Below are positions 1 to 64,000 of a DNA stretch of 64,000 nucleotides, in pieces; within the stretch, counting starts at the first letter, position 1, and each line of letters begins with the position of its first letter. The DNA is from Verrucomicrobium sp. (GTDB lineage Bacteria; Verrucomicrobiota; Verrucomicrobiia; Methylacidiphilales; UBA1321), in assembly GCA_017849585.1 (NCBI GenBank), contig JAFIGT010000027.1:1-64000 (forward strand). The letters are read 5' to 3'. Both the position numbers and the translations under genes were made by a program. The notes under the pieces are model-generated. The model was given only the letters and a program-made list of their open reading frames with translations, had not been told where the DNA came from and ran no database searches.

Positions 1-110
1 CTGCCTCAGCAGGTAGACTATCTGCTCCTGGTTGTATCGCTTTCCTTTGCTGTTCATGGTTCGTTTGGCCTTTCTACGAACCCTCCTCACCCCTGCCAAT
101 TCCTAACTCT

Positions 111-192
111 CACCTGGTCCAGTTCTACGGGAGCAGGTCAACTGTAAATCTACTGGCTTACGCCTTCATAGGTTCGAATCCTATTCTGCCCA
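111..192 (+). pseudogene. Degenerate tRNA-Tyr remnant (3' part)
   Basis: A T-arm (ATAGG-TTCGAAT-CCTAT, 168-184) followed by TCTGCCC-A, a class II type variable arm and a CTGTAAA anticodon loop (GTA at 144-146) match the 3' two thirds of bacterial tRNA-Tyr. A partner for the TCTGCCC acceptor strand (GGGCAGA) is not found in the preceding 110 bases, and the anticodon stem has two mismatches (C139-T151, A140-C150). I therefore read it as a decayed copy or an integration scar, not a working tRNA. A functional but unusual tRNA starting before the window is less likely. Confidence 0.5.
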
Positions 193-501
193 CTCCCTTT
201 TCCCCGTTGCTTTCCTGATGAATCCGGTCGCGTTTCGAGTCGAGCGCTTTGTCGTGTCGACATGGCAGGGTTGCTTGGGCCGATTCGATTGGGTTAGGCG
301 CAAGAAGTCAGGAGTAATGCGGAAGTCAGGGGCATGAGGACTCCTGTGTAGATGGACGCGCCTGCGTGCGCGTAGGGCCGGGGTGTGTCAAGAATGCGGC
401 GGTGGAATCCGAAAAGGATCCGTTGGCTGCTGAAAAAGTCCCGTCTGGTGGTCGGGCGTCTGTTTCAGCAGCCGGTAAGTGTGTGGCGCTTGGGGGCGCG
501 T
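193..501. other. Intergenic, no gene seen
   Basis: The stretch between the tRNA remnant and the end of korB holds only out-of-frame reading of GC-rich DNA. No convincing terminator, promoter or RNA was recognised. Confidence 0.5.
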
Positions 502-1452
502 TTATTTCATGCGGTCGAAGGTCGACTGGAGGATGTCGAGGTCGCTTTTGCCGGTGAGTTTTTCTCGGGTGGCATCGATCCACTTTTTCTCGAGTTGATT
601 CTTCGTGGGGCGGTCGACGTCGTAGAAGACGCCGAAGAGGCCGGGGAAGGGTTCGTTGGCGAGTTTGAAGGCGGCCACTTCGTCGGTGACGTCGTGACGG
701 GCTTCATCCTCGGCGGTGCCGTCCCATTTCTTTTCGTCGATGAGGTTGAAGGTGCCGCCTTTGCGGGGGTTGGCGGCATCAAAGGCGCCGGGGTAGAATT
801 CGACGCATTCGGAGAGGCATTCGATGACGGCGAAGCCGTTGTGCTCCATGCCGCGTTCCATCATCTGGATCATGTGCGCGGGATTGGTGGCGTGGGTGCG
901 GGCGATGAAGGTTGCGCCGTTGGCGATGAGTTTCTTGATCGGGTTGACGGGGCGGTCGATCGCGCCGGTCGGGTCGGTCTTGGATTTGTAACCGATGGGC
1001 GAGGTGGGGGAGGTTTGTTTCTTGGTCAGGCCATAGACGAAGTTGTCCATGATGACGTACATGAGTTTGATGTTCTTGCGGGCGCCGTGGTCGAGGTGGT
1101 TGCCGCCGATGGAGTAGCCATCGCCGTCGCCGCCGAACACGAAGACGTGCAGGTCGGGCCGGGAGAGGCTGACGCCGGACGAGAACGGCACCGCGCGGCC
1201 GTGGATGAAGTGGGCGCCGTGGCCGTTGACGAAGTAGGGGAAGCGCGACGAGCAGCCGATGCCCGCGAGCGTGACGATATTCTCGTGCGGGAGATTTTTC
1301 TTTTCGAGGGTTTTGTAGAAGCTGGAGAGTACGGCGAAGTCGCCGCAGCCGGGGCACCAGGTGGGGTGGTCGGCGGTGAGGGCTTTCTTCGTCAGCTTGT
1401 CGGGTTGCGCGGGCGTTTGGGCGGAGGCGGGGGTGGACGTTTCGGCGGACAT
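502..1452 (-). CDS. korB: 2-oxoacid:ferredoxin oxidoreductase, beta subunit
   Basis: This is the thiamine-pyrophosphate-binding beta subunit of a KorAB-type enzyme, which oxidatively decarboxylates a 2-oxoacid (2-oxoglutarate is the usual KorAB substrate) to the acyl-CoA with ferredoxin reduction in the cytoplasm. Visible family motifs are WCPGCGD (residues 32-38), GIGCSSRFPYF, HGRA and the TPP site FGGDGDGYSIGGNH (about residue 107). The length of 316 aa fits the family. I chose ATG at 1452, which has GGAGA about 9 bases upstream. A TTG five codons earlier touches the korA stop and is less likely. It lies 15 bases after korA, so the two are one operon. Whether 2-oxoglutarate or another oxoacid is used cannot be decided here. 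Confidence 0.92.
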   Translation of the reverse strand: MSAETSTPASAQTPAQPDKLTKKALTADHPTWCPGCGDFAVLSSFYKTLEKKNLPHENIVTLAGIGCSSRFPYFVNGHGAHFIHGRAVPFSSGVSLSRPDLHVFVFGGDGDGYSIGGNHLDHGARKNIKLMYVIMDNFVYGLTKKQTSPTSPIGYKSKTDPTGAIDRPVNPIKKLIANGATFIARTHATNPAHMIQMMERGMEHNGFAVIECLSECVEFYPGAFDAANPRKGGTFNLIDEKKWDGTAEDEARHDVTDEVAAFKLANEPFPGLFGVFYDVDRPTKNQLEKKWIDATREKLTGKSDLDILQSTFDRMK

Positions 1453-1467
1453 GATCGTGTTCTCCAA

Positions 1468-3321
1468 TTAGCGTTTGATCAGGGCGGTTTCGAGGCTGGC
1501 CTTGGTGCGGTCGAGGATTTCGCGCACCTTGTAGTTCAAGCCGTCGGTCTTGGTGACGCTCTGGATCTTGGGGTTGCAGTAGCGGGCGCGGAGGATGCTG
1601 GCGAGTTGGCCGTAGCCGTAGACGCCTTCATCGTTCATTTCCACGACGAGCACATGGTTGAAGCCTTCGAAGATTTTTTCGAGGCCATTGGGGAGCGGGT
1701 GGATGTGACGGAGGTGGATCGAGGAGACGCTGTCTCCGGCGGCGCGGGATTTGTCGACGGCTTCGCGGATGGGGCCGTAGGTGGAGCCCCAGCCCACGAG
1801 GAGGATATTGCCTTCGCTCGGGCCGTAGACTTCCGGCACGGGAATTTCTTCCGCCAGAACGCGCAGTTTGTTGCGGCGCTTGGCGGTCATCGCGAGGTGA
1901 AGCTTCGGGCTGCCCGTGGGGTGGCCGAGTTCGTCGTGCTCCAATCCGGTGATGAGGGGGTACTGACCCTCGGGGATCTTCGATCCGGGAGGTGCATGCT
2001 GCGTGATCTTTTCGAGCGGGTAGGGCTTGAAGTTGGGTTCGCGCGGCGAGAGATCGAGTTGCGGATTGATCATCAATTCCTTCAGGTTCGGCTCTTCGAA
2101 GGCTTCGATGCGGGTGGCCAGCGAGGCGTCGCTGAGGATGAAGACGGGTGTGCTGTATTTGCGGGCGATGCGGGCCGCTTCGATGGCGATGTAGAAACAG
2201 TCTTCCACCGATTGCGGGGCGAGCACCACGCGGGGGCTGTCGCCGTGGCCGCCAAAGATGGCCTGGTTCAAATCGCTCTGTTCGACGTTGGTCGGCAAAC
2301 CGGTGCTGGGACCGCCGCGCTGGATATTCACGACAATCAGTGGCATTTCCGCCATGGAGGCCCAACCGATGGCTTCGGTCTTCAACGAGATGCCGGGACC
2401 GGAGCTGCCGGTGATGGCGGTGTGTCCGGCGAAGGCAAAACCAAGAGCCATGGAGACGGAGGCGAGTTCGTCTTCGCATTGCACGAAAAGTCCGCCGTAT
2501 TTGGGGAGCTCGCTGCGGAGGGTCTCCATGATTGTCGTCCAAGGGGTGATCGGGTAGGCGGCGCCGTAGCGGACGCCACCGGCGATGAGGCCGTAAGCGA
2601 TGGCCTGGTTGCCGTCCATGGTGACCTGCGGGCGGGAGCCGGGTTTGGATTCGGCGCTTTCAAATTTGTAGAGGTCGATGATGTTGCCAACCGGGTAGGC
2701 ATAGCCGGCATGGAAGGCCATCAGGGAGTTGTTGACCACGCTGGGGTCTTTGCGACCGAAACGTTCCGCCATGAGCTTTTCCAGCTTGGCGACATCGAGG
2801 TCAAAGATCTTGGCGAGGAGGCCGAGTACGAAGATGTTCTTGCCTTTGTCCTTGGCGGTGCCGCCGAGTGCCTCGACGGTGAGGCCGGTCATGGGGACGC
2901 CGACGTAGATGTAGTTCTTGTCGTTGAGGTCGGGTTGGACATGGTCGGAATCGTAGAGAAGGATGCCGCCCTTTTTGAGGAAGTTGATGTGATCTTTGTA
3001 GCTGTGCTGATAGAACGCGACGAGGAAGTCGGCCTCGTCACCAGCGGAGAGGACTTCGCCCGAGCCAATGCGGACTTGGAAGATGGAGGGGCCGCCCGAG
3101 ATGGTGGAGGGAATGGTCATGTAGGTCATGACCTCCTGGGCGCTGCGGCCTGCGAGGCGGGCGAGAAATCCGCCGATGGCTTGAATACCGTCCTGAGAGT
3201 TACCCGCGAGGCGGATGACGGCGTCATTGATAAGCTGCTGACGTTTCACGGCGCGCTCGTCTGTGGCGATGGGCGAAGACGACGAAGGGGACGTTGGAGC
3301 ACCAACTGGAGCATTATTCAT
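1468..3321 (-). CDS. korA: 2-oxoacid:ferredoxin oxidoreductase, fused gamma-alpha subunit
   Basis: This is the partner of the downstream beta subunit. The N-terminal part (about residues 30-215) is the gamma domain with the GRSAQEVMTYMTIPSTISGGPSIF-like region. From about residue 235 it is the alpha pyrimidine-binding domain with the GVRYGAAYPITPWT motif and GSSGPGISLKTEAIGWA. The C-terminal part (about 500-600) is the transketolase-C-like domain. The gamma-alpha fusion of about 617 aa is the normal KorA architecture. ATG at 3321 (MNNAP) is preferred over an in-frame TTG 14 codons upstream. Ser- and Pro-rich residues at the N-terminus are probably a linker. Confidence 0.9.
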   Translation of the reverse strand: MNNAPVGAPTSPSSSSPIATDERAVKRQQLINDAVIRLAGNSQDGIQAIGGFLARLAGRSAQEVMTYMTIPSTISGGPSIFQVRIGSGEVLSAGDEADFLVAFYQHSYKDHINFLKKGGILLYDSDHVQPDLNDKNYIYVGVPMTGLTVEALGGTAKDKGKNIFVLGLLAKIFDLDVAKLEKLMAERFGRKDPSVVNNSLMAFHAGYAYPVGNIIDLYKFESAESKPGSRPQVTMDGNQAIAYGLIAGGVRYGAAYPITPWTTIMETLRSELPKYGGLFVQCEDELASVSMALGFAFAGHTAITGSSGPGISLKTEAIGWASMAEMPLIVVNIQRGGPSTGLPTNVEQSDLNQAIFGGHGDSPRVVLAPQSVEDCFYIAIEAARIARKYSTPVFILSDASLATRIEAFEEPNLKELMINPQLDLSPREPNFKPYPLEKITQHAPPGSKIPEGQYPLITGLEHDELGHPTGSPKLHLAMTAKRRNKLRVLAEEIPVPEVYGPSEGNILLVGWGSTYGPIREAVDKSRAAGDSVSSIHLRHIHPLPNGLEKIFEGFNHVLVVEMNDEGVYGYGQLASILRARYCNPKIQSVTKTDGLNYKVREILDRTKASLETALIKR

Positions 3322-3550
3322 AGGTGGTAAGGTGTAGGATATACCTATCGGCAGGAAAGTCAAATGGATTGCGTGTTATAAGTCGCTGTTTGGCAACATT
3401 TTAGAAGAATGTCTTGTCTGGGCTTGGTTTTTCATAAGTAGGTCTAATAATATTAAATTTCAAACTTATCAATGGCAACAGGTTAGACGATGCTCGATTT
3501 TGCTGCGGCGAGCGGTGTTTTTTGCGGTGCGCGCATTCAGTGTGCGCCTG

Positions 3551-4783
3551 CTAGTCGTCGTCGGATTCGGTTTCAATGTCGGGGATGCGGTTGAACGCGA
3601 TGCGCATTGGGGCGGCTTGAAGTGCGGTATGGGCGCCGCCGAAGTAGACGGTGTTTTTGCCGTAGAGTGTATTGAGTTTATCGACGACGGCATTGAGTGC
3701 GGGGCGGGCCTTGCCTTCACCGAAGAGGGGGAGGGTGCGACAATGGATGTCGGTGAGACCGAGTAAATAAACGCCTACTTGTATCGGGGCGCCGGGAGGC
3801 CGGGAGGGGCGTTGTTGCCAGAGTGTTTCCATCACGCGGAGAAATTCGATGGTGTCCTGCGTTTCCTGAAAATGCATCTCCTGATGCCAGCCGTCGTTGC
3901 CGCCGGTGTACTTGAGGTAGATGCCCATCGCGCCGGCGAGGTAGCCGTCCTTGCGCAGGCGCATGGCCGCTTTTTGCAGTAGCCGGTTAAGCACCGAGTA
4001 AGCGTCCGCATCGTTGCGCAGTTCGGGTGCGAGAACGTGTGAGTGGCTGATGGAACTTTTCTGGGTCGGGGGAGAATAGACCACTTCGCCGCGGAGCTTG
4101 GCGTGCAGCCGTTCGCCTTCGATGCTGCCCCATGCGCGGCGCAAGGTGGCGGCCGAGGCGGTGCAGAGAGCTTCGACCGTGCAGATGCCGTGCTGTCGCA
4201 GCCGCGCTTCCATGTTGCGGCCGATGCCGCAGAAATCGCGCAGTTCGAGGGGGTAAAGACACTGGGGCAGATCGTGCGATTCGATGATGACGAGGCCGTC
4301 GGGCTTTTGCATGTCCGAGGCGGTTTTGGCCAGGAAATCATTCGGCGCGATGCCGATGGAGCACTTCATCCATGGGCCCACACGGCTGGCGATGGTGGCC
4401 TTGACCTGATGCGCGAGGGCGAGGGCTTTCTCGCGTTGTTGAAAAGGACCGTTGAGGGCGCAGGCCATTTCGTCGATGGACTGGATGGAGGAGACGGGCA
4501 GGACGGAGTCGACGGCTGCAACGAGATCGTTGTGATAACGCACGTAGATTTCCGGGCGGGCTTCCACAATGCGGATACGCGGGCAGAGTTTGCGCGCGTC
4601 GTGGACGAGCGTGCCGGTTTTGACCCCAAATTTCTTGGCCTCGTAACTGGCGGCAATGCAGCAGGTGGTTTCGGAGAGGACGGGGACAACGCCGACAGGC
4701 CGGTTGCGCAGCTCGGGCCTCGTCTGTTGTTCGACGGAGGCGAAGTAGGAATTGAAATCGACGAAAAGACTGCGCAACGGCAT
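3551..4783 (-). CDS. Y-family DNA polymerase (DinB/UmuC-like)
   Basis: This is a translesion DNA polymerase of the ImpB/MucB/SamB family. The palm begins with FVDFNSYFASVEQ (residues 7-19), which carries the first metal-binding Asp, and the SIDE motif (QSIDEMA, about residues 100-106) supplies the second acidic pair. SETTCCIAASYEAKKFGVKTG matches the finger region. A helix-hairpin-helix (DFCGIGRNMEARLRQHGI) follows, then a little-finger-like C-terminus with an acidic ESDDD tail. At 410 aa the length is typical. Some relatives are labelled 'ImpB type VI secretion', which is a naming error. A perfect 20-bp dyad sits 36 bases upstream of the start (4819-4838) and may be a damage-response operator. 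Confidence 0.85.
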   Translation of the reverse strand: MPLRSLFVDFNSYFASVEQQTRPELRNRPVGVVPVLSETTCCIAASYEAKKFGVKTGTLVHDARKLCPRIRIVEARPEIYVRYHNDLVAAVDSVLPVSSIQSIDEMACALNGPFQQREKALALAHQVKATIASRVGPWMKCSIGIAPNDFLAKTASDMQKPDGLVIIESHDLPQCLYPLELRDFCGIGRNMEARLRQHGICTVEALCTASAATLRRAWGSIEGERLHAKLRGEVVYSPPTQKSSISHSHVLAPELRNDADAYSVLNRLLQKAAMRLRKDGYLAGAMGIYLKYTGGNDGWHQEMHFQETQDTIEFLRVMETLWQQRPSRPPGAPIQVGVYLLGLTDIHCRTLPLFGEGKARPALNAVVDKLNTLYGKNTVYFGGAHTALQAAPMRIAFNRIPDIETESDDD

Positions 4784-4818
4784 GAGGCCATTTTGAAACG
4801 GTGGCGGTGGAAATCAAG

Positions 4819-4838
4819 AATTATACCTCTGTATAATT
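4819..4838. promoter_or_regulatory. Perfect 20-bp dyad upstream of the Y-family polymerase
   Basis: AATTATAC-CTCT-GTATAATT is a perfect 8-bp inverted repeat. A second dyad, AATTGT-A-ACAATT (4835-4847), overlaps its right end. It lies between the polymerase (minus) and the dehydrogenase (plus) starts, where an operator is expected. The binding protein is unknown. A LexA-like repressor is one guess based only on the target gene. Confidence 0.5.
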
Positions 4839-4896
4839 GTAACAATTTTTCGCCATCATTTGACCCGGAAAGCGGGGGCTCTAGAATAGAAGAATC

Positions 4897-5907
4897 ATGA
4901 AGGCAATTGGCTACCAACGTTCTCTTCCCATTGAAGACCCGCAATCTCTGGTCGATTTTACAGCGGAGGTTCCCCAACCGGGAGCGCGTGATTTGCTGGT
5001 GCGGGTGCAGGCGGTCTCGGTGAATCCGGTGGATACCAAGGTGCGCGTGCGCAAAACGCCTCCGGCGGGGGAGTATCAAATTCTGGGTTGGGATGCGGTC
5101 GGCGTAGTGGAGGCGGTGGGTGCGGAGGTGATGTTGTTCAAGCCGGGGGATGCGGTTTTTTATGCGGGCTCGATTGTACGCCCCGGAACCAACGCGGAAT
5201 TTCATCTGGTCGACGAGCGGATCGTCGGTCGCAAGCCGAAATCGCTCAGCGTGGCGCAGGCGGCGGCGATGCCGTTGACCACGATCACGGCATGGGAACT
5301 TTTGTTCGACCGCTTTCAGGTTGGCCGGGCGAGTGCAACCTCGGGGGCATTGCTCATTGCCGGTGGCGCGGGCGGGGTGGGGTCGATGTTGATTCAATTG
5401 GCACGGCAACTGACCTCCCTGACGGTCATTGCGACCGCTTCCCGTGCGGAATCGCGGCAATGGTGTCTGGATTTGGGAGCGCATCATGTGGTTGATCATT
5501 CGCAGCCGCTGGCGCCCCAGCTCAAGGAGATTGGTTTTTCCACCGTGCCGCTGATTGCCAGTCTGACCGGGACGGAAAAGAATTATCCGGGCTTGGTCGA
5601 GGTGCTGGCGCCGCAGGGGAAGTTCGGCCTCATCGACGATCCGAAGATGCTCGATGTGACGTTGCTCAAACAAAAGAGTGGATCACTTCACTGGGAGTTC
5701 ATGTACACGCGGTCCATGTTCGGCACGGCGGATATTCAGGCGCAACACCGCTTGCTCAATGAGGTCGCCGATCTGGTCGATGCGGGAAAGTTGCGTTCCA
5801 CCTTGACGCGGGAATTGGGAGCGATCAATGCCGTCAATTTGCGCGAGGCCCATCGCGAAATCGAAAGCGGGCGCACGATTGGGAAGATTGTGCTGGAAGG
5901 ATTTTAG
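4897..5907 (+). CDS. Zinc-type alcohol dehydrogenase / NADPH:quinone reductase-like protein
   Basis: This medium-chain dehydrogenase (MDR superfamily) probably reduces a quinone or enone with NADPH. The GroES-like N-terminal domain has SVNPVDTKVR and GWDAVGVVEAVG. The Rossmann domain has the cofactor loop AGGAGGVGS (about residues 156-164). The sequence follows the subfamily often annotated 'zinc-binding alcohol dehydrogenase family' (YdfJ-like), although catalytic zinc ligands are not obvious. The 336-aa length is normal. It is monocistronic and divergent from the polymerase gene. Confidence 0.85.
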   Translation: MKAIGYQRSLPIEDPQSLVDFTAEVPQPGARDLLVRVQAVSVNPVDTKVRVRKTPPAGEYQILGWDAVGVVEAVGAEVMLFKPGDAVFYAGSIVRPGTNAEFHLVDERIVGRKPKSLSVAQAAAMPLTTITAWELLFDRFQVGRASATSGALLIAGGAGGVGSMLIQLARQLTSLTVIATASRAESRQWCLDLGAHHVVDHSQPLAPQLKEIGFSTVPLIASLTGTEKNYPGLVEVLAPQGKFGLIDDPKMLDVTLLKQKSGSLHWEFMYTRSMFGTADIQAQHRLLNEVADLVDAGKLRSTLTRELGAINAVNLREAHREIESGRTIGKIVLEGF

Positions 5908-5921
5908 CGGCACTCAATCCA

Positions 5922-6728
5922 CTATCCGCTTCGTCGATAAGCGAGTGGCGGGACGCCGGTCTTTTGCTTGAACTGGCGGCTGAAGAAATAGACGTCGGCG
6001 TAGTCGAGCCGCTCGGCGATTTCGCCAATACTGAGCGGTGTTTCCCGAAGCAGATGCCGCGCGCGGGCGAGTCGTGTTTCCACGAGAAAATCGAGCGGAC
6101 TCTGCCCTGTGGTTTTTTTGAACAAGCGCGAGAAATGACCCGCGCTCATATGCATTTCCGTCGCCAGCGCCGCCACAGTGGGGAGCCGTTCCGAGCTGGA
6201 ACGAATGCGGGCGGTGAGGGCGGCGATGCCGGATGCGGGTGCTGGAGCGGCGTGGCTGCCGAGAACCGGACGTTGCAGAAGATCTTGCAATAATCCCCGC
6301 AGGAGATCCTCGCCCAGCCGGGGGTGGGTGGGAAAGAGTTCCACAATGCGGCGCGTTACGACATCGAAGTAATCGGGATCGCTGATCTCGAAAAATTCTG
6401 GCCACTGGCGCGCGAGCAGGGAGGTCATTTTCTTTCCGGTGCGGACGGTGTGCACGTCGAAGTGGATATAGGTGATGCCCAGTGGATGGCCTTCATCATG
6501 GCCGGCATCGTAAATGCCACCGGGTCGCATCAATGCGCAAAAGCCGGGGAGCAGGGTGAATTGTCGATCCCGGGTTTTCATCCAGCCGCGACCTTTCCAG
6601 ACGAACCATAACTCCAGATCGGGCAGTCGCAGGGAAGCATCGCGCTCGCGACCCCAGCCCGGGCCGCAACCCATGCGCCCGCAAGGATCGTTTAAATGGA
6701 GGGTGTGGATCTTGGGGTTAAATGTCAT
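5922..6728 (-). CDS. AraC-family transcriptional regulator
   Basis: The C-terminal 100 residues hold the double helix-turn-helix of AraC/XylS proteins (MSAGHFSRLFKKTTGQSP and IGEIAERLDYADVYFFSRQFKQKTG). The N-terminal 150 residues look like a cupin-type ligand-binding domain (LPDLELWFVWKGRGW, FCALMRPGG). The protein is 268 aa. It is transcribed divergently from the FAD-dependent oxidoreductase at 6808 and probably controls it and itself from the 79-bp shared region. A sugar or sugar-acid effector is inferred only from the surrounding carbohydrate genes. Confidence 0.88.
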   Translation of the reverse strand: MTFNPKIHTLHLNDPCGRMGCGPGWGRERDASLRLPDLELWFVWKGRGWMKTRDRQFTLLPGFCALMRPGGIYDAGHDEGHPLGITYIHFDVHTVRTGKKMTSLLARQWPEFFEISDPDYFDVVTRRIVELFPTHPRLGEDLLRGLLQDLLQRPVLGSHAAPAPASGIAALTARIRSSSERLPTVAALATEMHMSAGHFSRLFKKTTGQSPLDFLVETRLARARHLLRETPLSIGEIAERLDYADVYFFSRQFKQKTGVPPLAYRRSG

Positions 6729-6735
6729 AAAAACA

Positions 6736-6754
6736 CAAATAAACGTGCAAATAA
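6736..6754. promoter_or_regulatory. CAAATAA direct repeats in the AraC / oxidoreductase divergent region
   Basis: CAAATAA occurs at 6736-6742 and again at 6748-6754, 12 bp apart, in the AT-rich divergent region. AraC-family proteins bind tandem half-sites, so this is a plausible but short operator. Confidence 0.3.
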
Positions 6755-6807
6755 TCCATTTAATTCGAAGTAAATGAAATTAAACTGAATGAAGGAACAC
6801 AAATACG

Positions 6808-8613
6808 ATGAATGCGATTCCGTTAAAAAACAAGGTGAAACTGAAAACGCTTCAAGCTGACTTTGTCGTTGTTGGCGGTGGCATGGCGGGCGTGAGTGCG
6901 GCACTGGCGGCGGCCCGCAATGGGCTGCGCGTGGTATTGATCCAGGATCGTTCCATGCTGGGCGGTAACGCGTCGAGCGAAGTGAAGATGCATATCGTCG
7001 GCGCGGATTGCCACGGTGGCAAGCGCGGGCTCCGCGAGTCGGGACTCATCGAGGAATTGCGATTGGAAGACGCGATGCGCAATCCGCACCGAAGTTATTC
7101 GCAATGGGATTTATTACTTTACGAGAAGGTGACGCTGGAGCCGAACATCACTCTGCTGCTGGATACAGCATGCATCGGTTGCACGGTTGAGGGAAAAGAG
7201 ATTCGCAGTGTGACGGCGCTGAAAAATTCGACGGAGGAGCAATTCGAAATCACGGCGATGTTCTTTGCCGATTGTTCGGGGGACTCGCGGTTGGGTTATG
7301 AAGCGGGTGCGGACTACACGGTGGGGCGTGAAAGCAAGGCGGAGTACGGCGAAAGTCTTGCGCAGGAAAAAGCAGACCGCTGGACGTTGGGAAGTTCCAT
7401 TTTGATCACGGGTCGCGAGCATGCCACGCCGCAGCCGTTTCGCGCGCCGAGCTGGATTCGTAAATTTACCAAAGCCGATTTTAAGCATCGCCCGATTCAC
7501 AGCTACGAATATGGCTATTGGTGGTTCGAGTGGGGCGGTCAGTTGGATACAATTGCGGATAACGAGCCGATTCGTCACGAATTGCTGCGTATCGCACTTG
7601 GGGTCTGGGATTACGTCAAGAATTCGGGCGATCATCCGGCGGCGGCCAATTGGGCGCTCGACTGGGTGGGATCGATTCCGGCGAAGCGCGAATCGCGGCG
7701 ATTACTCGGACCGCACATTTTGACGCAACACGATGTGCTGGGGGGGCGTCTCTTTGCGGACGCCGTGGCGTACGGGGGATGGGCGATTGATATTCACCCG
7801 CCGCAGGGAGTGGACGTACCGGACGAGCCGCCGTACACGCCGACGCATCTCGATAAAATCTACACGATTCCGTTTGGATCGCTCTATTCGCGTAATATAC
7901 CGAATCTCCTTTTTGCGGGACGTAATATCAGTGCGACGCACGTGGCATTTGCCAGTACGCGGGTGATGGCCACGTGTTCCGTGATGGGACAGGCCATTGG
8001 CACGGCGGCGGCGCTGGCGGTCGAGCAGGGGGTGACTCTGGCGGAACTGAATCGCGAGGAACGGGTGAAGTCCTTGCAGCAGCGGTTGATCAAAGACGAT
8101 GCGTATTTGCCGAACCTTCGGAACGAGGCGGTGCTTCAATTGACGAAGCAAGGCGACGTGAAAGCCTCGTCGAGCCGGGAGGGATTTGGCGCGGATCTCG
8201 TACTGGATGGAGTGAGTCGTGATCTGATAGGTTCTTTTGGTCCGTGGGCGGATGGAAAGCCGCACCACTGGGAGTCAACGGAGTTGCCCGCCTGGCTGGA
8301 ATTGCGCTTCGATGAGCCGAAGGAAGTGAGCGAGATTCACCTGACCTTCGATAGCGGCATCCTGCAACGCGAGTTGATGTTGACGCCGAGCGATCACCAC
8401 ACGAAGCAGGGGATACGCGGGCCGCAACCGGAATTGATCAAGTCGTACGAAATTCTAGTCGACGGCAAGGTGATTGCGACCGAGACGGATAATTACCTCC
8501 GCAAGCGCGTGCACCGGTTGGAGTCACCGATCAAAGTGAAGACTTTGCGGATCGTGGCGAAAGAAACGCACGGTGCGACGAGCGCGCGGCTGTTTGAGAT
8601 CGCGGTGTATTGA
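6808..8613 (+). CDS. FAD-dependent oxidoreductase (FAD_oxidored family) with C-terminal beta-sandwich
   Basis: The N-terminus carries an FAD dinucleotide-binding motif VVGGGMAGVSAALAAARNG, then DRSMLGGNASSEVKMHIVGAD, which is the hallmark of the PF12831 family found in carbohydrate-utilisation clusters of Verrucomicrobiota and Planctomycetes. The second FAD contact is NLLFAGRNISATHVAFASTRVMATC (about residues 370-395). The last 130 residues (LPAWLELRFDEPKEVSEIHLTFDS) look like a discoidin-type carbohydrate-binding sandwich. No signal peptide is seen. The substrate is unknown; sugar or sugar-alcohol oxidation is an inference from context. A strong bidirectional terminator follows. Confidence 0.82.
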   Translation: MNAIPLKNKVKLKTLQADFVVVGGGMAGVSAALAAARNGLRVVLIQDRSMLGGNASSEVKMHIVGADCHGGKRGLRESGLIEELRLEDAMRNPHRSYSQWDLLLYEKVTLEPNITLLLDTACIGCTVEGKEIRSVTALKNSTEEQFEITAMFFADCSGDSRLGYEAGADYTVGRESKAEYGESLAQEKADRWTLGSSILITGREHATPQPFRAPSWIRKFTKADFKHRPIHSYEYGYWWFEWGGQLDTIADNEPIRHELLRIALGVWDYVKNSGDHPAAANWALDWVGSIPAKRESRRLLGPHILTQHDVLGGRLFADAVAYGGWAIDIHPPQGVDVPDEPPYTPTHLDKIYTIPFGSLYSRNIPNLLFAGRNISATHVAFASTRVMATCSVMGQAIGTAAALAVEQGVTLAELNREERVKSLQQRLIKDDAYLPNLRNEAVLQLTKQGDVKASSSREGFGADLVLDGVSRDLIGSFGPWADGKPHHWESTELPAWLELRFDEPKEVSEIHLTFDSGILQRELMLTPSDHHTKQGIRGPQPELIKSYEILVDGKVIATETDNYLRKRVHRLESPIKVKTLRIVAKETHGATSARLFEIAVY

Positions 8614-8635
8614 GTGGGACGACGATCTGTGAAAT

Positions 8636-8672
8636 AAAAAACCGGCGGCAGCGTCAAGCTCCCGCCGGTTTT
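8636..8672. terminator. Bidirectional intrinsic terminator
   Basis: AAAACCGGCGG and CCGCCGGTTTT form an 11-bp stem around a 14-base loop, flanked by A-rich and T-rich ends. It sits between the convergent oxidoreductase and GH2 genes and can stop transcription in both directions. Confidence 0.85.
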
Positions 8673-8686
8673 ATTGTCGAGTCCGC

Positions 8687-11854
<3,168 letters not shown>

Positions 11855-11936
11855 CTATTCTCTTGGCTATACCGCCCGTAAGTCAGATGTCACTCTGAAC
11901 TTTCAGGAGGTATTGCGGGGAAGTGGGGGGGGATGC

Positions 11937-13979
11937 TTATTCCCGGCGTAACATTCTGACGCCGTAGGCCGGCAATGACAGCGCGCCCGTGACTGGCTGG
12001 TCGTTGAGCATGTCCCGGAGCGGGAAGGCGGGGGCGGGCAGAGTGACTTCGCGTGGATTGAAGTTCATGGCGAAGTAGAATTCGCCTTGGGCCGAGGCTC
12101 GTTTCTGGATATTGACTCCCTCCGGTAGCGGGAGGGGCCAGTTGGACTGAAGACCGATTCGCGCTGCGATGTCGCGCAGCAGGGCATGGGTGAATTTCTC
12201 CTCCACCCGGCAGGCGACATGATAGGCGCTGCCTTGTCCAAAACGATTTTCACTGAGGCTCGGTTCGCCCGCGTAGAATTCCGAGCCATAGACGGCCAGA
12301 GGAACGGCGGTTTCGAGATGCACCCGCTCGCAGATTTCGCGGGCGGCGAATTCGCCTTGCAGCGAGGGAAGTCCCTTCAGAGGGCGCACGATTACGGCGT
12401 CGTGATCATAGAGCGCATCGGTTTCTTCCACCCAGAGACCCAGCAGCTGGCGCATCGGTCCGGGAGCGCCACCGGCGAAAACGAGATCGTCCTGATCGAC
12501 GAGGCCGGTTACGGCGGAGGTGATGAGCGTGCCGCCGCGTTGCACGAAGGTTTCGAGTTTTTCAGCCATGCCGGGCTTGAGCATATAGAGCATCGGCGCG
12601 ACGACGAGTTGGTAGCGGTCGAGATTGGCGCTCTCATCCACGCAGTCGGTGGAGATGGAGAGATTCCAGAGGCCGCGGTAGTATTGCAGCACTTCCTCGA
12701 AGTAATTCTTTTTGTCTTGGCGCAGACCGTAGTAACCATCGATGGCCCAGCGATTGTTCCAGTCGTAGATCACGGCTGCGCGAGCGGGAACGAGGCTGCC
12801 GGGGAGTTGGGAAAGTTGGGAGAGCGTTTCGCCAAGCTGTGTGACATCGCGAAAGGTACGGGTGTTTTCATGCCCGCAATGATCCACAACGGCGCCGTGA
12901 AATTTCTCGCAGGAACCGCGGCTCTTGCGCCACTGGAAATATTGCACCGAGTCGGACCCGTGGGCGATGGCTTGCAGCGAGGAGAGCTGGTGCATGCCGG
13001 GCCGCTTGAGCTTGTTCACCTGCTGCCAGTTCACCTGGCTGGGCGTGCTTTCCATGAGGAGGAAGGGCTGATCCATCTTTAAGCAGCGGGTGAGGTCGTG
13101 CGTGAAGGCGGTCTCCGCGCCCATGGCGGCGTCGGAATGCGGATCGCTGTGCCAGCGGGGGTAGCTGTCCCAACTGACGATGTCGAGGTGACGCGCGAAC
13201 TCCGCATAATCGATGCCGGGAAACGCGCCCATGAAGTTCGTGGTGACGGGCGTTTTCGTGTCGAATTCGCGAATGGCCGCTACCTCGGCGTTGAAGAAGT
13301 TCACTGTCTGGTCGGTGATAAAACGTTGCCAGGCGAGATTCTGGCCGTGCACCCGGTCGCCACGCGAGGAGGGGGCGTCGATCTGATTCCAGTCGGTGTA
13401 GCGATGGCTCCAGAAAGAGGTCCACCACGCGGCATTGAGCGCGTCGAGGGTGCCGTAGCGGCGGCGCAGCCAGTCGCGAAAAGCGGATTGGCAGAGGTCG
13501 CAATGGCATTCGCCGCTGAACTCGTTGGAGATGTGCCAGAGGATGACGGAATCGTTCGCGCCGTAGCGTTCGGCGAGACGGCGGTTGATGGCGGCGACTT
13601 TCTCGCGATAGATGGGCGAGGTGAGGCAATGGTTGTGGCGCTGGCCGTAGAGATTGCGAATGCCCTGATCGTTGACCCGCAGAACCTCGGGGTAACGTTG
13701 CGACAGCCATGGTGGCCGCGCGCCGCTGGGTGTGGCGAGGACGGAGGCGATGCCGTTGCTGCTCAGGAGCCCGATCAATTCATCCATCCACGCGAAGTCG
13801 TAGCGGCCTTCCTCCGGCTCGAGATGCGACCATGAGAAGATGCCGATGGAGACGCAGTTGATGCGGGCCTTTTTCATCAGGCGGATGTCTTCGCGCCAGA
13901 CGTCGGGGGACCATTGTTCGGGATTGTAATCGCCTCCATGGAGGAGGTCTTTGATCGGGTGTTTCCAGGAAAGTGCCAT
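11937..13979 (-). CDS. Beta-galactosidase, glycoside hydrolase family 42
   Basis: The protein is about 680 aa and has the GH42 order: TIM barrel (GGDYNPEQWSPDVW, near residue 15), trimerisation domain (from about 390) and C-terminal beta domain. The acid/base is E153 in WHISNEFSGEC and the nucleophile E310 in LLMESTPSQVNW. The Cys cluster ECHCDLC fits the zinc site of many GH42 enzymes. I chose ATG at 13979 (MALSWKHP), because the 24-residue extension upstream does not resemble the family and overlaps the operator at 14033. No signal peptide is visible, so it acts on imported oligosaccharides. The nearby LacI gene (14313) is the likely regulator. Confidence 0.92.
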   Translation of the reverse strand: MALSWKHPIKDLLHGGDYNPEQWSPDVWREDIRLMKKARINCVSIGIFSWSHLEPEEGRYDFAWMDELIGLLSSNGIASVLATPSGARPPWLSQRYPEVLRVNDQGIRNLYGQRHNHCLTSPIYREKVAAINRRLAERYGANDSVILWHISNEFSGECHCDLCQSAFRDWLRRRYGTLDALNAAWWTSFWSHRYTDWNQIDAPSSRGDRVHGQNLAWQRFITDQTVNFFNAEVAAIREFDTKTPVTTNFMGAFPGIDYAEFARHLDIVSWDSYPRWHSDPHSDAAMGAETAFTHDLTRCLKMDQPFLLMESTPSQVNWQQVNKLKRPGMHQLSSLQAIAHGSDSVQYFQWRKSRGSCEKFHGAVVDHCGHENTRTFRDVTQLGETLSQLSQLPGSLVPARAAVIYDWNNRWAIDGYYGLRQDKKNYFEEVLQYYRGLWNLSISTDCVDESANLDRYQLVVAPMLYMLKPGMAEKLETFVQRGGTLITSAVTGLVDQDDLVFAGGAPGPMRQLLGLWVEETDALYDHDAVIVRPLKGLPSLQGEFAAREICERVHLETAVPLAVYGSEFYAGEPSLSENRFGQGSAYHVACRVEEKFTHALLRDIAARIGLQSNWPLPLPEGVNIQKRASAQGEFYFAMNFNPREVTLPAPAFPLRDMLNDQPVTGALSLPAYGVRMLRRE

Positions 13980-14312
13980 AGAGGTCAAAAAGTCGGAGTG
14001 AAAGAGAGGGTTAGCGTCCGCGAGCATGAAATATTGCAAACATAGTTGCAATAATAATCAAAAACGAAACGGGGAAGTGGAGAGAAAAAAATACTGTCGA
14101 CAAAGCTCTACAAGAATCGACCGCCTCTGTTGGGTGTCGAGGTCGGTGTCGACGAGAATCGTGAGGAATGTGAAATTTGAGATCGGAGATTTCAAATGAG
14201 CAGAGACCAGGCATGCGTCCAGTTTTAGCACAGAATGAGCCCGAGCGTTTGCGTTAGGTGAGCTAGGTTCGCTGCGTGTGCGATATTTTTGCGATCTGGG
14301 CTCGCTGAGGCG
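13980..14312. other. Regulatory intergenic region of the GH42 gene
   Basis: This 333-bp stretch lies between the GH42 start and the end of the LacI gene, both on the minus strand. It holds the dyad at 14033-14052 and an A-rich run near 14060-14090 that could carry the GH42 promoter. No gene is seen. Confidence 0.5.
14033..14052. promoter_or_regulatory. Operator-like dyad upstream of GH42
   Basis: ATTGCAA-ACATAG-TTGCAAT is a perfect 7-bp inverted repeat with a 6-bp spacer, 54 bases upstream of the GH42 start. Size and symmetry suit a LacI-family dimer, and the lacI-type gene at 14313 is adjacent. Confidence 0.5.
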
Positions 14313-15311
14313 CTAAGCGGGCGGCGCGGTGGTCGCACCGGGCAGCCATTGGGGGGCGATTTTTTGTGAGGGAATGAATTCCGAGGGTTTCTGGATTTTT
14401 CGCATCAGCATCTTCACCGCGCCCGCACCAACGGCTGCGAAGTCATTCTTCATCGTGGAAAAAGCCACACCGACTGTGTCGGCCGGAAAGTCGTGGATCG
14501 CGATAATCGAGAGATCCTGCGGGACGCGAATATGGAGCTCCATCGCGGCGGAGAAAATGGCGTAGGCCTCGTGATCCCGGTAGGTGATGACGGCGCTGGG
14601 TCGATTGGAGGACTCGAGCCATTTTTTCACGATCGGATAACGGTCCGGTCGCGGCACGAGCCGGGTGAGCGGATTGAGCGGCAGATCCTGCGTCAGCATC
14701 GTTTCCGCATAGCCATCGTAGCGATCCTGACCGCTGTAGTGCTGATTGCGCGTGAGGTCGACGTAACCGATGCGGCGGTGGCCCATCTCGATGAGGCGGC
14801 GAGTGGACTGTGCGGCGGCCTCGATGTCGTCGGGATAAACGCTGTCGACTTCGAGCTTCGCGTTCATCCAGACCGATGGCACGCGGTAATCGCGGATCAG
14901 GTCAACCATGCGGAGCGGGAAATTGTGGGTGTAGTTGATCAGCAAGCCGTCCGACGACCAGCGGCGCAGGGCTTCGTGGATGAACTCTTCGTTGATCAAT
15001 TCCTGGTCCGGGGAACCGATGAGGCTGAGCTGCGTCTGCTGTTCGCGCGCCTCGGCCACAATGCCGGGAATCAATTCGTAGGGCAGATAACTGTGCTGGT
15101 AACGCATGCTCAGCAGGAGCGAAATGCAACCAAAGCGGCCGGTGCGGATGGCCTGCGCGGAGTTGTTGTGGCGATAGCCGAGCTTGATCGCCTCCCGCTG
15201 GATGCGGGAGCGGGTTTCCTCCGCCATCTTGCCGGTGCCGCGCAAGGCCATGGAAACCGTGGCTTGGCTGATGCCGAGTTGCCGGGCGATTTCACTTTGG
15301 GTGGCGATCAT
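14313..15311 (-). CDS. LacI-family transcriptional regulator
   Basis: The first 25 residues (QSEIARQLGISQATVSMALRG) are the LacI helix-turn-helix, followed by the hinge and a periplasmic-binding-protein-like ligand domain (GHRRIGYVDLTRNQHY, VPQDLSIIAIHDFPAD). The length of 332 aa is normal. It sits directly upstream of the GH42 and GH2 beta-galactosidase genes on the same strand and probably represses them until a galactoside-derived effector binds. The effector is inferred. Confidence 0.9.
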   Translation of the reverse strand: MIATQSEIARQLGISQATVSMALRGTGKMAEETRSRIQREAIKLGYRHNNSAQAIRTGRFGCISLLLSMRYQHSYLPYELIPGIVAEAREQQTQLSLIGSPDQELINEEFIHEALRRWSSDGLLINYTHNFPLRMVDLIRDYRVPSVWMNAKLEVDSVYPDDIEAAAQSTRRLIEMGHRRIGYVDLTRNQHYSGQDRYDGYAETMLTQDLPLNPLTRLVPRPDRYPIVKKWLESSNRPSAVITYRDHEAYAIFSAAMELHIRVPQDLSIIAIHDFPADTVGVAFSTMKNDFAAVGAGAVKMLMRKIQKPSEFIPSQKIAPQWLPGATTAPPA

Positions 15312-15430
15312 GCATTTCTCAGTTGAAACTTTATAACCTTATAATCTTGGAATTACTCTTTGGCAAGCATGAATATAACTTCCTATAACCATCGAGAAAT
15401 GAGAGGGAATCGAGGGGTGAATTTCTACGG

Positions 15431-15457
15431 TTGACGGAAATAGGTTTTACGTATAAT
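15431..15457 (+). promoter_or_regulatory. Candidate sigma-70 type promoter for the prepilin gene
   Basis: TTGACG (15431-15436) and TATAAT (15452-15457) are separated by 15 bases, shorter than the usual 17. The -10 hexamer is perfect and lies 22 bases upstream of the ATG at 15480. Confidence 0.4.
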
Positions 15458-15479
15458 CTAATCCATATTCCGAGGCGAT

Positions 15480-16112
15480 ATGTCCACTTTCTCCCCACGC
15501 AGGTTATCGGCCTTCACCTTGACGGAGCTTCTCGTCGCGGTGGCGATCATCAGCGCCTTGGCTGCGTTTCTGATTCCGGCGTTGAGTACGGCATTTGAGC
15601 GGTCGCGCTCGACGAAATGCCTCGGGCATTTGCGGCAGCTCGCGTTGGGGATGAGTCAATATGCGGACGAGCACAACAATCAGTTTCCACTGGGTGGCAA
15701 CGATGCGAGCTCGGTCGGCGCGTCGGCCTGGTATTTCGCGATCGCTCCGTACATGGGGATTGCCGACGGCGAGATGGGGCTCGCCCCTAAGCCGCGCGCG
15801 GTGGGGCCGTTCCTTTGCCCTTCGTTCAAACCATTGGAAAACCGGGCGGCCTCGTACGGGATCAATATCTACATGATGAATCTCTATTCGCCGTGGCGGT
15901 ACAAACGGCTGGTCTGCCCGAACCCGGCAGGAACGATTCTGATCGGCGAGAAGAATTACAACACAGATCAAGTCTACCCCACGGGTGCGTCGGCGCGGTC
16001 GGCCGTGGAGAAGCGGCATCTCGATGGGGCGAATTACGTGATGGTCGATCTCCACGCGGAGTACATCGCGGGCGATCTGCCAGCGACCGATTCGCGGTGG
16101 AAGTGGTGGTAG
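15480..16112 (+). CDS. Prepilin-type N-terminal cleavage/methylation domain protein (DUF1559-like)
   Basis: A short leader ends in the class III prepilin motif AFTLTELLVAVAIISALAAFLIPAL, where the peptidase would cut before F and the Glu is at +5. The rest is the secreted pseudopilin domain with ECM-like GxCPS-type Cys (PFLCPSF) and the C-terminal RHLDGANYVMVDLH motif typical of the very large Planctomycetes/Verrucomicrobia pseudopilin families. The product is 210 aa. It precedes a PEP-CTERM protein and hydrolases in the same direction, as is common for verrucomicrobial polysaccharide loci. Its specific role is unknown. Confidence 0.85.
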   Translation: MSTFSPRRLSAFTLTELLVAVAIISALAAFLIPALSTAFERSRSTKCLGHLRQLALGMSQYADEHNNQFPLGGNDASSVGASAWYFAIAPYMGIADGEMGLAPKPRAVGPFLCPSFKPLENRAASYGINIYMMNLYSPWRYKRLVCPNPAGTILIGEKNYNTDQVYPTGASARSAVEKRHLDGANYVMVDLHAEYIAGDLPATDSRWKWW

Positions 16113-16157
16113 CCGATTCCCTTTTGAAACCAGAAAACACAAAGCAAGAGGAAGAGA

Positions 16158-17021
16158 ATGAAACAACAAGTGATACTCATGGCGGCAGCATTATTGCTGA
16201 TTGGCGCGACGCCGGTTTGGTCGCAGTTTAGCACCGGGTTTGAAACGAGTAGTGGCTACGGAGGGAACGCGACAACGGTGGTGGGCGTGCAGGATGTCAA
16301 TGCGCCGGCTTCATCGACTTGGTCGAATGTGTCGGGTTTTACCGGAGGGGGCGCGGTCACTTCCTCCACCGTGAATCCTCGTTCGGGTGCGCAGGCGTTG
16401 CGGTTGTACGATAGCTCGGCGAGTTCCGGGACCGGCGTGGAGTTGAATCTGGCGGGGACGACGGGTCTGAGTCTCGCCAATCCGTTCACCATCAAATTCT
16501 CCTGGGCGTATAGCGGTGTGGGTGGAACGTCGGGGCCGGCGCTCAATGCCTGGTTCGGGACCGATAGCAACAGCACATCGGCCAAGGACTGGATGCATGT
16601 GAACTATGACACGAGTAACGATTACCTCGGAATTTATCTGGGTAATTCGTTGGGAACGACGTCCACATTGATCACGCTGGCCAAGTTCGCGGATCTCGCG
16701 AGCACGGGCAGTTATGTGAGTTGGAGTCTGACGATCGATCCGACGAGTCATGTCTATACGAATGTGACCTTGAGCGGTGATCTGGGTTCGGTCGATGTGA
16801 CAAGTCTGGTAGCGGCGTACAATTCCGGAACGCTGCCGTGGAGAAGCAATACGGCGGGCGATCCGGCTTCGATCCTGTGGTTTAGCACCGGCGGCGCGGC
16901 GACGATCACGGCCTTTGTCGATGAAGTGTCGATTTCCAATGTGCCCGAGCCCTCATCCATGGCGTTGATTGGATTGAGCCTGTGCACGCTGGCGGGGCTC
17001 ATGCGCCGACGTGTTTCGTAA
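16158..17021 (+). CDS. PEP-CTERM sorting domain surface protein
   Basis: A signal peptide (MKQQVILMAAALLLIGATPVWS) is followed by a Ser/Thr/Gly-rich beta-rich domain of about 240 residues resembling a jelly-roll or concanavalin-like fold. The C-terminus is VPEPSSMALIGLSLCTLAGLMRRR, a textbook PEP-CTERM signal (PEP motif, hydrophobic helix, Arg cluster) recognised by an exosortase. AAGAGGAAGAGAATG supplies a good ribosome-binding site. The function of the exported domain is unknown; binding of a polysaccharide is a guess from the neighbours. Confidence 0.85.
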   Translation: MKQQVILMAAALLLIGATPVWSQFSTGFETSSGYGGNATTVVGVQDVNAPASSTWSNVSGFTGGGAVTSSTVNPRSGAQALRLYDSSASSGTGVELNLAGTTGLSLANPFTIKFSWAYSGVGGTSGPALNAWFGTDSNSTSAKDWMHVNYDTSNDYLGIYLGNSLGTTSTLITLAKFADLASTGSYVSWSLTIDPTSHVYTNVTLSGDLGSVDVTSLVAAYNSGTLPWRSNTAGDPASILWFSTGGAATITAFVDEVSISNVPEPSSMALIGLSLCTLAGLMRRRVS

Positions 17022-17040
17022 TCAGAAAGACGCAAGCTGT

Positions 17041-18105
17041 ATGACAACGCAACCGGTTCCGATTTTACGCGGTATGAGTTTTGGCTATCTGGCCAAGCGC
17101 GGGTATTATTCCTCTCCCCAAGGCTTGGCGCAGGTGGAGCTCATGGCCGAGCGGGGCGTGACCTCCGTGGCGCTGATGGCGAGCGTGATGCAGGACACGT
17201 TCCATAGCACGCGGCTCTATCAGGACTTCCATTTCACGCCGTCCGATTACGAACTGGAGAAGATCATCGACCGCTTTCACGAGCGCGGCATCAGCGTGAT
17301 GCTCAAGCCGATGGTGGAGTGCGCGGACAGTTCGTGGCGCGGGAATATCAATTTTCCGGACGACAATCAGCAGATTCAGGGGCGTCGCACCGATTACTGG
17401 GACCCGTGGTTCCGCAGCTTGCGCGAGAGCGTGGAGCATTACGGACGGCTGGCGCAGCGCACCGGTTGCGAACACTATTGCATCGGCTGCGAATTGCTCA
17501 ACGCGGAGCAGCCCGTCCATAGCCAGCGGTGGGAGCCGGTCGTGGAAGCGGCGCGGGAAGTGTACCGGGGCATTCTCGGTTACGATTCGATGCCGCAGAC
17601 GCTGGAGTTACCGGAGATTCCGGCGTGGTACCGGCTGCTCGATGAAATTTGCGTGAGCTATTACATCTCCGCCGCGCAGCGGCCCGGCGTATCGGTCGAG
17701 GAGATGGTGGCGAATCTCAAGCCCTCGGTGCTGCACTTGCGGCAGCTCGCGAAGAAGGTGAACAAGCCGATCATTTTCGGTGAAGCGGGGTGCCGGTCCG
17801 TTTCGGGCGGCGCGATTGTTCCCTCGGAATATCGCACCAGCGGCGCGTACGATGCGAAGGAGCAGGCGAACTATGCTGAAGCGATGTGCCGCTCTTTCTG
17901 GGAGGAACCGTGGTGGGGCGGACTCTATTGGTGGAAGTGGGACGAGCAACAGAATCGTCCGCATTATGAAATCGATCCCGCAGGGAGCACAGGCTGGACC
18001 GTTCTCGGCAAACCGGCCGAAGCGGTGTTGCGCCGCTGGTTTGAGCGGCCGGAACGGCGCGAGGAATCGATGACGAAAACCGCTTCCGTGGCAGGACGCT
18101 TATGA
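17041..18105 (+). CDS. Glycoside hydrolase, GH113-like TIM barrel
   Basis: A 354-aa cytoplasmic TIM-barrel protein resembling GH113 beta-mannanase-type enzymes. RGMSFGYLAKRGYY opens strand 1. The acid/base candidate is E151 in YCIGCELLNAE and the nucleophile candidate E248 in IIFGEAGCRS. YWWKWDEQ near the end lines the active site. An in-frame GTG at 17011 overlaps the PEP-CTERM gene, so ATG at 17041 is preferred. It overlaps the next gene by ATGA, indicating translational coupling. Substrate is not certain; a mannose- or glucose-containing glycan is expected for the family. Confidence 0.75.
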   Translation: MTTQPVPILRGMSFGYLAKRGYYSSPQGLAQVELMAERGVTSVALMASVMQDTFHSTRLYQDFHFTPSDYELEKIIDRFHERGISVMLKPMVECADSSWRGNINFPDDNQQIQGRRTDYWDPWFRSLRESVEHYGRLAQRTGCEHYCIGCELLNAEQPVHSQRWEPVVEAAREVYRGILGYDSMPQTLELPEIPAWYRLLDEICVSYYISAAQRPGVSVEEMVANLKPSVLHLRQLAKKVNKPIIFGEAGCRSVSGGAIVPSEYRTSGAYDAKEQANYAEAMCRSFWEEPWWGGLYWWKWDEQQNRPHYEIDPAGSTGWTVLGKPAEAVLRRWFERPERREESMTKTASVAGRL

Positions 18106-18689
18106 GAAAAGTAGTCTGGTTATTATGGATGTTGGTTTGGCTGCCTGCCTTGCAGGCCGATGAGCGCGACGACGCGCGAATTGATCTCATCGCGGAGAAA
18201 GACCAGATCGAAATCGTCGTGCAGAAAATGTCGGAAGGCGGGACGAGCCGCCACGCCGACTGGCGCAAGGAATTGGCTCCGTATTATATCGCGGCGGTTT
18301 TTCCGGCGAGCAAGGAATGGAAGACGGGCTTCATCAACTTTCTGCCAAAAGGTGCGGGCAAGGTGGTGTTGAATCTCGCCGGGCCGAACATCAAGGGGAA
18401 AAACAAGATTCCCGAGAACATCTGGATCGCCTATGATGATATCAAGGTCGAGGGAGCCGCGCTCGAAAACGGCAGCTTTGAATCGCTGCACCCCAGCGGC
18501 CAGCCGAAGGGTTGGCACATGCCGCCGTATCAGACGGACATCGTGGGGTCGGTGAAAAAAGGCGGCGCTCCCGAGGGGCTGAACTACGTCGTCGTATGGC
18601 ACAATTCCCGTTACGCGCAGGCTTTGACCGTGACCGAGGGCAAACCCGTGACGTTGACGTTTCGCTATCGGCTCGAGCCCGAGTCGTAA
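18102..18689 (+). CDS. Secreted protein of unknown function, CBM-like
   Basis: A signal peptide (MRKVVWLLWMLVWLPALQA) precedes about 175 residues of predicted beta-sandwich. Features such as GAALENGSFESLHPSGQPKGWHM and VWHNSRYAQALTVTEGKPVTLTFRY resemble carbohydrate-binding modules of the CBM4/9 type (N-G-x-F-E ... P-x-G-W). No catalytic motif was recognised. The start overlaps the stop of the GH113-like gene, and the large tandem GH5-like gene follows 29 bases downstream, so it likely takes part in the same glycan system. Confidence 0.65.
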   Translation: MRKVVWLLWMLVWLPALQADERDDARIDLIAEKDQIEIVVQKMSEGGTSRHADWRKELAPYYIAAVFPASKEWKTGFINFLPKGAGKVVLNLAGPNIKGKNKIPENIWIAYDDIKVEGAALENGSFESLHPSGQPKGWHMPPYQTDIVGSVKKGGAPEGLNYVVVWHNSRYAQALTVTEGKPVTLTFRYRLEPES

Positions 18690-18718
18690 TTTTTCATTTT
18701 CCCTTTTTTTCACTTTTT

Positions 18719-21700
18719 ATGCTGCGTTCCTGTTTCGTTCTGCTGACTTTTCTGTTCACCCTGACTCTGGCGGCGCGCGCCGCAGAAGCGGCGGCGGACA
18801 CGGCGCAAAAAATGTTTCCCTTCGTGCTGCCGTGGGATGACAGTTCCGAGTCGGTCGCGAATGTGAGCGGCTGGTTGGAGAAACCGGCAGGTCGGGATGG
18901 TTTTGTCCGGGCGGAGAACGGGCACCTCGTCGTCACGAAGTCGGATGGTACGACAAAGCGGATGCGGTTGCTCGGGGTGAACCTGTGTTTCGGGTCGAAC
19001 TTCCTCGATCATGCGACGGCGGAAAAAGTCGCAGCGCGGATGGCGAAGTTCGGCATCAATTGCGTACGGTTCCATCACATGGACAAGGAGAGCGCACCGC
19101 GTGGGATTTTCCTGCCGGACGGTTTCACGCTCGATCCGGCGCAACTGGACAAGCTGGATTACTTCATCGCGCAGTTGAAGGAGCGCGGTATTTACGCGGA
19201 TCTGAATCTCAAGGTTTCGCGCACCTACCCCGAGTTCAAGGACATCAAGGAACTGCCCCGGATGCACAAGGGAGTGGACTTGTTCAATCGCGCGATGATC
19301 GACCGGCAGAAGCAATATGCGCGTGATTTGCTCACGCATGTGAATCCCTACACGAAGCTGGCGTACGTGGATGATCCCGCCGTCGCCATTGTGGAGATCA
19401 ACAACGAGAACGGCCTGATCAGCACATGGTGGGAGAAAAAACTGGATGCGCTGCCCGAACCGTTCGCGGGGCAACTGCGCGACTTGTGGACCGCGTGGCT
19501 GACGCGCCGTTACGAGTCGCTGGAGAAAGTGACGGAAATTTACAAGGGCGCGCGCCCGTTTGAGATCAAGGAGGGCAAGGCCTCGCTGATCGCGAAGTCG
19601 ACTTTCTCGCGTCAGCCGGAAGTGGTGCAAATCGATTGGATGCGTTTCCTCTGGGAAACAGAAGCTGCGTATTGGCGCGAGATGACGGCCTATTTGAAAA
19701 CCGAGCTCAAGGTGCGCTCGCTGCTCATCGGCACACAGCTCGGTGCGTACAGCGTCTTCCCGATCCAACAGGAAATGGATGTGGTCGATGTGCACACGTA
19801 TTGGAAACATCCCGATTTGCCGACGCCGGGGGATTACAGTGTCTGGTCGGTCGGTCCCGAATCGATGCTCGAGGATGACGACGGCGGCACCGTGCCGATC
19901 ATGGCGACGCGGCGGGTGGCGGGAAAACCGTACGTCTGCACGGAATACAATCACGTCACGCCCAACCCGTATGGCGCGGAGGGATTTCTCCTCGGCACGG
20001 CCTACGCGGCATTGCAGGATTTCGACGGGCTTTTCGCGTTCGCGTACTCACATTATCCGGATAAAATAAGCGCGGGAAAAATTCCCGGCTTTTACGACAT
20101 CGACCAGCATCCGCTGAAGATGGCGACGCTGCCGATTGCGGCGGCGCTCTTCGTGCGGGGCGATGTGAAACCGGCGGTGGGAGAATCGTTCACCGCTATT
20201 TCGTTGGACGCGGCTATTCGCGCGGCTTGCCAATCCGGGACGCGCGTCGGGGGTAACGAATTTGGCGTGTCGCCGTTGGAATCGCTCCGGCAACGAACGT
20301 CGGTGCGGTTGGCGGAGGATGACGCGAAATCGGCCAAACCATCGCGCTCGACGGAGAAGTTGGGTGCGGAACCGATTGTCTCCGATACGAAGGAATTGAA
20401 GTGGACGCCGGTCACTGGCGCGAAGAGCGTGTTCAGTCTCGAAACCGAGCGCTCCCGCGCGTTGCTGGGTTTTTCCGATGGAAAGACGATCACCCTCGGT
20501 ACGCTCACTTTTGAACCAAAAAATAATCTCATGGGCTGGTCCGTGCTGGCGCTCGCGGCGATGACGGGTGAAGGGATGGACAAGCCGGGGCGTTATCTCC
20601 TCGTCGCTTGCGGCAAGGCGGAGAACACCGCGCAGGTGTGGAAGGATGCGAAGATGAATTCGCTCAAGGCGTGGGGCCATGCGCCGTCGCTCGTCGAGGG
20701 CGTGGAAGCGGCGTTCCGCTGGAAGCTTCCGGCTCGATCGGTTAAAATGTGGGCGCTGGATGAAAAAGGCGCGAGGAAAGAGGAAGTGCCGGTCAACACC
20801 GACGCTGGCGGTCTCCACGCTTTCGCCATTGGGCCGCAGTACCGCACCATCTGGTACGAGATCGAAATCCTGAGTCCACAAATCACGCCGCCCGCCACGG
20901 CCTACACGGCTCCCACCGCGAAGGAGCGTCAACCCGTGCCGAAGGGACAGGAATTGTTTCCGTTTGTGTTGCCGTGGAATGACGCCTCGCCCGGCGTGAC
21001 CGATTACAGCAGTTGGAACGCGACCCCGGCGGGGAAGTCCGGTTTCGTGCGCGCGCAGGGGGAACATCTGGTGGTGGATCAGGACCAGCGCATCAAATTT
21101 TTTGGCGTGAATTTTTCCTTTGCCGCGAATTTTCCCGCCAAGGAAGAGGCCACGCAAGTCGCGGCGCGACTGGCGCGCTTTGGCATCAATGCCGTGCGGT
21201 TCCATCACATGGATCTATATCCGGCCCCGCGCGGGATTTGGCAGAAGGACATCAAGACGATTGATCCAGCGCAACTCGACCGGCTGGATTTTCTCTTCTC
21301 GCAGCTCAAGGCGAAGGGCATCTACGGGAATATCAATTTGCACGTCAGCCGCACCTATCCCGACTTGCCGCCACGCGACAAGACGCCGCGGTTTGACAAG
21401 GGGCTGGACCTGTTCATGCCGCAGATGATCGAGTTGCAGAAAGACTATGCGCGGCAATTGTTGCTGCACAAAAATCCGTATACTGGACTGCGCTATGTCG
21501 ACGATCCCGCCGTCGCGTTTGTGGAGATCAATAACGAGAACAGCCTCTTCAGCCGCTGGTGGGAGGCGAAGCTCGACGAGATGCCGTCGTTTTATGCGGA
21601 GGAACTCACCCGGCAGTGGGCCCAATGGAAAACGGGTCATGCGCCGAAGAGCGTGACGTTGCCGGGGAATTGGATTTCCAAGAAGGAATACGATGCATTG

Positions 21701-22951
21701 CCGAAGGACGTGCAGCGGGTGTGGGTCCGGTTTCTGTGCGAAACGGAGCGGGATTACTGGCGCGAGATGCGTCGGTTTCTCAAAGAAGATTTGGGCGTGA
21801 AAGCGGTGGTGGTCGGTTCCGCGCTGTACTCGTTCAGCGGCATTCCGCTGCAGATGGACATGGACGCAATCGATATTCACGCCTACTGGTCGCACCCGGA
21901 ATTTCCCGACAGCACGAACCGCAATCTCTGGTATGTGATCAATGAATCGATGGTGAATCATCCCGATGCGCGCACGCTCTCTGAGCTCTCACTCCAACGC
22001 GTCGCGGGCAAGCCACTCATTGTCACGGAGTACAATCACAGTACGCCCAATACCTACGGCGCGGAGGCGTTTCCCCTCGTGGCGGCGTATGGGGCGATGC
22101 AGGATTGGGATGCGATTTTCGTCTATTCCTACGCGCATGGTGTGGCGGGTTGGGACAGCCGCCGGATCACGGGGCAATTCGATATCGATCAACATCCGCT
22201 CAAGATGGCGACCCTGCCGCTCGCGGTGGCGTTATTTCGTCGTGGAGATGTGAAGACGACGGGCCCGGTCATCGTCACGGACGCGGGCGAGGACGCCTTT
22301 CTCGAACTCTACGCGCGGCACGGGGTGAATATCGGTGGTGAATATTTTGGAGTTTCGCGACAGGACGCGTTGCGTCGACCGCAGGCGTTGCGTGTGGTGC
22401 CGAAGAGCGGATTCAAGGACGAGATCAAGCCGAGCGTCTATCAGGGGCCGATCACCAGCGACAGCGGCGAATTGACCTGGGACGCGAAACCCACGAGCGG
22501 ATTGGCCACGATCAATACACCGCGAACGAAAGTGATGATCGGCCATGCCGACAATCGTGCGGTGAAGCTCGGGGCGGTCACAATCGAACCGGGCCCGACG
22601 CGGCAGCAGTGGTCGATGATCGGATTGACCTCGAAGGAAAGCGCGGTCATCGGACAGGCAGGTTCCAGTCTGCTGGTGGCGTGTGGGGATATCGAAAATA
22701 CGAAGATGGGCTGGGTGCCGGGAAAATTCTTTTTGTCCTCGTGGGGCGTGGCGCCGACTTTGGTGGAAGGCATTCCCGCCGAGATTACGATTCAGTCCAC
22801 CTGCGCGACAGGGAAAGTCTGGGCGCTGGATGACAAGGGACAGCGGCAAACCGAAGTGCCCGTGCGCAAGACGAAGGATGGTTTCGCCTTCACGATCCAG
22901 CCTGCGTACCGGACAATCTGGTATGAAGTTTTTTTCGGCGATGCGAAGTAA
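18719..22951 (+). CDS. Large secreted protein with two tandem GH5-like (cellulase-superfamily) copies
   Basis: The 1410-aa product has a signal peptide (MLRSCFVLLTFLFTLTLAARA) and two homologous halves, about residues 35-725 and 745-1410. Each begins with FPFVLPW(D/N)D(S/A)S, then a TIM barrel (GINCVRFHHMD / GINAVRFHHMD) and a C-terminal domain ending in TIWYE. In both halves the acid/base (INNEN; E230 and E940) and the nucleophile (TEYNH; E409 and E1104) are kept, so both look active. The true start is the ATG at 18719; the open frame upstream is a shadow of the previous gene. The substrate is unknown. Confidence 0.8.
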   Translation: MLRSCFVLLTFLFTLTLAARAAEAAADTAQKMFPFVLPWDDSSESVANVSGWLEKPAGRDGFVRAENGHLVVTKSDGTTKRMRLLGVNLCFGSNFLDHATAEKVAARMAKFGINCVRFHHMDKESAPRGIFLPDGFTLDPAQLDKLDYFIAQLKERGIYADLNLKVSRTYPEFKDIKELPRMHKGVDLFNRAMIDRQKQYARDLLTHVNPYTKLAYVDDPAVAIVEINNENGLISTWWEKKLDALPEPFAGQLRDLWTAWLTRRYESLEKVTEIYKGARPFEIKEGKASLIAKSTFSRQPEVVQIDWMRFLWETEAAYWREMTAYLKTELKVRSLLIGTQLGAYSVFPIQQEMDVVDVHTYWKHPDLPTPGDYSVWSVGPESMLEDDDGGTVPIMATRRVAGKPYVCTEYNHVTPNPYGAEGFLLGTAYAALQDFDGLFAFAYSHYPDKISAGKIPGFYDIDQHPLKMATLPIAAALFVRGDVKPAVGESFTAISLDAAIRAACQSGTRVGGNEFGVSPLESLRQRTSVRLAEDDAKSAKPSRSTEKLGAEPIVSDTKELKWTPVTGAKSVFSLETERSRALLGFSDGKTITLGTLTFEPKNNLMGWSVLALAAMTGEGMDKPGRYLLVACGKAENTAQVWKDAKMNSLKAWGHAPSLVEGVEAAFRWKLPARSVKMWALDEKGARKEEVPVNTDAGGLHAFAIGPQYRTIWYEIEILSPQITPPATAYTAPTAKERQPVPKGQELFPFVLPWNDASPGVTDYSSWNATPAGKSGFVRAQGEHLVVDQDQRIKFFGVNFSFAANFPAKEEATQVAARLARFGINAVRFHHMDLYPAPRGIWQKDIKTIDPAQLDRLDFLFSQLKAKGIYGNINLHVSRTYPDLPPRDKTPRFDKGLDLFMPQMIELQKDYARQLLLHKNPYTGLRYVDDPAVAFVEINNENSLFSRWWEAKLDEMPSFYAEELTRQWAQWKTGHAPKSVTLPGNWISKKEYDALPKDVQRVWVRFLCETERDYWREMRRFLKEDLGVKAVVVGSALYSFSGIPLQMDMDAIDIHAYWSHPEFPDSTNRNLWYVINESMVNHPDARTLSELSLQRVAGKPLIVTEYNHSTPNTYGAEAFPLVAAYGAMQDWDAIFVYSYAHGVAGWDSRRITGQFDIDQHPLKMATLPLAVALFRRGDVKTTGPVIVTDAGEDAFLELYARHGVNIGGEYFGVSRQDALRRPQALRVVPKSGFKDEIKPSVYQGPITSDSGELTWDAKPTSGLATINTPRTKVMIGHADNRAVKLGAVTIEPGPTRQQWSMIGLTSKESAVIGQAGSSLLVACGDIENTKMGWVPGKFFLSSWGVAPTLVEGIPAEITIQSTCATGKVWALDDKGQRQTEVPVRKTKDGFAFTIQPAYRTIWYEVFFGDAK

Positions 22952-22974
22952 TCGTGAAGAGTTTCCAGCAGCCC

Positions 22975-22990
22975 GCTAACGGTAATAGAG
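22975..22990. promoter_or_regulatory. Operator-like motif before the second LacI gene
   Basis: GCTAACGGTAATAGAG, 37 bases upstream of the LacI start, shares the 11-mer TAACGGTAATA with the strong dyad at 24057-24088 in front of the Gfo/Idh/MocA gene. This suggests autoregulation by the LacI protein. Confidence 0.5.
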
Positions 22991-23026
22991 TTGAATCGTC
23001 ACGGTCTTTATTGTTAGGGTGCGGGG

Positions 23027-24016
23027 ATGGTCAGCCAGAAAGAAATCGCCGACGCTACCGGTGTCTCCATCATGACGGTCTCTCGCGCCTTGCGCAATCA
23101 CCCGGATCTGGCTCCGGCCACGCGGGAGATAATTTTACGCAAGGCGGCGGAGCTCGGCTACGTGTCGCCCACGGCGAATGATCCGCGCCGCAACCAGCCG
23201 CAGCGCATCGGAGTTCTGGTCTACGAACTGGGAAGTGATGGCACCAACCGCTTGAACGAAGGGGTGCCCCGCCGGATTTTTTCCGCCATTCAAAAGGAAT
23301 GCAAACAGCGAGGAGTTGAGGTGCTGATCGAGGCGCTGCAGCCCAGCGAGGTGCCGTTACTGCTGCGCAATAAAACGATCGACCGGGCCTTTCTGTTCGG
23401 GCGTTATACTCCGGAGACCCTGCAGCGGTTGAACGGGCTGCCGGTCATGGCGGTGAGCAGTTACATTGAATGCAAGGGGCTGCCCCGGATCATTGCCGAT
23501 AATGAAGGCGGCATCCGCGAAGCCACCGAGCATTTGATCCGGCTAGGTCATCGTCGTATTGCCTTTCTGGGGATCGATGAAAACGAATTCACCGAAATCT
23601 TTCATTCCCGCGAGACGGGATATTTGGCGACCATGTGCCGCCACGGGCTGACCCCGCTCTCGCGCATTACCCGGCATGCGGATGGCCCCCTGGATCTGGC
23701 TCCCTTCATCAAGACGCTGTCCAAGGCCACGGCGGTGGTTTGCGCGACTGATTTTCTGGCTTTCATGCTCGATTTCGAATTGCGCCGGCTCGGTTGGGAT
23801 CTGCCCCGGCGCTGCAGTATCACCGGCTTCGACAATGTGGAGCGGGAGACGGGAAATCATCTGACCAGCTATTCACCCGATTGGTCGCTCATGGGGACTT
23901 TGGCGGCAAAGTTTCTACTGGATCATCTGGAAGATATTCGCGGCGAGAATATCCGCTTGGTCGTTCCCGGCGAATTGGTAGTGCGCCAGTCCACCGCGGC
24001 AGTGAACCCCTCTTAA
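23027..24016 (+). CDS. LacI-family transcriptional regulator
   Basis: The N-terminal helix-turn-helix is SQKEIADATGVSIMTVSRALRNHPDL, followed by KAAELGYV and a ligand-binding domain (RIGVLVYELGSD, GHRRIAFLGIDENEF, CSITGFDNVE). The length of 329 aa is normal. It lies between the tandem GH5-like gene and the Gfo/Idh/MocA gene. The 11-mer TAACGGTAATA occurs upstream of both this gene and the oxidoreductase, so it probably represses both. The effector is unknown. Confidence 0.9.
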   Translation: MVSQKEIADATGVSIMTVSRALRNHPDLAPATREIILRKAAELGYVSPTANDPRRNQPQRIGVLVYELGSDGTNRLNEGVPRRIFSAIQKECKQRGVEVLIEALQPSEVPLLLRNKTIDRAFLFGRYTPETLQRLNGLPVMAVSSYIECKGLPRIIADNEGGIREATEHLIRLGHRRIAFLGIDENEFTEIFHSRETGYLATMCRHGLTPLSRITRHADGPLDLAPFIKTLSKATAVVCATDFLAFMLDFELRRLGWDLPRRCSITGFDNVERETGNHLTSYSPDWSLMGTLAAKFLLDHLEDIRGENIRLVVPGELVVRQSTAAVNPS

Positions 24017-24048
24017 AATTCCACTCAAGACCAGCTCCGAAACACTGC

Positions 24049-24088
24049 TTGACTTTGTTATGTTAACGGTAATAATCGTTAGTATAAC
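24049..24088 (+). promoter_or_regulatory. Promoter overlapped by a 32-bp operator dyad
   Basis: TTGACT (24049-24054) and AATAAT (24071-24076) form a promoter with a 16-base spacer. The inverted repeat GTTATGTTAACG (24057-24068) and CGTTAGTATAAC (24077-24088) pairs at 10 of 12 positions and brackets the -10 box. A repressor bound here would block RNA polymerase at the Gfo/Idh/MocA gene. Confidence 0.6.
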
Positions 24089-24202
24089 GGGAAAGGGCTT
24101 GCCTGAGGGTGCCTCCGATCTGGTGAGGCGGGGAATTGCCCCCGTCATGGGACAATGACTCCAGACCGTCCTGGTCTCCCCGGCCAAATAGAAGGAAAAG
24201 AA

Positions 24203-25357
24203 ATGTCTCAAATGAAAACCATCGCCCTCATTGGGGTATCAAGTTATGCGCGCATGATTTTGCGTTGCCTGCGTCGCGCTCTAGATACGGGTGATTTTAA
24301 ATTGGCCGCGGTTGTCGTCATAAATCCCGTGGAAGAGGCGGAGACCTGTCGGGAACTGGAGGCCATGGGTTGCCGGATTTATGGCGATTACCGGACCATG
24401 TTGCGCGAATGGTCGGGACGTCTCGATCTGTGCATCGCCCCGACGAGCATCCATTGGCATAAGCCGATGACGTTGGATGCCTTGGCGGCGGGCGCGAATG
24501 TGCTGGTGGAAAAGCCGCTGGCTGGTTCCGTGGCGGAGGGACGGGCGATTCTGGAGGCGGCGCGCATGGCGGGGAAATTTGTCGCGGTGGGTTTTCAGGA
24601 TATGTACGGCCCAGCGATTTGGGAGCTCAAGGATTGGTTGCTCGCCGGGCACGCAGGGCCGATCGAATCGGTGCAGGTGACAGGCAGCTGGCCGCGTCAC
24701 CATGACTATTATACGCGCAATGACTGGGCGGGACGGCTGCTGTGCGGGGGGCGTCCCGTTTATGATTCCCCCTTGAATAACGCCTTTGCGCATTTTGTGA
24801 ATCTGGCCCTTTTTCTGTCCGGCAGTGAACGCCATGAAGCGGCGGAAATCCAGAGCGTCTCCGGCAATCTCTGGCGTTTTTACCCGATTGAGACTTTTGA
24901 CACGGCGCGGGTTTGCTGCCGGTCACGGGAAGGCATTCCGATTCACATTGCCCTAACTCATGCGGAGATTGAATCGGTAGCGCCGCGCATAGTGATTCGA
25001 CTCCGGGATGGAGAAGTCATCTGGACCCACGATCAGGATGCCGTTTTCCGTGGGGCGGATGGACAGGTGCGGCACCGTTGGCTCATTCCCACTGGGGAGG
25101 CCAAGCAGGAGACGATGCTGCGTGAAGTGTTGTCGAGTCTGGTCACCGGCCTGCCTCCCCGTTGTCCCGCAGCGTTGGCGATGAGACATCTGGAGGTGAT
25201 TGCCCAATTGCACGCCGGATTACCCATTCGCGAGGGGGCGGAATCCTTCCCTGAACTGGAGGCCTTGCGGTCCGGCCCGTGGGAAAGCGTTCCTGGTCTG
25301 CTTTCGCGCTTGGAAGAGAGTCCTGCTTTGGCTGCCGCTGAGATTTCTCACAAATAG
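24203..25357 (+). CDS. Gfo/Idh/MocA-family oxidoreductase
   Basis: An NAD(P)-dependent sugar or cyclitol dehydrogenase-like protein of 384 aa. The Rossmann N-terminus reads MKTIALIGVSSYARMILRCL, then APTSIHWHKPMTLDALAAGANVLVEKPLA, in which EKP is the family signature. The C-terminal domain is the usual beta-sheet domain with NNAFAHFVNLALF. ATG at 24203 has GAAGGAAAAG ahead of it. It is probably under the LacI regulator upstream. The substrate cannot be told. Confidence 0.82.
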   Translation: MSQMKTIALIGVSSYARMILRCLRRALDTGDFKLAAVVVINPVEEAETCRELEAMGCRIYGDYRTMLREWSGRLDLCIAPTSIHWHKPMTLDALAAGANVLVEKPLAGSVAEGRAILEAARMAGKFVAVGFQDMYGPAIWELKDWLLAGHAGPIESVQVTGSWPRHHDYYTRNDWAGRLLCGGRPVYDSPLNNAFAHFVNLALFLSGSERHEAAEIQSVSGNLWRFYPIETFDTARVCCRSREGIPIHIALTHAEIESVAPRIVIRLRDGEVIWTHDQDAVFRGADGQVRHRWLIPTGEAKQETMLREVLSSLVTGLPPRCPAALAMRHLEVIAQLHAGLPIREGAESFPELEALRSGPWESVPGLLSRLEESPALAAAEISHK

Positions 25358-25426
25358 TTGCACCTTGAGTTGAATTTAAAGCAACTTTTCGGCAGAATCG
25401 TGGTTTACAGCCTAAAGCAGTAACTC

Positions 25427-27625
25427 ATGAGTAACCGCCGTAAGTGTGAGCGACTGGCTCAATTTCCCTTTTATTGGGGATTGGGTGCGTTGTTTATTGT
25501 TCTGACCACAGCGCTAGAAAGCCAGGGGCAGACGGCCACGACTCCGGCGGGCTCTGTCACCCCACCCCCGGCCAAAGTGGAGAAAGCGGCTCCCAAATCT
25601 GCGGAGCCCGCTCCGACGACTCCCCCTCAGGAAGACAGAAAGAAATGGATGGTGGTTCCCATTCATCCTTCGGAAATCCTGGAGGGACGTGGCTGGCGGC
25701 TCTTTGGGGGCACGACCTCGATGTGGATTGATCACCAGCAGACTTTGATCCAGTTGCAGGCTCCTGGTGGCGATGCTTTGGTGCTTGCGCCCGGGGTGGT
25801 GTTGGAGACGGGGGCGATCGAGCTCAACGTACGACCATCTGAAAAAGAATCCCGGATCTGGTTGCATGCCTTGAATGCGGAGAATGGTGATTTTGTGTCC
25901 GTGCGCCGCTTGCCAGCGAAAGCGGGGGAATCAGGTGTGGATCGGATCGCGATTGGCATTGCCTCGCGCCGTAATGGGCAGATGGTCAAAGGTGCCGACA
26001 AGACGGCCGAGATCACCCGGCCGGAATCGAGCGCTTCCATTCCGGTGCACATTGAGGTTCGAGGCAAACAGGTTGTGGTTACTGTCAATAACAGCCCCAA
26101 GCCGACCCTTACGGCGGACATTACCGGGACCATGCCGGGCAAGGCGGTGGGTTTGGGCGCGGAAGCGGGTGGGCAGGCAGGATTCGGCAGTGTGACGCTT
26201 TATCTTCCCTGGGCGAAGGGGCTCAAACCGGATGGCAAGGCGGGCATGGCTGCCTCGGTGCAAACCTACGGTTTGGATAAAGTCGTGGCCGACGCCTGCA
26301 CGATGAGTACCGCCATCAAGACCGCTGAACTGGAAATGCAAAAGATGCTCCAGATCATCAAGCGCGTCAAAACCGGTTACCTGCCCAATTTCAAGATCGA
26401 CGCCGTTGCTCCGGATTATCGCAAGATCAATCTGAACGACAGCAATGTCTCCAACGCCCAGAGTAATTTCGACATCTTCGAGGCGAGCGGGTCGGCCAGC
26501 GTGACGGAGCATTTACCGACCAATACGGATATCCTCGTGCGCGGCTCCCGCTCCATCAGCAGCGGATCGGCCTTGATCTCGGATCGTCTGCGCATCCAGA
26601 TCGAGCAGGAGGTGCTGCGTAAGGACACGGTGGCAAAGGCCAAGTCTCTTGCCGAAGAACAGGCGGAATTGCAGAAGGTGGCCAATCGCAGCATTCGGCG
26701 CAATTTCGTCAACGTGGTGAAGCGCACCTATTATAATTATCTGGAGGCCCGCACGCTGTACTACAACACGCTGCAGCGCTATCGCGACGACCGATTGCTC
26801 GATCAGGAGAGCGAACAAAAATTCCGCTCAGGCATCATTGCCGAGTACAATCGCTTCGACTATCAGCGCGATTACGAGCGGTCAATCTCACGCCTCGTTT
26901 CGCGGGAAACGGCTTACCTTCAGACCCGCACGGAACTGTTCTTCCTGCTGCACCGTGAGGATAATCCGGGGGTGGAATTCGAGGATATTGCCGAAAAGGA
27001 GCTCGATAATATTGTTTTGCGGCCGGATCAAATGCTGCAAGCGGCGTTGCACCAGAGCCTTGATCTGGCGGAAATGTCGTTCGCCATTTTCTCGAACAAC
27101 CTGAATGTTTCCTATCTTCGCGACCAGCTTTTGCCCTCAGTGAAACTCCGCGCGGGGACGGAGTGGGGCAAGAATTCCAACGACGTTTTCAATGATCAAC
27201 CCCGCAGTTCGACGGAGTACTTTGCCGGGGTGGGATTGATCATGCCCTTTTTCGCCGACACTTTTGCCACGAACTATTCCATCCAGATCGAGCAGACGGA
27301 CAAGGAAATCACGCGGCTCGATCTCGAGGAACGCTTCCGTTACTACAAGAAGGAGCTGCAGAAGGATATCGTGGATCTGGAGGATATTTACCGCCGCTAT
27401 CGCGTTTCGAAGGATATTCAGGCCGTCTCGACCAAGGACTACGACCTGAGCCGCAAACGGTTCGAAGTTGGCGCGATCAGTTCATGGGACATGATTCGCA
27501 GCAAGAATGACTATTTTGACAGTCTGGATCAGGGAGCTTCCCTGCGCTTCGAGGTGTTGCGTCGGCTGGCCGACCTCGAGCGGGATTATCCGGTGGAGGA
27601 GTCGACTTCCTATGCCGCCAACTGA
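25427..27625 (+). CDS. TolC-type outer-membrane efflux protein with N-terminal lectin-like domain
   Basis: After a signal peptide (to about residue 36) and a Pro/Ala-rich linker, residues about 70-265 form a LamG/concanavalin-like sandwich (GRGWRLFGGTTSMWIDHQQTL; VGLGAEAGGQAGFGSVTLYLP). Residues about 285-725 are the long coiled-coil TolC/OEP domain (two repeats of helices around YNYLEARTLYYN and DLSRKRFEVGAISSWDMIRSK). At 732 aa it is much longer than ordinary TolC (about 450-500 aa) because of the added domain. It is the first gene of an overlapping six-gene export operon and would form the outer-membrane duct. The lectin-like assignment is from pattern only. Confidence 0.78.
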   Translation: MSNRRKCERLAQFPFYWGLGALFIVLTTALESQGQTATTPAGSVTPPPAKVEKAAPKSAEPAPTTPPQEDRKKWMVVPIHPSEILEGRGWRLFGGTTSMWIDHQQTLIQLQAPGGDALVLAPGVVLETGAIELNVRPSEKESRIWLHALNAENGDFVSVRRLPAKAGESGVDRIAIGIASRRNGQMVKGADKTAEITRPESSASIPVHIEVRGKQVVVTVNNSPKPTLTADITGTMPGKAVGLGAEAGGQAGFGSVTLYLPWAKGLKPDGKAGMAASVQTYGLDKVVADACTMSTAIKTAELEMQKMLQIIKRVKTGYLPNFKIDAVAPDYRKINLNDSNVSNAQSNFDIFEASGSASVTEHLPTNTDILVRGSRSISSGSALISDRLRIQIEQEVLRKDTVAKAKSLAEEQAELQKVANRSIRRNFVNVVKRTYYNYLEARTLYYNTLQRYRDDRLLDQESEQKFRSGIIAEYNRFDYQRDYERSISRLVSRETAYLQTRTELFFLLHREDNPGVEFEDIAEKELDNIVLRPDQMLQAALHQSLDLAEMSFAIFSNNLNVSYLRDQLLPSVKLRAGTEWGKNSNDVFNDQPRSSTEYFAGVGLIMPFFADTFATNYSIQIEQTDKEITRLDLEERFRYYKKELQKDIVDLEDIYRRYRVSKDIQAVSTKDYDLSRKRFEVGAISSWDMIRSKNDYFDSLDQGASLRFEVLRRLADLERDYPVEESTSYAAN

Positions 27626-28304
27626 GACGCTGGTTGATTTTCGCAACTTGGAGAAAAGCTACTACCTCGTGCATGAGGAGATTCCCGTTCTCAAGGGTAT
27701 CAATCTCGCCATCCGCACGGGCGAATACACGGCGATCATGGGAGCGTCCGGCTCGGGGAAATCAACCTTGATGAATATCATCGGGTTCCTTGACCGGCCC
27801 ACACGAGGCCATTATTTCTTCAAGGAAAAGGACGTCACCTTTCTCAATGACGATGACGAGTCGGGCATTCGCAATCAGGAGATTGGTTTCGTCTATCAGA
27901 ATTTTAATCTCCTTCCACGCTGCACCGCCTACGAGAATGTGGCCATGCCGCTTTTCTATCGGGATGAGCCGGGTGATGTTGATGCGGCGGTGATGGACGC
28001 CTTGCGCGTGGTGGGGCTGACCGATCGTCGGCATCACCGGCCGAACGAGCTTTCCGGCGGACAACGGCAGCGCGTGGCGATTGCGCGCGCCATCGTGACG
28101 AATCCATCCATCCTGCTGGCAGATGAGCCCACCGGGGCGCTCGACAGCAAGACTGGTGTTGAGATTATGGAGCTTTTTCGCGGCCTGCATGGCCGGGGTT
28201 GTACGATCATCATGGTGACGCACGATCCGAAGATTGCGAATCACAGCGAACGGGTCATCCACATTCAGGACGGGGAAATTCTCGAGGACAGGCCGCCGGG
28301 CTAG
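27612..28304 (+). CDS. ABC transporter ATP-binding protein (MacB/LolD-type)
   Basis: This is the cytoplasmic ATPase of the MacB-like exporter. Walker A is GASGSGKST (about residue 42), the signature LSGGQRQRVAIARA, and Walker B ILLADEPTGALD followed by the H-loop MVTHD. The 230-aa length is typical. ATG at 27612 overlaps the end of the TolC gene by 14 bases, and the next gene starts 10 bases after its stop. It should pair with the permease at 29642. Confidence 0.92.
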   Translation: MPPTETLVDFRNLEKSYYLVHEEIPVLKGINLAIRTGEYTAIMGASGSGKSTLMNIIGFLDRPTRGHYFFKEKDVTFLNDDDESGIRNQEIGFVYQNFNLLPRCTAYENVAMPLFYRDEPGDVDAAVMDALRVVGLTDRRHHRPNELSGGQRQRVAIARAIVTNPSILLADEPTGALDSKTGVEIMELFRGLHGRGCTIIMVTHDPKIANHSERVIHIQDGEILEDRPPG

Positions 28305-28313
28305 GAAAATATC

Positions 28314-29630
28314 ATGGCACACGCAGGAAATTGGTTTGGCACGACGTTGCAGCGGTTGAAGTCCCTGTCACGACTGCAGCAGGCTGTACTCTTGGTGGCG
28401 GTACTGGGCGCGGCGCTCGTGGTGTATTTCAGTTTGCGTCCGGGCGAAGGGGTTTATCCACTGCGCTGGACCGAATCGACGGCGGGAGATCTCTCAGTCG
28501 AACTCGCCGATAACGGTGTGCTGGAAGCGGAGACAGCGATCAATATTGCCGCGCCCAACGTCAATTACGAACGCAAGTTGATCGAGCTCGTACCGGAGGG
28601 AACGATCGTCAAAAAGAATGACGTCCTGGCGAAATTCGATACGGCGCAGCTCGAGGAGAAGCTGGAGCAGCTCAAGCATTCCGGCCTCGGTGCGGAAATG
28701 CAGGACGCCAAGATCGCGGCGGATATCAAGCTGGCCGATCTGAAGGCGGCGCTGCAGACGTCGAAGGAGAATGCCAAGCTTGCGGAGTTGCAGTTCAAGA
28801 CGATGGCCTACTCCGCGCAATTGGAGCGGGACGCGGCGCAGGCGCGTTTGAACAACGCACGTAATGACATCAAGGTCGCAGAGAACCGGATCAAGCAGGA
28901 GGAGAATCGCCGCGATGTACAGATTCGCCAGATTCAGGAGCGCATCGATCAGAACAAGGAAAAGATCACCGAGGTGGAAGATGCCATTAAGGCGTTCACG
29001 GTGACGGCGCCCGAGGACGGTATCGTTGTTTATCCGGTGATCAAGGTCAGCGGTCTGAGTCGCAAGGTGCAGACGGGAGACATGCTCTACAAGTCGCAGA
29101 TTTTTATCATCATTCCGAACCTGTTCAAAATGACCGCACAGCTGGAGGTCAGTGAGGAGGAAATTCGCAAGGTGAAGATGGGGCAGAAGGCAGAGCTCAT
29201 CGTCGAGGCATTCAAGAATACGAAGTTCACGGGCGAAGTATACCGGGTCGATCCGCTCGCCCACGTGAAGGAGAATAACGAATTCATCAAGGTTTTCACC
29301 GTGGGAGTACGCATCAAGGAGCGGGATATTGACAAGCTGCGTCCCGGCATGAATGCACGGGTGACGATCCTCATTGCCCAATACAAGAAAGTGCCCTTGC
29401 TGCCGGTGGCGGCTGTCGTGCGCGACGGGGATCGTTCAGCAGCCTATGTGGTGCGCGGGGAGAAGATAGTGCTGGAACCGATTGAGGTGCTGGACATGGG
29501 GCGCGATCAGGCCGTGCTGAAAAAATCGTTGGAGGGGCGAGTGATCATTCCTGATGCAGCGATGCGAACTTATCTGAATACGCCTGGAGTCACCTTGCAA
29601 GATGTGAAGTGGTTGCCGCGCCAGGAATAG
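28314..29630 (+). CDS. HlyD-family periplasmic adaptor (MacA-like), first of three
   Basis: One membrane helix near residues 23-45 is followed by a biotinyl-lipoyl half (IAAPNVNYERKLIELVPEGTIVKKNDVLAKFD), a long coiled coil (about 110-220; many Lys/Glu heptads such as RQIQERIDQNKEKITEVEDAI) and beta-barrel/membrane-proximal domains (VTAPEDGIVVYPV). It would connect the ABC permease with TolC. The protein is 438 aa. It sits between the ATPase and permease genes. Confidence 0.88.
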   Translation: MAHAGNWFGTTLQRLKSLSRLQQAVLLVAVLGAALVVYFSLRPGEGVYPLRWTESTAGDLSVELADNGVLEAETAINIAAPNVNYERKLIELVPEGTIVKKNDVLAKFDTAQLEEKLEQLKHSGLGAEMQDAKIAADIKLADLKAALQTSKENAKLAELQFKTMAYSAQLERDAAQARLNNARNDIKVAENRIKQEENRRDVQIRQIQERIDQNKEKITEVEDAIKAFTVTAPEDGIVVYPVIKVSGLSRKVQTGDMLYKSQIFIIIPNLFKMTAQLEVSEEEIRKVKMGQKAELIVEAFKNTKFTGEVYRVDPLAHVKENNEFIKVFTVGVRIKERDIDKLRPGMNARVTILIAQYKKVPLLPVAAVVRDGDRSAAYVVRGEKIVLEPIEVLDMGRDQAVLKKSLEGRVIIPDAAMRTYLNTPGVTLQDVKWLPRQE

Positions 29631-29641
29631 TCGCTACGGCC

Positions 29642-30844
29642 ATGAAACGCTTTTTTCGCTATCTGATGCTGGCTCGCCGCACGTTGCTTGAGCACAAGCT
29701 ACGCTCGTTTTTGACGATCCTCGGCATCATTTTCGGCGTGGCGGCGGTCATTGCCATGACGGCCATTGGCGAGGGCGGCAAGCAGGAGGCGCTCGCCCAG
29801 ATTCAGCAGATGGGTATCAATAATATTTTTCTCAACGATCTGCGCGAATCCCGCCGCAGCGCGGCGGAGAAGGGGCGTTACGCGGGTAATGGCTTGGACC
29901 GTCTCGATCTCGAGTATCTCCTCAAAACCATTCCCGCGCTTGGCAATGCGGCGGCGGTGCAGGAGAAGGAGCTCTTCGTGCAGACGGACAGTTACAAGAG
30001 CAAGCGGCGTATCCGCGGCGTGGATGCCTCCTATTTTGATATTCTGGGGCTTGTGGCGGAGGATGGTCGCGTCATCTCCCCGCTCGATTTGCAGGAGAGT
30101 CCGCGAGTCTGCGTATTGGGTCGCGATGCGGAGCAGGAGCTTTTCCAGCGGCAGGTGTCGCTCGGCGCGTTCGTGCGGATCAATGACCAGAACTTTCGCG
30201 TCATCGGTCGGCTGGCCGAACGCCCGGGCTACAATAACGAGGTGATTGTGCCGGTGACCGCCTCGGTTTTATTCGAACGGATTGAACCCTTCGAGCCGCC
30301 GCTCAGCCAGATGGTGGTGCAGGTGAAGGAGACGCGATTCATTCCTTCCACCGCATCAATGGTGGAGCGAGCGATGTTGCGGCGTCACTTTGATGTCAAA
30401 GATTTTGAGATGATCGTGCCCGAGGCTCTCTTTCGGCAGCAGGAACACACACGCAATATTTTCAATAGCATCATGATTCTCATTACCGGCATTTCCCTGC
30501 TGGTCGGCGGCATCGGCATCATGAATATCATGCTTGCCTCCGTGCTGGAGCGGACGAAGGAGATTGGCATTCGTCGTGGCATGGGCGCGACGAAGAAGGA
30601 TATTCAGATTCAATTTCTAGCGGAGGCCATTGTGCTGACATCGGCGGGTGGCGTGATCGGTATTGTGCTGGGATTGTTGATGACGCTTGGCATTTCATGG
30701 TTTACCGGCTGGCCCACGTTTATTCCGATCTACGCGATCATTGGTGCCTTCTCTTTCTCGGTGCTGACCGGTGTGATCTTTGGCTATTACCCGGCGAAGA
30801 ACGCGGGAGAACTCGATCCCATCGAGGCCTTGCGTTATGAGTAA
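29642..30844 (+). CDS. ABC transporter permease, MacB/FtsX-type
   Basis: The first membrane helix (LRSFLTILGIIFGVAAVIAMTAIG) precedes a MacB-like periplasmic core (about residues 45-270, with RRIRGVDASYFDILGLV). Three helices follow in the FtsX domain (LITGISLLVGGIGIMNIMLASVLERTKEIGIRRGMGA). Length is about 400 aa. It begins 12 bases after the first HlyD gene and overlaps the second by 8 bases. A macrolide, peptide or lipoprotein-type cargo is possible; nothing in the locus fixes it. Confidence 0.88.
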   Translation: MKRFFRYLMLARRTLLEHKLRSFLTILGIIFGVAAVIAMTAIGEGGKQEALAQIQQMGINNIFLNDLRESRRSAAEKGRYAGNGLDRLDLEYLLKTIPALGNAAAVQEKELFVQTDSYKSKRRIRGVDASYFDILGLVAEDGRVISPLDLQESPRVCVLGRDAEQELFQRQVSLGAFVRINDQNFRVIGRLAERPGYNNEVIVPVTASVLFERIEPFEPPLSQMVVQVKETRFIPSTASMVERAMLRRHFDVKDFEMIVPEALFRQQEHTRNIFNSIMILITGISLLVGGIGIMNIMLASVLERTKEIGIRRGMGATKKDIQIQFLAEAIVLTSAGGVIGIVLGLLMTLGISWFTGWPTFIPIYAIIGAFSFSVLTGVIFGYYPAKNAGELDPIEALRYE

Positions 30845-32066
30845 ATTTTTACTCATCTTGGCAATGGTGGGGGGGCTCGTTGGTCTGGGGGTATGGAAGG
30901 GAATATTTCGCGCGAAGGCGTTGCCGGATTTGAGTTTGATGATCGAACCCAAGCCGTTCGAGGAGGTGATCGAGGCGGAGGGACATATTGATGCGCAGAG
31001 TTATCACGATGTCTTTGCTCCTTACTGCCGATATGAACGGCGCGTGATTTTTTTGGTCGAAGAGGGGACGACGGTGAAGCCCGGTGACTTGCTGGCGCAG
31101 TTTGACCCCGGCGCGATCTCGCTGGCGATCGAAGATCTCGAGGACCGGATTCGCAGCTTCGACCAGGCTAGCGCGGACATTCGTTTTCGCTCCAAGGCGG
31201 AAACTTATGAGCAACAGGTGCGTGCGGACACGGCGCAACAGGGCGTGGTTCTGAGCGGTATCCGTAAGGAGATTTCCCAGTTCGAATCGTCGCTGCGCAA
31301 ATCGACCGTCGAAGTGGAGTTAAATAACCAAATCAAGTGGGCTACTTCAGCGAAGGATCAGCGCAAGCGGTTGGATTGGCGCGATACGGTGACCGATCGC
31401 AACCGTGCGATTCAACGGGATTATTACGAGCAGAAAGTGAAGGATCTCAAAGAGGATGCCGAGCAGCTCAATCTCTATTCCGAATATGAGGGCGTGGTAT
31501 TGTATCCGCCCATTCCCCTGCAGGGAGACCTGCGCAAGGTGCAGACCGGGGATTATCTCGAGCGCGGCCAGCTTTTCCTTCGCATTCCGGAGCCCGGAGT
31601 GGCCATCATCCGTTTTCATCTTGAGGAGGCGCAGATCAATCGACTTCGCGAACGGATGGAGCTTACTTTTACGACGGCCGCTTATCCGGGCGAGTTGTAT
31701 CGGGGGCGCGTACTGTCGATAGCTCATTTTTCCGAGCCGGCCTCCTTTCTGCAAAACCGGCGTCTCTATGAAGTGCTCGCGCGGGTGGAGCTCAAGGATC
31801 AACAGCCACCGCTCAAGATCGGCATGGTGGCGCGGACCCGGTTTCTGCTGCATCGCTACAATCGGGTCTATGCCTTTCCGAAGGAGTGGGTGAAACCGGA
31901 AGCTGACGGCATTCGCGTTGTTTTCTATGAGGGGCAGGTGCGGCGTTCGTTGGTGGTGAGGAATGCCATCGAGACGGAGGATTATTATCTGGCGGAATCG
32001 TTGCCGGAGATCAATGGGGCGATCCGATTGGTCATGGCGACGGATCACAAGGAGCGACTGCCATGA
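30837..32066 (+). CDS. HlyD-family adaptor, second of three
   Basis: An N-terminal membrane anchor (LLILAMVGGLVGLGVW) precedes a lipoyl half (VFAPYCRYERRVIFLVEEGTTVKPGDLLAQFD), a coiled coil and LYSEYEGVVLYPPIPLQGDLRKVQTGDYLERGQLFLRIPE. The length is 409 aa. ATG at 30837 overlaps the permease stop and is favoured over the upstream start. It shares the plan of the other two adaptors but differs clearly in sequence. Having several adaptors in one MacB operon suggests mixed adaptor rings or different cargo partners. Confidence 0.83.
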   Translation: MSKFLLILAMVGGLVGLGVWKGIFRAKALPDLSLMIEPKPFEEVIEAEGHIDAQSYHDVFAPYCRYERRVIFLVEEGTTVKPGDLLAQFDPGAISLAIEDLEDRIRSFDQASADIRFRSKAETYEQQVRADTAQQGVVLSGIRKEISQFESSLRKSTVEVELNNQIKWATSAKDQRKRLDWRDTVTDRNRAIQRDYYEQKVKDLKEDAEQLNLYSEYEGVVLYPPIPLQGDLRKVQTGDYLERGQLFLRIPEPGVAIIRFHLEEAQINRLRERMELTFTTAAYPGELYRGRVLSIAHFSEPASFLQNRRLYEVLARVELKDQQPPLKIGMVARTRFLLHRYNRVYAFPKEWVKPEADGIRVVFYEGQVRRSLVVRNAIETEDYYLAESLPEINGAIRLVMATDHKERLP

Positions 32067-33331
32067 TTCGCACTGCATCCAATCTCAATCGTCGGTTTGT
32101 CGTCGGAGTTGCCTTGGGAATTGCCTTCATTGCGGGCGCGGTGTTTGCCATCACCCGCCCCAAGCCGGAAAACTTGTTGAAGTTGACTGTTCCTTGCGCT
32201 GATTTTGAAGAGACGGTTCGTGCCATGGGTGTGGTGGAGGCGGCGCGGTTTGAGAAACTTCGAGCCCCCTCGGCACCCTATGAGCGGCAAGTGACATGGC
32301 TGGTGGAAGAGGGGACGCGCGTAAAAAAAGGGGATCTCATTGCGCAGTTCGACATCGCCGACGTGGAACGCAATTGGGAGCGCGAGACGGAGCACGTGCA
32401 ACGCATCGAGTACCGGCAGGAGGAGGCGAAAGCGGATTGGAGCGTCCAGCTCTTCGAGGAAAATATCAAGCGCGACAAGGAATCCGAGCGCAACGAGTTT
32501 GCCCAGTTAAAATACAAGCGTACGCAGCAGGAGCCGCCCTTGCCGAAGGAAATCGGTGTGACGGAAAAGGACAAACAGGAACGCTTGGTCGATGAGGCCA
32601 AACGCCGTATTTCGCAGGTGGAGCGGCAGCGCAATATCGATATTGGCCGCCGGACTTGGTGGCTGAAATATCGTCAGGGGAAGACGCAGGAAGTGAAGGA
32701 CATGATGGAGCAATATGAGGTGCGCGCGCCGATTGATTCCATTGTGGTGTATCCGCTGATTCCCATTAACGGACTCATCAAAAAAACGGAGACGGGCGAT
32801 CTGTTGAATCGCGAGCAACCGTTTGCGCAGTTGCCGGATCTGAATTCCCTCATTGTGAAACTTGGCGTGGAAGAATACCGGGTGCAAAAAATCGAAGAGG
32901 GCACGCAGGCCCATTTTCGCAGTCGCGCGTACCCGATGAAGGAATTCGTCGGTAAAGTCATTTCTGTTTCGCACATGGCCTCCAACGATTTGTTTCATGA
33001 TGGCCGACGACTCTTCGAAGTAATCGTGGCGGTGGACAATGTGGCTTCCACCGGATTGAAAGTGGGAATGGTGGTGGAGGCTTCCCTCGTGGTGGCAAAA
33101 CATCCGCAGGTTTACGCTTTCCCGAGGGATTACGTCGTCCAGGACGAAAAAGGAAAATGGCTGGAAATCGAAACCGCAACTGGTCGCACAGAGCGGCGTT
33201 CGATTGAGAAAGCTATGCTGACGGACGACTTTGTGTTGCTGCCGCAGAGAGACGGAGAGAAAGCACCGCTCACGGTGGTGTATCGTCCGTCCAAGCATGT
33301 GGGCGATGCGTCACTCCATCCAGCCCGGTAA
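32063..33331 (+). CDS. HlyD-family adaptor, third of three
   Basis: The start ATGA overlaps the stop of the second adaptor, a sign of translational coupling. The N-terminal helix is VVGVALGIAFIAGAVFAI, then a lipoyl half (RAPSAPYERQVTWLVEEGTRVKKGDLIAQFD), a charged coiled coil (about residues 110-200) and the second lipoyl half VRAPIDSIVVYPLIPINGLIKKTETGDLL. The protein is 422 aa. It closes the operon, and the LysR gene converges 6 bases downstream. Confidence 0.83.
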   Translation: MIRTASNLNRRFVVGVALGIAFIAGAVFAITRPKPENLLKLTVPCADFEETVRAMGVVEAARFEKLRAPSAPYERQVTWLVEEGTRVKKGDLIAQFDIADVERNWERETEHVQRIEYRQEEAKADWSVQLFEENIKRDKESERNEFAQLKYKRTQQEPPLPKEIGVTEKDKQERLVDEAKRRISQVERQRNIDIGRRTWWLKYRQGKTQEVKDMMEQYEVRAPIDSIVVYPLIPINGLIKKTETGDLLNREQPFAQLPDLNSLIVKLGVEEYRVQKIEEGTQAHFRSRAYPMKEFVGKVISVSHMASNDLFHDGRRLFEVIVAVDNVASTGLKVGMVVEASLVVAKHPQVYAFPRDYVVQDEKGKWLEIETATGRTERRSIEKAMLTDDFVLLPQRDGEKAPLTVVYRPSKHVGDASLHPAR

Positions 33332-33337
33332 CAGCGG

Positions 33338-34225
33338 TCAGTGTCGCGATATCTGTTGTACAGTCGCGACAAAGGATTCGGCCAATGATCCTGCGGTGGG
33401 TTTCCAAACCGCGCCGAAGTGCAACGGGGGCAGTTTGGGTGTCAGCGGGAGCAGCTTGAGTCGCGAACTCGCCAGGTGTTGCAGCGAGGCGGTTACGAGT
33501 GCGATACCACGGCCGGCTTCCACGGCGGCGATGAGTCCGGTCACGCTATCGTATTCCTCGCCAGCTTGCGGTTGGAAGTGATAGGGCTGGAAAAGTGCTG
33601 TCAGCCATTCGTGATACTCCGGATAATCCTCCCGTGTATAAACGATGAATCGCTCATGTTCGAGTTGCGCGATCGGGAGTGTCCTCTTGCGTGCCAGCGG
33701 ATGGGTGCTGCTTACCGCGCAGAAGAGCGGAAAGTCCTTTACACGTAGGAAGGTCAACCCGCGCAGCATTTCCTGGCAGGGTTGGGCCGTCAACGCCACA
33801 TCGAGCTTGCGTGCCGAGAGGCGCTGGAGACATTCCTCGGTGGAGAGATCGTATAGCGACACACGCACGCCGGGATGATCGTGTTCGAAGGCGACGAGTG
33901 CGCGCGGCAGAATTTCCACCGTAAGGGAGGGGGCATAACCGATGCGCAACTGACCGCGATCTCCAGCCGCCACGGTGCGCACGGTTTGAACTGCCTTCTC
34001 TGCGCGGAGCAATACTTCCCGCGCTTCGGTTAGGAAAATCTTTCCGGCTTCCGTTAGGGCGAGCGACTTCGCGGTGCGGCGAAAAAGGGCCACTCCAAGC
34101 TCCTGCTCCAGATCCTGGATCTGGCGGCTGAGCGGCGGTTGGGAAACATGCAGGCGTGCGGCCGCGCGTGTGACGTTCTGTTCCTCAGCTACGATGACGA
34201 AGTAGCGCAGGTGTCGGAGTTCCAT
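33338..34225 (-). CDS. LysR-family transcriptional regulator
   Basis: The N-terminus is the LysR helix-turn-helix (MELRHLRYFVIVAEEQNVTRAAARLHVSQPPLSRQIQDLEQELG), and the rest is the effector-binding domain (RIGYAPSLTVEILPRAL). 295 aa is normal. It is divergent from the pirin gene, with a T-N11-A box at 34237-34251 just ahead of its own start. It probably regulates itself and pirin/azoreductase in response to an oxidant or quinone-type signal (inference). Confidence 0.92.
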   Translation of the reverse strand: MELRHLRYFVIVAEEQNVTRAAARLHVSQPPLSRQIQDLEQELGVALFRRTAKSLALTEAGKIFLTEAREVLLRAEKAVQTVRTVAAGDRGQLRIGYAPSLTVEILPRALVAFEHDHPGVRVSLYDLSTEECLQRLSARKLDVALTAQPCQEMLRGLTFLRVKDFPLFCAVSSTHPLARKRTLPIAQLEHERFIVYTREDYPEYHEWLTALFQPYHFQPQAGEEYDSVTGLIAAVEAGRGIALVTASLQHLASSRLKLLPLTPKLPPLHFGAVWKPTAGSLAESFVATVQQISRH

Positions 34226-34236
34226 GATGTGGCACT

Positions 34237-34251
34237 ATACCTGAAAGGTAT
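34237..34251. promoter_or_regulatory. LysR box (T-N11-A)
   Basis: ATACC-TGAAA-GGTAT is a perfect 5-bp inverted repeat that contains T-N11-A, the LysR consensus. It lies 12 bases upstream of the LysR start, in the LysR-pirin divergent gap. Confidence 0.6.
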
Positions 34252-34323
34252 CGTTAGCCAAGGAACATAGTATTTAGAGAATTCGCCAGGAGAGCTTAGG
34301 TTGCGAATAACAAAAGGAACACC

Positions 34324-35022
34324 ATGATTGAGATTCGCAAATCCGATGAACGAGGCCACGCCAAGCACGGTTGGCTCGACAGCCGACACACCTTTAGCTT
34401 TGCCGATTATTACGATCCGAAGCATGCCGGATTTCACTCCCTGCGCGTGATCAATGAAGACCGCGTCGCGCCCGAGATGGGGTTCAGTACGCACCCGCAT
34501 CGCGATATGGAGATCATCACATACGTCATCAGTGGCGCCCTGCGGCACCGCGATTCGATGGGCAACACGGCCGTCATGCGCAGCGGTGATGTCCAGCGCA
34601 TCAGCGCGGGAACCGGGATTGAACACAGCGAGGTCAACGACTCCACTTCGGAGCCGGTGCACTTCCTGCAAATCTGGATAATCCCCGATCACAAGAGCGC
34701 GAAGCCCGCCTATGCGGAAAAATCGTTCGCGAATGTGAAGTCAGGCGCGCTGCACCTCATTACCTCGAAGAGTGGTCGCGCAGGTTCCATTCCGATCAAC
34801 CAGGATGCCGATCTCTATTTCGCCCGTCTCGAAAAGGGACAGGCGGTGGAGCATGCGATTCGCGCCAAGCGGCACACTTGGGTGCAAGTGATTCGCGGTG
34901 AACTCGACGTGAACGGCAACCGGGTGTATGGTGGTGACGCGCTCGCGACGAGTGGGGAGGAATCCCTGTCCGTCAAGGCGCTCGATGCCGCCGAATTCCT
35001 GTTATTCGATCTCAACTCGTAA
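34324..35022 (+). CDS. Pirin-family bicupin protein (YhhW-like)
   Basis: A 232-aa two-cupin protein. GFSTHPHRDMEIITYVISGALRHRDSMGN carries the metal-binding His residues of the N-terminal cupin, with TGIEHSEVN a second site. Family members act as quercetin 2,3-dioxygenases or redox-sensing nuclear-like proteins. The gene is preceded by GGAACACC as ribosome-binding region, and the azoreductase follows 27 bases downstream in what is probably one operon. Confidence 0.88.
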   Translation: MIEIRKSDERGHAKHGWLDSRHTFSFADYYDPKHAGFHSLRVINEDRVAPEMGFSTHPHRDMEIITYVISGALRHRDSMGNTAVMRSGDVQRISAGTGIEHSEVNDSTSEPVHFLQIWIIPDHKSAKPAYAEKSFANVKSGALHLITSKSGRAGSIPINQDADLYFARLEKGQAVEHAIRAKRHTWVQVIRGELDVNGNRVYGGDALATSGEESLSVKALDAAEFLLFDLNS

Positions 35023-35049
35023 AAACAAAAAATAGAAAGGTATCTGATT

Positions 35050-35679
35050 ATGTCCAAACTCCTCTACATCGAATCCTCCCCCCGCGGCACGCGCTCGGCT
35101 TCCCACACCGTGGCGCAGCACTTCATCGACACCTATCTGGCATCGCACCCCGGCGACACGGTGGAAACGCTCGACCTGTGGCATACGCCGTTGCCGGAAT
35201 TCGACGGTCCGACGATTGATGCCAAATATGCTGTACTGCACGGCCAGAAACATACACCGGAGCAACTACAGGCGTGGAATGCCGTGGTGGCGATCGCGGA
35301 TCAATTCAAGTCGGCGGACAAATATCTCATTTCCCTGCCGATGTGGAATTTCGGCATTCCCTATAAACTGAAGCACTACATCGATGTCCTGCTTCAGCCC
35401 GGTCTCACCTTCAGCTTCTCTCCGGAAACGGGCTACAAGGGACTCGTCACCGGTAAGCCAGTCGTCGCGGTCTATGCCCGCGGCGGCGCTTATGGTCCCG
35501 GCACCGGAGCGGAGGCGTATGACCAGCAAAGCGGTTACCTCAAGCAAGTGTTGGGCTTTATCGGGTTCACCGACATCAAGGAAATCTTCGTGGAACCGAC
35601 GCTCGCCAGCGCCACGTCAAAGGACGAAGCGGTGAAGTCAGGCGATCACAAGGCGGACGAGATCGCGGCGAATCTGTAA
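35050..35679 (+). CDS. azoR: FMN-dependent NADH-azoreductase
   Basis: This flavodoxin-fold quinone/azo reductase of 209 aa reduces quinones or azo compounds with NADH and FMN. LLYIESSPRGTRSASH is the FMN phosphate loop, PMWNFGIPYKLKHYIDV binds the isoalloxazine, and ARGGAYGPGTGAE is a further family motif. AGAAAGGTATCTGATT provides the ribosome-binding region. With pirin and the LysR regulator it fits a quinone/oxidative stress response. Confidence 0.9.
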   Translation: MSKLLYIESSPRGTRSASHTVAQHFIDTYLASHPGDTVETLDLWHTPLPEFDGPTIDAKYAVLHGQKHTPEQLQAWNAVVAIADQFKSADKYLISLPMWNFGIPYKLKHYIDVLLQPGLTFSFSPETGYKGLVTGKPVVAVYARGGAYGPGTGAEAYDQQSGYLKQVLGFIGFTDIKEIFVEPTLASATSKDEAVKSGDHKADEIAANL

Positions 35680-35685
35680 TTGTAA

Positions 35686-38600
35686 CTAATCGTTGGCCGG
35701 TTCCAGTTGTTGGTCGATGACCTTCCCTGTGAGCCGGTCGATGGCGACCGAGAGCCAGTAACGGCGTTCGCCCTCCACGATGAAATTGTCGAGACTGCCC
35801 GCGTTGGCGCTGTAATGACCCGCCTGCGCCACGACATCAATGAGCAGGTTCCACGTCCGCGTCTGCGTCGTATTGGACAGACTGCGGATCACCGCTTCAC
35901 GACGATACTTGATTGCATCCAGACCGTTGCCACCACCGATGGGGAGGGATGCGGTCGACATGAAATCCACGGCATTGCTCACGGTGACCGGCATGGCGGT
36001 GGTGGGAATCCCGCCGCTAAAGGCGTAGTTTGCATAAGCAGTGGCCAACGCGTTGGGATTCGCCAGCGGACTTGTCCCATCGGGAGCTTGCGCGGCCCCG
36101 GTGAAGATCGCCTGATGCACACGGGTCTGCGTCGTATTGAGATTCACCCGCCCCACGATCACCGTGGGTTCGTCAGCCACGCTGAAGAGATCGAGCAGCC
36201 CTTTGTCGCCGCTGCTTGGGTCAAAGAAGTTGAGTGATTTCCACGGGCTGTCACGAAAGACCTGGCCGAGTTCGGTCACGGTGCGAAACGGACGTTGTAA
36301 AATGACGGGACGCCGGGTGGCGTCGGACATATTTCGAAACAGATTGGCGTTGGCTCCATTCAGTCCTGCATCGGCGGGCCGGGTCGTGCCATCGGGATCG
36401 CTCACATTATTGATGGCGCTTCCGTTGGCATCATTCCAAGAGGTTGTGCCTCCCTCCGCCCAAGATCCAGGATAGACATAGTTGACCGCTCCACTTCCAA
36501 ACGGCAACGCGCTGTCCAATCCAAACGCGAGCAAGGTATTGGCCGGGGCAGGCAACGGGGGAGAACATACGAGTGGCTGAAAATTCGAGCCGAAGCCCAG
36601 TCCGAAGCGGGTCGTTCGTGGATCGAATTTCAAAAGTGCTCCGACCACGGCTCTCCAGTCGGGGCTGCCTTTGTACTCTCCCGTCGTTGCATCCTTATTT
36701 CCGATATTCGGAGGAAATGCCATTGTAAAAGGGCGTGCGGCGCTTTGTTTGCCGCTGATTCCCGAGGAATAATCCTGATCATTACCCACCATGGTGTCAT
36801 AAATGTGCCATTGGCCGCCTGAGCTATATTCGAGAACGATCATCAGGCTGTCCACGGTAGCGACGAGATTGGCCGGCAGAGACCTGTCGTAGGTTTGAGG
36901 AAGCTCCGAGCTGTACTCGTACATTTTAAAGCCGTGCATTTCCTTTTGATTGGATTGCGCGTTGGGAGCGAGTGTATTCAGCCGGGTGTTGGAGCTGGCT
37001 AAAGATCCTAAGACAGGACCAAATGTGTTGCGGAACGTATCGGCGGTGGTGGTGGAATTATAGGGGATAACGATCGCGGTGGTAGGATCGGCCAGGTTGC
37101 GTGGAACACCTGTTGCCGCCAGGGTTGTGGCATTATAGGAAGAGTAAACGGACTGTAGGACTCCGTTGAGAATGCGGATTCGGATATCCGATGGCGTTGC
37201 GCTGGGGGACGATTTGGCATGGGGGTTAAAGAGGGTGGGGACCACGACGAGCGTGCAAGCGCTCACCGTGGCTGTCTTTACCGTGCTGTTGTTGTCTGCC
37301 ACGGAGATTCTTCCCAGATGTAGTCCGTAGAGATAAGGCAAATCTTCAACCCCGTAGACGGTGAGATTTTTGAGGGTGAGACAAGTGGGATAATTGTCAC
37401 TGTCGGCGCAGTCGATGATGTTGGCCCCAATGCGCAGGATTTGCAGATCTTTTTGGGCTTCATAACCTCTCTGAGGATCGCCGGCAGTCGTTCTATTTGT
37501 GGCGGCTTTGCCGACGGAACCATCGAGGATGCCCGCCTTGAGCATTTCGAAGAAATTCGGTTCGCGATTCTCATTGGCGACTTCGGTCAGGGTTTTAATG
37601 ACGGAGGCCGATGTGCCTGCCGTATATTTCCAACGGTCGTTGGTCCATTCCAAGCCGAAGCAACTCCGGATCGCCTCGTCCCGTTGCGCGGAGGTAAGGG
37701 TTGCGTTGAAGGCGGTGGCATTGGGACCGTTGGGGCCGAGCCACGCGAGCTTCGCGAGGGAGAAGCGGCGTTGGAGTTGGAGGTCGCCCGCGAGGACGGC
37801 GTAGGTCTCCGTAGTGCCGTCGTCGCGGTAGTGGATGACGGAGGAGTAGGAGGCGGGGAAGCGGAGCGTGCCGAGGTTGGAGTTCGTGGTGGTGACTGTG
37901 GCGGGTGCGAAGGCGGGACTGTTGAGCGAGCGGGAGAAATGGGAGAGCGTGCAGGTGCTGGCGGTGAGATTCGGGTGCGATAGGAGATCGCGACGCGTGA
38001 GTGGTGTGTTGTCGCCCATGACGATGGAGCGATGACCGGAGCGTGCTGCCGCGAGTGCGGCATAGTTGCCGATGCCGGAAGTGCGCGTGATTCCGGCGGC
38101 CCATTCAAGATAGGTAGCAGCGTCCGCGCCGGTGATGGCATTGCGCCATGATATGAACCGGTCGAGGTTCGTGGTGCTGAATCCGAAGAGCGATAAATCC
38201 ACGTAGCTGGTCGATGCTTTGAAACCGATATCGGTGGAGGGAGTGATGAACGGGCTGCTCGTCGGATACCCGGCGACGGTGGCGTCGAAAAGTTCGCCCG
38301 TGTCGTAGATCGTATAGGCGAAGCGGCCAATGACGTAGTCATTCTGGGTGGGATCTTTCGCGGTCGCAATGCCGGGAGTTTTTACGCCATTGGAGCGTGT
38401 CATGAAAAGCCAGGTGGGCAAGGGACCGGTTCCGAGTTTGGGGCTGGATGTGCTGGAGGTGTACCAGCGTGCGGATGAAAGCGAGCGGCCATTGATGCTG
38501 GCGGTATTAATTGAAATCGAGGAGCCGGTGATGGTGCCGCCCGCACGAATCGGGATGCCATTGCCGGAGACCTTGACGAGCGGTCCGGTGGCACCGGCGA

Positions 38601-38922
38601 CGCCGAGGGGTTGCGGCAACCAGTCCACCTTGTTGATTGGTTGATAGAGTGTGAGGCCGGATGAGGAGCTGCTGGTGGAGCGGGTGGTGTCGGTGATCTC
38701 GGCGCGGAGTTCGCCGACGATGATGTCCAGTGCTGAGCGGGAAAGCGCGTCGGCCTTGAACAGGTTTGTGCTCGAAAAGGAAATCTGGCGATTGAGTTGC
38801 GCTCGGGAAAAGAAGGCCAGCACGAGAACGGTGAGGAGTACCACCGTGCTGAGGGTGAGCACGAGTGCCATGCCGCGCTGGGAGTGCCGTGCGGTCTGCG
38901 AATTGTAGCGCAAATCAATCAT
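35686..38922 (-). CDS. Verru_Chthon cassette protein A
   Basis: The 1078-aa protein has an N-terminal type IV-like leader with one membrane helix (SQRGMALVLTLSTVVLLTVLVLAFFSRAQL), then a very large secreted Ser/Thr/Asn-rich region. It closes a four-gene cassette (D-B-C-A) whose members I recognise as the Verru_Chthon proteins described from Verrucomicrobium and Chthoniobacter. It begins inside the end of gene C (ATGA overlap). The likely role is a minor-pilin-like tip or PilX/GspK-like component of a surface pseudopilus; this is inference. A 6-base gap separates it from azoR. Confidence 0.82.
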   Translation of the reverse strand: MIDLRYNSQTARHSQRGMALVLTLSTVVLLTVLVLAFFSRAQLNRQISFSSTNLFKADALSRSALDIIVGELRAEITDTTRSTSSSSSGLTLYQPINKVDWLPQPLGVAGATGPLVKVSGNGIPIRAGGTITGSSISINTASINGRSLSSARWYTSSTSSPKLGTGPLPTWLFMTRSNGVKTPGIATAKDPTQNDYVIGRFAYTIYDTGELFDATVAGYPTSSPFITPSTDIGFKASTSYVDLSLFGFSTTNLDRFISWRNAITGADAATYLEWAAGITRTSGIGNYAALAAARSGHRSIVMGDNTPLTRRDLLSHPNLTASTCTLSHFSRSLNSPAFAPATVTTTNSNLGTLRFPASYSSVIHYRDDGTTETYAVLAGDLQLQRRFSLAKLAWLGPNGPNATAFNATLTSAQRDEAIRSCFGLEWTNDRWKYTAGTSASVIKTLTEVANENREPNFFEMLKAGILDGSVGKAATNRTTAGDPQRGYEAQKDLQILRIGANIIDCADSDNYPTCLTLKNLTVYGVEDLPYLYGLHLGRISVADNNSTVKTATVSACTLVVVPTLFNPHAKSSPSATPSDIRIRILNGVLQSVYSSYNATTLAATGVPRNLADPTTAIVIPYNSTTTADTFRNTFGPVLGSLASSNTRLNTLAPNAQSNQKEMHGFKMYEYSSELPQTYDRSLPANLVATVDSLMIVLEYSSGGQWHIYDTMVGNDQDYSSGISGKQSAARPFTMAFPPNIGNKDATTGEYKGSPDWRAVVGALLKFDPRTTRFGLGFGSNFQPLVCSPPLPAPANTLLAFGLDSALPFGSGAVNYVYPGSWAEGGTTSWNDANGSAINNVSDPDGTTRPADAGLNGANANLFRNMSDATRRPVILQRPFRTVTELGQVFRDSPWKSLNFFDPSSGDKGLLDLFSVADEPTVIVGRVNLNTTQTRVHQAIFTGAAQAPDGTSPLANPNALATAYANYAFSGGIPTTAMPVTVSNAVDFMSTASLPIGGGNGLDAIKYRREAVIRSLSNTTQTRTWNLLIDVVAQAGHYSANAGSLDNFIVEGERRYWLSVAIDRLTGKVIDQQLEPAND

Positions 38923-39911
38923 GGGCTTTGAGTGGTGAAGGGAGTGATCGGGTAGGTGCGCTCATAGACACGAACCGACTGGCGTACGGGTAGGGGGACG
39001 GTCGTGGGCAGCGATGCCACGGAGTTGGCGGTGGTGGTCCATGCTTGCACCGGGGTTTTATTGTCGCTGTCGACCGGTGTGGCGAAGGCATTTCCGAGCA
39101 GGACGGCCTGGTCGGCGTTTAGCAGGCGCAGGTTCTCGCCATCGACCGTTACCACCCCCACAACGATGGCGCTTATACGATTGAGGTCGATGTATTCGGC
39201 GGTGGCACCGGTACTGGAGGTGACTAGCCGCGTCGGGGGATGATAGACGATCTGGCCCCGGGCGAGGTTGGGGTTGGGGGGGGAGGCGTTGAGGAGTAGT
39301 ACGGGCTTGTTGTCCGGGTAGAGTTGAAATCCGATCACCATGCGGATCACGCCAGCGGACAGTACGTCGAAATCCAGTTCATTGCTGGGGAGCAGCGCTG
39401 GCGGGAAGGAGCCGCTGGTGAAGGTTTGCGGCAGGCCGTTCGCTTGTAATCCCATAAAGCCTGCGGCGGGAGTGGAGCCAATGGAACGCCACGGGATCGC
39501 TTTGCCGGCGCGGGTCAGGCAGACTCGGGGAGTTCCTTGCGGATCCTCATTATCGGAATGCGTGCTGACCCGGTAGGCGATGACGGAGAGTCCGCGATTT
39601 TCCGCGGTGGGAATTCCCGACGAAGGCACGGTGGATAGAAAGAGCAGCAACGATGTGGCTCCGGCGCTGGATAAATTCTGTGCGACAAAATCCGTGTCGC
39701 GGCGTTTGACGAGGCCTGCGAAATCAAAGCCAATCCGATCAAAGGCTAATCGCGCCTGCGCGGAGGCATCCATGATCCGGGTGCTTTGTTTCGTGCTGCG
39801 TGTGATGGAGCCCGTGATCTGGCTCAGGATGAGCCCGAGAATGGCCAGCACGGCCATGGCAGCCAGCAATTCCACGAGACTGAATCCTTGGCGGGCGAGG
39901 GTCGTTTTCAT
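38919..39911 (-). CDS. Verru_Chthon cassette protein C (prepilin-type)
   Basis: A prepilin leader MKTTLARQGFSLVELLAAMAVLAILGLILSQ (cut after G, Glu at +5) precedes a pseudopilin domain of about 300 residues, with VIAYRVSTHSDNEDPQGTPRVCL. ATG at 39911 overlaps the stop of gene B by ATGA; an upstream in-frame start would lengthen gene B overlap and remove the leader position. Product about 330 aa. Fits Verru_Chthon C in length and position. Confidence 0.8.
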   Translation of the reverse strand: MKTTLARQGFSLVELLAAMAVLAILGLILSQITGSITRSTKQSTRIMDASAQARLAFDRIGFDFAGLVKRRDTDFVAQNLSSAGATSLLLFLSTVPSSGIPTAENRGLSVIAYRVSTHSDNEDPQGTPRVCLTRAGKAIPWRSIGSTPAAGFMGLQANGLPQTFTSGSFPPALLPSNELDFDVLSAGVIRMVIGFQLYPDNKPVLLLNASPPNPNLARGQIVYHPPTRLVTSSTGATAEYIDLNRISAIVVGVVTVDGENLRLLNADQAVLLGNAFATPVDSDNKTPVQAWTTTANSVASLPTTVPLPVRQSVRVYERTYPITPFTTQSP

Positions 39912-40456
39912 GGCGCGGGGAAGGTGACGTAGACTTCCACGTAACCGAGCACGGACTTGAGCGAGGTCAGCTTGGTAATGTCCGTCGTATTCACTGCGGG
40001 CCAATTTACGATCAATCGCGCATGGATCGGCTGTCCGCTGGCTGCGGGCAATTGGGTGTAGAGGACGGTGGCCTGGTAGCGGGGCCGGGGTGAGGTGCTG
40101 GCATAGGAGAGTGTACTGGCGTCTTCATTCAAGCCGGTGGAATAAGCGGCGCTCAAGGTGTTCAGGGTGACGCTTGTATTCTGGGTGAGTCGCGTGCCGG
40201 TGGCATCCATCCGATAGGGCAGGGTGAGGCCAAAGAGCCGCGATGTGCCGTTGGCCTTGGCTTGTGGGTGCGTGTTGCGCAGGTCGGCCTCCAGAGTGCT
40301 GAGAATATAGGCCGCGCGCGTTTCTTCGGCGGAGATTTGATTGGTTTTGATGCCCACGGGCAACAAGGCCACGAGGCTGAGCAGGGCGAAGGACACCACA
40401 CCCAAGGCCATGGCCACTTCGACGAGACTGAAGCCGGAGCGATCTCCTGACTTCAT
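39908..40456 (-). CDS. Verru_Chthon cassette protein B (prepilin-type)
   Basis: The leader MKSGDRSGFSLVEVAMALGVVSFALLSLVALLPVG is a prepilin cleavage/methylation motif (G-F, Glu at +5). The remaining 150 residues are secreted and Thr/Ser-rich, with the C-terminal LGYVEVYVTFPAP. At 182 aa it fits protein B. It overlaps D by ATGA at its start and C by ATGA at its end. Confidence 0.8.
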   Translation of the reverse strand: MKSGDRSGFSLVEVAMALGVVSFALLSLVALLPVGIKTNQISAEETRAAYILSTLEADLRNTHPQAKANGTSRLFGLTLPYRMDATGTRLTQNTSVTLNTLSAAYSTGLNEDASTLSYASTSPRPRYQATVLYTQLPAASGQPIHARLIVNWPAVNTTDITKLTSLKSVLGYVEVYVTFPAP

Positions 40457-41142
40457 TGAATGCCTTCTCCTTTGCGCAGGATGTTGATATTGCCGTTGAG
40501 GCCTGACATGCGGATCAGGAAGGGATTGGTGCCGCCCTGGGCTCCGGGCTTGTCCACGCCGAGTTCGATGAAGCGGGCGGGCTCTCCGCGCGCGACGCGT
40601 GCCTCACCATTGGGATTGAATTGAATGAAGGAATTGCAAGCGACCGTGCCACGATCCCCCGCCTTGAAGGTGACCGGGTGGGGGATATCGGTTTTATCCG
40701 GGGAAGTATAGTCGGAGGCGTCGAGGGTCCTGCTCACGGACAAGCTGTTGCTAATAGTCAGGTTATCTAGGATTACCGGCTTGACCAAGGGGCGCCATTT
40801 GGAGGGATCTGTCATGCTGGATGTGGTATCGGCATCAAGCGTTCCGTCCACGGAGTAAATTGCGATCAGGACCGTCGAGGGCGTCAGATAGGCGCCAGAA
40901 GCGCCGGTCTGTCCAATTCCCACTCGCACATAGGTGTGATTACTCATGGCGTAGATCCGAGCGTATTCAAGGGTCCGGGAGGTCTCGGTAATCGCCTTGT
41001 TGACCCCACCGGAGGATTTCAAGGCCTGAAGCGCGGGACCCGAAGCGGCGGTCATCACCGCAATCACGGCGATGACCGTGAGTAACTCAACGAGGCTGAA
41101 CGCGCGCAAGGGACGGCAACGAGAGGGGATGGAGGGCTTCAT
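40453..41142 (-). CDS. Verru_Chthon cassette protein D (prepilin-type)
   Basis: The leader (RAFSLVELLTVIAVIAVMTAASGPALQAL) is a type IV prepilin motif with Glu at +5. The mature part has GDRGTVACNSFIQFNPNGEARV, which resembles the GspH pseudopilin core. ATG at 41142 (MKPSIPSR) is preferred; the frame extends 19 codons upstream from a weaker start. It opens the cassette. Confidence 0.8.
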   Translation of the reverse strand: MKPSIPSRCRPLRAFSLVELLTVIAVIAVMTAASGPALQALKSSGGVNKAITETSRTLEYARIYAMSNHTYVRVGIGQTGASGAYLTPSTVLIAIYSVDGTLDADTTSSMTDPSKWRPLVKPVILDNLTISNSLSVSRTLDASDYTSPDKTDIPHPVTFKAGDRGTVACNSFIQFNPNGEARVARGEPARFIELGVDKPGAQGGTNPFLIRMSGLNGNINILRKGEGIQ

Positions 41143-41353
41143 AACAGCTGAAGAAGGTGACAGGGCAACAATCGCACCGATTGCCGCAGAATTCAACATA
41201 AAATAAGTAATATATAAAAATCATTTAATTTGAAGGATGGCGTGACAAATAGCCGACTTCTGATAAGGTATTCTCATCTCAAACAGGAGCTTATTATATG
41301 TCGGGGTTATTTCTCATTCATTCGTCTCGGACTGAGTTGTCGGGGAGCGAGCA

Positions 41354-42607
41354 ATGAAAACGCCTCTTTCTCTCGGTCTTATTGGGGTGGGTGGCTTTGG
41401 ATTGTTTCACCGCAATGCGATGGCTCTTCTGCGTCAGGAGGGGCGTGCCCGTTTGACCGCGGTGGCGGATCCGACGTTGGATCGGCATCTGCAGTTGAAG
41501 CAGGATCTCTTGGCGCAAGGAATTCGGATTTATGCTGACTACCGGCTCATGCTTGAATCTGAGCCTGGGCTCGCTGCCGTGACGATTGCGGCTCCCATTC
41601 CGTTTCACGAAGAGATGGCGCACGCATGCTTGCAGTTCGGTCATAAAGCGTATTTGGAAAAGCCGCCGGTCCCTCTCATTCAGCAATTGGACCGCCTCAT
41701 TGCGGCCGACGGCCAGGAGAGGATTCACGTGGGGTTTCAATTAGTGGTCTCCGGCTGGGCGGCGCAGATCAAGCAGTGGATGGCGGAGGGGCGATTGGGT
41801 GATATTCTTTCCGTCCGGGCGGGAGCTTGCTGGCCGCGTACCGACGCTTACTACGCCCGGGCGCCCTGGGTGGGGAGGATGATCTATCAGGGGCGACCGG
41901 TTTTTGATGGGCCGGCATCGAATGCGCTGTCTCACCTGATTCATAGCGTGATGTATCTCTCGAACGCGCGGGAGTTCGGTTTTGATGAGCCGTTTGAAAT
42001 TCAGGGCGAGCTGTATCGCGCCCGACCGATGGAGTCTTACGATACAGCCTGTGTGCGGGGTATATTCCGCACGGGGGTGGAGTTCACGGTGGCAGTGACT
42101 CATGCAACAGAAAGGGAGTTGCCCTTCCAGCTACGCATTAACGGGACCAAGGGATGGGTTCAGGTTTCGCGGGATGGGCGCCGACTTGAAAGTAGTTGGG
42201 GTGGGCGTGATTTTACGGAGGAAACCGACTCGCTCGTGAATCTGTCGTACCGACGGTTTGTCGATTTTGTGGAGGGGCGCAGCATCCGACCGTTGACCCG
42301 GTTGGTGGATACGCGCGGCTACGTATTGGCGACAAATGGTCTGTTGATTTCCTCCGGCGGGATTCATGAGATCGAGCCGCAATGGGTTCGTCGTTATGAG
42401 GGGCCGGGCGGAGCGGGTTATGTGGTGACGGACCTTTATGAGGCAGTTGTGGAGACCATTGACACGGGCCGACTCTTTTCGGAAATGAGCCTCGGCTGGG
42501 GGAAATCGACCGGGACGGTATTGGTCGAAGAGCTGCAAGGTTGCGTCCTTCACGAAACGGCTAAGGTTCATTCTTCACGAGAGCCGGCACCGCTCACGCC
42601 AGCGTAA
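41354..42607 (+). CDS. Gfo/Idh/MocA-family oxidoreductase
   Basis: A 417-aa NAD(P)-binding protein: Rossmann domain LGLIGVGGFGLFHRNAMALL, then APIPFHEEMAHACLQFGHKAYLEKPPVPLIQQLD with the EKP signature, then the C-terminal sheet domain (GPASNALSHLIHSVMYL). GGGGAG lies seven bases before the ATG. It precedes a secreted beta-helix protein and may act on sugars released by it (inference). Differs clearly from the paralogue at 24203. Confidence 0.8.
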   Translation: MKTPLSLGLIGVGGFGLFHRNAMALLRQEGRARLTAVADPTLDRHLQLKQDLLAQGIRIYADYRLMLESEPGLAAVTIAAPIPFHEEMAHACLQFGHKAYLEKPPVPLIQQLDRLIAADGQERIHVGFQLVVSGWAAQIKQWMAEGRLGDILSVRAGACWPRTDAYYARAPWVGRMIYQGRPVFDGPASNALSHLIHSVMYLSNAREFGFDEPFEIQGELYRARPMESYDTACVRGIFRTGVEFTVAVTHATERELPFQLRINGTKGWVQVSRDGRRLESSWGGRDFTEETDSLVNLSYRRFVDFVEGRSIRPLTRLVDTRGYVLATNGLLISSGGIHEIEPQWVRRYEGPGGAGYVVTDLYEAVVETIDTGRLFSEMSLGWGKSTGTVLVEELQGCVLHETAKVHSSREPAPLTPA

Positions 42608-42671
42608 GTCATATTTTTGCCGTAGATTTCTCACACTTGCTTTTCGGCTAAATCCTTAAATAAATAATGAT

Positions 42672-42698
42672 ACAATTTATATCTACACAATAAATTGT
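42672..42698. promoter_or_regulatory. Dyad in the AT-rich gap before the beta-helix gene
   Basis: ACAATTTA (42672-42679) and TAAATTGT (42691-42698) form a perfect 8-bp inverted repeat with an 11-base spacer. The gap 42608-42786 is much richer in A and T than its surroundings and probably holds the promoter of the beta-helix gene. Confidence 0.4.
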
Positions 42699-42786
42699 TA
42701 ATAAGGAATTTATATATTAATGAGTAAATTATAGTTGTAATCGCAATTAAAGAAATGTATGAGACTAGGCAACCAAGGATTCCATC

Positions 42787-45700
42787 ATGTCCACCGTTTG
42801 CCTTCAGTCATCGTCTACGTTGTCACGTTGCTGGGTTGTTCTTCGGGTCGTTGTTTTCGCCGTACTTTCGTTCCCTCTCTCCACACTGGCGGGGTGGAAT
42901 TTCCCCGATATTTGCGGTCCTGACGGGATTGTCTATCCCAACTGGACCTACACCGGGATACCGGGTGGCATTCCCACCTCCTTCTCGCAAACGGTGAACG
43001 CTGCCTCGGCGCCATATAATGCCATAGGCTCCGATTCGCTCGATGATTCCATTGCCTTGCAGGCCGCGATCGAAGCGGTGGGCAGTTCCGGTGGGGGACT
43101 GATCACCCTTCCCGCGGGTACTTACTATTTGGATAAACCGTTGCTGATTCGTTACAATAACGTGGTCTTGCGCGGAGCCGGGAAGGGCAGCACCACTCTC
43201 GTCATGCGGTATCGTCCACCGACGGGCAACGTGACTTTCTACCAACCGGCGGCGGGAACCGCGACTATCTACCAGAACACCTGGGTGGAAATTCATGCAG
43301 ACCCGGTGAATCTTAAAAAACTTTCGCTCTTTGCCAGCGGTGTCCTTGTTTCGAGCGTGGAGAGGACCGATGATTCCTGGAGTGGTACCTTTTCCCTGAC
43401 GAGCAAGGGCGCTTACCTGTTGGACAAAGCGGGCGGCTCGGGTGTGGGAAAAGTCATCACGGCACAGGCGGAATACCTCGACGGTACCGTCAAAACCAAA
43501 ACGATGACGGTGGCCTTGAGTTGGGCCATCGATTCGAACGCGGTGCCGCGCGCAGGTTTGCTTGGGGCGATCAATTTTTGTGGTTACGGTCTCACCGGAG
43601 TACCCTATCCGTTGGCGACAAACGCCAGGCGTGGGCAGATGGTTTTGCAGGCGGCCACCACTCCGTCTATCGGTGTCAACGACGCGCTCTATCTCCATGC
43701 CCCCTTGAGCGATGAGTGGATGCAAAGCACAGGCTACGCCGGGACGGCGGATATTTTCCGTACGTATCTTTTTCAGGTGACATCCATCTCTGGCACGCAA
43801 GTGTCGGTGAATCAGCCGCTGCGCATCGATTATCCGCTTACGGCCAATTCCGTGCAGACGCCCTTTCTGCAAAAGGCGCAGATGATCCAGAATGGCGGTG
43901 TGGAAAATCTCACGATCAAGCAGACGCAGGATTTATGGACCAGCGGCATCGTGTTCAACTGGGGCTGGAAATGCTGGGTAAAGGGCGTGGAAATTGTAAA
44001 GACGGGGCGTTTTCCCATTGTCATGAGCGGCTCCAAGTGGTGCGAGATTCGGGATTGCACGATGGACGATGCGTGGTGGAAGGGACTCGCAGGCACAGCC
44101 TATCTGGGATTCAGCAGTGCCTATGATTCCCTGTTGGAGAATATCACCAGCACTCGGTTGCGGCATGCGCCCTGCCTGGTCAGTGCGGCGGGAAACGTGC
44201 TGCGCAACAGTACCTTTGCCGATAGCGACATGCAATGGCATGCCGGTTGGGCCAATGAGAATCTCTATGAAAATCTCTCCGTACAATCCAACCGGGGCAA
44301 CGGCGGCTACGGCTACGGCATGTGGGCTTCGCCCTCCGAACAAAATGATCATGGACCCAATGGTCCGCGCAATACGATCTATGCGTGCGATGTCACGTCG
44401 CCACTCGCAGGAGCGTGGATGGGCGGCTCGAACAAGGAATGGATTTTTGCCTACAACCGCCTTGCGGCGGATATGGGGCCGGGTTGGTTTCTGCAGCGCG
44501 ACAGCAGTGATCATGTGATTTACAAAAACACGGTGGCACTCGGTTTGGCTACGGCGGGGGTGTGGACGGACACGTCGGATTGCACCGGAGTGGTGATTCA
44601 GGAGAATACTTTTCGCGGCATTCCCTCGAATGCGCTCGCTTGCGGATTTTCCGCGGCGGGACCGTGCGCGAATAACACCACGACCGATGCGTTGACGCTC
44701 ACCACGGTCAGCAACTCTGGTTTCGAAAACGATCTGTCCAACTGGATCGTGACCTCCTCCGATAGCGGCATCAGCAGCGTGTCCACGGCGGAGAAGCATT
44801 CCGGTGCGAAGAGTCTCTATGTCAGCGACGCTCAGACTGGGGCAGGCTCGTATGTCTATTCCCCGGCCTTTCCTGTGCAGCCGGGTAAAGTCTACGCCAC
44901 GCGCTTCTGGCAAAAGCTGACTTCCGGCTCCAATCTCGGCGTTTACCTGCAATTCTACGACAGCGCGGGCGCGTCCTTGCTCGGAACGTATGTGGTCGAT
45001 AACACGCTGAACCAATGGAAGCAGGTGGTCTGGCGCGAGACCGCCCCGCTCAATGCGGCTACGGCGAAGATCCTGATCCATTCCATGAATGCCGCCCTCG
45101 TGACGGGTTATCTCGATGACTTTGAATTTGGCGAGCAAGTCGAGGCGCTGCCCAATGGTGGTTTCGAGCAAGGACTGGCCCATTGGAGTAACGCGGGCGA
45201 CAACGGCATGACTGTCGCTACGTCGAGCGCGACCGTGTCGGGCACGGCCGGAATACGAGTCACAGATGCGTCGACGACTGCCGGTTCGTCGTTGCTGTCG
45301 AAGCGCTTTGCCATTCAGCCCGGCTGGACAGCACAAGTCCGATTCTGGTCGCGGCAATTGACTTCCGCGTATGGCATCGCGGTGTATCTCCGCTTTTACA
45401 ACGCAGGTGGACAACTGACCGGAACGACTCCCTCATTGCAACTGCCCATTGATGACACCTGGAAAGAGCGGTCACTCCTGGGAGTTGCGCCTGCGGAGGC
45501 GGCACAGGTGGAAATCTGGATTCACTCCTACTCCTCAGCGCAGGTCACGGCGGATTTCGATAGTTTTTCATTCATGATCCTACCGCCCAAACCGAGCCCG
45601 GTTGCCTCGTCGATCTACGACTGGCAACTTGCGCAGAACAATCCCGGATTTGAGAGCGACTTCACCGGTTGGACGGTGGGTGCGACGGATAATGGCATGA

Positions 45701-46074
45701 GTCAGATCGTAACCACGGACGCCCATGGCGGCAGCAAGGTCTTGCGCGTGACCGATTCCAGTGACACTACTGGATCGGATTGCTCCAGTCCCAAATTCAT
45801 GGCGGAAGCGGGGACGACTTATCAGGTTTCCTTCTGGAGCCGGTTGATCAGTGGTACTGGTATCGGGGTGTATCTCCAATTCTACGATACGAACAATGCG
45901 CTGATCACGAGTGGCACGCAATCCATGGGTATTCCTTCCAGTGCCAATTGGGCCCGCTCTGTTCTTACGGGAGTTGCCCCGGCGAATGCGGTTTATGCCC
46001 GCATCTGGGTGCATTCCTACAACGCCTGGAAGCCGGTCGCGGATTTCGACGACTTCGATTTCCGGGTGAATTAG
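42787..46074 (+). CDS. Secreted beta-helix (pectate lyase-like) protein with three C-terminal CBM-like repeats
   Basis: A signal peptide (CWVVLRVVVFAVLSFPLSTLAG) precedes a right-handed parallel beta-helix (about residues 60-630) of the Pectate_lyase_3 type (DDSIALQAAIEAVGSSGGGLITLPAGTYYLDKPLLI). Three related modules of about 145 residues follow at roughly 640, 790 and 950, each starting with a G-F-E-x(5-9)-W motif (GFENDLSNWIVTSSD; GFEQGLAHWSN; GFESDFTGWTV) and ending with D-D-F/D-S-F. They resemble CBM4/9-type modules. The 1095-aa product is extracellular and probably binds and cleaves or remodels a polysaccharide. Confidence 0.78.
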   Translation: MSTVCLQSSSTLSRCWVVLRVVVFAVLSFPLSTLAGWNFPDICGPDGIVYPNWTYTGIPGGIPTSFSQTVNAASAPYNAIGSDSLDDSIALQAAIEAVGSSGGGLITLPAGTYYLDKPLLIRYNNVVLRGAGKGSTTLVMRYRPPTGNVTFYQPAAGTATIYQNTWVEIHADPVNLKKLSLFASGVLVSSVERTDDSWSGTFSLTSKGAYLLDKAGGSGVGKVITAQAEYLDGTVKTKTMTVALSWAIDSNAVPRAGLLGAINFCGYGLTGVPYPLATNARRGQMVLQAATTPSIGVNDALYLHAPLSDEWMQSTGYAGTADIFRTYLFQVTSISGTQVSVNQPLRIDYPLTANSVQTPFLQKAQMIQNGGVENLTIKQTQDLWTSGIVFNWGWKCWVKGVEIVKTGRFPIVMSGSKWCEIRDCTMDDAWWKGLAGTAYLGFSSAYDSLLENITSTRLRHAPCLVSAAGNVLRNSTFADSDMQWHAGWANENLYENLSVQSNRGNGGYGYGMWASPSEQNDHGPNGPRNTIYACDVTSPLAGAWMGGSNKEWIFAYNRLAADMGPGWFLQRDSSDHVIYKNTVALGLATAGVWTDTSDCTGVVIQENTFRGIPSNALACGFSAAGPCANNTTTDALTLTTVSNSGFENDLSNWIVTSSDSGISSVSTAEKHSGAKSLYVSDAQTGAGSYVYSPAFPVQPGKVYATRFWQKLTSGSNLGVYLQFYDSAGASLLGTYVVDNTLNQWKQVVWRETAPLNAATAKILIHSMNAALVTGYLDDFEFGEQVEALPNGGFEQGLAHWSNAGDNGMTVATSSATVSGTAGIRVTDASTTAGSSLLSKRFAIQPGWTAQVRFWSRQLTSAYGIAVYLRFYNAGGQLTGTTPSLQLPIDDTWKERSLLGVAPAEAAQVEIWIHSYSSAQVTADFDSFSFMILPPKPSPVASSIYDWQLAQNNPGFESDFTGWTVGATDNGMSQIVTTDAHGGSKVLRVTDSSDTTGSDCSSPKFMAEAGTTYQVSFWSRLISGTGIGVYLQFYDTNNALITSGTQSMGIPSSANWARSVLTGVAPANAVYARIWVHSYNAWKPVADFDDFDFRVN

Positions 46075-46271
46075 AGTAGGGATCTCTGGGGACAGATTCG
46101 ATTGAGATGCAGGGTCACTTTTCACACACACGGCGCTCCCGCACGTTCCTTTTCCCTCTTGATGAAACCCCAAAGCTTATAACCATAGTTACTTGCGTGA
46201 GTAACGGCTTTGAGCATAACAGAATTCATAGCAAACGCTAAAAATTCGAGAGGGGTTGACGAGCCGCCATA

Positions 46272-47465
46272 GTGTATATGGCAACGGTTATCACAAACGG
46301 AAAACAGACGGTCAAACTTTATCAGTCGGTCAATCGTGGGAAGGCCATGTTTCAACTGGCTTACTACAACGGGGGCAAGCGGGTACAACAGAATTTTACC
46401 GATAAGGCGCAAGCCAAGCGCGTAGCCAATCAGGTGCTCAACGGCAAGGCGGGTGATTCGGCCTTGGTTGACGCGGCGGCGACTCCCGAAATTGAAAGCT
46501 TGGTGGCGGCCAAGAAAGTTCTCGCTCCCGGCTACGCCTTGCATGTGGCCGTTGAGGAGCACGCGCAAGCAGTGGCAAAACTCGGTAAAGCGACGTTGCG
46601 GGATGCGGTGGAATTTTATCTGCGCCATCACAATGCCAACGTGCCCCGGCTCTCCCTGAAAGAGACTTCGGAGCAATTCGCAAAATCTCGGCAACAGGCA
46701 GGACTCTCGAAAAATTATGTCGACCTGTGCCGCCGTTATACTCGCCTACTGGCCGAAGGGTTTCCCGGTCTGTGCCTGACCGATTTGACGACGGCCATGC
46801 TGGATAAGTGGCTTGGTAATCTGAAAATCAAAGAGAAGTATATCAAGGCGTCGTATAAGAACGATATTCGGCGGGTGCTCGTGGTCTGCGGGGGTTGGGC
46901 GGAAAGACAAGGGTATCTCGTCAAAAATTGCAGCCCCTTCCCCGGCATGATTCGGTACAAGGAAGAGAAAACGCCGGTGACGATCTTCACTCCCGAGAAC
47001 ATCAAGACGATGCTGACGACTGCCGATGACGGCGTAAAAGCGTTTCTGGCTATCGGTGCGTTTGCGGGATTGCGCACGGCGGAATTGGAGCGGTTGGACT
47101 GGAGTGAGGTCAATCTGGAACGGAGCTTTATCACGGTCGCGGCCAGCAAAGCCAAAACGCGCCGTCGTCGTCTGGTGCCGATCTCCGAGAATCTGAAGCT
47201 CTGGCTGACGCCGTTGAAACAGGAGGCGGGGCCGATCTGCCTGCACCGAGACCCCCAACGGTCGGCAACTCGGTTCTGCAAAGGATTCGAATGGCAGCGG
47301 AACGGATTACGGCACTCGTACATTTCGTACCGTTTGGCAATCCTGAATGATACGGCGCGGGTCGCGCTGGAAGCGGGTAACTCGCCGGATGTGATCTTTG
47401 CTCATTACCGGGAATTGGTCACACCGGAAGCGGCCACGGCATGGTTTGATGTCCGTCCCGCCTAG
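46272..47465 (+). CDS. Tyrosine recombinase / integrase
   Basis: The catalytic domain (about residues 230-397) has Arg I in AGLRTAEL (R268), Arg II in NGLRHSYISYRL (R347) and the nucleophile Tyr in IFAHYRELVT (Y379). The two usual His positions are Asn here (RNGLRH and AGNSPD). Similar sequences recur in Verrucomicrobiota integrases, so the enzyme may still be active. The N-terminal 100 residues look like the usual DNA arm-binding region (KQTVKLYQSVNRGKAMFQLAYY). Start is GTG at 46272 or ATG at 46278. It is the first gene of the right-hand mobile element. Its att site was not recognised. Confidence 0.85.
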   Translation: MYMATVITNGKQTVKLYQSVNRGKAMFQLAYYNGGKRVQQNFTDKAQAKRVANQVLNGKAGDSALVDAAATPEIESLVAAKKVLAPGYALHVAVEEHAQAVAKLGKATLRDAVEFYLRHHNANVPRLSLKETSEQFAKSRQQAGLSKNYVDLCRRYTRLLAEGFPGLCLTDLTTAMLDKWLGNLKIKEKYIKASYKNDIRRVLVVCGGWAERQGYLVKNCSPFPGMIRYKEEKTPVTIFTPENIKTMLTTADDGVKAFLAIGAFAGLRTAELERLDWSEVNLERSFITVAASKAKTRRRRLVPISENLKLWLTPLKQEAGPICLHRDPQRSATRFCKGFEWQRNGLRHSYISYRLAILNDTARVALEAGNSPDVIFAHYRELVTPEAATAWFDVRPA

Positions 47466-47668
47466 TTCCAGTCAATCGCCGTTCTGCAGTCCGGCGCGGG
47501 ACGGCGGCATTTTAACCCGATTAAGAACCCACTCTAGCCGCCAATGTGCCTAACGGCCTGCGGGCGGTGCCCATGAGCGGGGAAATGGTACGGGCTTTCG
47601 CCCGGTTGCGCCAAATGGCCCTTTTCAAATGCTTGCATCTCGACCTTTCACTAACCATCATAGCAATA

Positions 47669-48958
47669 ATGCTCGTACTCGATAATTTACCGAATCCCAA
47701 GCGTGATCGGTCTTCTGCTGTCGGCAGAGCCGGCTGGTACCCTTATTACGCAGGGTTTTCTTCTGACTTCGCGCAAGCTGTATTAGACTATTTTGTAAAA
47801 TCGGCAAGCAGCCGTGTACTTGATCCATGGAACGGCAGCGGCACTACTACAGCGGTAACGGCAGGTAAAGGGCATGAAGGTTTTGGGTTCGATTTGAATC
47901 CAGTGATGGTGGTGGTAGCGCGAGCGCGCCTTCTCAATAAGCGCGAAAGGTCCAGTCTATTACCGCTTGCAAAACTTATCACATCGCTCGCTGTAAGTAG
48001 ACACGAAGTTCAATCTGATGATCCTCTAAATCTTTGGTTCAAGCCGCAGGCTATAGGTTCACTACGCCGAATCGAACAGGGCCTTCAAAAATCACTTTTT
48101 GGATTGGATAAGTGGGTGCCGATGCAAAAACACATCCAAGCGAATGATTTTTCTGATATAGCGGCGTTTTTTTATGTTGCCCTCTTTCGGACAATTCGTG
48201 CTTTTCTGACGAGATTCGAAAGCTCCAATCCTACATGGATCAAGGCCCCTAAAGGATACTCGACCAAGCTTGAGCCTTCCGAAAGGACAATTCGAGATCA
48301 ATTTTTGATGCAGATTTCGTCCATGATATCTGCGCTCGATAGCGACGTTTTGGAGAAGGATGGTAAAATTAAAATTGGTCTAGCGGCTTCTCAGCGAGTA
48401 CCTTTACCAGATTCCTCTATTGACTTTATCTTGTCGTCTCCTCCTTACTGCACTCGAATAGATTACGCATCAGCTACGCGTGTTGAATTGGCAGTGCTTG
48501 GTCTTTCAGAGGGCGATGCATTTGAGAATTTGCGTCGGTCATTACTGGGAACGCCTACTGTACCACCTGAAGCTCCCGCGTGTTTACCTGGATGGGGACC
48601 AACCTGCGAGTCTTTCTTAAGAGCGGTTAAGGAGCATACATCTAAAGCATCGTCGACCTATTATTATAAAGGACACTGTCAGTATTTTGATGGAATTTAT
48701 AATTCAATGCTCGAATTGCATCGGTGCTTAAAGCCATCTGGACAGGCCTGTCTTGTCGTTCAAGATTCATTTTATAAAGACGTGCATAACAATTTGCCCA
48801 CAATCTACGCAGAGATGGCCGAAAGCATGGGAATAAATCTTACTGGACGAAAAGACTTTCCCTTGTCTCGGAGTATGGGACAGGTAAACGTCATGTCTCG
48901 CCGCTATCGTACTTCTGGCGCAGCAACTGAAAGCGTACTTCTTTTTACCAAGGACTAA
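47669..48958 (+). CDS. DNA methyltransferase (amino-methylating, SPPY type)
   Basis: This SAM-dependent methyltransferase has motif I DPWNGSGTTT (residues 52-61) followed by FGFDLNPVMV, and the catalytic motif IV SSPPYCTRIDYA (SPPY at residue 257). The 200 residues between them would hold the target recognition domain, giving an alpha-like order. SPPY enzymes make N4-cytosine or N6-adenine. An upstream extension exists but ATG at 47669 (MLVLDNLPNPKRDRS) starts a better conserved-looking N-terminus; product 429 aa. Base composition is visibly AT-richer than the flanking genes. The DUF262 gene follows after 4 bases. Confidence 0.85.
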   Translation: MLVLDNLPNPKRDRSSAVGRAGWYPYYAGFSSDFAQAVLDYFVKSASSRVLDPWNGSGTTTAVTAGKGHEGFGFDLNPVMVVVARARLLNKRERSSLLPLAKLITSLAVSRHEVQSDDPLNLWFKPQAIGSLRRIEQGLQKSLFGLDKWVPMQKHIQANDFSDIAAFFYVALFRTIRAFLTRFESSNPTWIKAPKGYSTKLEPSERTIRDQFLMQISSMISALDSDVLEKDGKIKIGLAASQRVPLPDSSIDFILSSPPYCTRIDYASATRVELAVLGLSEGDAFENLRRSLLGTPTVPPEAPACLPGWGPTCESFLRAVKEHTSKASSTYYYKGHCQYFDGIYNSMLELHRCLKPSGQACLVVQDSFYKDVHNNLPTIYAEMAESMGINLTGRKDFPLSRSMGQVNVMSRRYRTSGAATESVLLFTKD

Positions 48959-48962
48959 TATT

Positions 48963-50105
48963 ATGGCGATTCCAACTGGAACTCTACGGGAAATGATCGA
49001 CCAAAAAGCGGTCATGGCCAAAACCAAGCGGCTCGATCTTTCCTTCAATGAACTGCTCGACATGTATAAAAATCATGAGCTTGAGATCCAACCAGCATTT
49101 CAAAGAATATTTGTTTGGGATTTAGTCAAACAATCCCAATTTATCGAGTCGCTCCTTCTTGAGCTTCCTGTACCTCCCATCTATGTTGTGGAAGAAGAGG
49201 AAGGACACTACGTTTTGGTCGATGGACTCCAGAGGCTATCAACTTATTTGCATTTCCGAGGAGTGTTAAATAATACCTCAAAAGGAATAACCGAACCGCA
49301 AACCTTTGCTTTGGAAGGGTGTGATATTGCAGGGGAGTTGAATGGGAAGGAATGGAAAGATCTTGATACTGTGCTTCAGATCCGGTTGAAACGCGCGACT
49401 GTAAGCGTGCAAGTTATTCGAAAAGAAAGCGACAAGGGGCTAAAATTTCACATGTTTAAGCGCTTGAATGATGGTGGGACACCAGTATCACCGCAACAGG
49501 TTCGGAACTGCGTGATTCGCATGCTCGAAAATGGTCCTAAAGTCATGGATTTTATCGACAAACTTTCCAAGAATGGGGATTACATCGCATGCTGTGTCGA
49601 GTCCCTAACGCAAGACCAGCAAAATAACCAGTTTGATCAGGAGCTCGTGCTTCGCTTTTTTGGCTTAAAAAATCGGCGAGATTTGTTCAAGCATGATGTA
49701 GGTCCGTTTATTGATACATTTACGGAAAGCATCGCTGGTTTGGACCCTGAAGCAACGCCATTTGATTTTACGAAAGAAGAGGAAATTTTCGTTAAGACAT
49801 TTCGAATACTTGCAGTGTCGACCGGCGAGTTTTCTTTCACTTTCCCTAACAAGACAGGTTCTGAACTTAGCCGAGGATTTAGTGCATATCATTTCGAGGG
49901 TGTAACTCTTGGTCTACAAGCGTCTCTTGATAAGCTAAATCCGATGGATGTTGGGCAAATGCAAAATCTTAAGGAGGCCCTGCGACTTGCGCGTCTCAGT
50001 CAAGACTTTCGCGATGTGTCATCTGGTGGTGGGCGTAATTCTCCTGGCCCACTTAATAAGAGAATCTCCATTATTGAAAATGCTGTTGCTAAAATTGTAG
50101 CATAA
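48963..50105 (+). CDS. DUF262 family protein (GmrSD/ParB-like nuclease fold)
   Basis: The 380-aa protein has the DUF262 hallmarks: LSFNELLDMYKNHELEIQPAFQRIFVWDLVKQSQFIES and the D-G-x-Q-R motif DGLQRLSTY (D87). In GmrSD-type type IV restriction enzymes the DUF262 N-domain hydrolyses NTP and drives cleavage. No HNH motif is seen in the C-terminus, so a nuclease partner may be needed. It lies 4 bases after the methyltransferase and 9 bases before the HEPN gene, in one operon. Not a standard restriction subunit. Confidence 0.85.
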   Translation: MAIPTGTLREMIDQKAVMAKTKRLDLSFNELLDMYKNHELEIQPAFQRIFVWDLVKQSQFIESLLLELPVPPIYVVEEEEGHYVLVDGLQRLSTYLHFRGVLNNTSKGITEPQTFALEGCDIAGELNGKEWKDLDTVLQIRLKRATVSVQVIRKESDKGLKFHMFKRLNDGGTPVSPQQVRNCVIRMLENGPKVMDFIDKLSKNGDYIACCVESLTQDQQNNQFDQELVLRFFGLKNRRDLFKHDVGPFIDTFTESIAGLDPEATPFDFTKEEEIFVKTFRILAVSTGEFSFTFPNKTGSELSRGFSAYHFEGVTLGLQASLDKLNPMDVGQMQNLKEALRLARLSQDFRDVSSGGGRNSPGPLNKRISIIENAVAKIVA

Positions 50106-50114
50106 AAAAGAATT

Positions 50115-50807
50115 ATGGTGGACGCGGCAACGGAGCTGGAAGAAGAGCAGCGAATTCGTATGGAGGAAATTCACTTCCTCCAAAATATATGTGCCGCATT
50201 GCCAGACGAGCAGCAGCAAAACCGCATGCGTAGAGCTATGGTTGTTATGCTCTATTCTCATTTTGAAGGATATGCCCAATTTACTTTTGAGGTTTACCGC
50301 CGCGCTATTGAGAATAGCCAATCGAAATGCTGTGAAGTGCATCCGTCATTAGCCACAGCTGCGCTTAATGACATTTTTAAAGCCATTCGTAATCCGGATA
50401 AAGGGGTTAATCTTCTGCCAGATGCAATGCGAACTTTGGGTGAATTGCGACCATTAGCAATTGAAAGAGCATTCGTTGAAAAGGCATGGGACTTCGGCCA
50501 ACGAATAGCGACTGTTCCAGAAGAATTTGTCGATATGGAATCGAACCTAAAGCCGATTGTTCTTCGAAAAAATCTGTATCGTCTTGGTTTGCCGCATGAC
50601 TTATTTGACGAGTTAGAAGGAAGTATCAATAAATTGCTCAATTACAGGAACAATATTGCCCACGGCAGTAAAACCAGTGGTGTCGATGAAGTTGAATATA
50701 ACGAATTGCTACAGGCCGTTATTCGCATCATGGATGAATTGAAAAAGACTATTCTGACCGCAATTACTACGGAAGCCTTTCGACTTCCAGCCTCTCAACC
50801 GGCTTAA
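50115..50807 (+). CDS. HEPN-domain RNase-like protein (MAE_28990/MAE_18760 type)
   Basis: A 230-aa, mostly helical protein. The catalytic HEPN motif R-x4-H is NYRNNIAHGSK (R178, H183), and an N-terminal MRRAMVVMLYSHFEGYAQFTFEVYR segment matches the MAE_28990/MAE_18760-like group, which is known from restriction-modification and toxin loci. It would cut RNA when activated. It ends the methyltransferase-DUF262-HEPN operon and is AT-richer than the flanking genes. Confidence 0.8.
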   Translation: MVDAATELEEEQRIRMEEIHFLQNICAALPDEQQQNRMRRAMVVMLYSHFEGYAQFTFEVYRRAIENSQSKCCEVHPSLATAALNDIFKAIRNPDKGVNLLPDAMRTLGELRPLAIERAFVEKAWDFGQRIATVPEEFVDMESNLKPIVLRKNLYRLGLPHDLFDELEGSINKLLNYRNNIAHGSKTSGVDEVEYNELLQAVIRIMDELKKTILTAITTEAFRLPASQPA

Positions 50808-50983
50808 TTGGAGAAGGCGACCACAGTTGCAGGCATTTAGACTCCATTAAGTAATTCGTCCCACGGGACCTTGAATCGCCTCGGCGTTAGAGCCCGCATT
50901 CTCCAACGCCTTTCCTTTTTTAAGGTCGGCAAGCCGACACTAGACGTGCGGAAGCCAAGCTCCCGAAAATCAGCCAGCGAAAA

Positions 50984-51039
50984 GCGTTTTGCTCCCAAAC
51001 ACCCCGCACAAGTCAGGGGGTGTTTGGCGGGCAAAACGC
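50984..51039. repeat. Long imperfect hairpin
   Basis: GCGTTTTGC (50984-50992) pairs with GCAAAACGC (51031-51039), and CAAACACCCC (50996-51005) with GGGGTGTTTG (51017-51026), giving 19 perfect base pairs in two arms with a small internal loop and an 11-base terminal loop. No T-run follows, so a simple terminator is unlikely. A structured RNA or recombination site is possible. Confidence 0.7.
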
Positions 51040-51163
51040 GGAAAACATCCGACACTCGCCCCGGACGCGGAAGCAACTCGCCCCATCGGCAGGAGCGATT
51101 CGCAACGTTCGGAGAAGACACCGCAAGCGGCACCGGAAAGTCGTTTAACCCGAGCCAAGAAAC

Positions 51164-51179
51164 CCGTGGAATTCCACGG
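51164..51179. repeat. Perfect 16-bp palindrome
   Basis: CCGTGGAATTCCACGG is fully self-complementary with no spacer. It could be a protein-binding site; no owner is evident. Confidence 0.55.
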
Positions 51180-51359
51180 AAACATAATCGGACAATTCAG
51201 GGCCCGAGCAGGATTTCGAGATTAAGAAAGAATCAGCGGCTAGCTCAAAACAGTCTTGCTGCTTTCCCAGCATCAGGCTTGGACGCGCTTGTTAAGATCG
51301 GCCCAATCAATTTCGATTGTTGAATTCATCGGAAAAATAGAATTCTCCTCCTGAATTTG

Positions 51360-51647
51360 CTACGGAGTCTTTTGGCCGAAACGGATCGCCTCCGCGGTGG
51401 CACGCCGTTCCTCGGCATGCTCCCGTTCGTTCTGCTCCCAGTTATAGCAAGATTGGACCATAATCACGTCCGGATAGGATAAAGGAATAGTTGGGCAGGG
51501 CAATTCTCGAAAGCGACTCAGAACGGCTGGCGAGGCGTCCCGGCCACTAGCTGCGAGTGGCGGGCGGCGAAGCCTGCCGTTCAGGGTCGCGCCGTTGGCA
51601 GGCCGGAGCCTGGGTGCGGGCTCTGACGCACGCAGGCTCCGGTGGGT
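51360..51647 (-). pseudogene. C-terminal fragment of an unknown protein
   Basis: An open frame of 96 codons runs without a plausible start from just after a stop. Its end (SYPDVIMVQSCYNWEQNERE ... ending GQKTP) has the amphipathic, charged look of real protein, unlike the Pro/Arg-rich upstream half. The three hairpins at 51543-51642 lie inside the upstream half. I read it as a remnant; a short expressed protein from the internal Met (33 aa) cannot be excluded. Confidence 0.35.
51543..51642. repeat. Three successive hairpins (REP-like)
   Basis: GCCACT/AGTGGC (51543-51548, 51556-51561), GCCTGCC/GGCAGGC (51572-51578, 51597-51603) and CCGGAGCCTG/CAGGCTCCGG (51603-51612, 51633-51642) follow each other within 100 bases. 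They sit 36 bases beyond the stop of the stbC-like gene, so they may protect or end the stb operon transcript. Confidence 0.65.
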
Positions 51648-51677
51648 TCAGGTAGCCGATGATGAATTCATAATTTT

Positions 51678-52451
51678 CTAATTCAGTTTTTGGGATTGTT
51701 CAAAAAAGTACTTCCAGCCTGCGCGGAAAAGCCACTGGAGCAGTCCCGTTCCCACCGCGAACAGCCCCAAGCCAATCCACGGTGAAAACTGCATGCTGAC
51801 TCCAAGCGTGATGGCTCCGGCGATATAGCCAACGGTGAGCCAATGAATGGACGCTTGTTTGGTGAGATGTTTTACCAGTTTCTGGTTTTCCTCCTGAATG
51901 GCTTTGATGGTTTGCGTGGCCTCGGCAATCTGGGCGGTCGATTCGTTTTGAAGCTTCGACTGGCGCTGAAGTTGGCTGAGATCAAGGGTAAGCTCAATCA
52001 GGCCCGCTTTCAGCGAGTTGAGAGAGGTTTTAATCTCCTGTGCTTCGCTGGTAATTTTCTGAGTCGTCTGGTTGGCCTCCTTGAGTTGAGTCTGGGTCAG
52101 TTCGACTGCCTTGATGATGACGTTTGAGCTGCGGGTCGCTTCGCTGCGAAAATCCGTCACGAGTTTTTCAACTTCACGATTGATTCGCCAGAACGATTCC
52201 TCTTGGAGTTTCCGCGCATTGCCTTCGACCACACAGAACTCTTTGACCAGTTCACTCATCGCGCTTGGAATCCCGGCCATCTTGCGAGTGCAAGCAGCCA
52301 GCAGGATAGCGGCGGAGACCGGTGCGCTGTTGGGCACGCCACTGCCCACCTCGAAATAGGCTTGAACGACCAGACTGCCCTCTTTCGAGGGCAGTCCGTC
52401 GGTCAGGAAGTTCAACACGACATCGTTATTCTTGGGAGGAGTGTTATTCAT
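51678..52451 (-). CDS. Coiled-coil membrane protein in the stbC position
   Basis: The 257-aa product has a soluble N-terminal part (VVLNFLTDGLPSKEGSLVVQAYFEVGSG), a long coiled coil (about residues 100-205, with ELTQTQLKEANQTTQKITSEAQEIKTSLNSL-like heptads) and two membrane helices near the C-terminus (HWLTVGYIAGAITLGVSMQF; WIGLGLFAVGTGLLQWLF). ATG at 52451 overlaps the ParA-like stop by 8 bases. In R388 stbC follows stbB. No sequence homology can be shown here, only order and operon structure. Confidence 0.6.
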   Translation of the reverse strand: MNNTPPKNNDVVLNFLTDGLPSKEGSLVVQAYFEVGSGVPNSAPVSAAILLAACTRKMAGIPSAMSELVKEFCVVEGNARKLQEESFWRINREVEKLVTDFRSEATRSSNVIIKAVELTQTQLKEANQTTQKITSEAQEIKTSLNSLKAGLIELTLDLSQLQRQSKLQNESTAQIAEATQTIKAIQEENQKLVKHLTKQASIHWLTVGYIAGAITLGVSMQFSPWIGLGLFAVGTGLLQWLFRAGWKYFFEQSQKLN

Positions 52452-53247
52452 GAATGGAGAGCGGGTTGAATTCGTCAATGGGCTGGACACTTTTCGTGCC
52501 GGGACGGACAACCTTGTTTTGAATCGGGGCCGATTCCGGTATCAGAATCCTGGCGTTATCCTCGCACTGGAGGTAGAAACGGTTCAGGTAAAACTCAATC
52601 TCATACCGGCAAATCTGCGGAATGGATGCAGTCTTTGCTGCTTCCGCAAACGTCAAATGCCGTTTCTGCTCCGCGCTGGCGGCTTCAATAGCCTGAAGTG
52701 TCGTCGCGGTAATAGGCGGCAAATCGAGTACCGGCGCACCCTTGCGCTTAAACACTTCGGCCAATGCCGACTCATCAAACGTATGGCTGCGGAACCGGGC
52801 CGGATTCTTGACCAGCACGTAATCCGCCCGATCTCCCAAGGCGCGGTACGTCTTGGCCATGCTCGCCGTCGCGGTGGGGTCATCGGCGGCAAACATGAGC
52901 ACGGTCAGGCGTATTTCCCTCGCCTCCAATGCGTCCAGAACACGCAGCGATTCTACTGCCCCCAACAGGAAGTCGGTGGCTTGTGCCGGGAAATCGGCCA
53001 CGGCCATTGGCATGTCGGGCAAGGCCATGATGAGCTGTAAAAACTCGTCATGGGAGCTGGTGGCGTCAATAAAGGCGGCTTCGGGGAACCGTTTGCTTAA
53101 CGTGCGGTGCTCGGCATCGCAATCGACGGTGGCAATCGGTATCCCGGCGAATCGTGCCCATGAGATGAGGCTTTCGAGCGCGGTCGATTTGCCGATGCGA
53201 CCGCTGGATTGAAAGCAGGTGATGAGACGATGATTAATATCTGACAT
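52444..53247 (-). CDS. ParA/StbB-like P-loop ATPase
   Basis: The N-terminus ITCFQSSGRIGKSTALESLISWA contains a deviant Walker A (GRIGKST), then PIATVDCDAEHRTLSKRFP, which fits the ParA/MinD/SIMIBI fold with a switch Asp. The 267-aa size is right. StbB of IncW plasmids is a comparable ATPase needed for plasmid positioning and conjugation. A good ribosome-binding site (GAAAGGAAAATAGTAT) precedes the ATG. It lies between the StbA-like and coiled-coil genes. Confidence 0.72.
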   Translation of the reverse strand: MSDINHRLITCFQSSGRIGKSTALESLISWARFAGIPIATVDCDAEHRTLSKRFPEAAFIDATSSHDEFLQLIMALPDMPMAVADFPAQATDFLLGAVESLRVLDALEAREIRLTVLMFAADDPTATASMAKTYRALGDRADYVLVKNPARFRSHTFDESALAEVFKRKGAPVLDLPPITATTLQAIEAASAEQKRHLTFAEAAKTASIPQICRYEIEFYLNRFYLQCEDNARILIPESAPIQNKVVRPGTKSVQPIDEFNPLSIHE

Positions 53248-53279
53248 ATACTATTTTCCTTTCGGTTGTTTGTTTGGAT

Positions 53280-53636
53280 TCAAAGCTGGCCCCAATACTT
53301 CTTGGGCTTCCCTTGAGCGGGTCGTGTCAACGGGTCGGACGCAAACTCATCTTGTGGGGTTGCGTCTGCCGTCAATTCGGGCGCGGCGCAGTCCGGTGGC
53401 TCCGCTTGGGATTGGTGCGGTTTGGCTGGCGATGTTATTTTTGCGGTGACAACGCCCAACGGATAACGGCGTTTGAGCCGTCTTTTGATAAAAGCGTAAA
53501 CCAACTGTTTTTTGGTGCTGACACCCTTGGCGGCCAAAGCTTCGACAATTGCCTGCCAAGTCTCACGGTTGCGTCGCATTTCCATGATAAAATCGAAATA
53601 CGGCTCCAGTTTGCTGTGAAAAGAGATTCCGGGCAT
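53280..53636 (-). CDS. Small DNA-binding protein in the stbA position
   Basis: A 118-aa basic protein. The N-terminal 55 residues (MEMRRNRETWQAIVEALAAKGVSTKKQLVYAFIKRRLKRRYP) look like a helix-turn-helix, and the C-terminal half is a disordered Pro/Ala-rich tail. It is divergent from the relaxase and adjacent to ATCAG iterons, exactly where StbA of R388 binds its own promoter repeats. TTGACG and TATATA occur just upstream but with unusual spacing. The StbA assignment rests on position. Confidence 0.55.
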   Translation of the reverse strand: MPGISFHSKLEPYFDFIMEMRRNRETWQAIVEALAAKGVSTKKQLVYAFIKRRLKRRYPLGVVTAKITSPAKPHQSQAEPPDCAAPELTADATPQDEFASDPLTRPAQGKPKKYWGQL

Positions 53637-53666
53637 ATATATAAGGGCGTGTCGTCAACCCCCGTC

Positions 53667-53711
53667 ATCAGAAATGATCAGGTATCTCTATGAGTTATCA
53701 GATGTTATCAG
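53667..53711 (-). promoter_or_regulatory. Four ATCAG iterons in helical phase (stb regulator site)
   Basis: ATCAG starts at 53667, 53677, 53697 and 53707, i.e. spaced 10, 20 and 10 bases. The pairs read ATCAGAAATGATCAGGT and ATCAGATGTTATCAGGT. One protein monomer per helical turn on one face is the expected pattern. The site lies between the StbA-like start and the relaxase and is probably bound by the StbA-like protein. Confidence 0.65.
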
Positions 53712-53766
53712 GTGGAGAGATGTCACTTTTTGCGATGTGATAACTTCTGAGAACAAAATCCGCCTT

Positions 53767-53792
53767 CCTCTCGGCCTGAAAAGGCCAAGAGG
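53767..53792. repeat. Inverted repeat in the oriT region
   Basis: CCTCTCGGCC and GGCCAAGAGG pair at nine of ten positions with a 6-base loop (TGAAAA). It could be the oriT-side inverted repeat or a terminator for stray transcription. Confidence 0.55.
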
Positions 53793-53820
53793 GACATGTG
53801 TGCTTAGTTTTTATTTCTTC

Positions 53821-53960
53821 TTTTTGGGTTTCTTGGTGTGGTTCCTTTTTTCTTTGGTTTTGGGTTGAGGTTGCGTTTTTAGTTTTGGTTTGTTTTTTGA
53901 GTTTGAGGTTAAGTTTTCATTGGGTTCTTTGTCTTGGGGTTTGGTCTTTCTTTTGGTCTT
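53821..53960. other. T/G-only strand-biased tract
   Basis: By my count 122 of these 140 bases are T or G on the plus strand and only 7 are A. The open frame over it is just a by-product. Such strand bias suits single-strand DNA handling at an oriT or leading-strand start. Confidence 0.6.
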
Positions 53961-54033
53961 TCGGTAACGAGTGGAATAGAGAGGAAATGAGCATTCCTAT
54001 AGAATAGTTAAGTATAGATAGGCAATGATCGGT

Positions 54034-54076
54034 AATAGAGAATTATTTCTATTTTAACGCGCAACTTCTATAGAAT
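54034..54076 (+). other. Candidate oriT hairpin and nick-like sequence
   Basis: AATAGA (54034-54039) and TCTATT (54048-54053) form a perfect 6-bp stem. Five bases on, GCGCAACTTCTATAG (54059-54073) matches the R388 nick region GCGTATTGTCTATAG at 11 of 15 positions, with the cut expected between TCT and ATAG. TTCTATAGAA (54066-54075) is itself a palindrome and CTATAGAAT is repeated near 54000. It is 35 bases ahead of the relaxase gene, which is closer than in R388. Confidence 0.45.
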
Positions 54077-54105
54077 TATTTCGTTTATGGTCTATCATTA
54101 TTTTT

Positions 54106-57100
54106 ATGATCTCCAAAGCGGTATGCGCATCGGCCAGCGGGGCATTGGCCTATTTTGAAGCTCATCTCAACGTGGCCGACTATTACGCGGCATCGGAAGA
54201 AATCGATCGCGGGCAATTCATTGGCCGGGTCGCGGAACGATTAGGACTCGATGGGGCGGTTGTTACGCGGGAACGGTTCACGGCGTTCGTGGAATGCGAT
54301 CTGGAGGCGCTTGGCGCGGTCTCGGGCCGTCCGTGCACCTCCGAGATCAAATACATTGAATTCACCTATAGCGCCCCCAAGGCGGTGAGCGTCGTGGCCG
54401 CTCTGGATGACCGGGTGAAAGGCGAACTCTACGCTGCGGCTAAAGAAGAGTTAAACTGGTTTGAGACCCTCGTGGATGTGCGCGACCGTCGGGGCTCCTT
54501 GGTCGACTTGGAAATCACCAAGCCAACGGGAGAAATGATTGCCGCTCTGTTCCGGCATGAAACCAGCCGCACGAACGATCCCGATTTCCATGTTCATGCG
54601 CTGATTGGAAACGTCACGTGGGATGAGGAGCGGCAGCGCTACCTGGCCCTTCATTACGGGCGTATGCATGAGTTGCGCAAAACGCTGGACGCGCGGATTC
54701 ACAATAACCTCGCCGCTCGCATGGCGAAGCTGGGCTATCACGTGGAAGCCGCCGCCGCTGGCTTTGGGTTGAAGGAAGTTCCGGCTGACGCCCTCGCTCT
54801 TTTCAGCGAACGGGGCAATCAGGTCAAAACGGTGAAGGCACTCTTCAAGCGCGGCTATACCCCGGCGCAACTCCACAAGGCACTCGTGGGATTACCGGAA
54901 GATGAGAAACGTCGGTTATTGGCGAAATCGGATCTACTGGTGGAAAAGATGGGGCGACCGGAGAGCAAGCCCCGGCAGGTGATTGATCATGTGATGGATC
55001 AACAGGCCGTCACGCTGACTCGTCCTAAAAAGGTGGCGATTGCCAGTCAAACGTTGCGGGAAGATGTCGGCAAGCGATTGGAGAAAGCGGGGCTAGTGGC
55101 GGAGAAACCGGCTCTTTCTGCGGTGAACGTGGAATTGAACAGGGAGGAGGCCATCATACAGGGCACTCAAATTGCTTTTGAAAAGCAGAGTGTCGTTCGC
55201 CTCGAACTCCTTCACGGGGAAATCATCCGGCTCGCTCCCGGCGTGGTGTCCAATGAGCTGTTAATGGAACAATTGCGGGATGATCGCCGTTTTATGATCC
55301 GGCGCGTGGACGGCCATGAACTGGTGACAACCAAGGAGATTCTTTCCGAAGAAAAAACGCTCCTCACAACCATTGTTCGGGGGCTGGATCGGAGGGAACC
55401 ACTTACACCCAACTATGAGCCGCCCGCTTCGCTCGTGGCAACGGAGCAACGACTGGAGGAATTGCTGGCCCAAGCGCGTGCCCGTGGTGAGGAATTGACT
55501 CGCGCTCAAGCCGAGCAATGGCTCAATCAGTTCGCGGCGATTCACCAGTATGTCTGCACTTCGGCCGATCACTACTTGAATATTCGCGGGGGCGCTGGTA
55601 CTGGAAAATCTTTCTCACTCGAAATTCTCGTCGGGGAGAGCCAGCGTGCGGGTCGTCCAGTGTTCCTCTGTGCGCCGTATGGCGAGCAAGCGCGGGTGGT
55701 GCTTCGCAATGAAGCGGCTCGGATTGAAGCCGCTGGAGCGCCTGACGTAGCGCGTGCTTTCGCTCAAGCCAATACGGTCGATGCGCTGATTGTGAGGGCG
55801 CGTCAGGATTCGGAATTATTGCATGGCGCGGATATTTACGTCGATGAGGCCGGATTGCTCGACACTCCCAAAGCACTCGCATTAGTCAGAGAAGCGGAAC
55901 GGGCTGGGGCACGAGTCATCTTCCAAGGCGATACCGAACAAATGGCGGCGGTGGGCCGTGGTCAGCCTATTAAACTGCTTCAGGAGGAATTGCAACTCGG
56001 CATGCATGTGCCTCGCGCTTCCATTTCCCGGCGGCAACTTCGCAGTGAGGATAAAAAGCTCGCGGCGGATTTGTCGTCGGGTGATGATTCCAAGTTTGCC
56101 GATGCGGTGCAAAAGATGATGGACCGGGGCATGGTCTGCGAGACCGCTCCCGATGTTGCCATTGAAGAAGTGGCCAAAGAAATTGTTGAGGCTCGTGCGG
56201 CGGGTCAGGAAATTGTGGCGGTATCATCTGTCCATCGGATCAGCGACGCGCTGGCCGAGCGGATTCACTCCCTGCACCTCGAAAAAAACGGGAGCGATGG
56301 GCAATCGTTTCTGGACGTGCATCTCAAACGGGAATTGCAGCCTGCGGAATTGAAGTCCTCGCAATTCTATCGCGTGGGTGATGTGGTGGAATTCAAAGAC
56401 AAAGGGAGCGGGGCGATTGTACGTGCTCCCGTGGCGTCGGTTCTCCCGAACGCGGTGGTGGTGGTGGCTCGTGAGCATCAATCACGGCAGATACCATTGA
56501 CGCAGGTTCGGGCGGTGTTTGATTCGTCGCGCATCGAGCGTGGTTCCGGTGAAACCCTCCTCCTTCAGGAAAAAATCAAACAGGACACTCGTGTCTTTGA
56601 GAAAGGATCGCGGCAAATCATCTCCGCAGTCAAGGACGGTACGGTGCATTTCAAGAGTGGATTAAAGCTCTCTGTAACGGATGGCCGTGTCCGGCAAGGC
56701 GATTGTCTCACCGATTACAAGGCGCAGGGTTTGAAAGGCATGCAGGTGCGTGGAATCGAGGATAACGGTTCGGCTTCCTCCATGGCCAACAAGGAAGCGT
56801 TTCACGTCAAAGGCACGCGCCACGTTGACAATCTCAAGCTCCATGTCGAAAACAAAAGTCTCTATGTCGAATTGATCCAACGTTCCAATATCAAGTGTTC
56901 CGCGCTCCATCTGGAACGACAACCGGTCGCGCCTGCGGTCGTTCCGCTCGCTCCAAGGGTTGACAACGCCACATTGGTTATGAAGGCATTTCAATGGGGC
57001 AAGGAATTCACGGCGCGTTTCTCCCTCCAGAAAGTCGCCGAACAGGTGAGGTCCCAACTCGCCCGGTTCGAGGCCATACGCTCGCGCGTCGTGGAAGTTC

Positions 57101-57384
57101 CGGCGCAAACGGTCGAGGGCAAGGAAGCGGCTCAGGAAAAGACGACCCCGGCGGTGAAACCGGCCATGCAGGAAAAACAGAGTCTGATTCAGAAAGTGGT
57201 GGAACATCCCCCACGTATCAAACAGCCCTTCAAAGTTACGCAAGCCGTGAAGGAGATCGTGAAAGAATCGCTCCCGGAAAAACTTCTCCCAAAGCTGGCT
57301 CCCAAGAAAATCATTCCCAAGCCCTCGCAACGGCATTTCCCCGATCCGCCTCCTCACCGACAGGGGCCAAGCCTCGGCTTGTAA
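54106..57384 (+). CDS. MobF-family conjugative relaxase-helicase (TrwC/TraI-like)
   Basis: The 1092-aa protein nicks oriT and unwinds the plasmid. The relaxase domain (about residues 1-300) has the tyrosines Y16, Y26 and Y27 (VADYYAASEE) as in TrwC, and the metal-binding H-x-H in HETSRTNDPDFHVHALIGN. The RecD-like helicase has Walker A RGGAGTGKSF (about 492-503) and Walker B DIYVDEAGLLD (about 575). The C-terminus is Lys/Pro-rich and of unknown role. No strong Shine-Dalgarno is seen before the ATG. No coupling protein or secretion genes follow in the window. Confidence 0.92.
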   Translation: MISKAVCASASGALAYFEAHLNVADYYAASEEIDRGQFIGRVAERLGLDGAVVTRERFTAFVECDLEALGAVSGRPCTSEIKYIEFTYSAPKAVSVVAALDDRVKGELYAAAKEELNWFETLVDVRDRRGSLVDLEITKPTGEMIAALFRHETSRTNDPDFHVHALIGNVTWDEERQRYLALHYGRMHELRKTLDARIHNNLAARMAKLGYHVEAAAAGFGLKEVPADALALFSERGNQVKTVKALFKRGYTPAQLHKALVGLPEDEKRRLLAKSDLLVEKMGRPESKPRQVIDHVMDQQAVTLTRPKKVAIASQTLREDVGKRLEKAGLVAEKPALSAVNVELNREEAIIQGTQIAFEKQSVVRLELLHGEIIRLAPGVVSNELLMEQLRDDRRFMIRRVDGHELVTTKEILSEEKTLLTTIVRGLDRREPLTPNYEPPASLVATEQRLEELLAQARARGEELTRAQAEQWLNQFAAIHQYVCTSADHYLNIRGGAGTGKSFSLEILVGESQRAGRPVFLCAPYGEQARVVLRNEAARIEAAGAPDVARAFAQANTVDALIVRARQDSELLHGADIYVDEAGLLDTPKALALVREAERAGARVIFQGDTEQMAAVGRGQPIKLLQEELQLGMHVPRASISRRQLRSEDKKLAADLSSGDDSKFADAVQKMMDRGMVCETAPDVAIEEVAKEIVEARAAGQEIVAVSSVHRISDALAERIHSLHLEKNGSDGQSFLDVHLKRELQPAELKSSQFYRVGDVVEFKDKGSGAIVRAPVASVLPNAVVVVAREHQSRQIPLTQVRAVFDSSRIERGSGETLLLQEKIKQDTRVFEKGSRQIISAVKDGTVHFKSGLKLSVTDGRVRQGDCLTDYKAQGLKGMQVRGIEDNGSASSMANKEAFHVKGTRHVDNLKLHVENKSLYVELIQRSNIKCSALHLERQPVAPAVVPLAPRVDNATLVMKAFQWGKEFTARFSLQKVAEQVRSQLARFEAIRSRVVEVPAQTVEGKEAAQEKTTPAVKPAMQEKQSLIQKVVEHPPRIKQPFKVTQAVKEIVKESLPEKLLPKLAPKKIIPKPSQRHFPDPPPHRQGPSLGL

Positions 57385-57404
57385 TTTCAAACATGGAGGA
57401 CTCT

Positions 57405-57734
57405 ATGACGGCACCCCATCCTTTTCTGGACAGACCACACTATTACGATTCCGATGTGCATGGAAATGTTTCCGGCATCACCTTCCATCTGCCCACCTAT
57501 CGCCGGTTTGTTCCTTATCCGTGGCTGCTTTATTCCGAAATGAACAAGGAAGAAACCCAGATCACCCTCTACTATACGCATTGCATCGTTTCGGTGAAGG
57601 GGAGATGCCTGAAGTCGGTCCATGAGCGGATTGAAAAGTTTGAACTCTGCTGGGTAAGCGAGGGCATTCCGTCCAACATTTCCGATTCTGATCCCGCGAT
57701 TTTTCGCATCGAGATTTCCGAAGTGGAACGCTGA
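57405..57734 (+). CDS. Small protein of unknown function
   Basis: A 109-aa product starting at ATG 57405, with GGAGGA four bases upstream as ribosome-binding site. Sequence (PHYYDSDVHGNVSGITFHLPTYRRFVPYPWLLYSEMNKEETQITLYYTHCIVSVKG) suggests a mixed beta fold; no family recognised. It begins 20 bases after the relaxase stop and is likely in the same transcript. The longer open frame to the left is a shadow of the relaxase gene. Confidence 0.6.
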   Translation: MTAPHPFLDRPHYYDSDVHGNVSGITFHLPTYRRFVPYPWLLYSEMNKEETQITLYYTHCIVSVKGRCLKSVHERIEKFELCWVSEGIPSNISDSDPAIFRIEISEVER

Positions 57735-57756
57735 GCGGTTCTCCGATTGCGAAAAT

Positions 57757-57777
57757 CGCCATGTCGCGGGCATGGCG
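57757..57777. terminator. Hairpin after the relaxase operon
   Basis: CGCCATG and CATGGCG form a 7-bp stem with a 7-base loop, followed by an A/T stretch (ACAAATAATTT). It may end the relaxase transcript, though the T-run is imperfect. Confidence 0.5.
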
Positions 57778-57933
57778 ACAAATAATTTCGTTTCCATTCC
57801 TTTCCGAGCCTTTTCGCGCCGTTCCGTGGTTTTCCGCTGCCTTCCGCCGCTTTGCAGGGCTTTTCATGCTATGCATGTATGGCACGTCATTTTGTCCTTG
57901 AGTTTTATTTTTCCGCGCCGTAATAGTAGGTGC

Positions 57934-58374
57934 ATGGAACAATCATCAAAGAAACGCAAGCGCCTGACACTCGTGTTGCGCACTGATCTGATCGATGCCG
58001 TGCAGGAAAAAGCTGCCGTCGTCAGCCAAGGCCCCAACCAGTTCGTCAATATGTGCGTGGAGGGCATTCTTCTGGCTATGGAAGCCGAAGACCCGAACGA
58101 ATATGAAATGCCGATCCTGGAACTTTACAACAAGGTCAAGGGACGGATGTCTCTTTCGAGCAAGGCGGCCATGAAACTGTGCTCGGTACTCGTTCCACAA
58201 CTCTACGACATCGACCGGCATGAAAAACAGTTCCTTGTTGGTCTCATTAACAAACATGAAGGCAAGCTGTCGCCGCAGATATTCAGCGGCTACTGCAAGC
58301 TGGCTGAAAAGATGAACCAAGACCGCATCGCCAATGAGCGGCAATTGGCCAAGCTCCAAGCCAAGTCAAAATAA
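57934..58374 (+). CDS. Ribbon-helix-helix-like DNA-binding protein
   Basis: A 146-aa product from ATG 57934 (MEQSSKKRKRL). The N-terminal 50 residues (LTLVLRTDLIDAVQEKAAVVSQGPNQFVNMCVEGILLAMEA) fit an RHH/Arc-type fold; the rest is helical and Lys-rich. The frame could extend to 57772, but that stretch consists of repetitive TTCC-rich DNA and is not family-like. The role in replication or mobilisation control is inferred from position. Confidence 0.55.
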   Translation: MEQSSKKRKRLTLVLRTDLIDAVQEKAAVVSQGPNQFVNMCVEGILLAMEAEDPNEYEMPILELYNKVKGRMSLSSKAAMKLCSVLVPQLYDIDRHEKQFLVGLINKHEGKLSPQIFSGYCKLAEKMNQDRIANERQLAKLQAKSK

Positions 58375-58442
58375 GGGAATAAAGCCAACAAAAACGCCGA
58401 GGCGACTCCGCTTTAACAACAAAACTCAATAGAAAGGAATCT

Positions 58443-58742
58443 ATGATCGAACCGAACGCCACCACTCCCGAAAAGACTCCGGCTATCGGGCAGAATCCCT
58501 CACCGGAACCATTGGTGGCTCCCGCTCCCGTCGAGCAATTGTGGCTGACAAGGCAAGTCGCTCAATACATGCAAGTCAGTCTTAAAACAATCTATAACCG
58601 GCGTAAAAACGGATTGCCCTACGTGTTGGTGGGAGGTGCGGTGCGGTTTGTTCCGCAGGACGTGAAAGACTATGTGGCCAGCAACGGTAACGTGGAAAGG
58701 CACCGCCAGCGTCAAGCCGTGCGCAAGGGAGGCAAATTATGA
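58443..58742 (+). CDS. Excisionase-like helix-turn-helix protein
   Basis: A 99-aa protein with a MerR/Xis-type winged helix-turn-helix: LWLTRQVAQYMQVSLKTIYNRRKNGLPYVLVGGAVRFVPQDVKDYVASN. The N-terminal 35 residues are Pro-rich. AAAGGAATCT is the ribosome-binding site. It may be the recombination directionality factor for the integrase, or a plasmid regulator. The stop overlaps the next start by ATGA. Confidence 0.75.
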   Translation: MIEPNATTPEKTPAIGQNPSPEPLVAPAPVEQLWLTRQVAQYMQVSLKTIYNRRKNGLPYVLVGGAVRFVPQDVKDYVASNGNVERHRQRQAVRKGGKL

Positions 58743-59149
58743 TTATGCCATACCACCTGCCGCCGAACGCTTATTTTGACGATCCGGTGGATCGCATTGA
58801 ACCCCTCGTCAACAAGGAGGAGAAAGCCGATTTTGCGGCGCTGCGGGAGGCGATCAATCGTACTCTCGGGTGGGCGATTCGCCCTGGGATGACGCAAATT
58901 GGCCTTCGTGTTCATCTCATCATACTGGCCATCAGCCCCGGCCAGTTACCTTGCAAGAGGCCGTCCCTGAGTTGGTGCGCCCGCGCACATGGCGTCACTC
59001 GTCAACGTGCGTGGAGCATCTGGCAAGACCTCAAGCATGAATTGAAAGATCATGTCCGGTTTCCTCAGAGACGTTCTCATGCCCATTCGGGTGCGCCGGT
59101 CAACTTGCAGAGTAAAGGTAAGAATCCAACGTCTCATAATCCCAAATAA
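58739..59149 (+). CDS. Small protein with helix-turn-helix-like segment
   Basis: A 136-aa product with a possible helix-turn-helix LSWCARAHGVTRQRAWSIWQDLKHELKD (about residues 80-108). The start overlaps the excisionase-like stop, so the pair is translated together. No family is recognised; a replication or copy-number role is only a possibility. Confidence 0.55.
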   Translation: MIMPYHLPPNAYFDDPVDRIEPLVNKEEKADFAALREAINRTLGWAIRPGMTQIGLRVHLIILAISPGQLPCKRPSLSWCARAHGVTRQRAWSIWQDLKHELKDHVRFPQRRSHAHSGAPVNLQSKGKNPTSHNPK

Positions 59150-59296
59150 CGGATATTTAGGCCAGCTTGCAGAATTGCCGTCTTTAAAAAATTTTGTGAA
59201 ATGAGAAGGGTGATTTCGTGGAATCGCTATCATTAGCGTGACTGTTGAAAAGGTTCTCCTTGATGGAACCTCCTAAATTTGCCAGCGTGACACGCC

Positions 59297-59776
59297 ATGC
59301 AATCCTCGTGGCCACAAGAGCAACCTGAACCGGATAAGGTGGTTTCACCTTTTGCCCATGCTCAGGCTGCCGTACCGCAAAAAGGCGGTGGAAATCAGAA
59401 ACTTTTCATCTCGATCGGATTGGCGGTCATTTTGTTAATCATTGGCGTGGTGAGCGGCATCTTTCTCACGCGCTATTTGAACGATCCCTATCGAACACTG
59501 GAAACATTCCCAGTGGCAAAGTATCTGGAAAGCCATCGTGCGCTGGCGGGTTCCAAATTCAGGGCAGAGCTTCGCGTCGAGGCCGATTTGGGATGGAAAG
59601 AGGGAGTGGGCAAGTTGATGCTTTTTTCGACCAAGGAAGATTTCCGTCCCATTGCGATATTGGTGCCGATGGCGGTGGCCAAGGAGATTTATTTCACCAA
59701 GGGGCAGACTTACATTGCTGAGCTGGAAGTCAAAGAAGGAGGGTTGATCTATGCAAATTCGTGCCGGAAAAATTAG
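59297..59776 (+). CDS. Single-pass membrane protein of unknown function
   Basis: A 159-aa protein with a Pro/Gln-rich cytoplasmic start, one membrane helix (LFISIGLAVILLIIGVVSGIFL, about 37-58) and a small extracytoplasmic beta-rich domain (KFRAELRVEADLGWKEGVGKLMLFSTKEDFRPIAILVP). It overlaps the next gene by 26 bases with an AAGGAGGG site inside it. It is the first of four envelope-related genes. Confidence 0.65.
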   Translation: MQSSWPQEQPEPDKVVSPFAHAQAAVPQKGGGNQKLFISIGLAVILLIIGVVSGIFLTRYLNDPYRTLETFPVAKYLESHRALAGSKFRAELRVEADLGWKEGVGKLMLFSTKEDFRPIAILVPMAVAKEIYFTKGQTYIAELEVKEGGLIYANSCRKN

Positions 59777-61751
59777 CCGCCATTTGGCGACCTCACTCTT
59801 TCTTGCCGTCTCGTTACTGAGCGTTTGGGCTCAGGATAACTCCGCTTCCGGTAATGCAGCGACCGGCTTGGCCTCGTCGAACGGCTCCAGTTCTACCGGA
59901 GCGCCCGCCGCGACGACCGCGAAAGCCTCTGATGAGGCCGCCAAGCAGAACAATGGCGGCGCTGGACCTGCAACCTCATCAGCGTTGGATTATCTCTTTA
60001 ATCGCAAGCCCAAAGAGGGTACGGCGGCCAAGGAAGCACTGGATGCCAATCAGGTTGCCAAGTCCAAGGCCATTGCTCAGGAAGCGTTGGGTGGAGGCCG
60101 GATTGAAGATCTGCAAATGCGGGCACGATTTGAAAAATATCTGGCCACCACAGAGGTTTCTCAGGAGCAACTTAAAGCCTATGCCGCCGACTCCGATAAA
60201 GTGCTTCAGCTATTACGGGAGGGAAAAGAATTTGAGGCATGGAAGCAGCTCTACAAGCTCGCCTCCTATGAGACGATAGATGCCGGGGTCAGTTGGGAGT
60301 TGGCCAACCGCATTGAATCGATCTGGAATGCAGACAAGACGAACAACCAAATTTCCAAGCAAAACGACCAGCTCCGGCAGGACATCGATCGCTCTAATCG
60401 CAGCGCCGATATGATGAGCGATGATATTCGCAAGCAAGAACTCGAATATCAACGCAAGATGCGTGAAGGCAATAGCAATAAATCGTCCCGGAATCAAAAT
60501 AATGGCGGCGTTCCACAGATGAATGTCAATAATCAAGACGGGAGCGGCGGAAATGGTGGCTCGTTCATGCCTGATGCCAGCTCAGTCATGGGCAAGCTTC
60601 AATTGACTCAAGAATACCTCAACACGCTTGAGTCCAAGGCCAAGATCAAAATGAATGAGTTGAAAGCTCAAAAGTTGTTCGATCAGGCCAAGGCTGATTT
60701 TGCGGATTATATCACCACTCTTTACCAAAGTGGACGGCATCGTCACGTCTTGATCGCTTCCGATTTCTGGCGGCGTATTTTCGATGAAGGCCAATACCCC
60801 GTCTCGATGGCACAGCAGGTCAATGCGTCATTGGAAATGAACCGGGATGTTCAATCGGCGGTTGCCGTATTCGAGACTAACCTGAAGGAAAACGATATTG
60901 CGGCAGCCACAGATCGGCTGCAGGAGGCGTTTATGACGAGCGAGTTTAATCCGGCCCTGCTCGGCTTGCCTCGCGTTGAAAAGAAAAAGGTTGAGGTCTT
61001 CACCAAGCGTCTTGCGAGAATGCAGAATATGATCGAAGCGCGGGATTTCTCCAACCTCGAATCATTGCTGGATGACATGAAGAAAATGGCTCCAGACTTT
61101 GATACGACCAAGCCCACGGCCATCGTGAATGCTGTGAAGCTGGAAAGTCAGCTTCGTTTGGGCAAGGCCAAGATTGCCGCGCAGCAGGGCGATTTGAAAC
61201 AAGCAATGGAGGAATTTCAAGCCGCTGCTGAGGCGTGGCCGGGCAATCCCGATTTGAAGGACAAGGCGCTGACCTTCTTTAATTCACAGGATGTCCAGAC
61301 TCAATCGCTCACGGAGTTTGACCGTTTGGTGGCTGACAACAACTACCGCGCCATCTTCGACAAACAGCTCATGTTCGCTCCAGCGATGAAGGATGACAAA
61401 AAACGTCAGGAACAATTGAAGGATGCCCTTACCAAAGTGAAGAACGCAGAAATGGCCATCGAGAAAGCCAATCTCATGAGAGCCAATGGAGACGTCTTTG
61501 GTGCATGGGAAACGGTTGAAACGGCGATTAAAGACCTGCCGAACGATTTGAAGCTCAATACGCTTCGCGGCGATCTCTCCGGCAAAGGCGCGGAATTCGT
61601 GGCAGCCATCAACAAGGCACGGGAAGCGGAAGATAAAAAAGAATTGGGTTTTAGCCTGACATGGTACGCTATTGCGCAGCGTTCCTATCCCGCGAGCCAA
61701 ATAGCCAATCAGGCGATTGATCGCCTGAGCAAACAAATTCTGGCGCAGTGA
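59751..61751 (+). CDS. Secreted TPR-like helical protein
   Basis: A signal peptide (about 30 residues, ending SVWAQ) precedes a Ser/Ala/Thr-rich linker, then mostly amphipathic helices. The stretch from about residue 390 (AVAVFETNLKENDIAAATDRLQEAF; AKIAAQQGDLKQAMEEFQAAAEAWPGNPDLKDKAL) resembles tetratricopeptide repeats. The 666-aa product should be periplasmic or surface-bound. It overlaps the previous gene and ends 15 bases before the ABC gene. No family is recognised. Confidence 0.7.
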   Translation: MQIRAGKISRHLATSLFLAVSLLSVWAQDNSASGNAATGLASSNGSSSTGAPAATTAKASDEAAKQNNGGAGPATSSALDYLFNRKPKEGTAAKEALDANQVAKSKAIAQEALGGGRIEDLQMRARFEKYLATTEVSQEQLKAYAADSDKVLQLLREGKEFEAWKQLYKLASYETIDAGVSWELANRIESIWNADKTNNQISKQNDQLRQDIDRSNRSADMMSDDIRKQELEYQRKMREGNSNKSSRNQNNGGVPQMNVNNQDGSGGNGGSFMPDASSVMGKLQLTQEYLNTLESKAKIKMNELKAQKLFDQAKADFADYITTLYQSGRHRHVLIASDFWRRIFDEGQYPVSMAQQVNASLEMNRDVQSAVAVFETNLKENDIAAATDRLQEAFMTSEFNPALLGLPRVEKKKVEVFTKRLARMQNMIEARDFSNLESLLDDMKKMAPDFDTTKPTAIVNAVKLESQLRLGKAKIAAQQGDLKQAMEEFQAAAEAWPGNPDLKDKALTFFNSQDVQTQSLTEFDRLVADNNYRAIFDKQLMFAPAMKDDKKRQEQLKDALTKVKNAEMAIEKANLMRANGDVFGAWETVETAIKDLPNDLKLNTLRGDLSGKGAEFVAAINKAREAEDKKELGFSLTWYAIAQRSYPASQIANQAIDRLSKQILAQ

Positions 61752-61766
61752 GGCGGGGATGACGTT

Positions 61767-63425
61767 ATGCGGCATCACGGGGTATACGTCGCCAATCTGG
61801 CGGTTCTGGCAGGGAACAAAACGCTGTTAAAAGGCGTTTCCTTCGATCTTCCCACAGGAAGTTTTACAGCTATTATTGGCGCATCGGGGTGCGGTAAAAG
61901 CACCTTGCTTAAAACGTTGGCGGGATTGATTGCCCCAAGTTCTGGAGCTGTTTTTCTCGCGGGTAATCCCGTACAGACCTTGAAGGAAGAGTTTCCTCTG
62001 GCGGTGGGATACCTGCCCCAGTTTGGGGCATTCCATCCCGATTTGACCGTTGAGGAAAACCTGAACAACGCCGTGGCGCTACGCCTTCCGAGTACGGTTT
62101 CTTCCGAGGTCAAGGCGAACTGGCTCAATCACATTATTCAACTGGCGCGACTCGATTCTTTTTTGCGCCAGCCCTACAAAACGCTTTCAGGAGGGCAAAT
62201 GCGCCGGATGGCCCTCGCCGAGGAATTGATTGGTGATCCCGCTTTTCTTCTTCTGGATGAATTGACGAGCGGACTCGATGCTTTCTCGGATCGCGAAATG
62301 ATGCAGTGGTTGCGTGACTTGGCGCATGAACATTCCAAGACGGTCGTTTTGGTCACACATGCGACTTATCATCTGGAATATTGCGATTCCATTTTGTTTC
62401 TGCACCAAGGAAGGCTCATTCGATACGGCAGCCTTGAATCGCTGCTGCAAACTCATGAAGTGAGTTCGATTACCGATCTCTACGAAATTTATCAGACAAG
62501 GACTGTGGAATTGTCAGAATCGGAGGTTGTGGAGATTTTGCCAGCCGAACCAGCTTTGCTCAAAACGGCGAAGCCTCCCTCCGGTTGGTCACAATTTGCA
62601 ACCTTGCTTTGTCGCCAAGCGGAACTTTTCTGGCGGGATAAGGGTCAGATTTGGCTCCATCTCGCCCTTATCATTACTTTCCCTGCGTTAGTGGCGGTCT
62701 TTGCCTATAACGGCCTTCCCCAAGTGCGGCAGCTTACGCTCTCGCTGGAATCGAACATTCTCAAAACGCTGGCCGAACAGCTTCTCTATCTCAAAGAATC
62801 GTTTCATGCGGCTTCGCTCGTTTCAGGACTGGCCATGTTCCAAGTGATCCTGCTCACATTGATAGGAGCCAATAACGGAGCGCGGGAAATTGCCAAGGAA
62901 CGCAACGTTCTGACAAAGGAGCTGAATGCGGGATTGTCACCTTTTGCCTACGTTACGACCAAGTTTCTCCAGCTTTTAGTATTGTGTGCGATACAGGCTT
63001 TTTGGATGGCGTGGTTTGTCAAGGTACTCTGCGGGTTTCCGGGCTCACTGTTTGCCCAGTTCGGAGTGCTGTTTGCGACGACCTTGGCAATGAGTACCAC
63101 CTGTCTCGCTATTTCGGCCTATGCACCAACACCGGAGCGGGCTTCGCTTCTGGCCATTTATCTGGTGGGATTCCAGCTTCCACTTTCGGGAGCGGCCCTT
63201 TCTCTTCCCGATTGGCTCTCGGTCATTTGCCGTCCCTTCATTGCCGCCTATTGGGGATGGTCTGGCTACCTGCGGACGTTTGAGAGCACCCGCCATTACG
63301 ATATTGTCAAGCAGTCACGGGATATTTTCATCGCGCCGTATGAATTGAGTTTTTCCGTTCTTGGGGTGCATGTTGCCGTAGCACTGTTTTTGACGTGGTA
63401 TTTTGTGGGGAGGACCAGAAGCTGA
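61767..63425 (+). CDS. ABC half-transporter, ATPase-permease fusion (ABCG-like)
   Basis: The first 230 residues are an ATPase: Walker A GASGCGKST, signature LSGGQMRRMALA, Walker B FLLLDELTSGLDA. The C-terminal half is an ABC-2 type membrane domain of about six helices (FPALVAVFAYNGL; AIQAFWMAWFVKVL; LAIYLVGFQLPLSGAALSL). The ATPase-first fused order is as in ABCG/eukaryotic White proteins and is less common in bacteria. 552 aa. Overlaps the next gene at TGATG. Substrate unknown. Confidence 0.85.
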   Translation: MRHHGVYVANLAVLAGNKTLLKGVSFDLPTGSFTAIIGASGCGKSTLLKTLAGLIAPSSGAVFLAGNPVQTLKEEFPLAVGYLPQFGAFHPDLTVEENLNNAVALRLPSTVSSEVKANWLNHIIQLARLDSFLRQPYKTLSGGQMRRMALAEELIGDPAFLLLDELTSGLDAFSDREMMQWLRDLAHEHSKTVVLVTHATYHLEYCDSILFLHQGRLIRYGSLESLLQTHEVSSITDLYEIYQTRTVELSESEVVEILPAEPALLKTAKPPSGWSQFATLLCRQAELFWRDKGQIWLHLALIITFPALVAVFAYNGLPQVRQLTLSLESNILKTLAEQLLYLKESFHAASLVSGLAMFQVILLTLIGANNGAREIAKERNVLTKELNAGLSPFAYVTTKFLQLLVLCAIQAFWMAWFVKVLCGFPGSLFAQFGVLFATTLAMSTTCLAISAYAPTPERASLLAIYLVGFQLPLSGAALSLPDWLSVICRPFIAAYWGWSGYLRTFESTRHYDIVKQSRDIFIAPYELSFSVLGVHVAVALFLTWYFVGRTRS

Positions 63426-64000
63426 TGCCACGCACCGCTTGCATTCTGATGGCGTGGATTCTGGCGGTTGCCATGGCAAGTGCGGCAGATGTAGTTGAAA
63501 AAATCTCGTTACCCACTTCAACGGAAATTCAGCGGGCCGATCTTTATTATTGGAAAGAAATTCGCCGTCCCCAAGCCGTACTGATCCTTTGTCCCGGCTA
63601 TAACGGTAACGGCGAGGGATTGATTAGACAAAAAATCTGGCAGGAGTTTGCAAAGACGCATCGACTCGGTTTAGTAGGGTTGTCTTTTGCCTCAAAGGGC
63701 GATCCGCATACAGGCGGTTATTATTATGCTTCCCAAGGATCGGGAGAGTTGCTTTTGACCGGCATTCGAAAAATCTATGGTCGAGAGTTACCCTTGGTCC
63801 TCTATGGATTTTCGGGAGGAGCGCATTTCACATCTCGGTTTGAAGAATGGAAACCCGAACAGGTTGTCACATGGTGCGCTTATTCGGCCGGATGGTGGAA
63901 TGAACCACTGTCTTCACAAAATTGCCCTCCTGGAATAGTGATTTGCGGGGATGAGGATGCACGCTTTGGAGCGTCACTCATTTATTTTAAACAAGGACGT
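63425..64000 (+). CDS. Secreted alpha/beta hydrolase (partial, cut by window end)
   Basis: The frame starts with ATG at 63425 overlapping the ABC stop and runs to the last base. The first 23 residues are a signal peptide (ACILMAWILAVAMASAA). AVLILCPGYNGNGEGL and LVLYGFSGGAHF (nucleophile Ser in G-x-S-G-G) mark an alpha/beta hydrolase; later VICGDEDARFG would carry the acid. His is beyond the window. Esterase or lipase on a cell-surface substrate is possible. Confidence 0.75.
   Translation, partial: MPRTACILMAWILAVAMASAADVVEKISLPTSTEIQRADLYYWKEIRRPQAVLILCPGYNGNGEGLIRQKIWQEFAKTHRLGLVGLSFASKGDPHTGGYYYASQGSGELLLTGIRKIYGRELPLVLYGFSGGAHFTSRFEEWKPEQVVTWCAYSAGWWNEPLSSQNCPPGIVICGDEDARFGASLIYFKQGR

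What the first reader, a model, noticed from the sequence alone, without database searches (positions are those of the whole stretch)
59297..64000. Envelope module on the element: membrane protein, helical protein, ABC half-transporter, hydrolase
Seen: four genes that overlap or nearly overlap (26-base overlap, 15-base gap, TGATG), three exported or membrane. An ATPase-permease fusion in ABCG order and a secreted alpha/beta hydrolase beside a TPR-like secreted protein are not typical plasmid backbone genes. Inference: cargo for surface or lipid modification, possibly against phages or for mating contact.
Basis: partly seen in the sequence, partly recalled or inferred. Interest (0 to 1): 0.55.

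Follow-up and report, generated by a model that had tools for sequence, protein, structure and literature searches.

The report
Mobile envelope cassette for Rhs-like proteins
A mobile DNA element in a Verrucomicrobiota bacterium carries a conserved gene set (a membrane exporter, two secreted enzymes and a sugar-chain ligase) that travels with Rhs-like secreted shell proteins and probably helps to put them on or beyond the cell surface.

Summary
The four genes are real and translationally coupled; the hydrolase runs on to 64249. An empty site in a congeneric genome shows that they lie inside a 30.4-kb integrated, relaxase-bearing element (contig 46103-76463, 5-bp repeat TCGAT at both ends). They open a six-gene run: TM protein, TPR protein, ABC half-transporter, hydrolase 1, hydrolase 2, O-antigen-ligase-like protein (59297-67049). 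A secreted YD/Rhs-fold protein lies in the same element. The first three genes have a chromosomal version in this genome and across the class, so the refutation test is half met; the hydrolase and ligase genes are accessory. Of 36 loci picked by hydrolase 2 or ligase, 31 carry YD/Rhs genes. In 62 genomes of the order, 10 of 13 strong ligase places have a YD gene within 16 kb (0.27 expected). A sequenced 99.8-kb MOBF plasmid of Opitutaceae TAV5 carries all nine cassette families within 20 kb. Best reading: an export, processing and glycan-ligation module for Rhs-like exoproteins, moved by a mobilizable element. The gene content and linkage are well supported; the biochemistry is inferred. No defence link was found, and nothing supports a role in mating.

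The parts
46103..64000 (.). integrated mobile element, left part (whole element is contig 46103-76463, 30.4 kb, with TCGAT at both ends)
   Evidence: empty site in congener G002:C34; GC 47.5% against 56.9% and 52.5% in the flanks
46272..47465 (+). tyrosine recombinase (integrase) at the left end of the element
   Evidence: Phage_integrase E 5.5e-8; 68% and 72% relatives on relaxase-bearing contigs G008:C153 and G010:C24
52444..53247 (-). backbone gene, 267 aa, ParA-like by eye (P-loop-like GRIGKST); 72-73% relatives beside relaxases
   Evidence: no Pfam match
54106..57384 (+). TrwC/MOBF-type relaxase-helicase
   Evidence: TrwC E 2.1e-43, AAA_30 E 8.8e-29; 65-68% relatives in a neighbouring genus
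58443..58742 (+). HTH_17 (excisionase-type) protein of the backbone
   Evidence: Pfam 29.1 bits against cut-off 27; kept beside the relaxase in L110, L114, L115, L118 and L076
58739..59149 (+). 136-aa backbone protein; the cargo slot begins after it
   Evidence: relatives in L110, L115-L119
59297..59776 (+). TM: single-pass membrane protein with a small soluble domain, first gene of the cassette
   Evidence: family F2 in 21 loci
59751..61751 (+). TPR: secreted all-helical TPR-like protein
   Evidence: model mean pLDDT 72.5, pTM 0.47
61767..63425 (+). ABC: ATPase-permease half transporter, ABC-2/ABCG order, motifs intact
   Evidence: Walker A, Q-loop, LSGGQ, Walker B and H-loop residues kept in 16 of 16
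63425..64000 (+). HYD1: secreted alpha/beta hydrolase, continues to contig 64249
   Evidence: Ser/Asp/His in 26 of 28

Best explanation
The genes are the first four of a mobile envelope cassette that serves YD/Rhs-fold secreted proteins. Shown: gene order, operon structure, position in an integrated mobilizable element, and genomic linkage of hydrolases and ligase to YD/Rhs genes across the phylum. Inferred: YD/Rhs proteins and small partners leave the cytoplasm by the Sec route; the TM-TPR-ABC complex, a duplicated and mobilised relative of a chromosomal envelope machine, moves a partner molecule (probably a glycolipid or lipid-linked substrate) across the inner membrane or carries the assembly onward through its periplasmic TPR arm; the O-antigen-ligase-like enzyme joins glycan to the shell protein or its anchor; the two secreted hydrolases trim or transfer acyl groups. 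The product would be a displayed or released Rhs-like exoprotein acting in cell contact or competition, spread by the element.
For: Six coupled genes. YD/Rhs-type genes in 31 of 36 loci picked by hydrolase 2 or ligase. In 62 genomes of the order ligase and YD co-occur in 9; 4 have ligase only, 1 YD only, 48 neither (Fisher p 3e-7); 10 of 13 ligase places at E<1e-30 have YD within 16 kb against 0.27 expected. The element's own YD protein (contig 73490-74833) is modelled at pLDDT 82.8, pTM 0.73 as all-beta; its best PDB matches are Rhs effectors and teneurins (E down to 4e-14). MOBF plasmid CP007054.1 holds all nine families. Hydrolase 1 triad and ABC motifs intact. Empty site. The same backbone in G009:C32 carries an Rhs gene, three orphan Rhs tips, both hydrolases and the ligase in the same slot.
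Against: TM-TPR-ABC is complete in only 14 of the 36 loci, and three-gene copies stand without hydrolases, ligase or YD in the stretch held (L046-L049): its tie to YD is weaker than that of the hydrolases and ligase. Five of the 36 loci show no YD/Rhs gene in the stretch held. The C8 YD protein is short (447 aa), with no Rhs-associated core found and no recognised toxin tip. Between the ligase and YD genes C8 carries a seven-gene radical-SAM peptide-type block instead of the rhodanese and MauE genes. Profiles were built from members of such loci. TM-scores of the YD model to single Rhs structures are low (at most 0.49).
Confidence: 0.5

Rival explanations
1. Envelope lipid or surface-polysaccharide modification module: the ABC protein flips a glycolipid, the O-antigen-ligase-like protein joins or polymerises it, the hydrolases edit it; YD genes are frequent neighbours only because both are island cargo.
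For: ABC2_membrane, Wzy_C and distant TIGR04370 are families of glycan export and polymerisation; PMT_2-type glycosyltransferase genes lie beside two copies; TM-TPR-ABC exists chromosomally without YD.
Against: Apart from those two PMT_2-type genes no glycosyltransferase was seen in the cassettes; YD/Rhs genes are within reach in 31 of 36 loci, far above random placement.
Confidence: 0.27
2. Exporter and processing enzymes for the radical-SAM peptide-type product encoded next to the cassette in this element (contig 67280-73502).
For: The block lies between the ligase and YD genes on the same strand; the radical SAM protein resembles YydG-type peptide epimerases (E 1e-23).
Against: The radical SAM protein has a close relative (49%) in only one other of 188 genomes of the class, G200:C85, which shows the block in the same order, whereas the cassette is far more widespread.
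Confidence: 0.08
3. Chromosomal envelope operon carried along by chance on the element, with no special link to YD proteins or mobility.
For: TM-TPR-ABC is widespread (55 of 98 genomes have a TPR match) and has a copy on C18 of the same genome.
Against: The window copy lies in another clade (SH-aLRT 99) with copies of other families; six-gene order kept in other families; plasmid copy in another class.
Confidence: 0.1
4. Anti-phage or mating-contact module.
For: It sits beside a relaxase, and the left cargo slot of the same element carries methylase, GmrSD_N and HEPN genes typical of defence.
Against: No PADLOC family for the cassette genes beyond generic ATPase matches; most related loci show no linked relaxase; no type IV secretion genes recognised in the element.
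Confidence: 0.05

Closest known systems
Rhs / polymorphic toxin systems (Zhang et al. 2012, PMC3482391: passages read; Rhs diversification paper PMC2935791: search listing only)
   Same: YD-repeat/Rhs-fold proteins, orphan Rhs-core tips with variable C-termini and insertion-sequence traffic at sister loci
   Different: The cassette adds TM-TPR-ABC, two secreted hydrolases and an O-antigen-ligase-like protein. No toxin tip or immunity gene was identified in the window element; the 12 passages read do not describe this gene set.
WaaL/PglL-type O-antigen ligases and O-oligosaccharyltransferases (PF04932)
   Same: Wzy_C domain (E 3e-14), arginines R114, R162 and R175 kept in 36 of 36 and the His in 30 of 36
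   Different: Extra soluble C-terminal part, constant pairing with two secreted hydrolases, YD/Rhs neighbour
Chromosomal TM-TPR-ABC locus of Verrucomicrobiae (unnamed; own-genome copy on C18)
   Same: TPR and ABC families shared
   Different: Another clade; no hydrolase or ligase genes beside the C18 copy
ABCG-order ABC-2 exporters
   Same: ATPase then ABC2_membrane in one chain
   Different: No assigned substrate; operon partners unlike those of known bacterial members (recalled)
Opitutaceae TAV5 plasmid CP007054.1 cassette
   Same: TM, TPR, ABC, both hydrolases, ligase, rhodanese, MauE and YD on one mobilizable MOBF plasmid
   Different: Other gene order; its TPR falls nearer the chromosomal clade; annotated only as hypothetical proteins and one ABC transporter

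Membership tests
Integrative mobilizable element | Clean insertion relative to a relative, with short direct repeats | tested here: met
   G002:C34 empty site; TCGAT at 46098-46102 and 76464-76468
Integrative mobilizable element | Own integrase and relaxase | tested here: met
   Phage_integrase, TrwC
Integrative mobilizable element | No conjugation machinery of its own | tested here: inconclusive
   No type IV secretion family among element proteins given to Pfam; a few small ORFs were not scanned
Rhs/YD polymorphic toxin system | YD/Rhs shell protein | tested here: met
   C8 YD: RHS_repeat 23.2 bits against cut-off 22; model matches Rhs effectors E 4e-14
Rhs/YD polymorphic toxin system | Rhs-associated core and variable C-terminal toxin tip | tested here: not met
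   Not seen in the window element: the YD protein is 447 aa and Pfam shows only one RHS repeat; present at sister loci L110, L112, L124, L146. TIGR03696 was not run on the C8 protein itself
Rhs/YD polymorphic toxin system | Immunity gene | not tested
   No immunity model was searched
O-antigen ligase superfamily (PF04932) | Wzy_C domain above the gathering score | tested here: met
   53.4 bits against 31.7
O-antigen ligase superfamily (PF04932) | Glycan transfer activity | not testable with these tools
   Needs biochemistry
Secreted serine alpha/beta hydrolase (HYD1) | Ser-Asp-His triad | tested here: met
   26 of 28 homologues each
Secreted alpha/beta hydrolase (HYD2) | Nucleophile and His | tested here: met
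   Nucleophile Ser in 26, Cys in 9 of 35; His in 34 of 35; profile matches in the PDB are not significant
ABC half-transporter, ABC-2/ABCG order | ATPase plus ABC2_membrane fusion with intact motifs | tested here: met
Chromosomal housekeeping operon | Window copy is the vertically inherited chromosomal copy | tested here: not met
   Tree: the C18 copy groups with congeners, the window copy with cassette copies of other families
Anti-phage defence system | Specific PADLOC family match | tested here: not met
Exosortase A-associated O-glycosylation ligase (TIGR03097) | Score above model cut-off | tested here: not met
   20.6 bits against 188.1

The most novel reading that the evidence does not exclude
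A phylum-wide, undescribed biogenesis and display system for Rhs/YD proteins: instead of type VI injection or classical toxin delivery, a dedicated glycan ligase and two secreted Ser/Cys acyl-transfer enzymes, in part of the loci with a TPR-coupled ABC-2 machine, mature the YD shell and fix it to the cell surface or a surface glycan, and the whole set moves between lineages on MOBF elements.
Probability: 0.3. Interest if true: 0.8.

Novelty: new variant of a known kind. Interest (0 to 1): 0.6.

Why it matters
How Rhs/YD proteins without a type VI or insecticidal-complex partner leave the cell and are displayed is poorly understood (recalled). A compact gene set kept next to them across Verrucomicrobiota, and present whole on a sequenced plasmid of a cultured isolate, turns that into a testable problem. 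It also shows that an envelope machine has been duplicated and mobilised as cargo.

Tried and rejected
Rejected: (1) plain chromosomal housekeeping operon: only TM-TPR-ABC is chromosomal here, and the window copy is in another clade. (2) Defence. (3) Viral origin: no relative in viral contigs. (4) Exosortase/PEP-CTERM O-glycosylation: TIGR03097 far below cut-off. (6) Integrase attachment repeats of 14 bases or more and terminal inverted repeats: none found. (7) Papers: no paper held all of 'YD repeat', 'O-antigen ligase', 'ABC transporter', 'integrative and conjugative', none 'Verru_Chthon', none 'MauE', 'rhodanese' and 'O-antigen ligase' together; searches gave nothing on this gene set in titles, starts of abstracts or the passages read (PMC3482391 and PMC4960237 passages). 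The library holds open-licence papers only.

Limits of counts: the 36 loci were chosen because they hold hydrolase 2 or ligase, and the profiles were trained on members of such loci. Left out of the 36: four hits with an N-terminal domain of hydrolase 2 only (G064, G071, G178, G217); weak or partial ligase places, of which G036:C42 (L154) and G030:C208 (L153) were mapped but not counted and G016:C8, G021:C14 and C99, G013:C98, G036:C4, G026:C130 and C105, G009:C66 were not mapped; three YD places of G003 without cassette (L147-L149). One search used 13 ligase places (two pieces in G003 joined) and 16 of 17 YD rows (two G011 pieces joined). In a further 20 loci picked by hydrolase 1 across the phylum (chosen from the list, not all of it), 15 of 20 hold ligase and 10 of 20 YD/Rhs; several contigs are cut short.
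Full report
OBSERVATION. All four genes are present as described: 59297-59776, 59751-61751 (26-base overlap), 61767-63425 (15-base gap) and a fourth from ATG 63425 (TGATG). The window is the first 64 kb of a 90,698-base contig of a 4.79-Mb draft genome in 43 contigs, so I read on. The fourth gene ends at 64249; it overlaps a second secreted hydrolase (64246-65760) by 4 bases, and that is followed after 2 bases by a membrane protein with a Wzy_C (O-antigen ligase) domain, 65763-67049. The real unit is at least six coupled genes: TM, TPR, ABC, HYD1, HYD2, WZY.

THE ELEMENT. In the congeneric genome G002 the sequences left and right of the region are adjacent: C8:41354-46102 and C8:76464 onward match G002:C34 on one strand with a 5-base overlap, and a local comparison shows TCGAT once in G002 and at both ends in our genome. 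The insertion is therefore 46103-76463, about 30.4 kb. It has 47.5% GC against 56.9% and 52.5% in the flanks and is itself a mosaic: backbone 53.6%, six-gene cassette 48.9%, downstream block 40.2%. It holds an integrase at its left end, a methylase/GmrSD_N/HEPN cargo group, a TrwC relaxase, an HTH_17 protein and a 136-aa protein, then the cassette. The backbone recurs with 65-72% relaxase and integrase relatives in a neighbouring genus, with other cargo in the stretches held of G008:C153, G011:C49 and G004:C148, but in G009:C32 with an Rhs gene, Rhs tips, HYD1, HYD2 and WZY in the same slot. No type IV secretion family was recognised, so it is best called mobilizable.

THE CASSETTE ELSEWHERE. 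The TPR protein has a relative in 55 of 98 related genomes, including a second copy on contig C18 of this genome. Some copies of the wider clade stand as TM-TPR-ABC only, and some cassettes (TAV5 plasmid, G282, G290, G011) use a TPR closer to the chromosomal type, so the three-gene machine seems to have joined cassettes more than once (inference). The full order TM-TPR-ABC-HYD1-HYD2-WZY-RHOD-MauE-YD is seen in MAG Cf509_bin41 and in Spartobacteria LR76. RHOD is a membrane-anchored rhodanese and MauE a MauE/DoxX protein. C8 lacks these two and has YD at 73490-74833.

LINK TO YD/RHS PROTEINS. The YD family profile (A4) finds 10 of 62 genomes of the order and the ligase profile (A1) 13 of 62. Both occur in 9, ligase alone in 4, YD alone in 1 (Fisher p 3e-7). 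Of 13 ligase places at E<1e-30, 10 have YD within 16 kb, against 0.27 expected under random placement within each genome (approximate genome sizes, contig breaks ignored). In 36 loci picked by HYD2 or WZY: WZY with HYD2 35, both hydrolases with WZY 30, YD/Rhs type 31, RHOD with MauE 18, TM-TPR-ABC 14, all nine families 7. HYD2 relatives occur in 28 of 286 genomes of the class at E<=1e-15, four of these matching an N-terminal domain only; HYD1 relatives in 41 of 387 of the phylum at E<=1e-20, where Rhs, two hydrolases and ligase again stand side by side in several loci (ligase in 15 of 20, YD/Rhs in 10 of 20). The mobilizable MOBF plasmid CP007054.1 of termite-gut isolate Opitutaceae TAV5 carries all nine families within 20 kb; of the TAV5 genome paper I saw the search listing and start of abstract only (PMC4358385).

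STRUCTURES AND MOTIFS. The TPR protein is predicted all-helical with modest confidence and only generic TPR-like matches. The C8 YD protein is predicted all-beta, pLDDT 82.8; the top 29 PDB matches are Rhs effectors, teneurins and a related TcdB2-TccC3 structure, best E 4e-14, TM-score at most 0.49. ABC motifs are complete. HYD1 keeps Ser/Asp/His in 26 of 28; HYD2 has Ser in 26 and Cys in 9 of 35 at the nucleophile and His in 34 of 35; the ligase keeps three arginines in 36 of 36 and the His of the NSHLTW motif in 30 of 36. The roles given to these residues are recalled knowledge of the families.

MECHANISM. Shown: gene content, order, mobility and linkage. Inferred: the cassette exports, edits and glycan-ligates YD/Rhs-type exoproteins or their anchor. 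The strongest rival is a surface glycan/lipid modification module in which YD genes are only frequent neighbours.

NOVELTY. No Pfam or NCBIfam model above cut-off names TM, TPR, HYD1 or HYD2. The paper searches gave no description of this gene set; they cover open-licence papers only. Rhs/YD proteins, O-antigen ligases and mobilizable elements are known kinds; their standing combination with two secreted hydrolases and a TPR-ABC machine is, as far as I could search, undescribed.

Noticed in passing
contig C8 67280-73502 (beyond the window; L002:14280-19000 and L003:1-1502): Seven-gene block that looks like a peptide (RiPP-type) biosynthesis operon: a 185-aa precursor-like protein with a hydrophobic NVNILVNINV-type C-terminus, a YydG-like radical SAM protein (E 1e-23), two methyltransferase-like proteins of related sequence, a Tat-type protein. 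The same order is kept in G200:C85, whose precursor-like protein has a longer repetitive hydrophobic tail. Reminiscent of proteusins (recalled).
   Followed up: partly
window 47546-50807: Left cargo slot of the element: N6_N4 DNA methylase, GmrSD_N/DUF262 protein (PADLOC NsnA and PD-T4-2_A matches) and a HEPN protein: a possible defence group.
   Followed up: partly
window 35686-41199: Pseudopilin-like gene group with distant matches to Verru_Chthon cassette proteins A, B, C and D, all below the curated cut-offs; outside the element.
   Followed up: partly
L110 (G009:C32) 4444-17057: Rhs gene split around an IS1595-type transposase gene, followed by three orphan Rhs-core tips, each with its own signal peptide and a different C-terminus, an ankyrin protein and another transposase.
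   Followed up: partly
HYD2 family, C8 hydrolase 2 (contig 64246-65760), nucleophile position: The nucleophile is Ser in 26 and Cys in 9 of 35 relatives, unusual for a plain esterase family; may point to acyl transfer.
   Followed up: no
contig C8 78020-79816: Protein ending in a PEP-CTERM-like tail (VPEPSTMALL... by eye), so the host may use exosortase-type sorting; outside the element.
   Followed up: no
contig C8 75037-75513: IS66-transposase-like remnant (by eye) near the right end of the element; may have cut down the YD end of the cassette.
   Followed up: no
contig C8 ends, 3-218 and 90415-90696: The contig starts and ends with the same coding sequence in opposite orientation, probably a repeat at which assembly stopped.
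   Followed up: no
L156 (CP007054.1) 34473-41375: Three genes (287, 180 and 505 aa) repeated as a large inverted duplication on the TAV5 plasmid.
   Followed up: no
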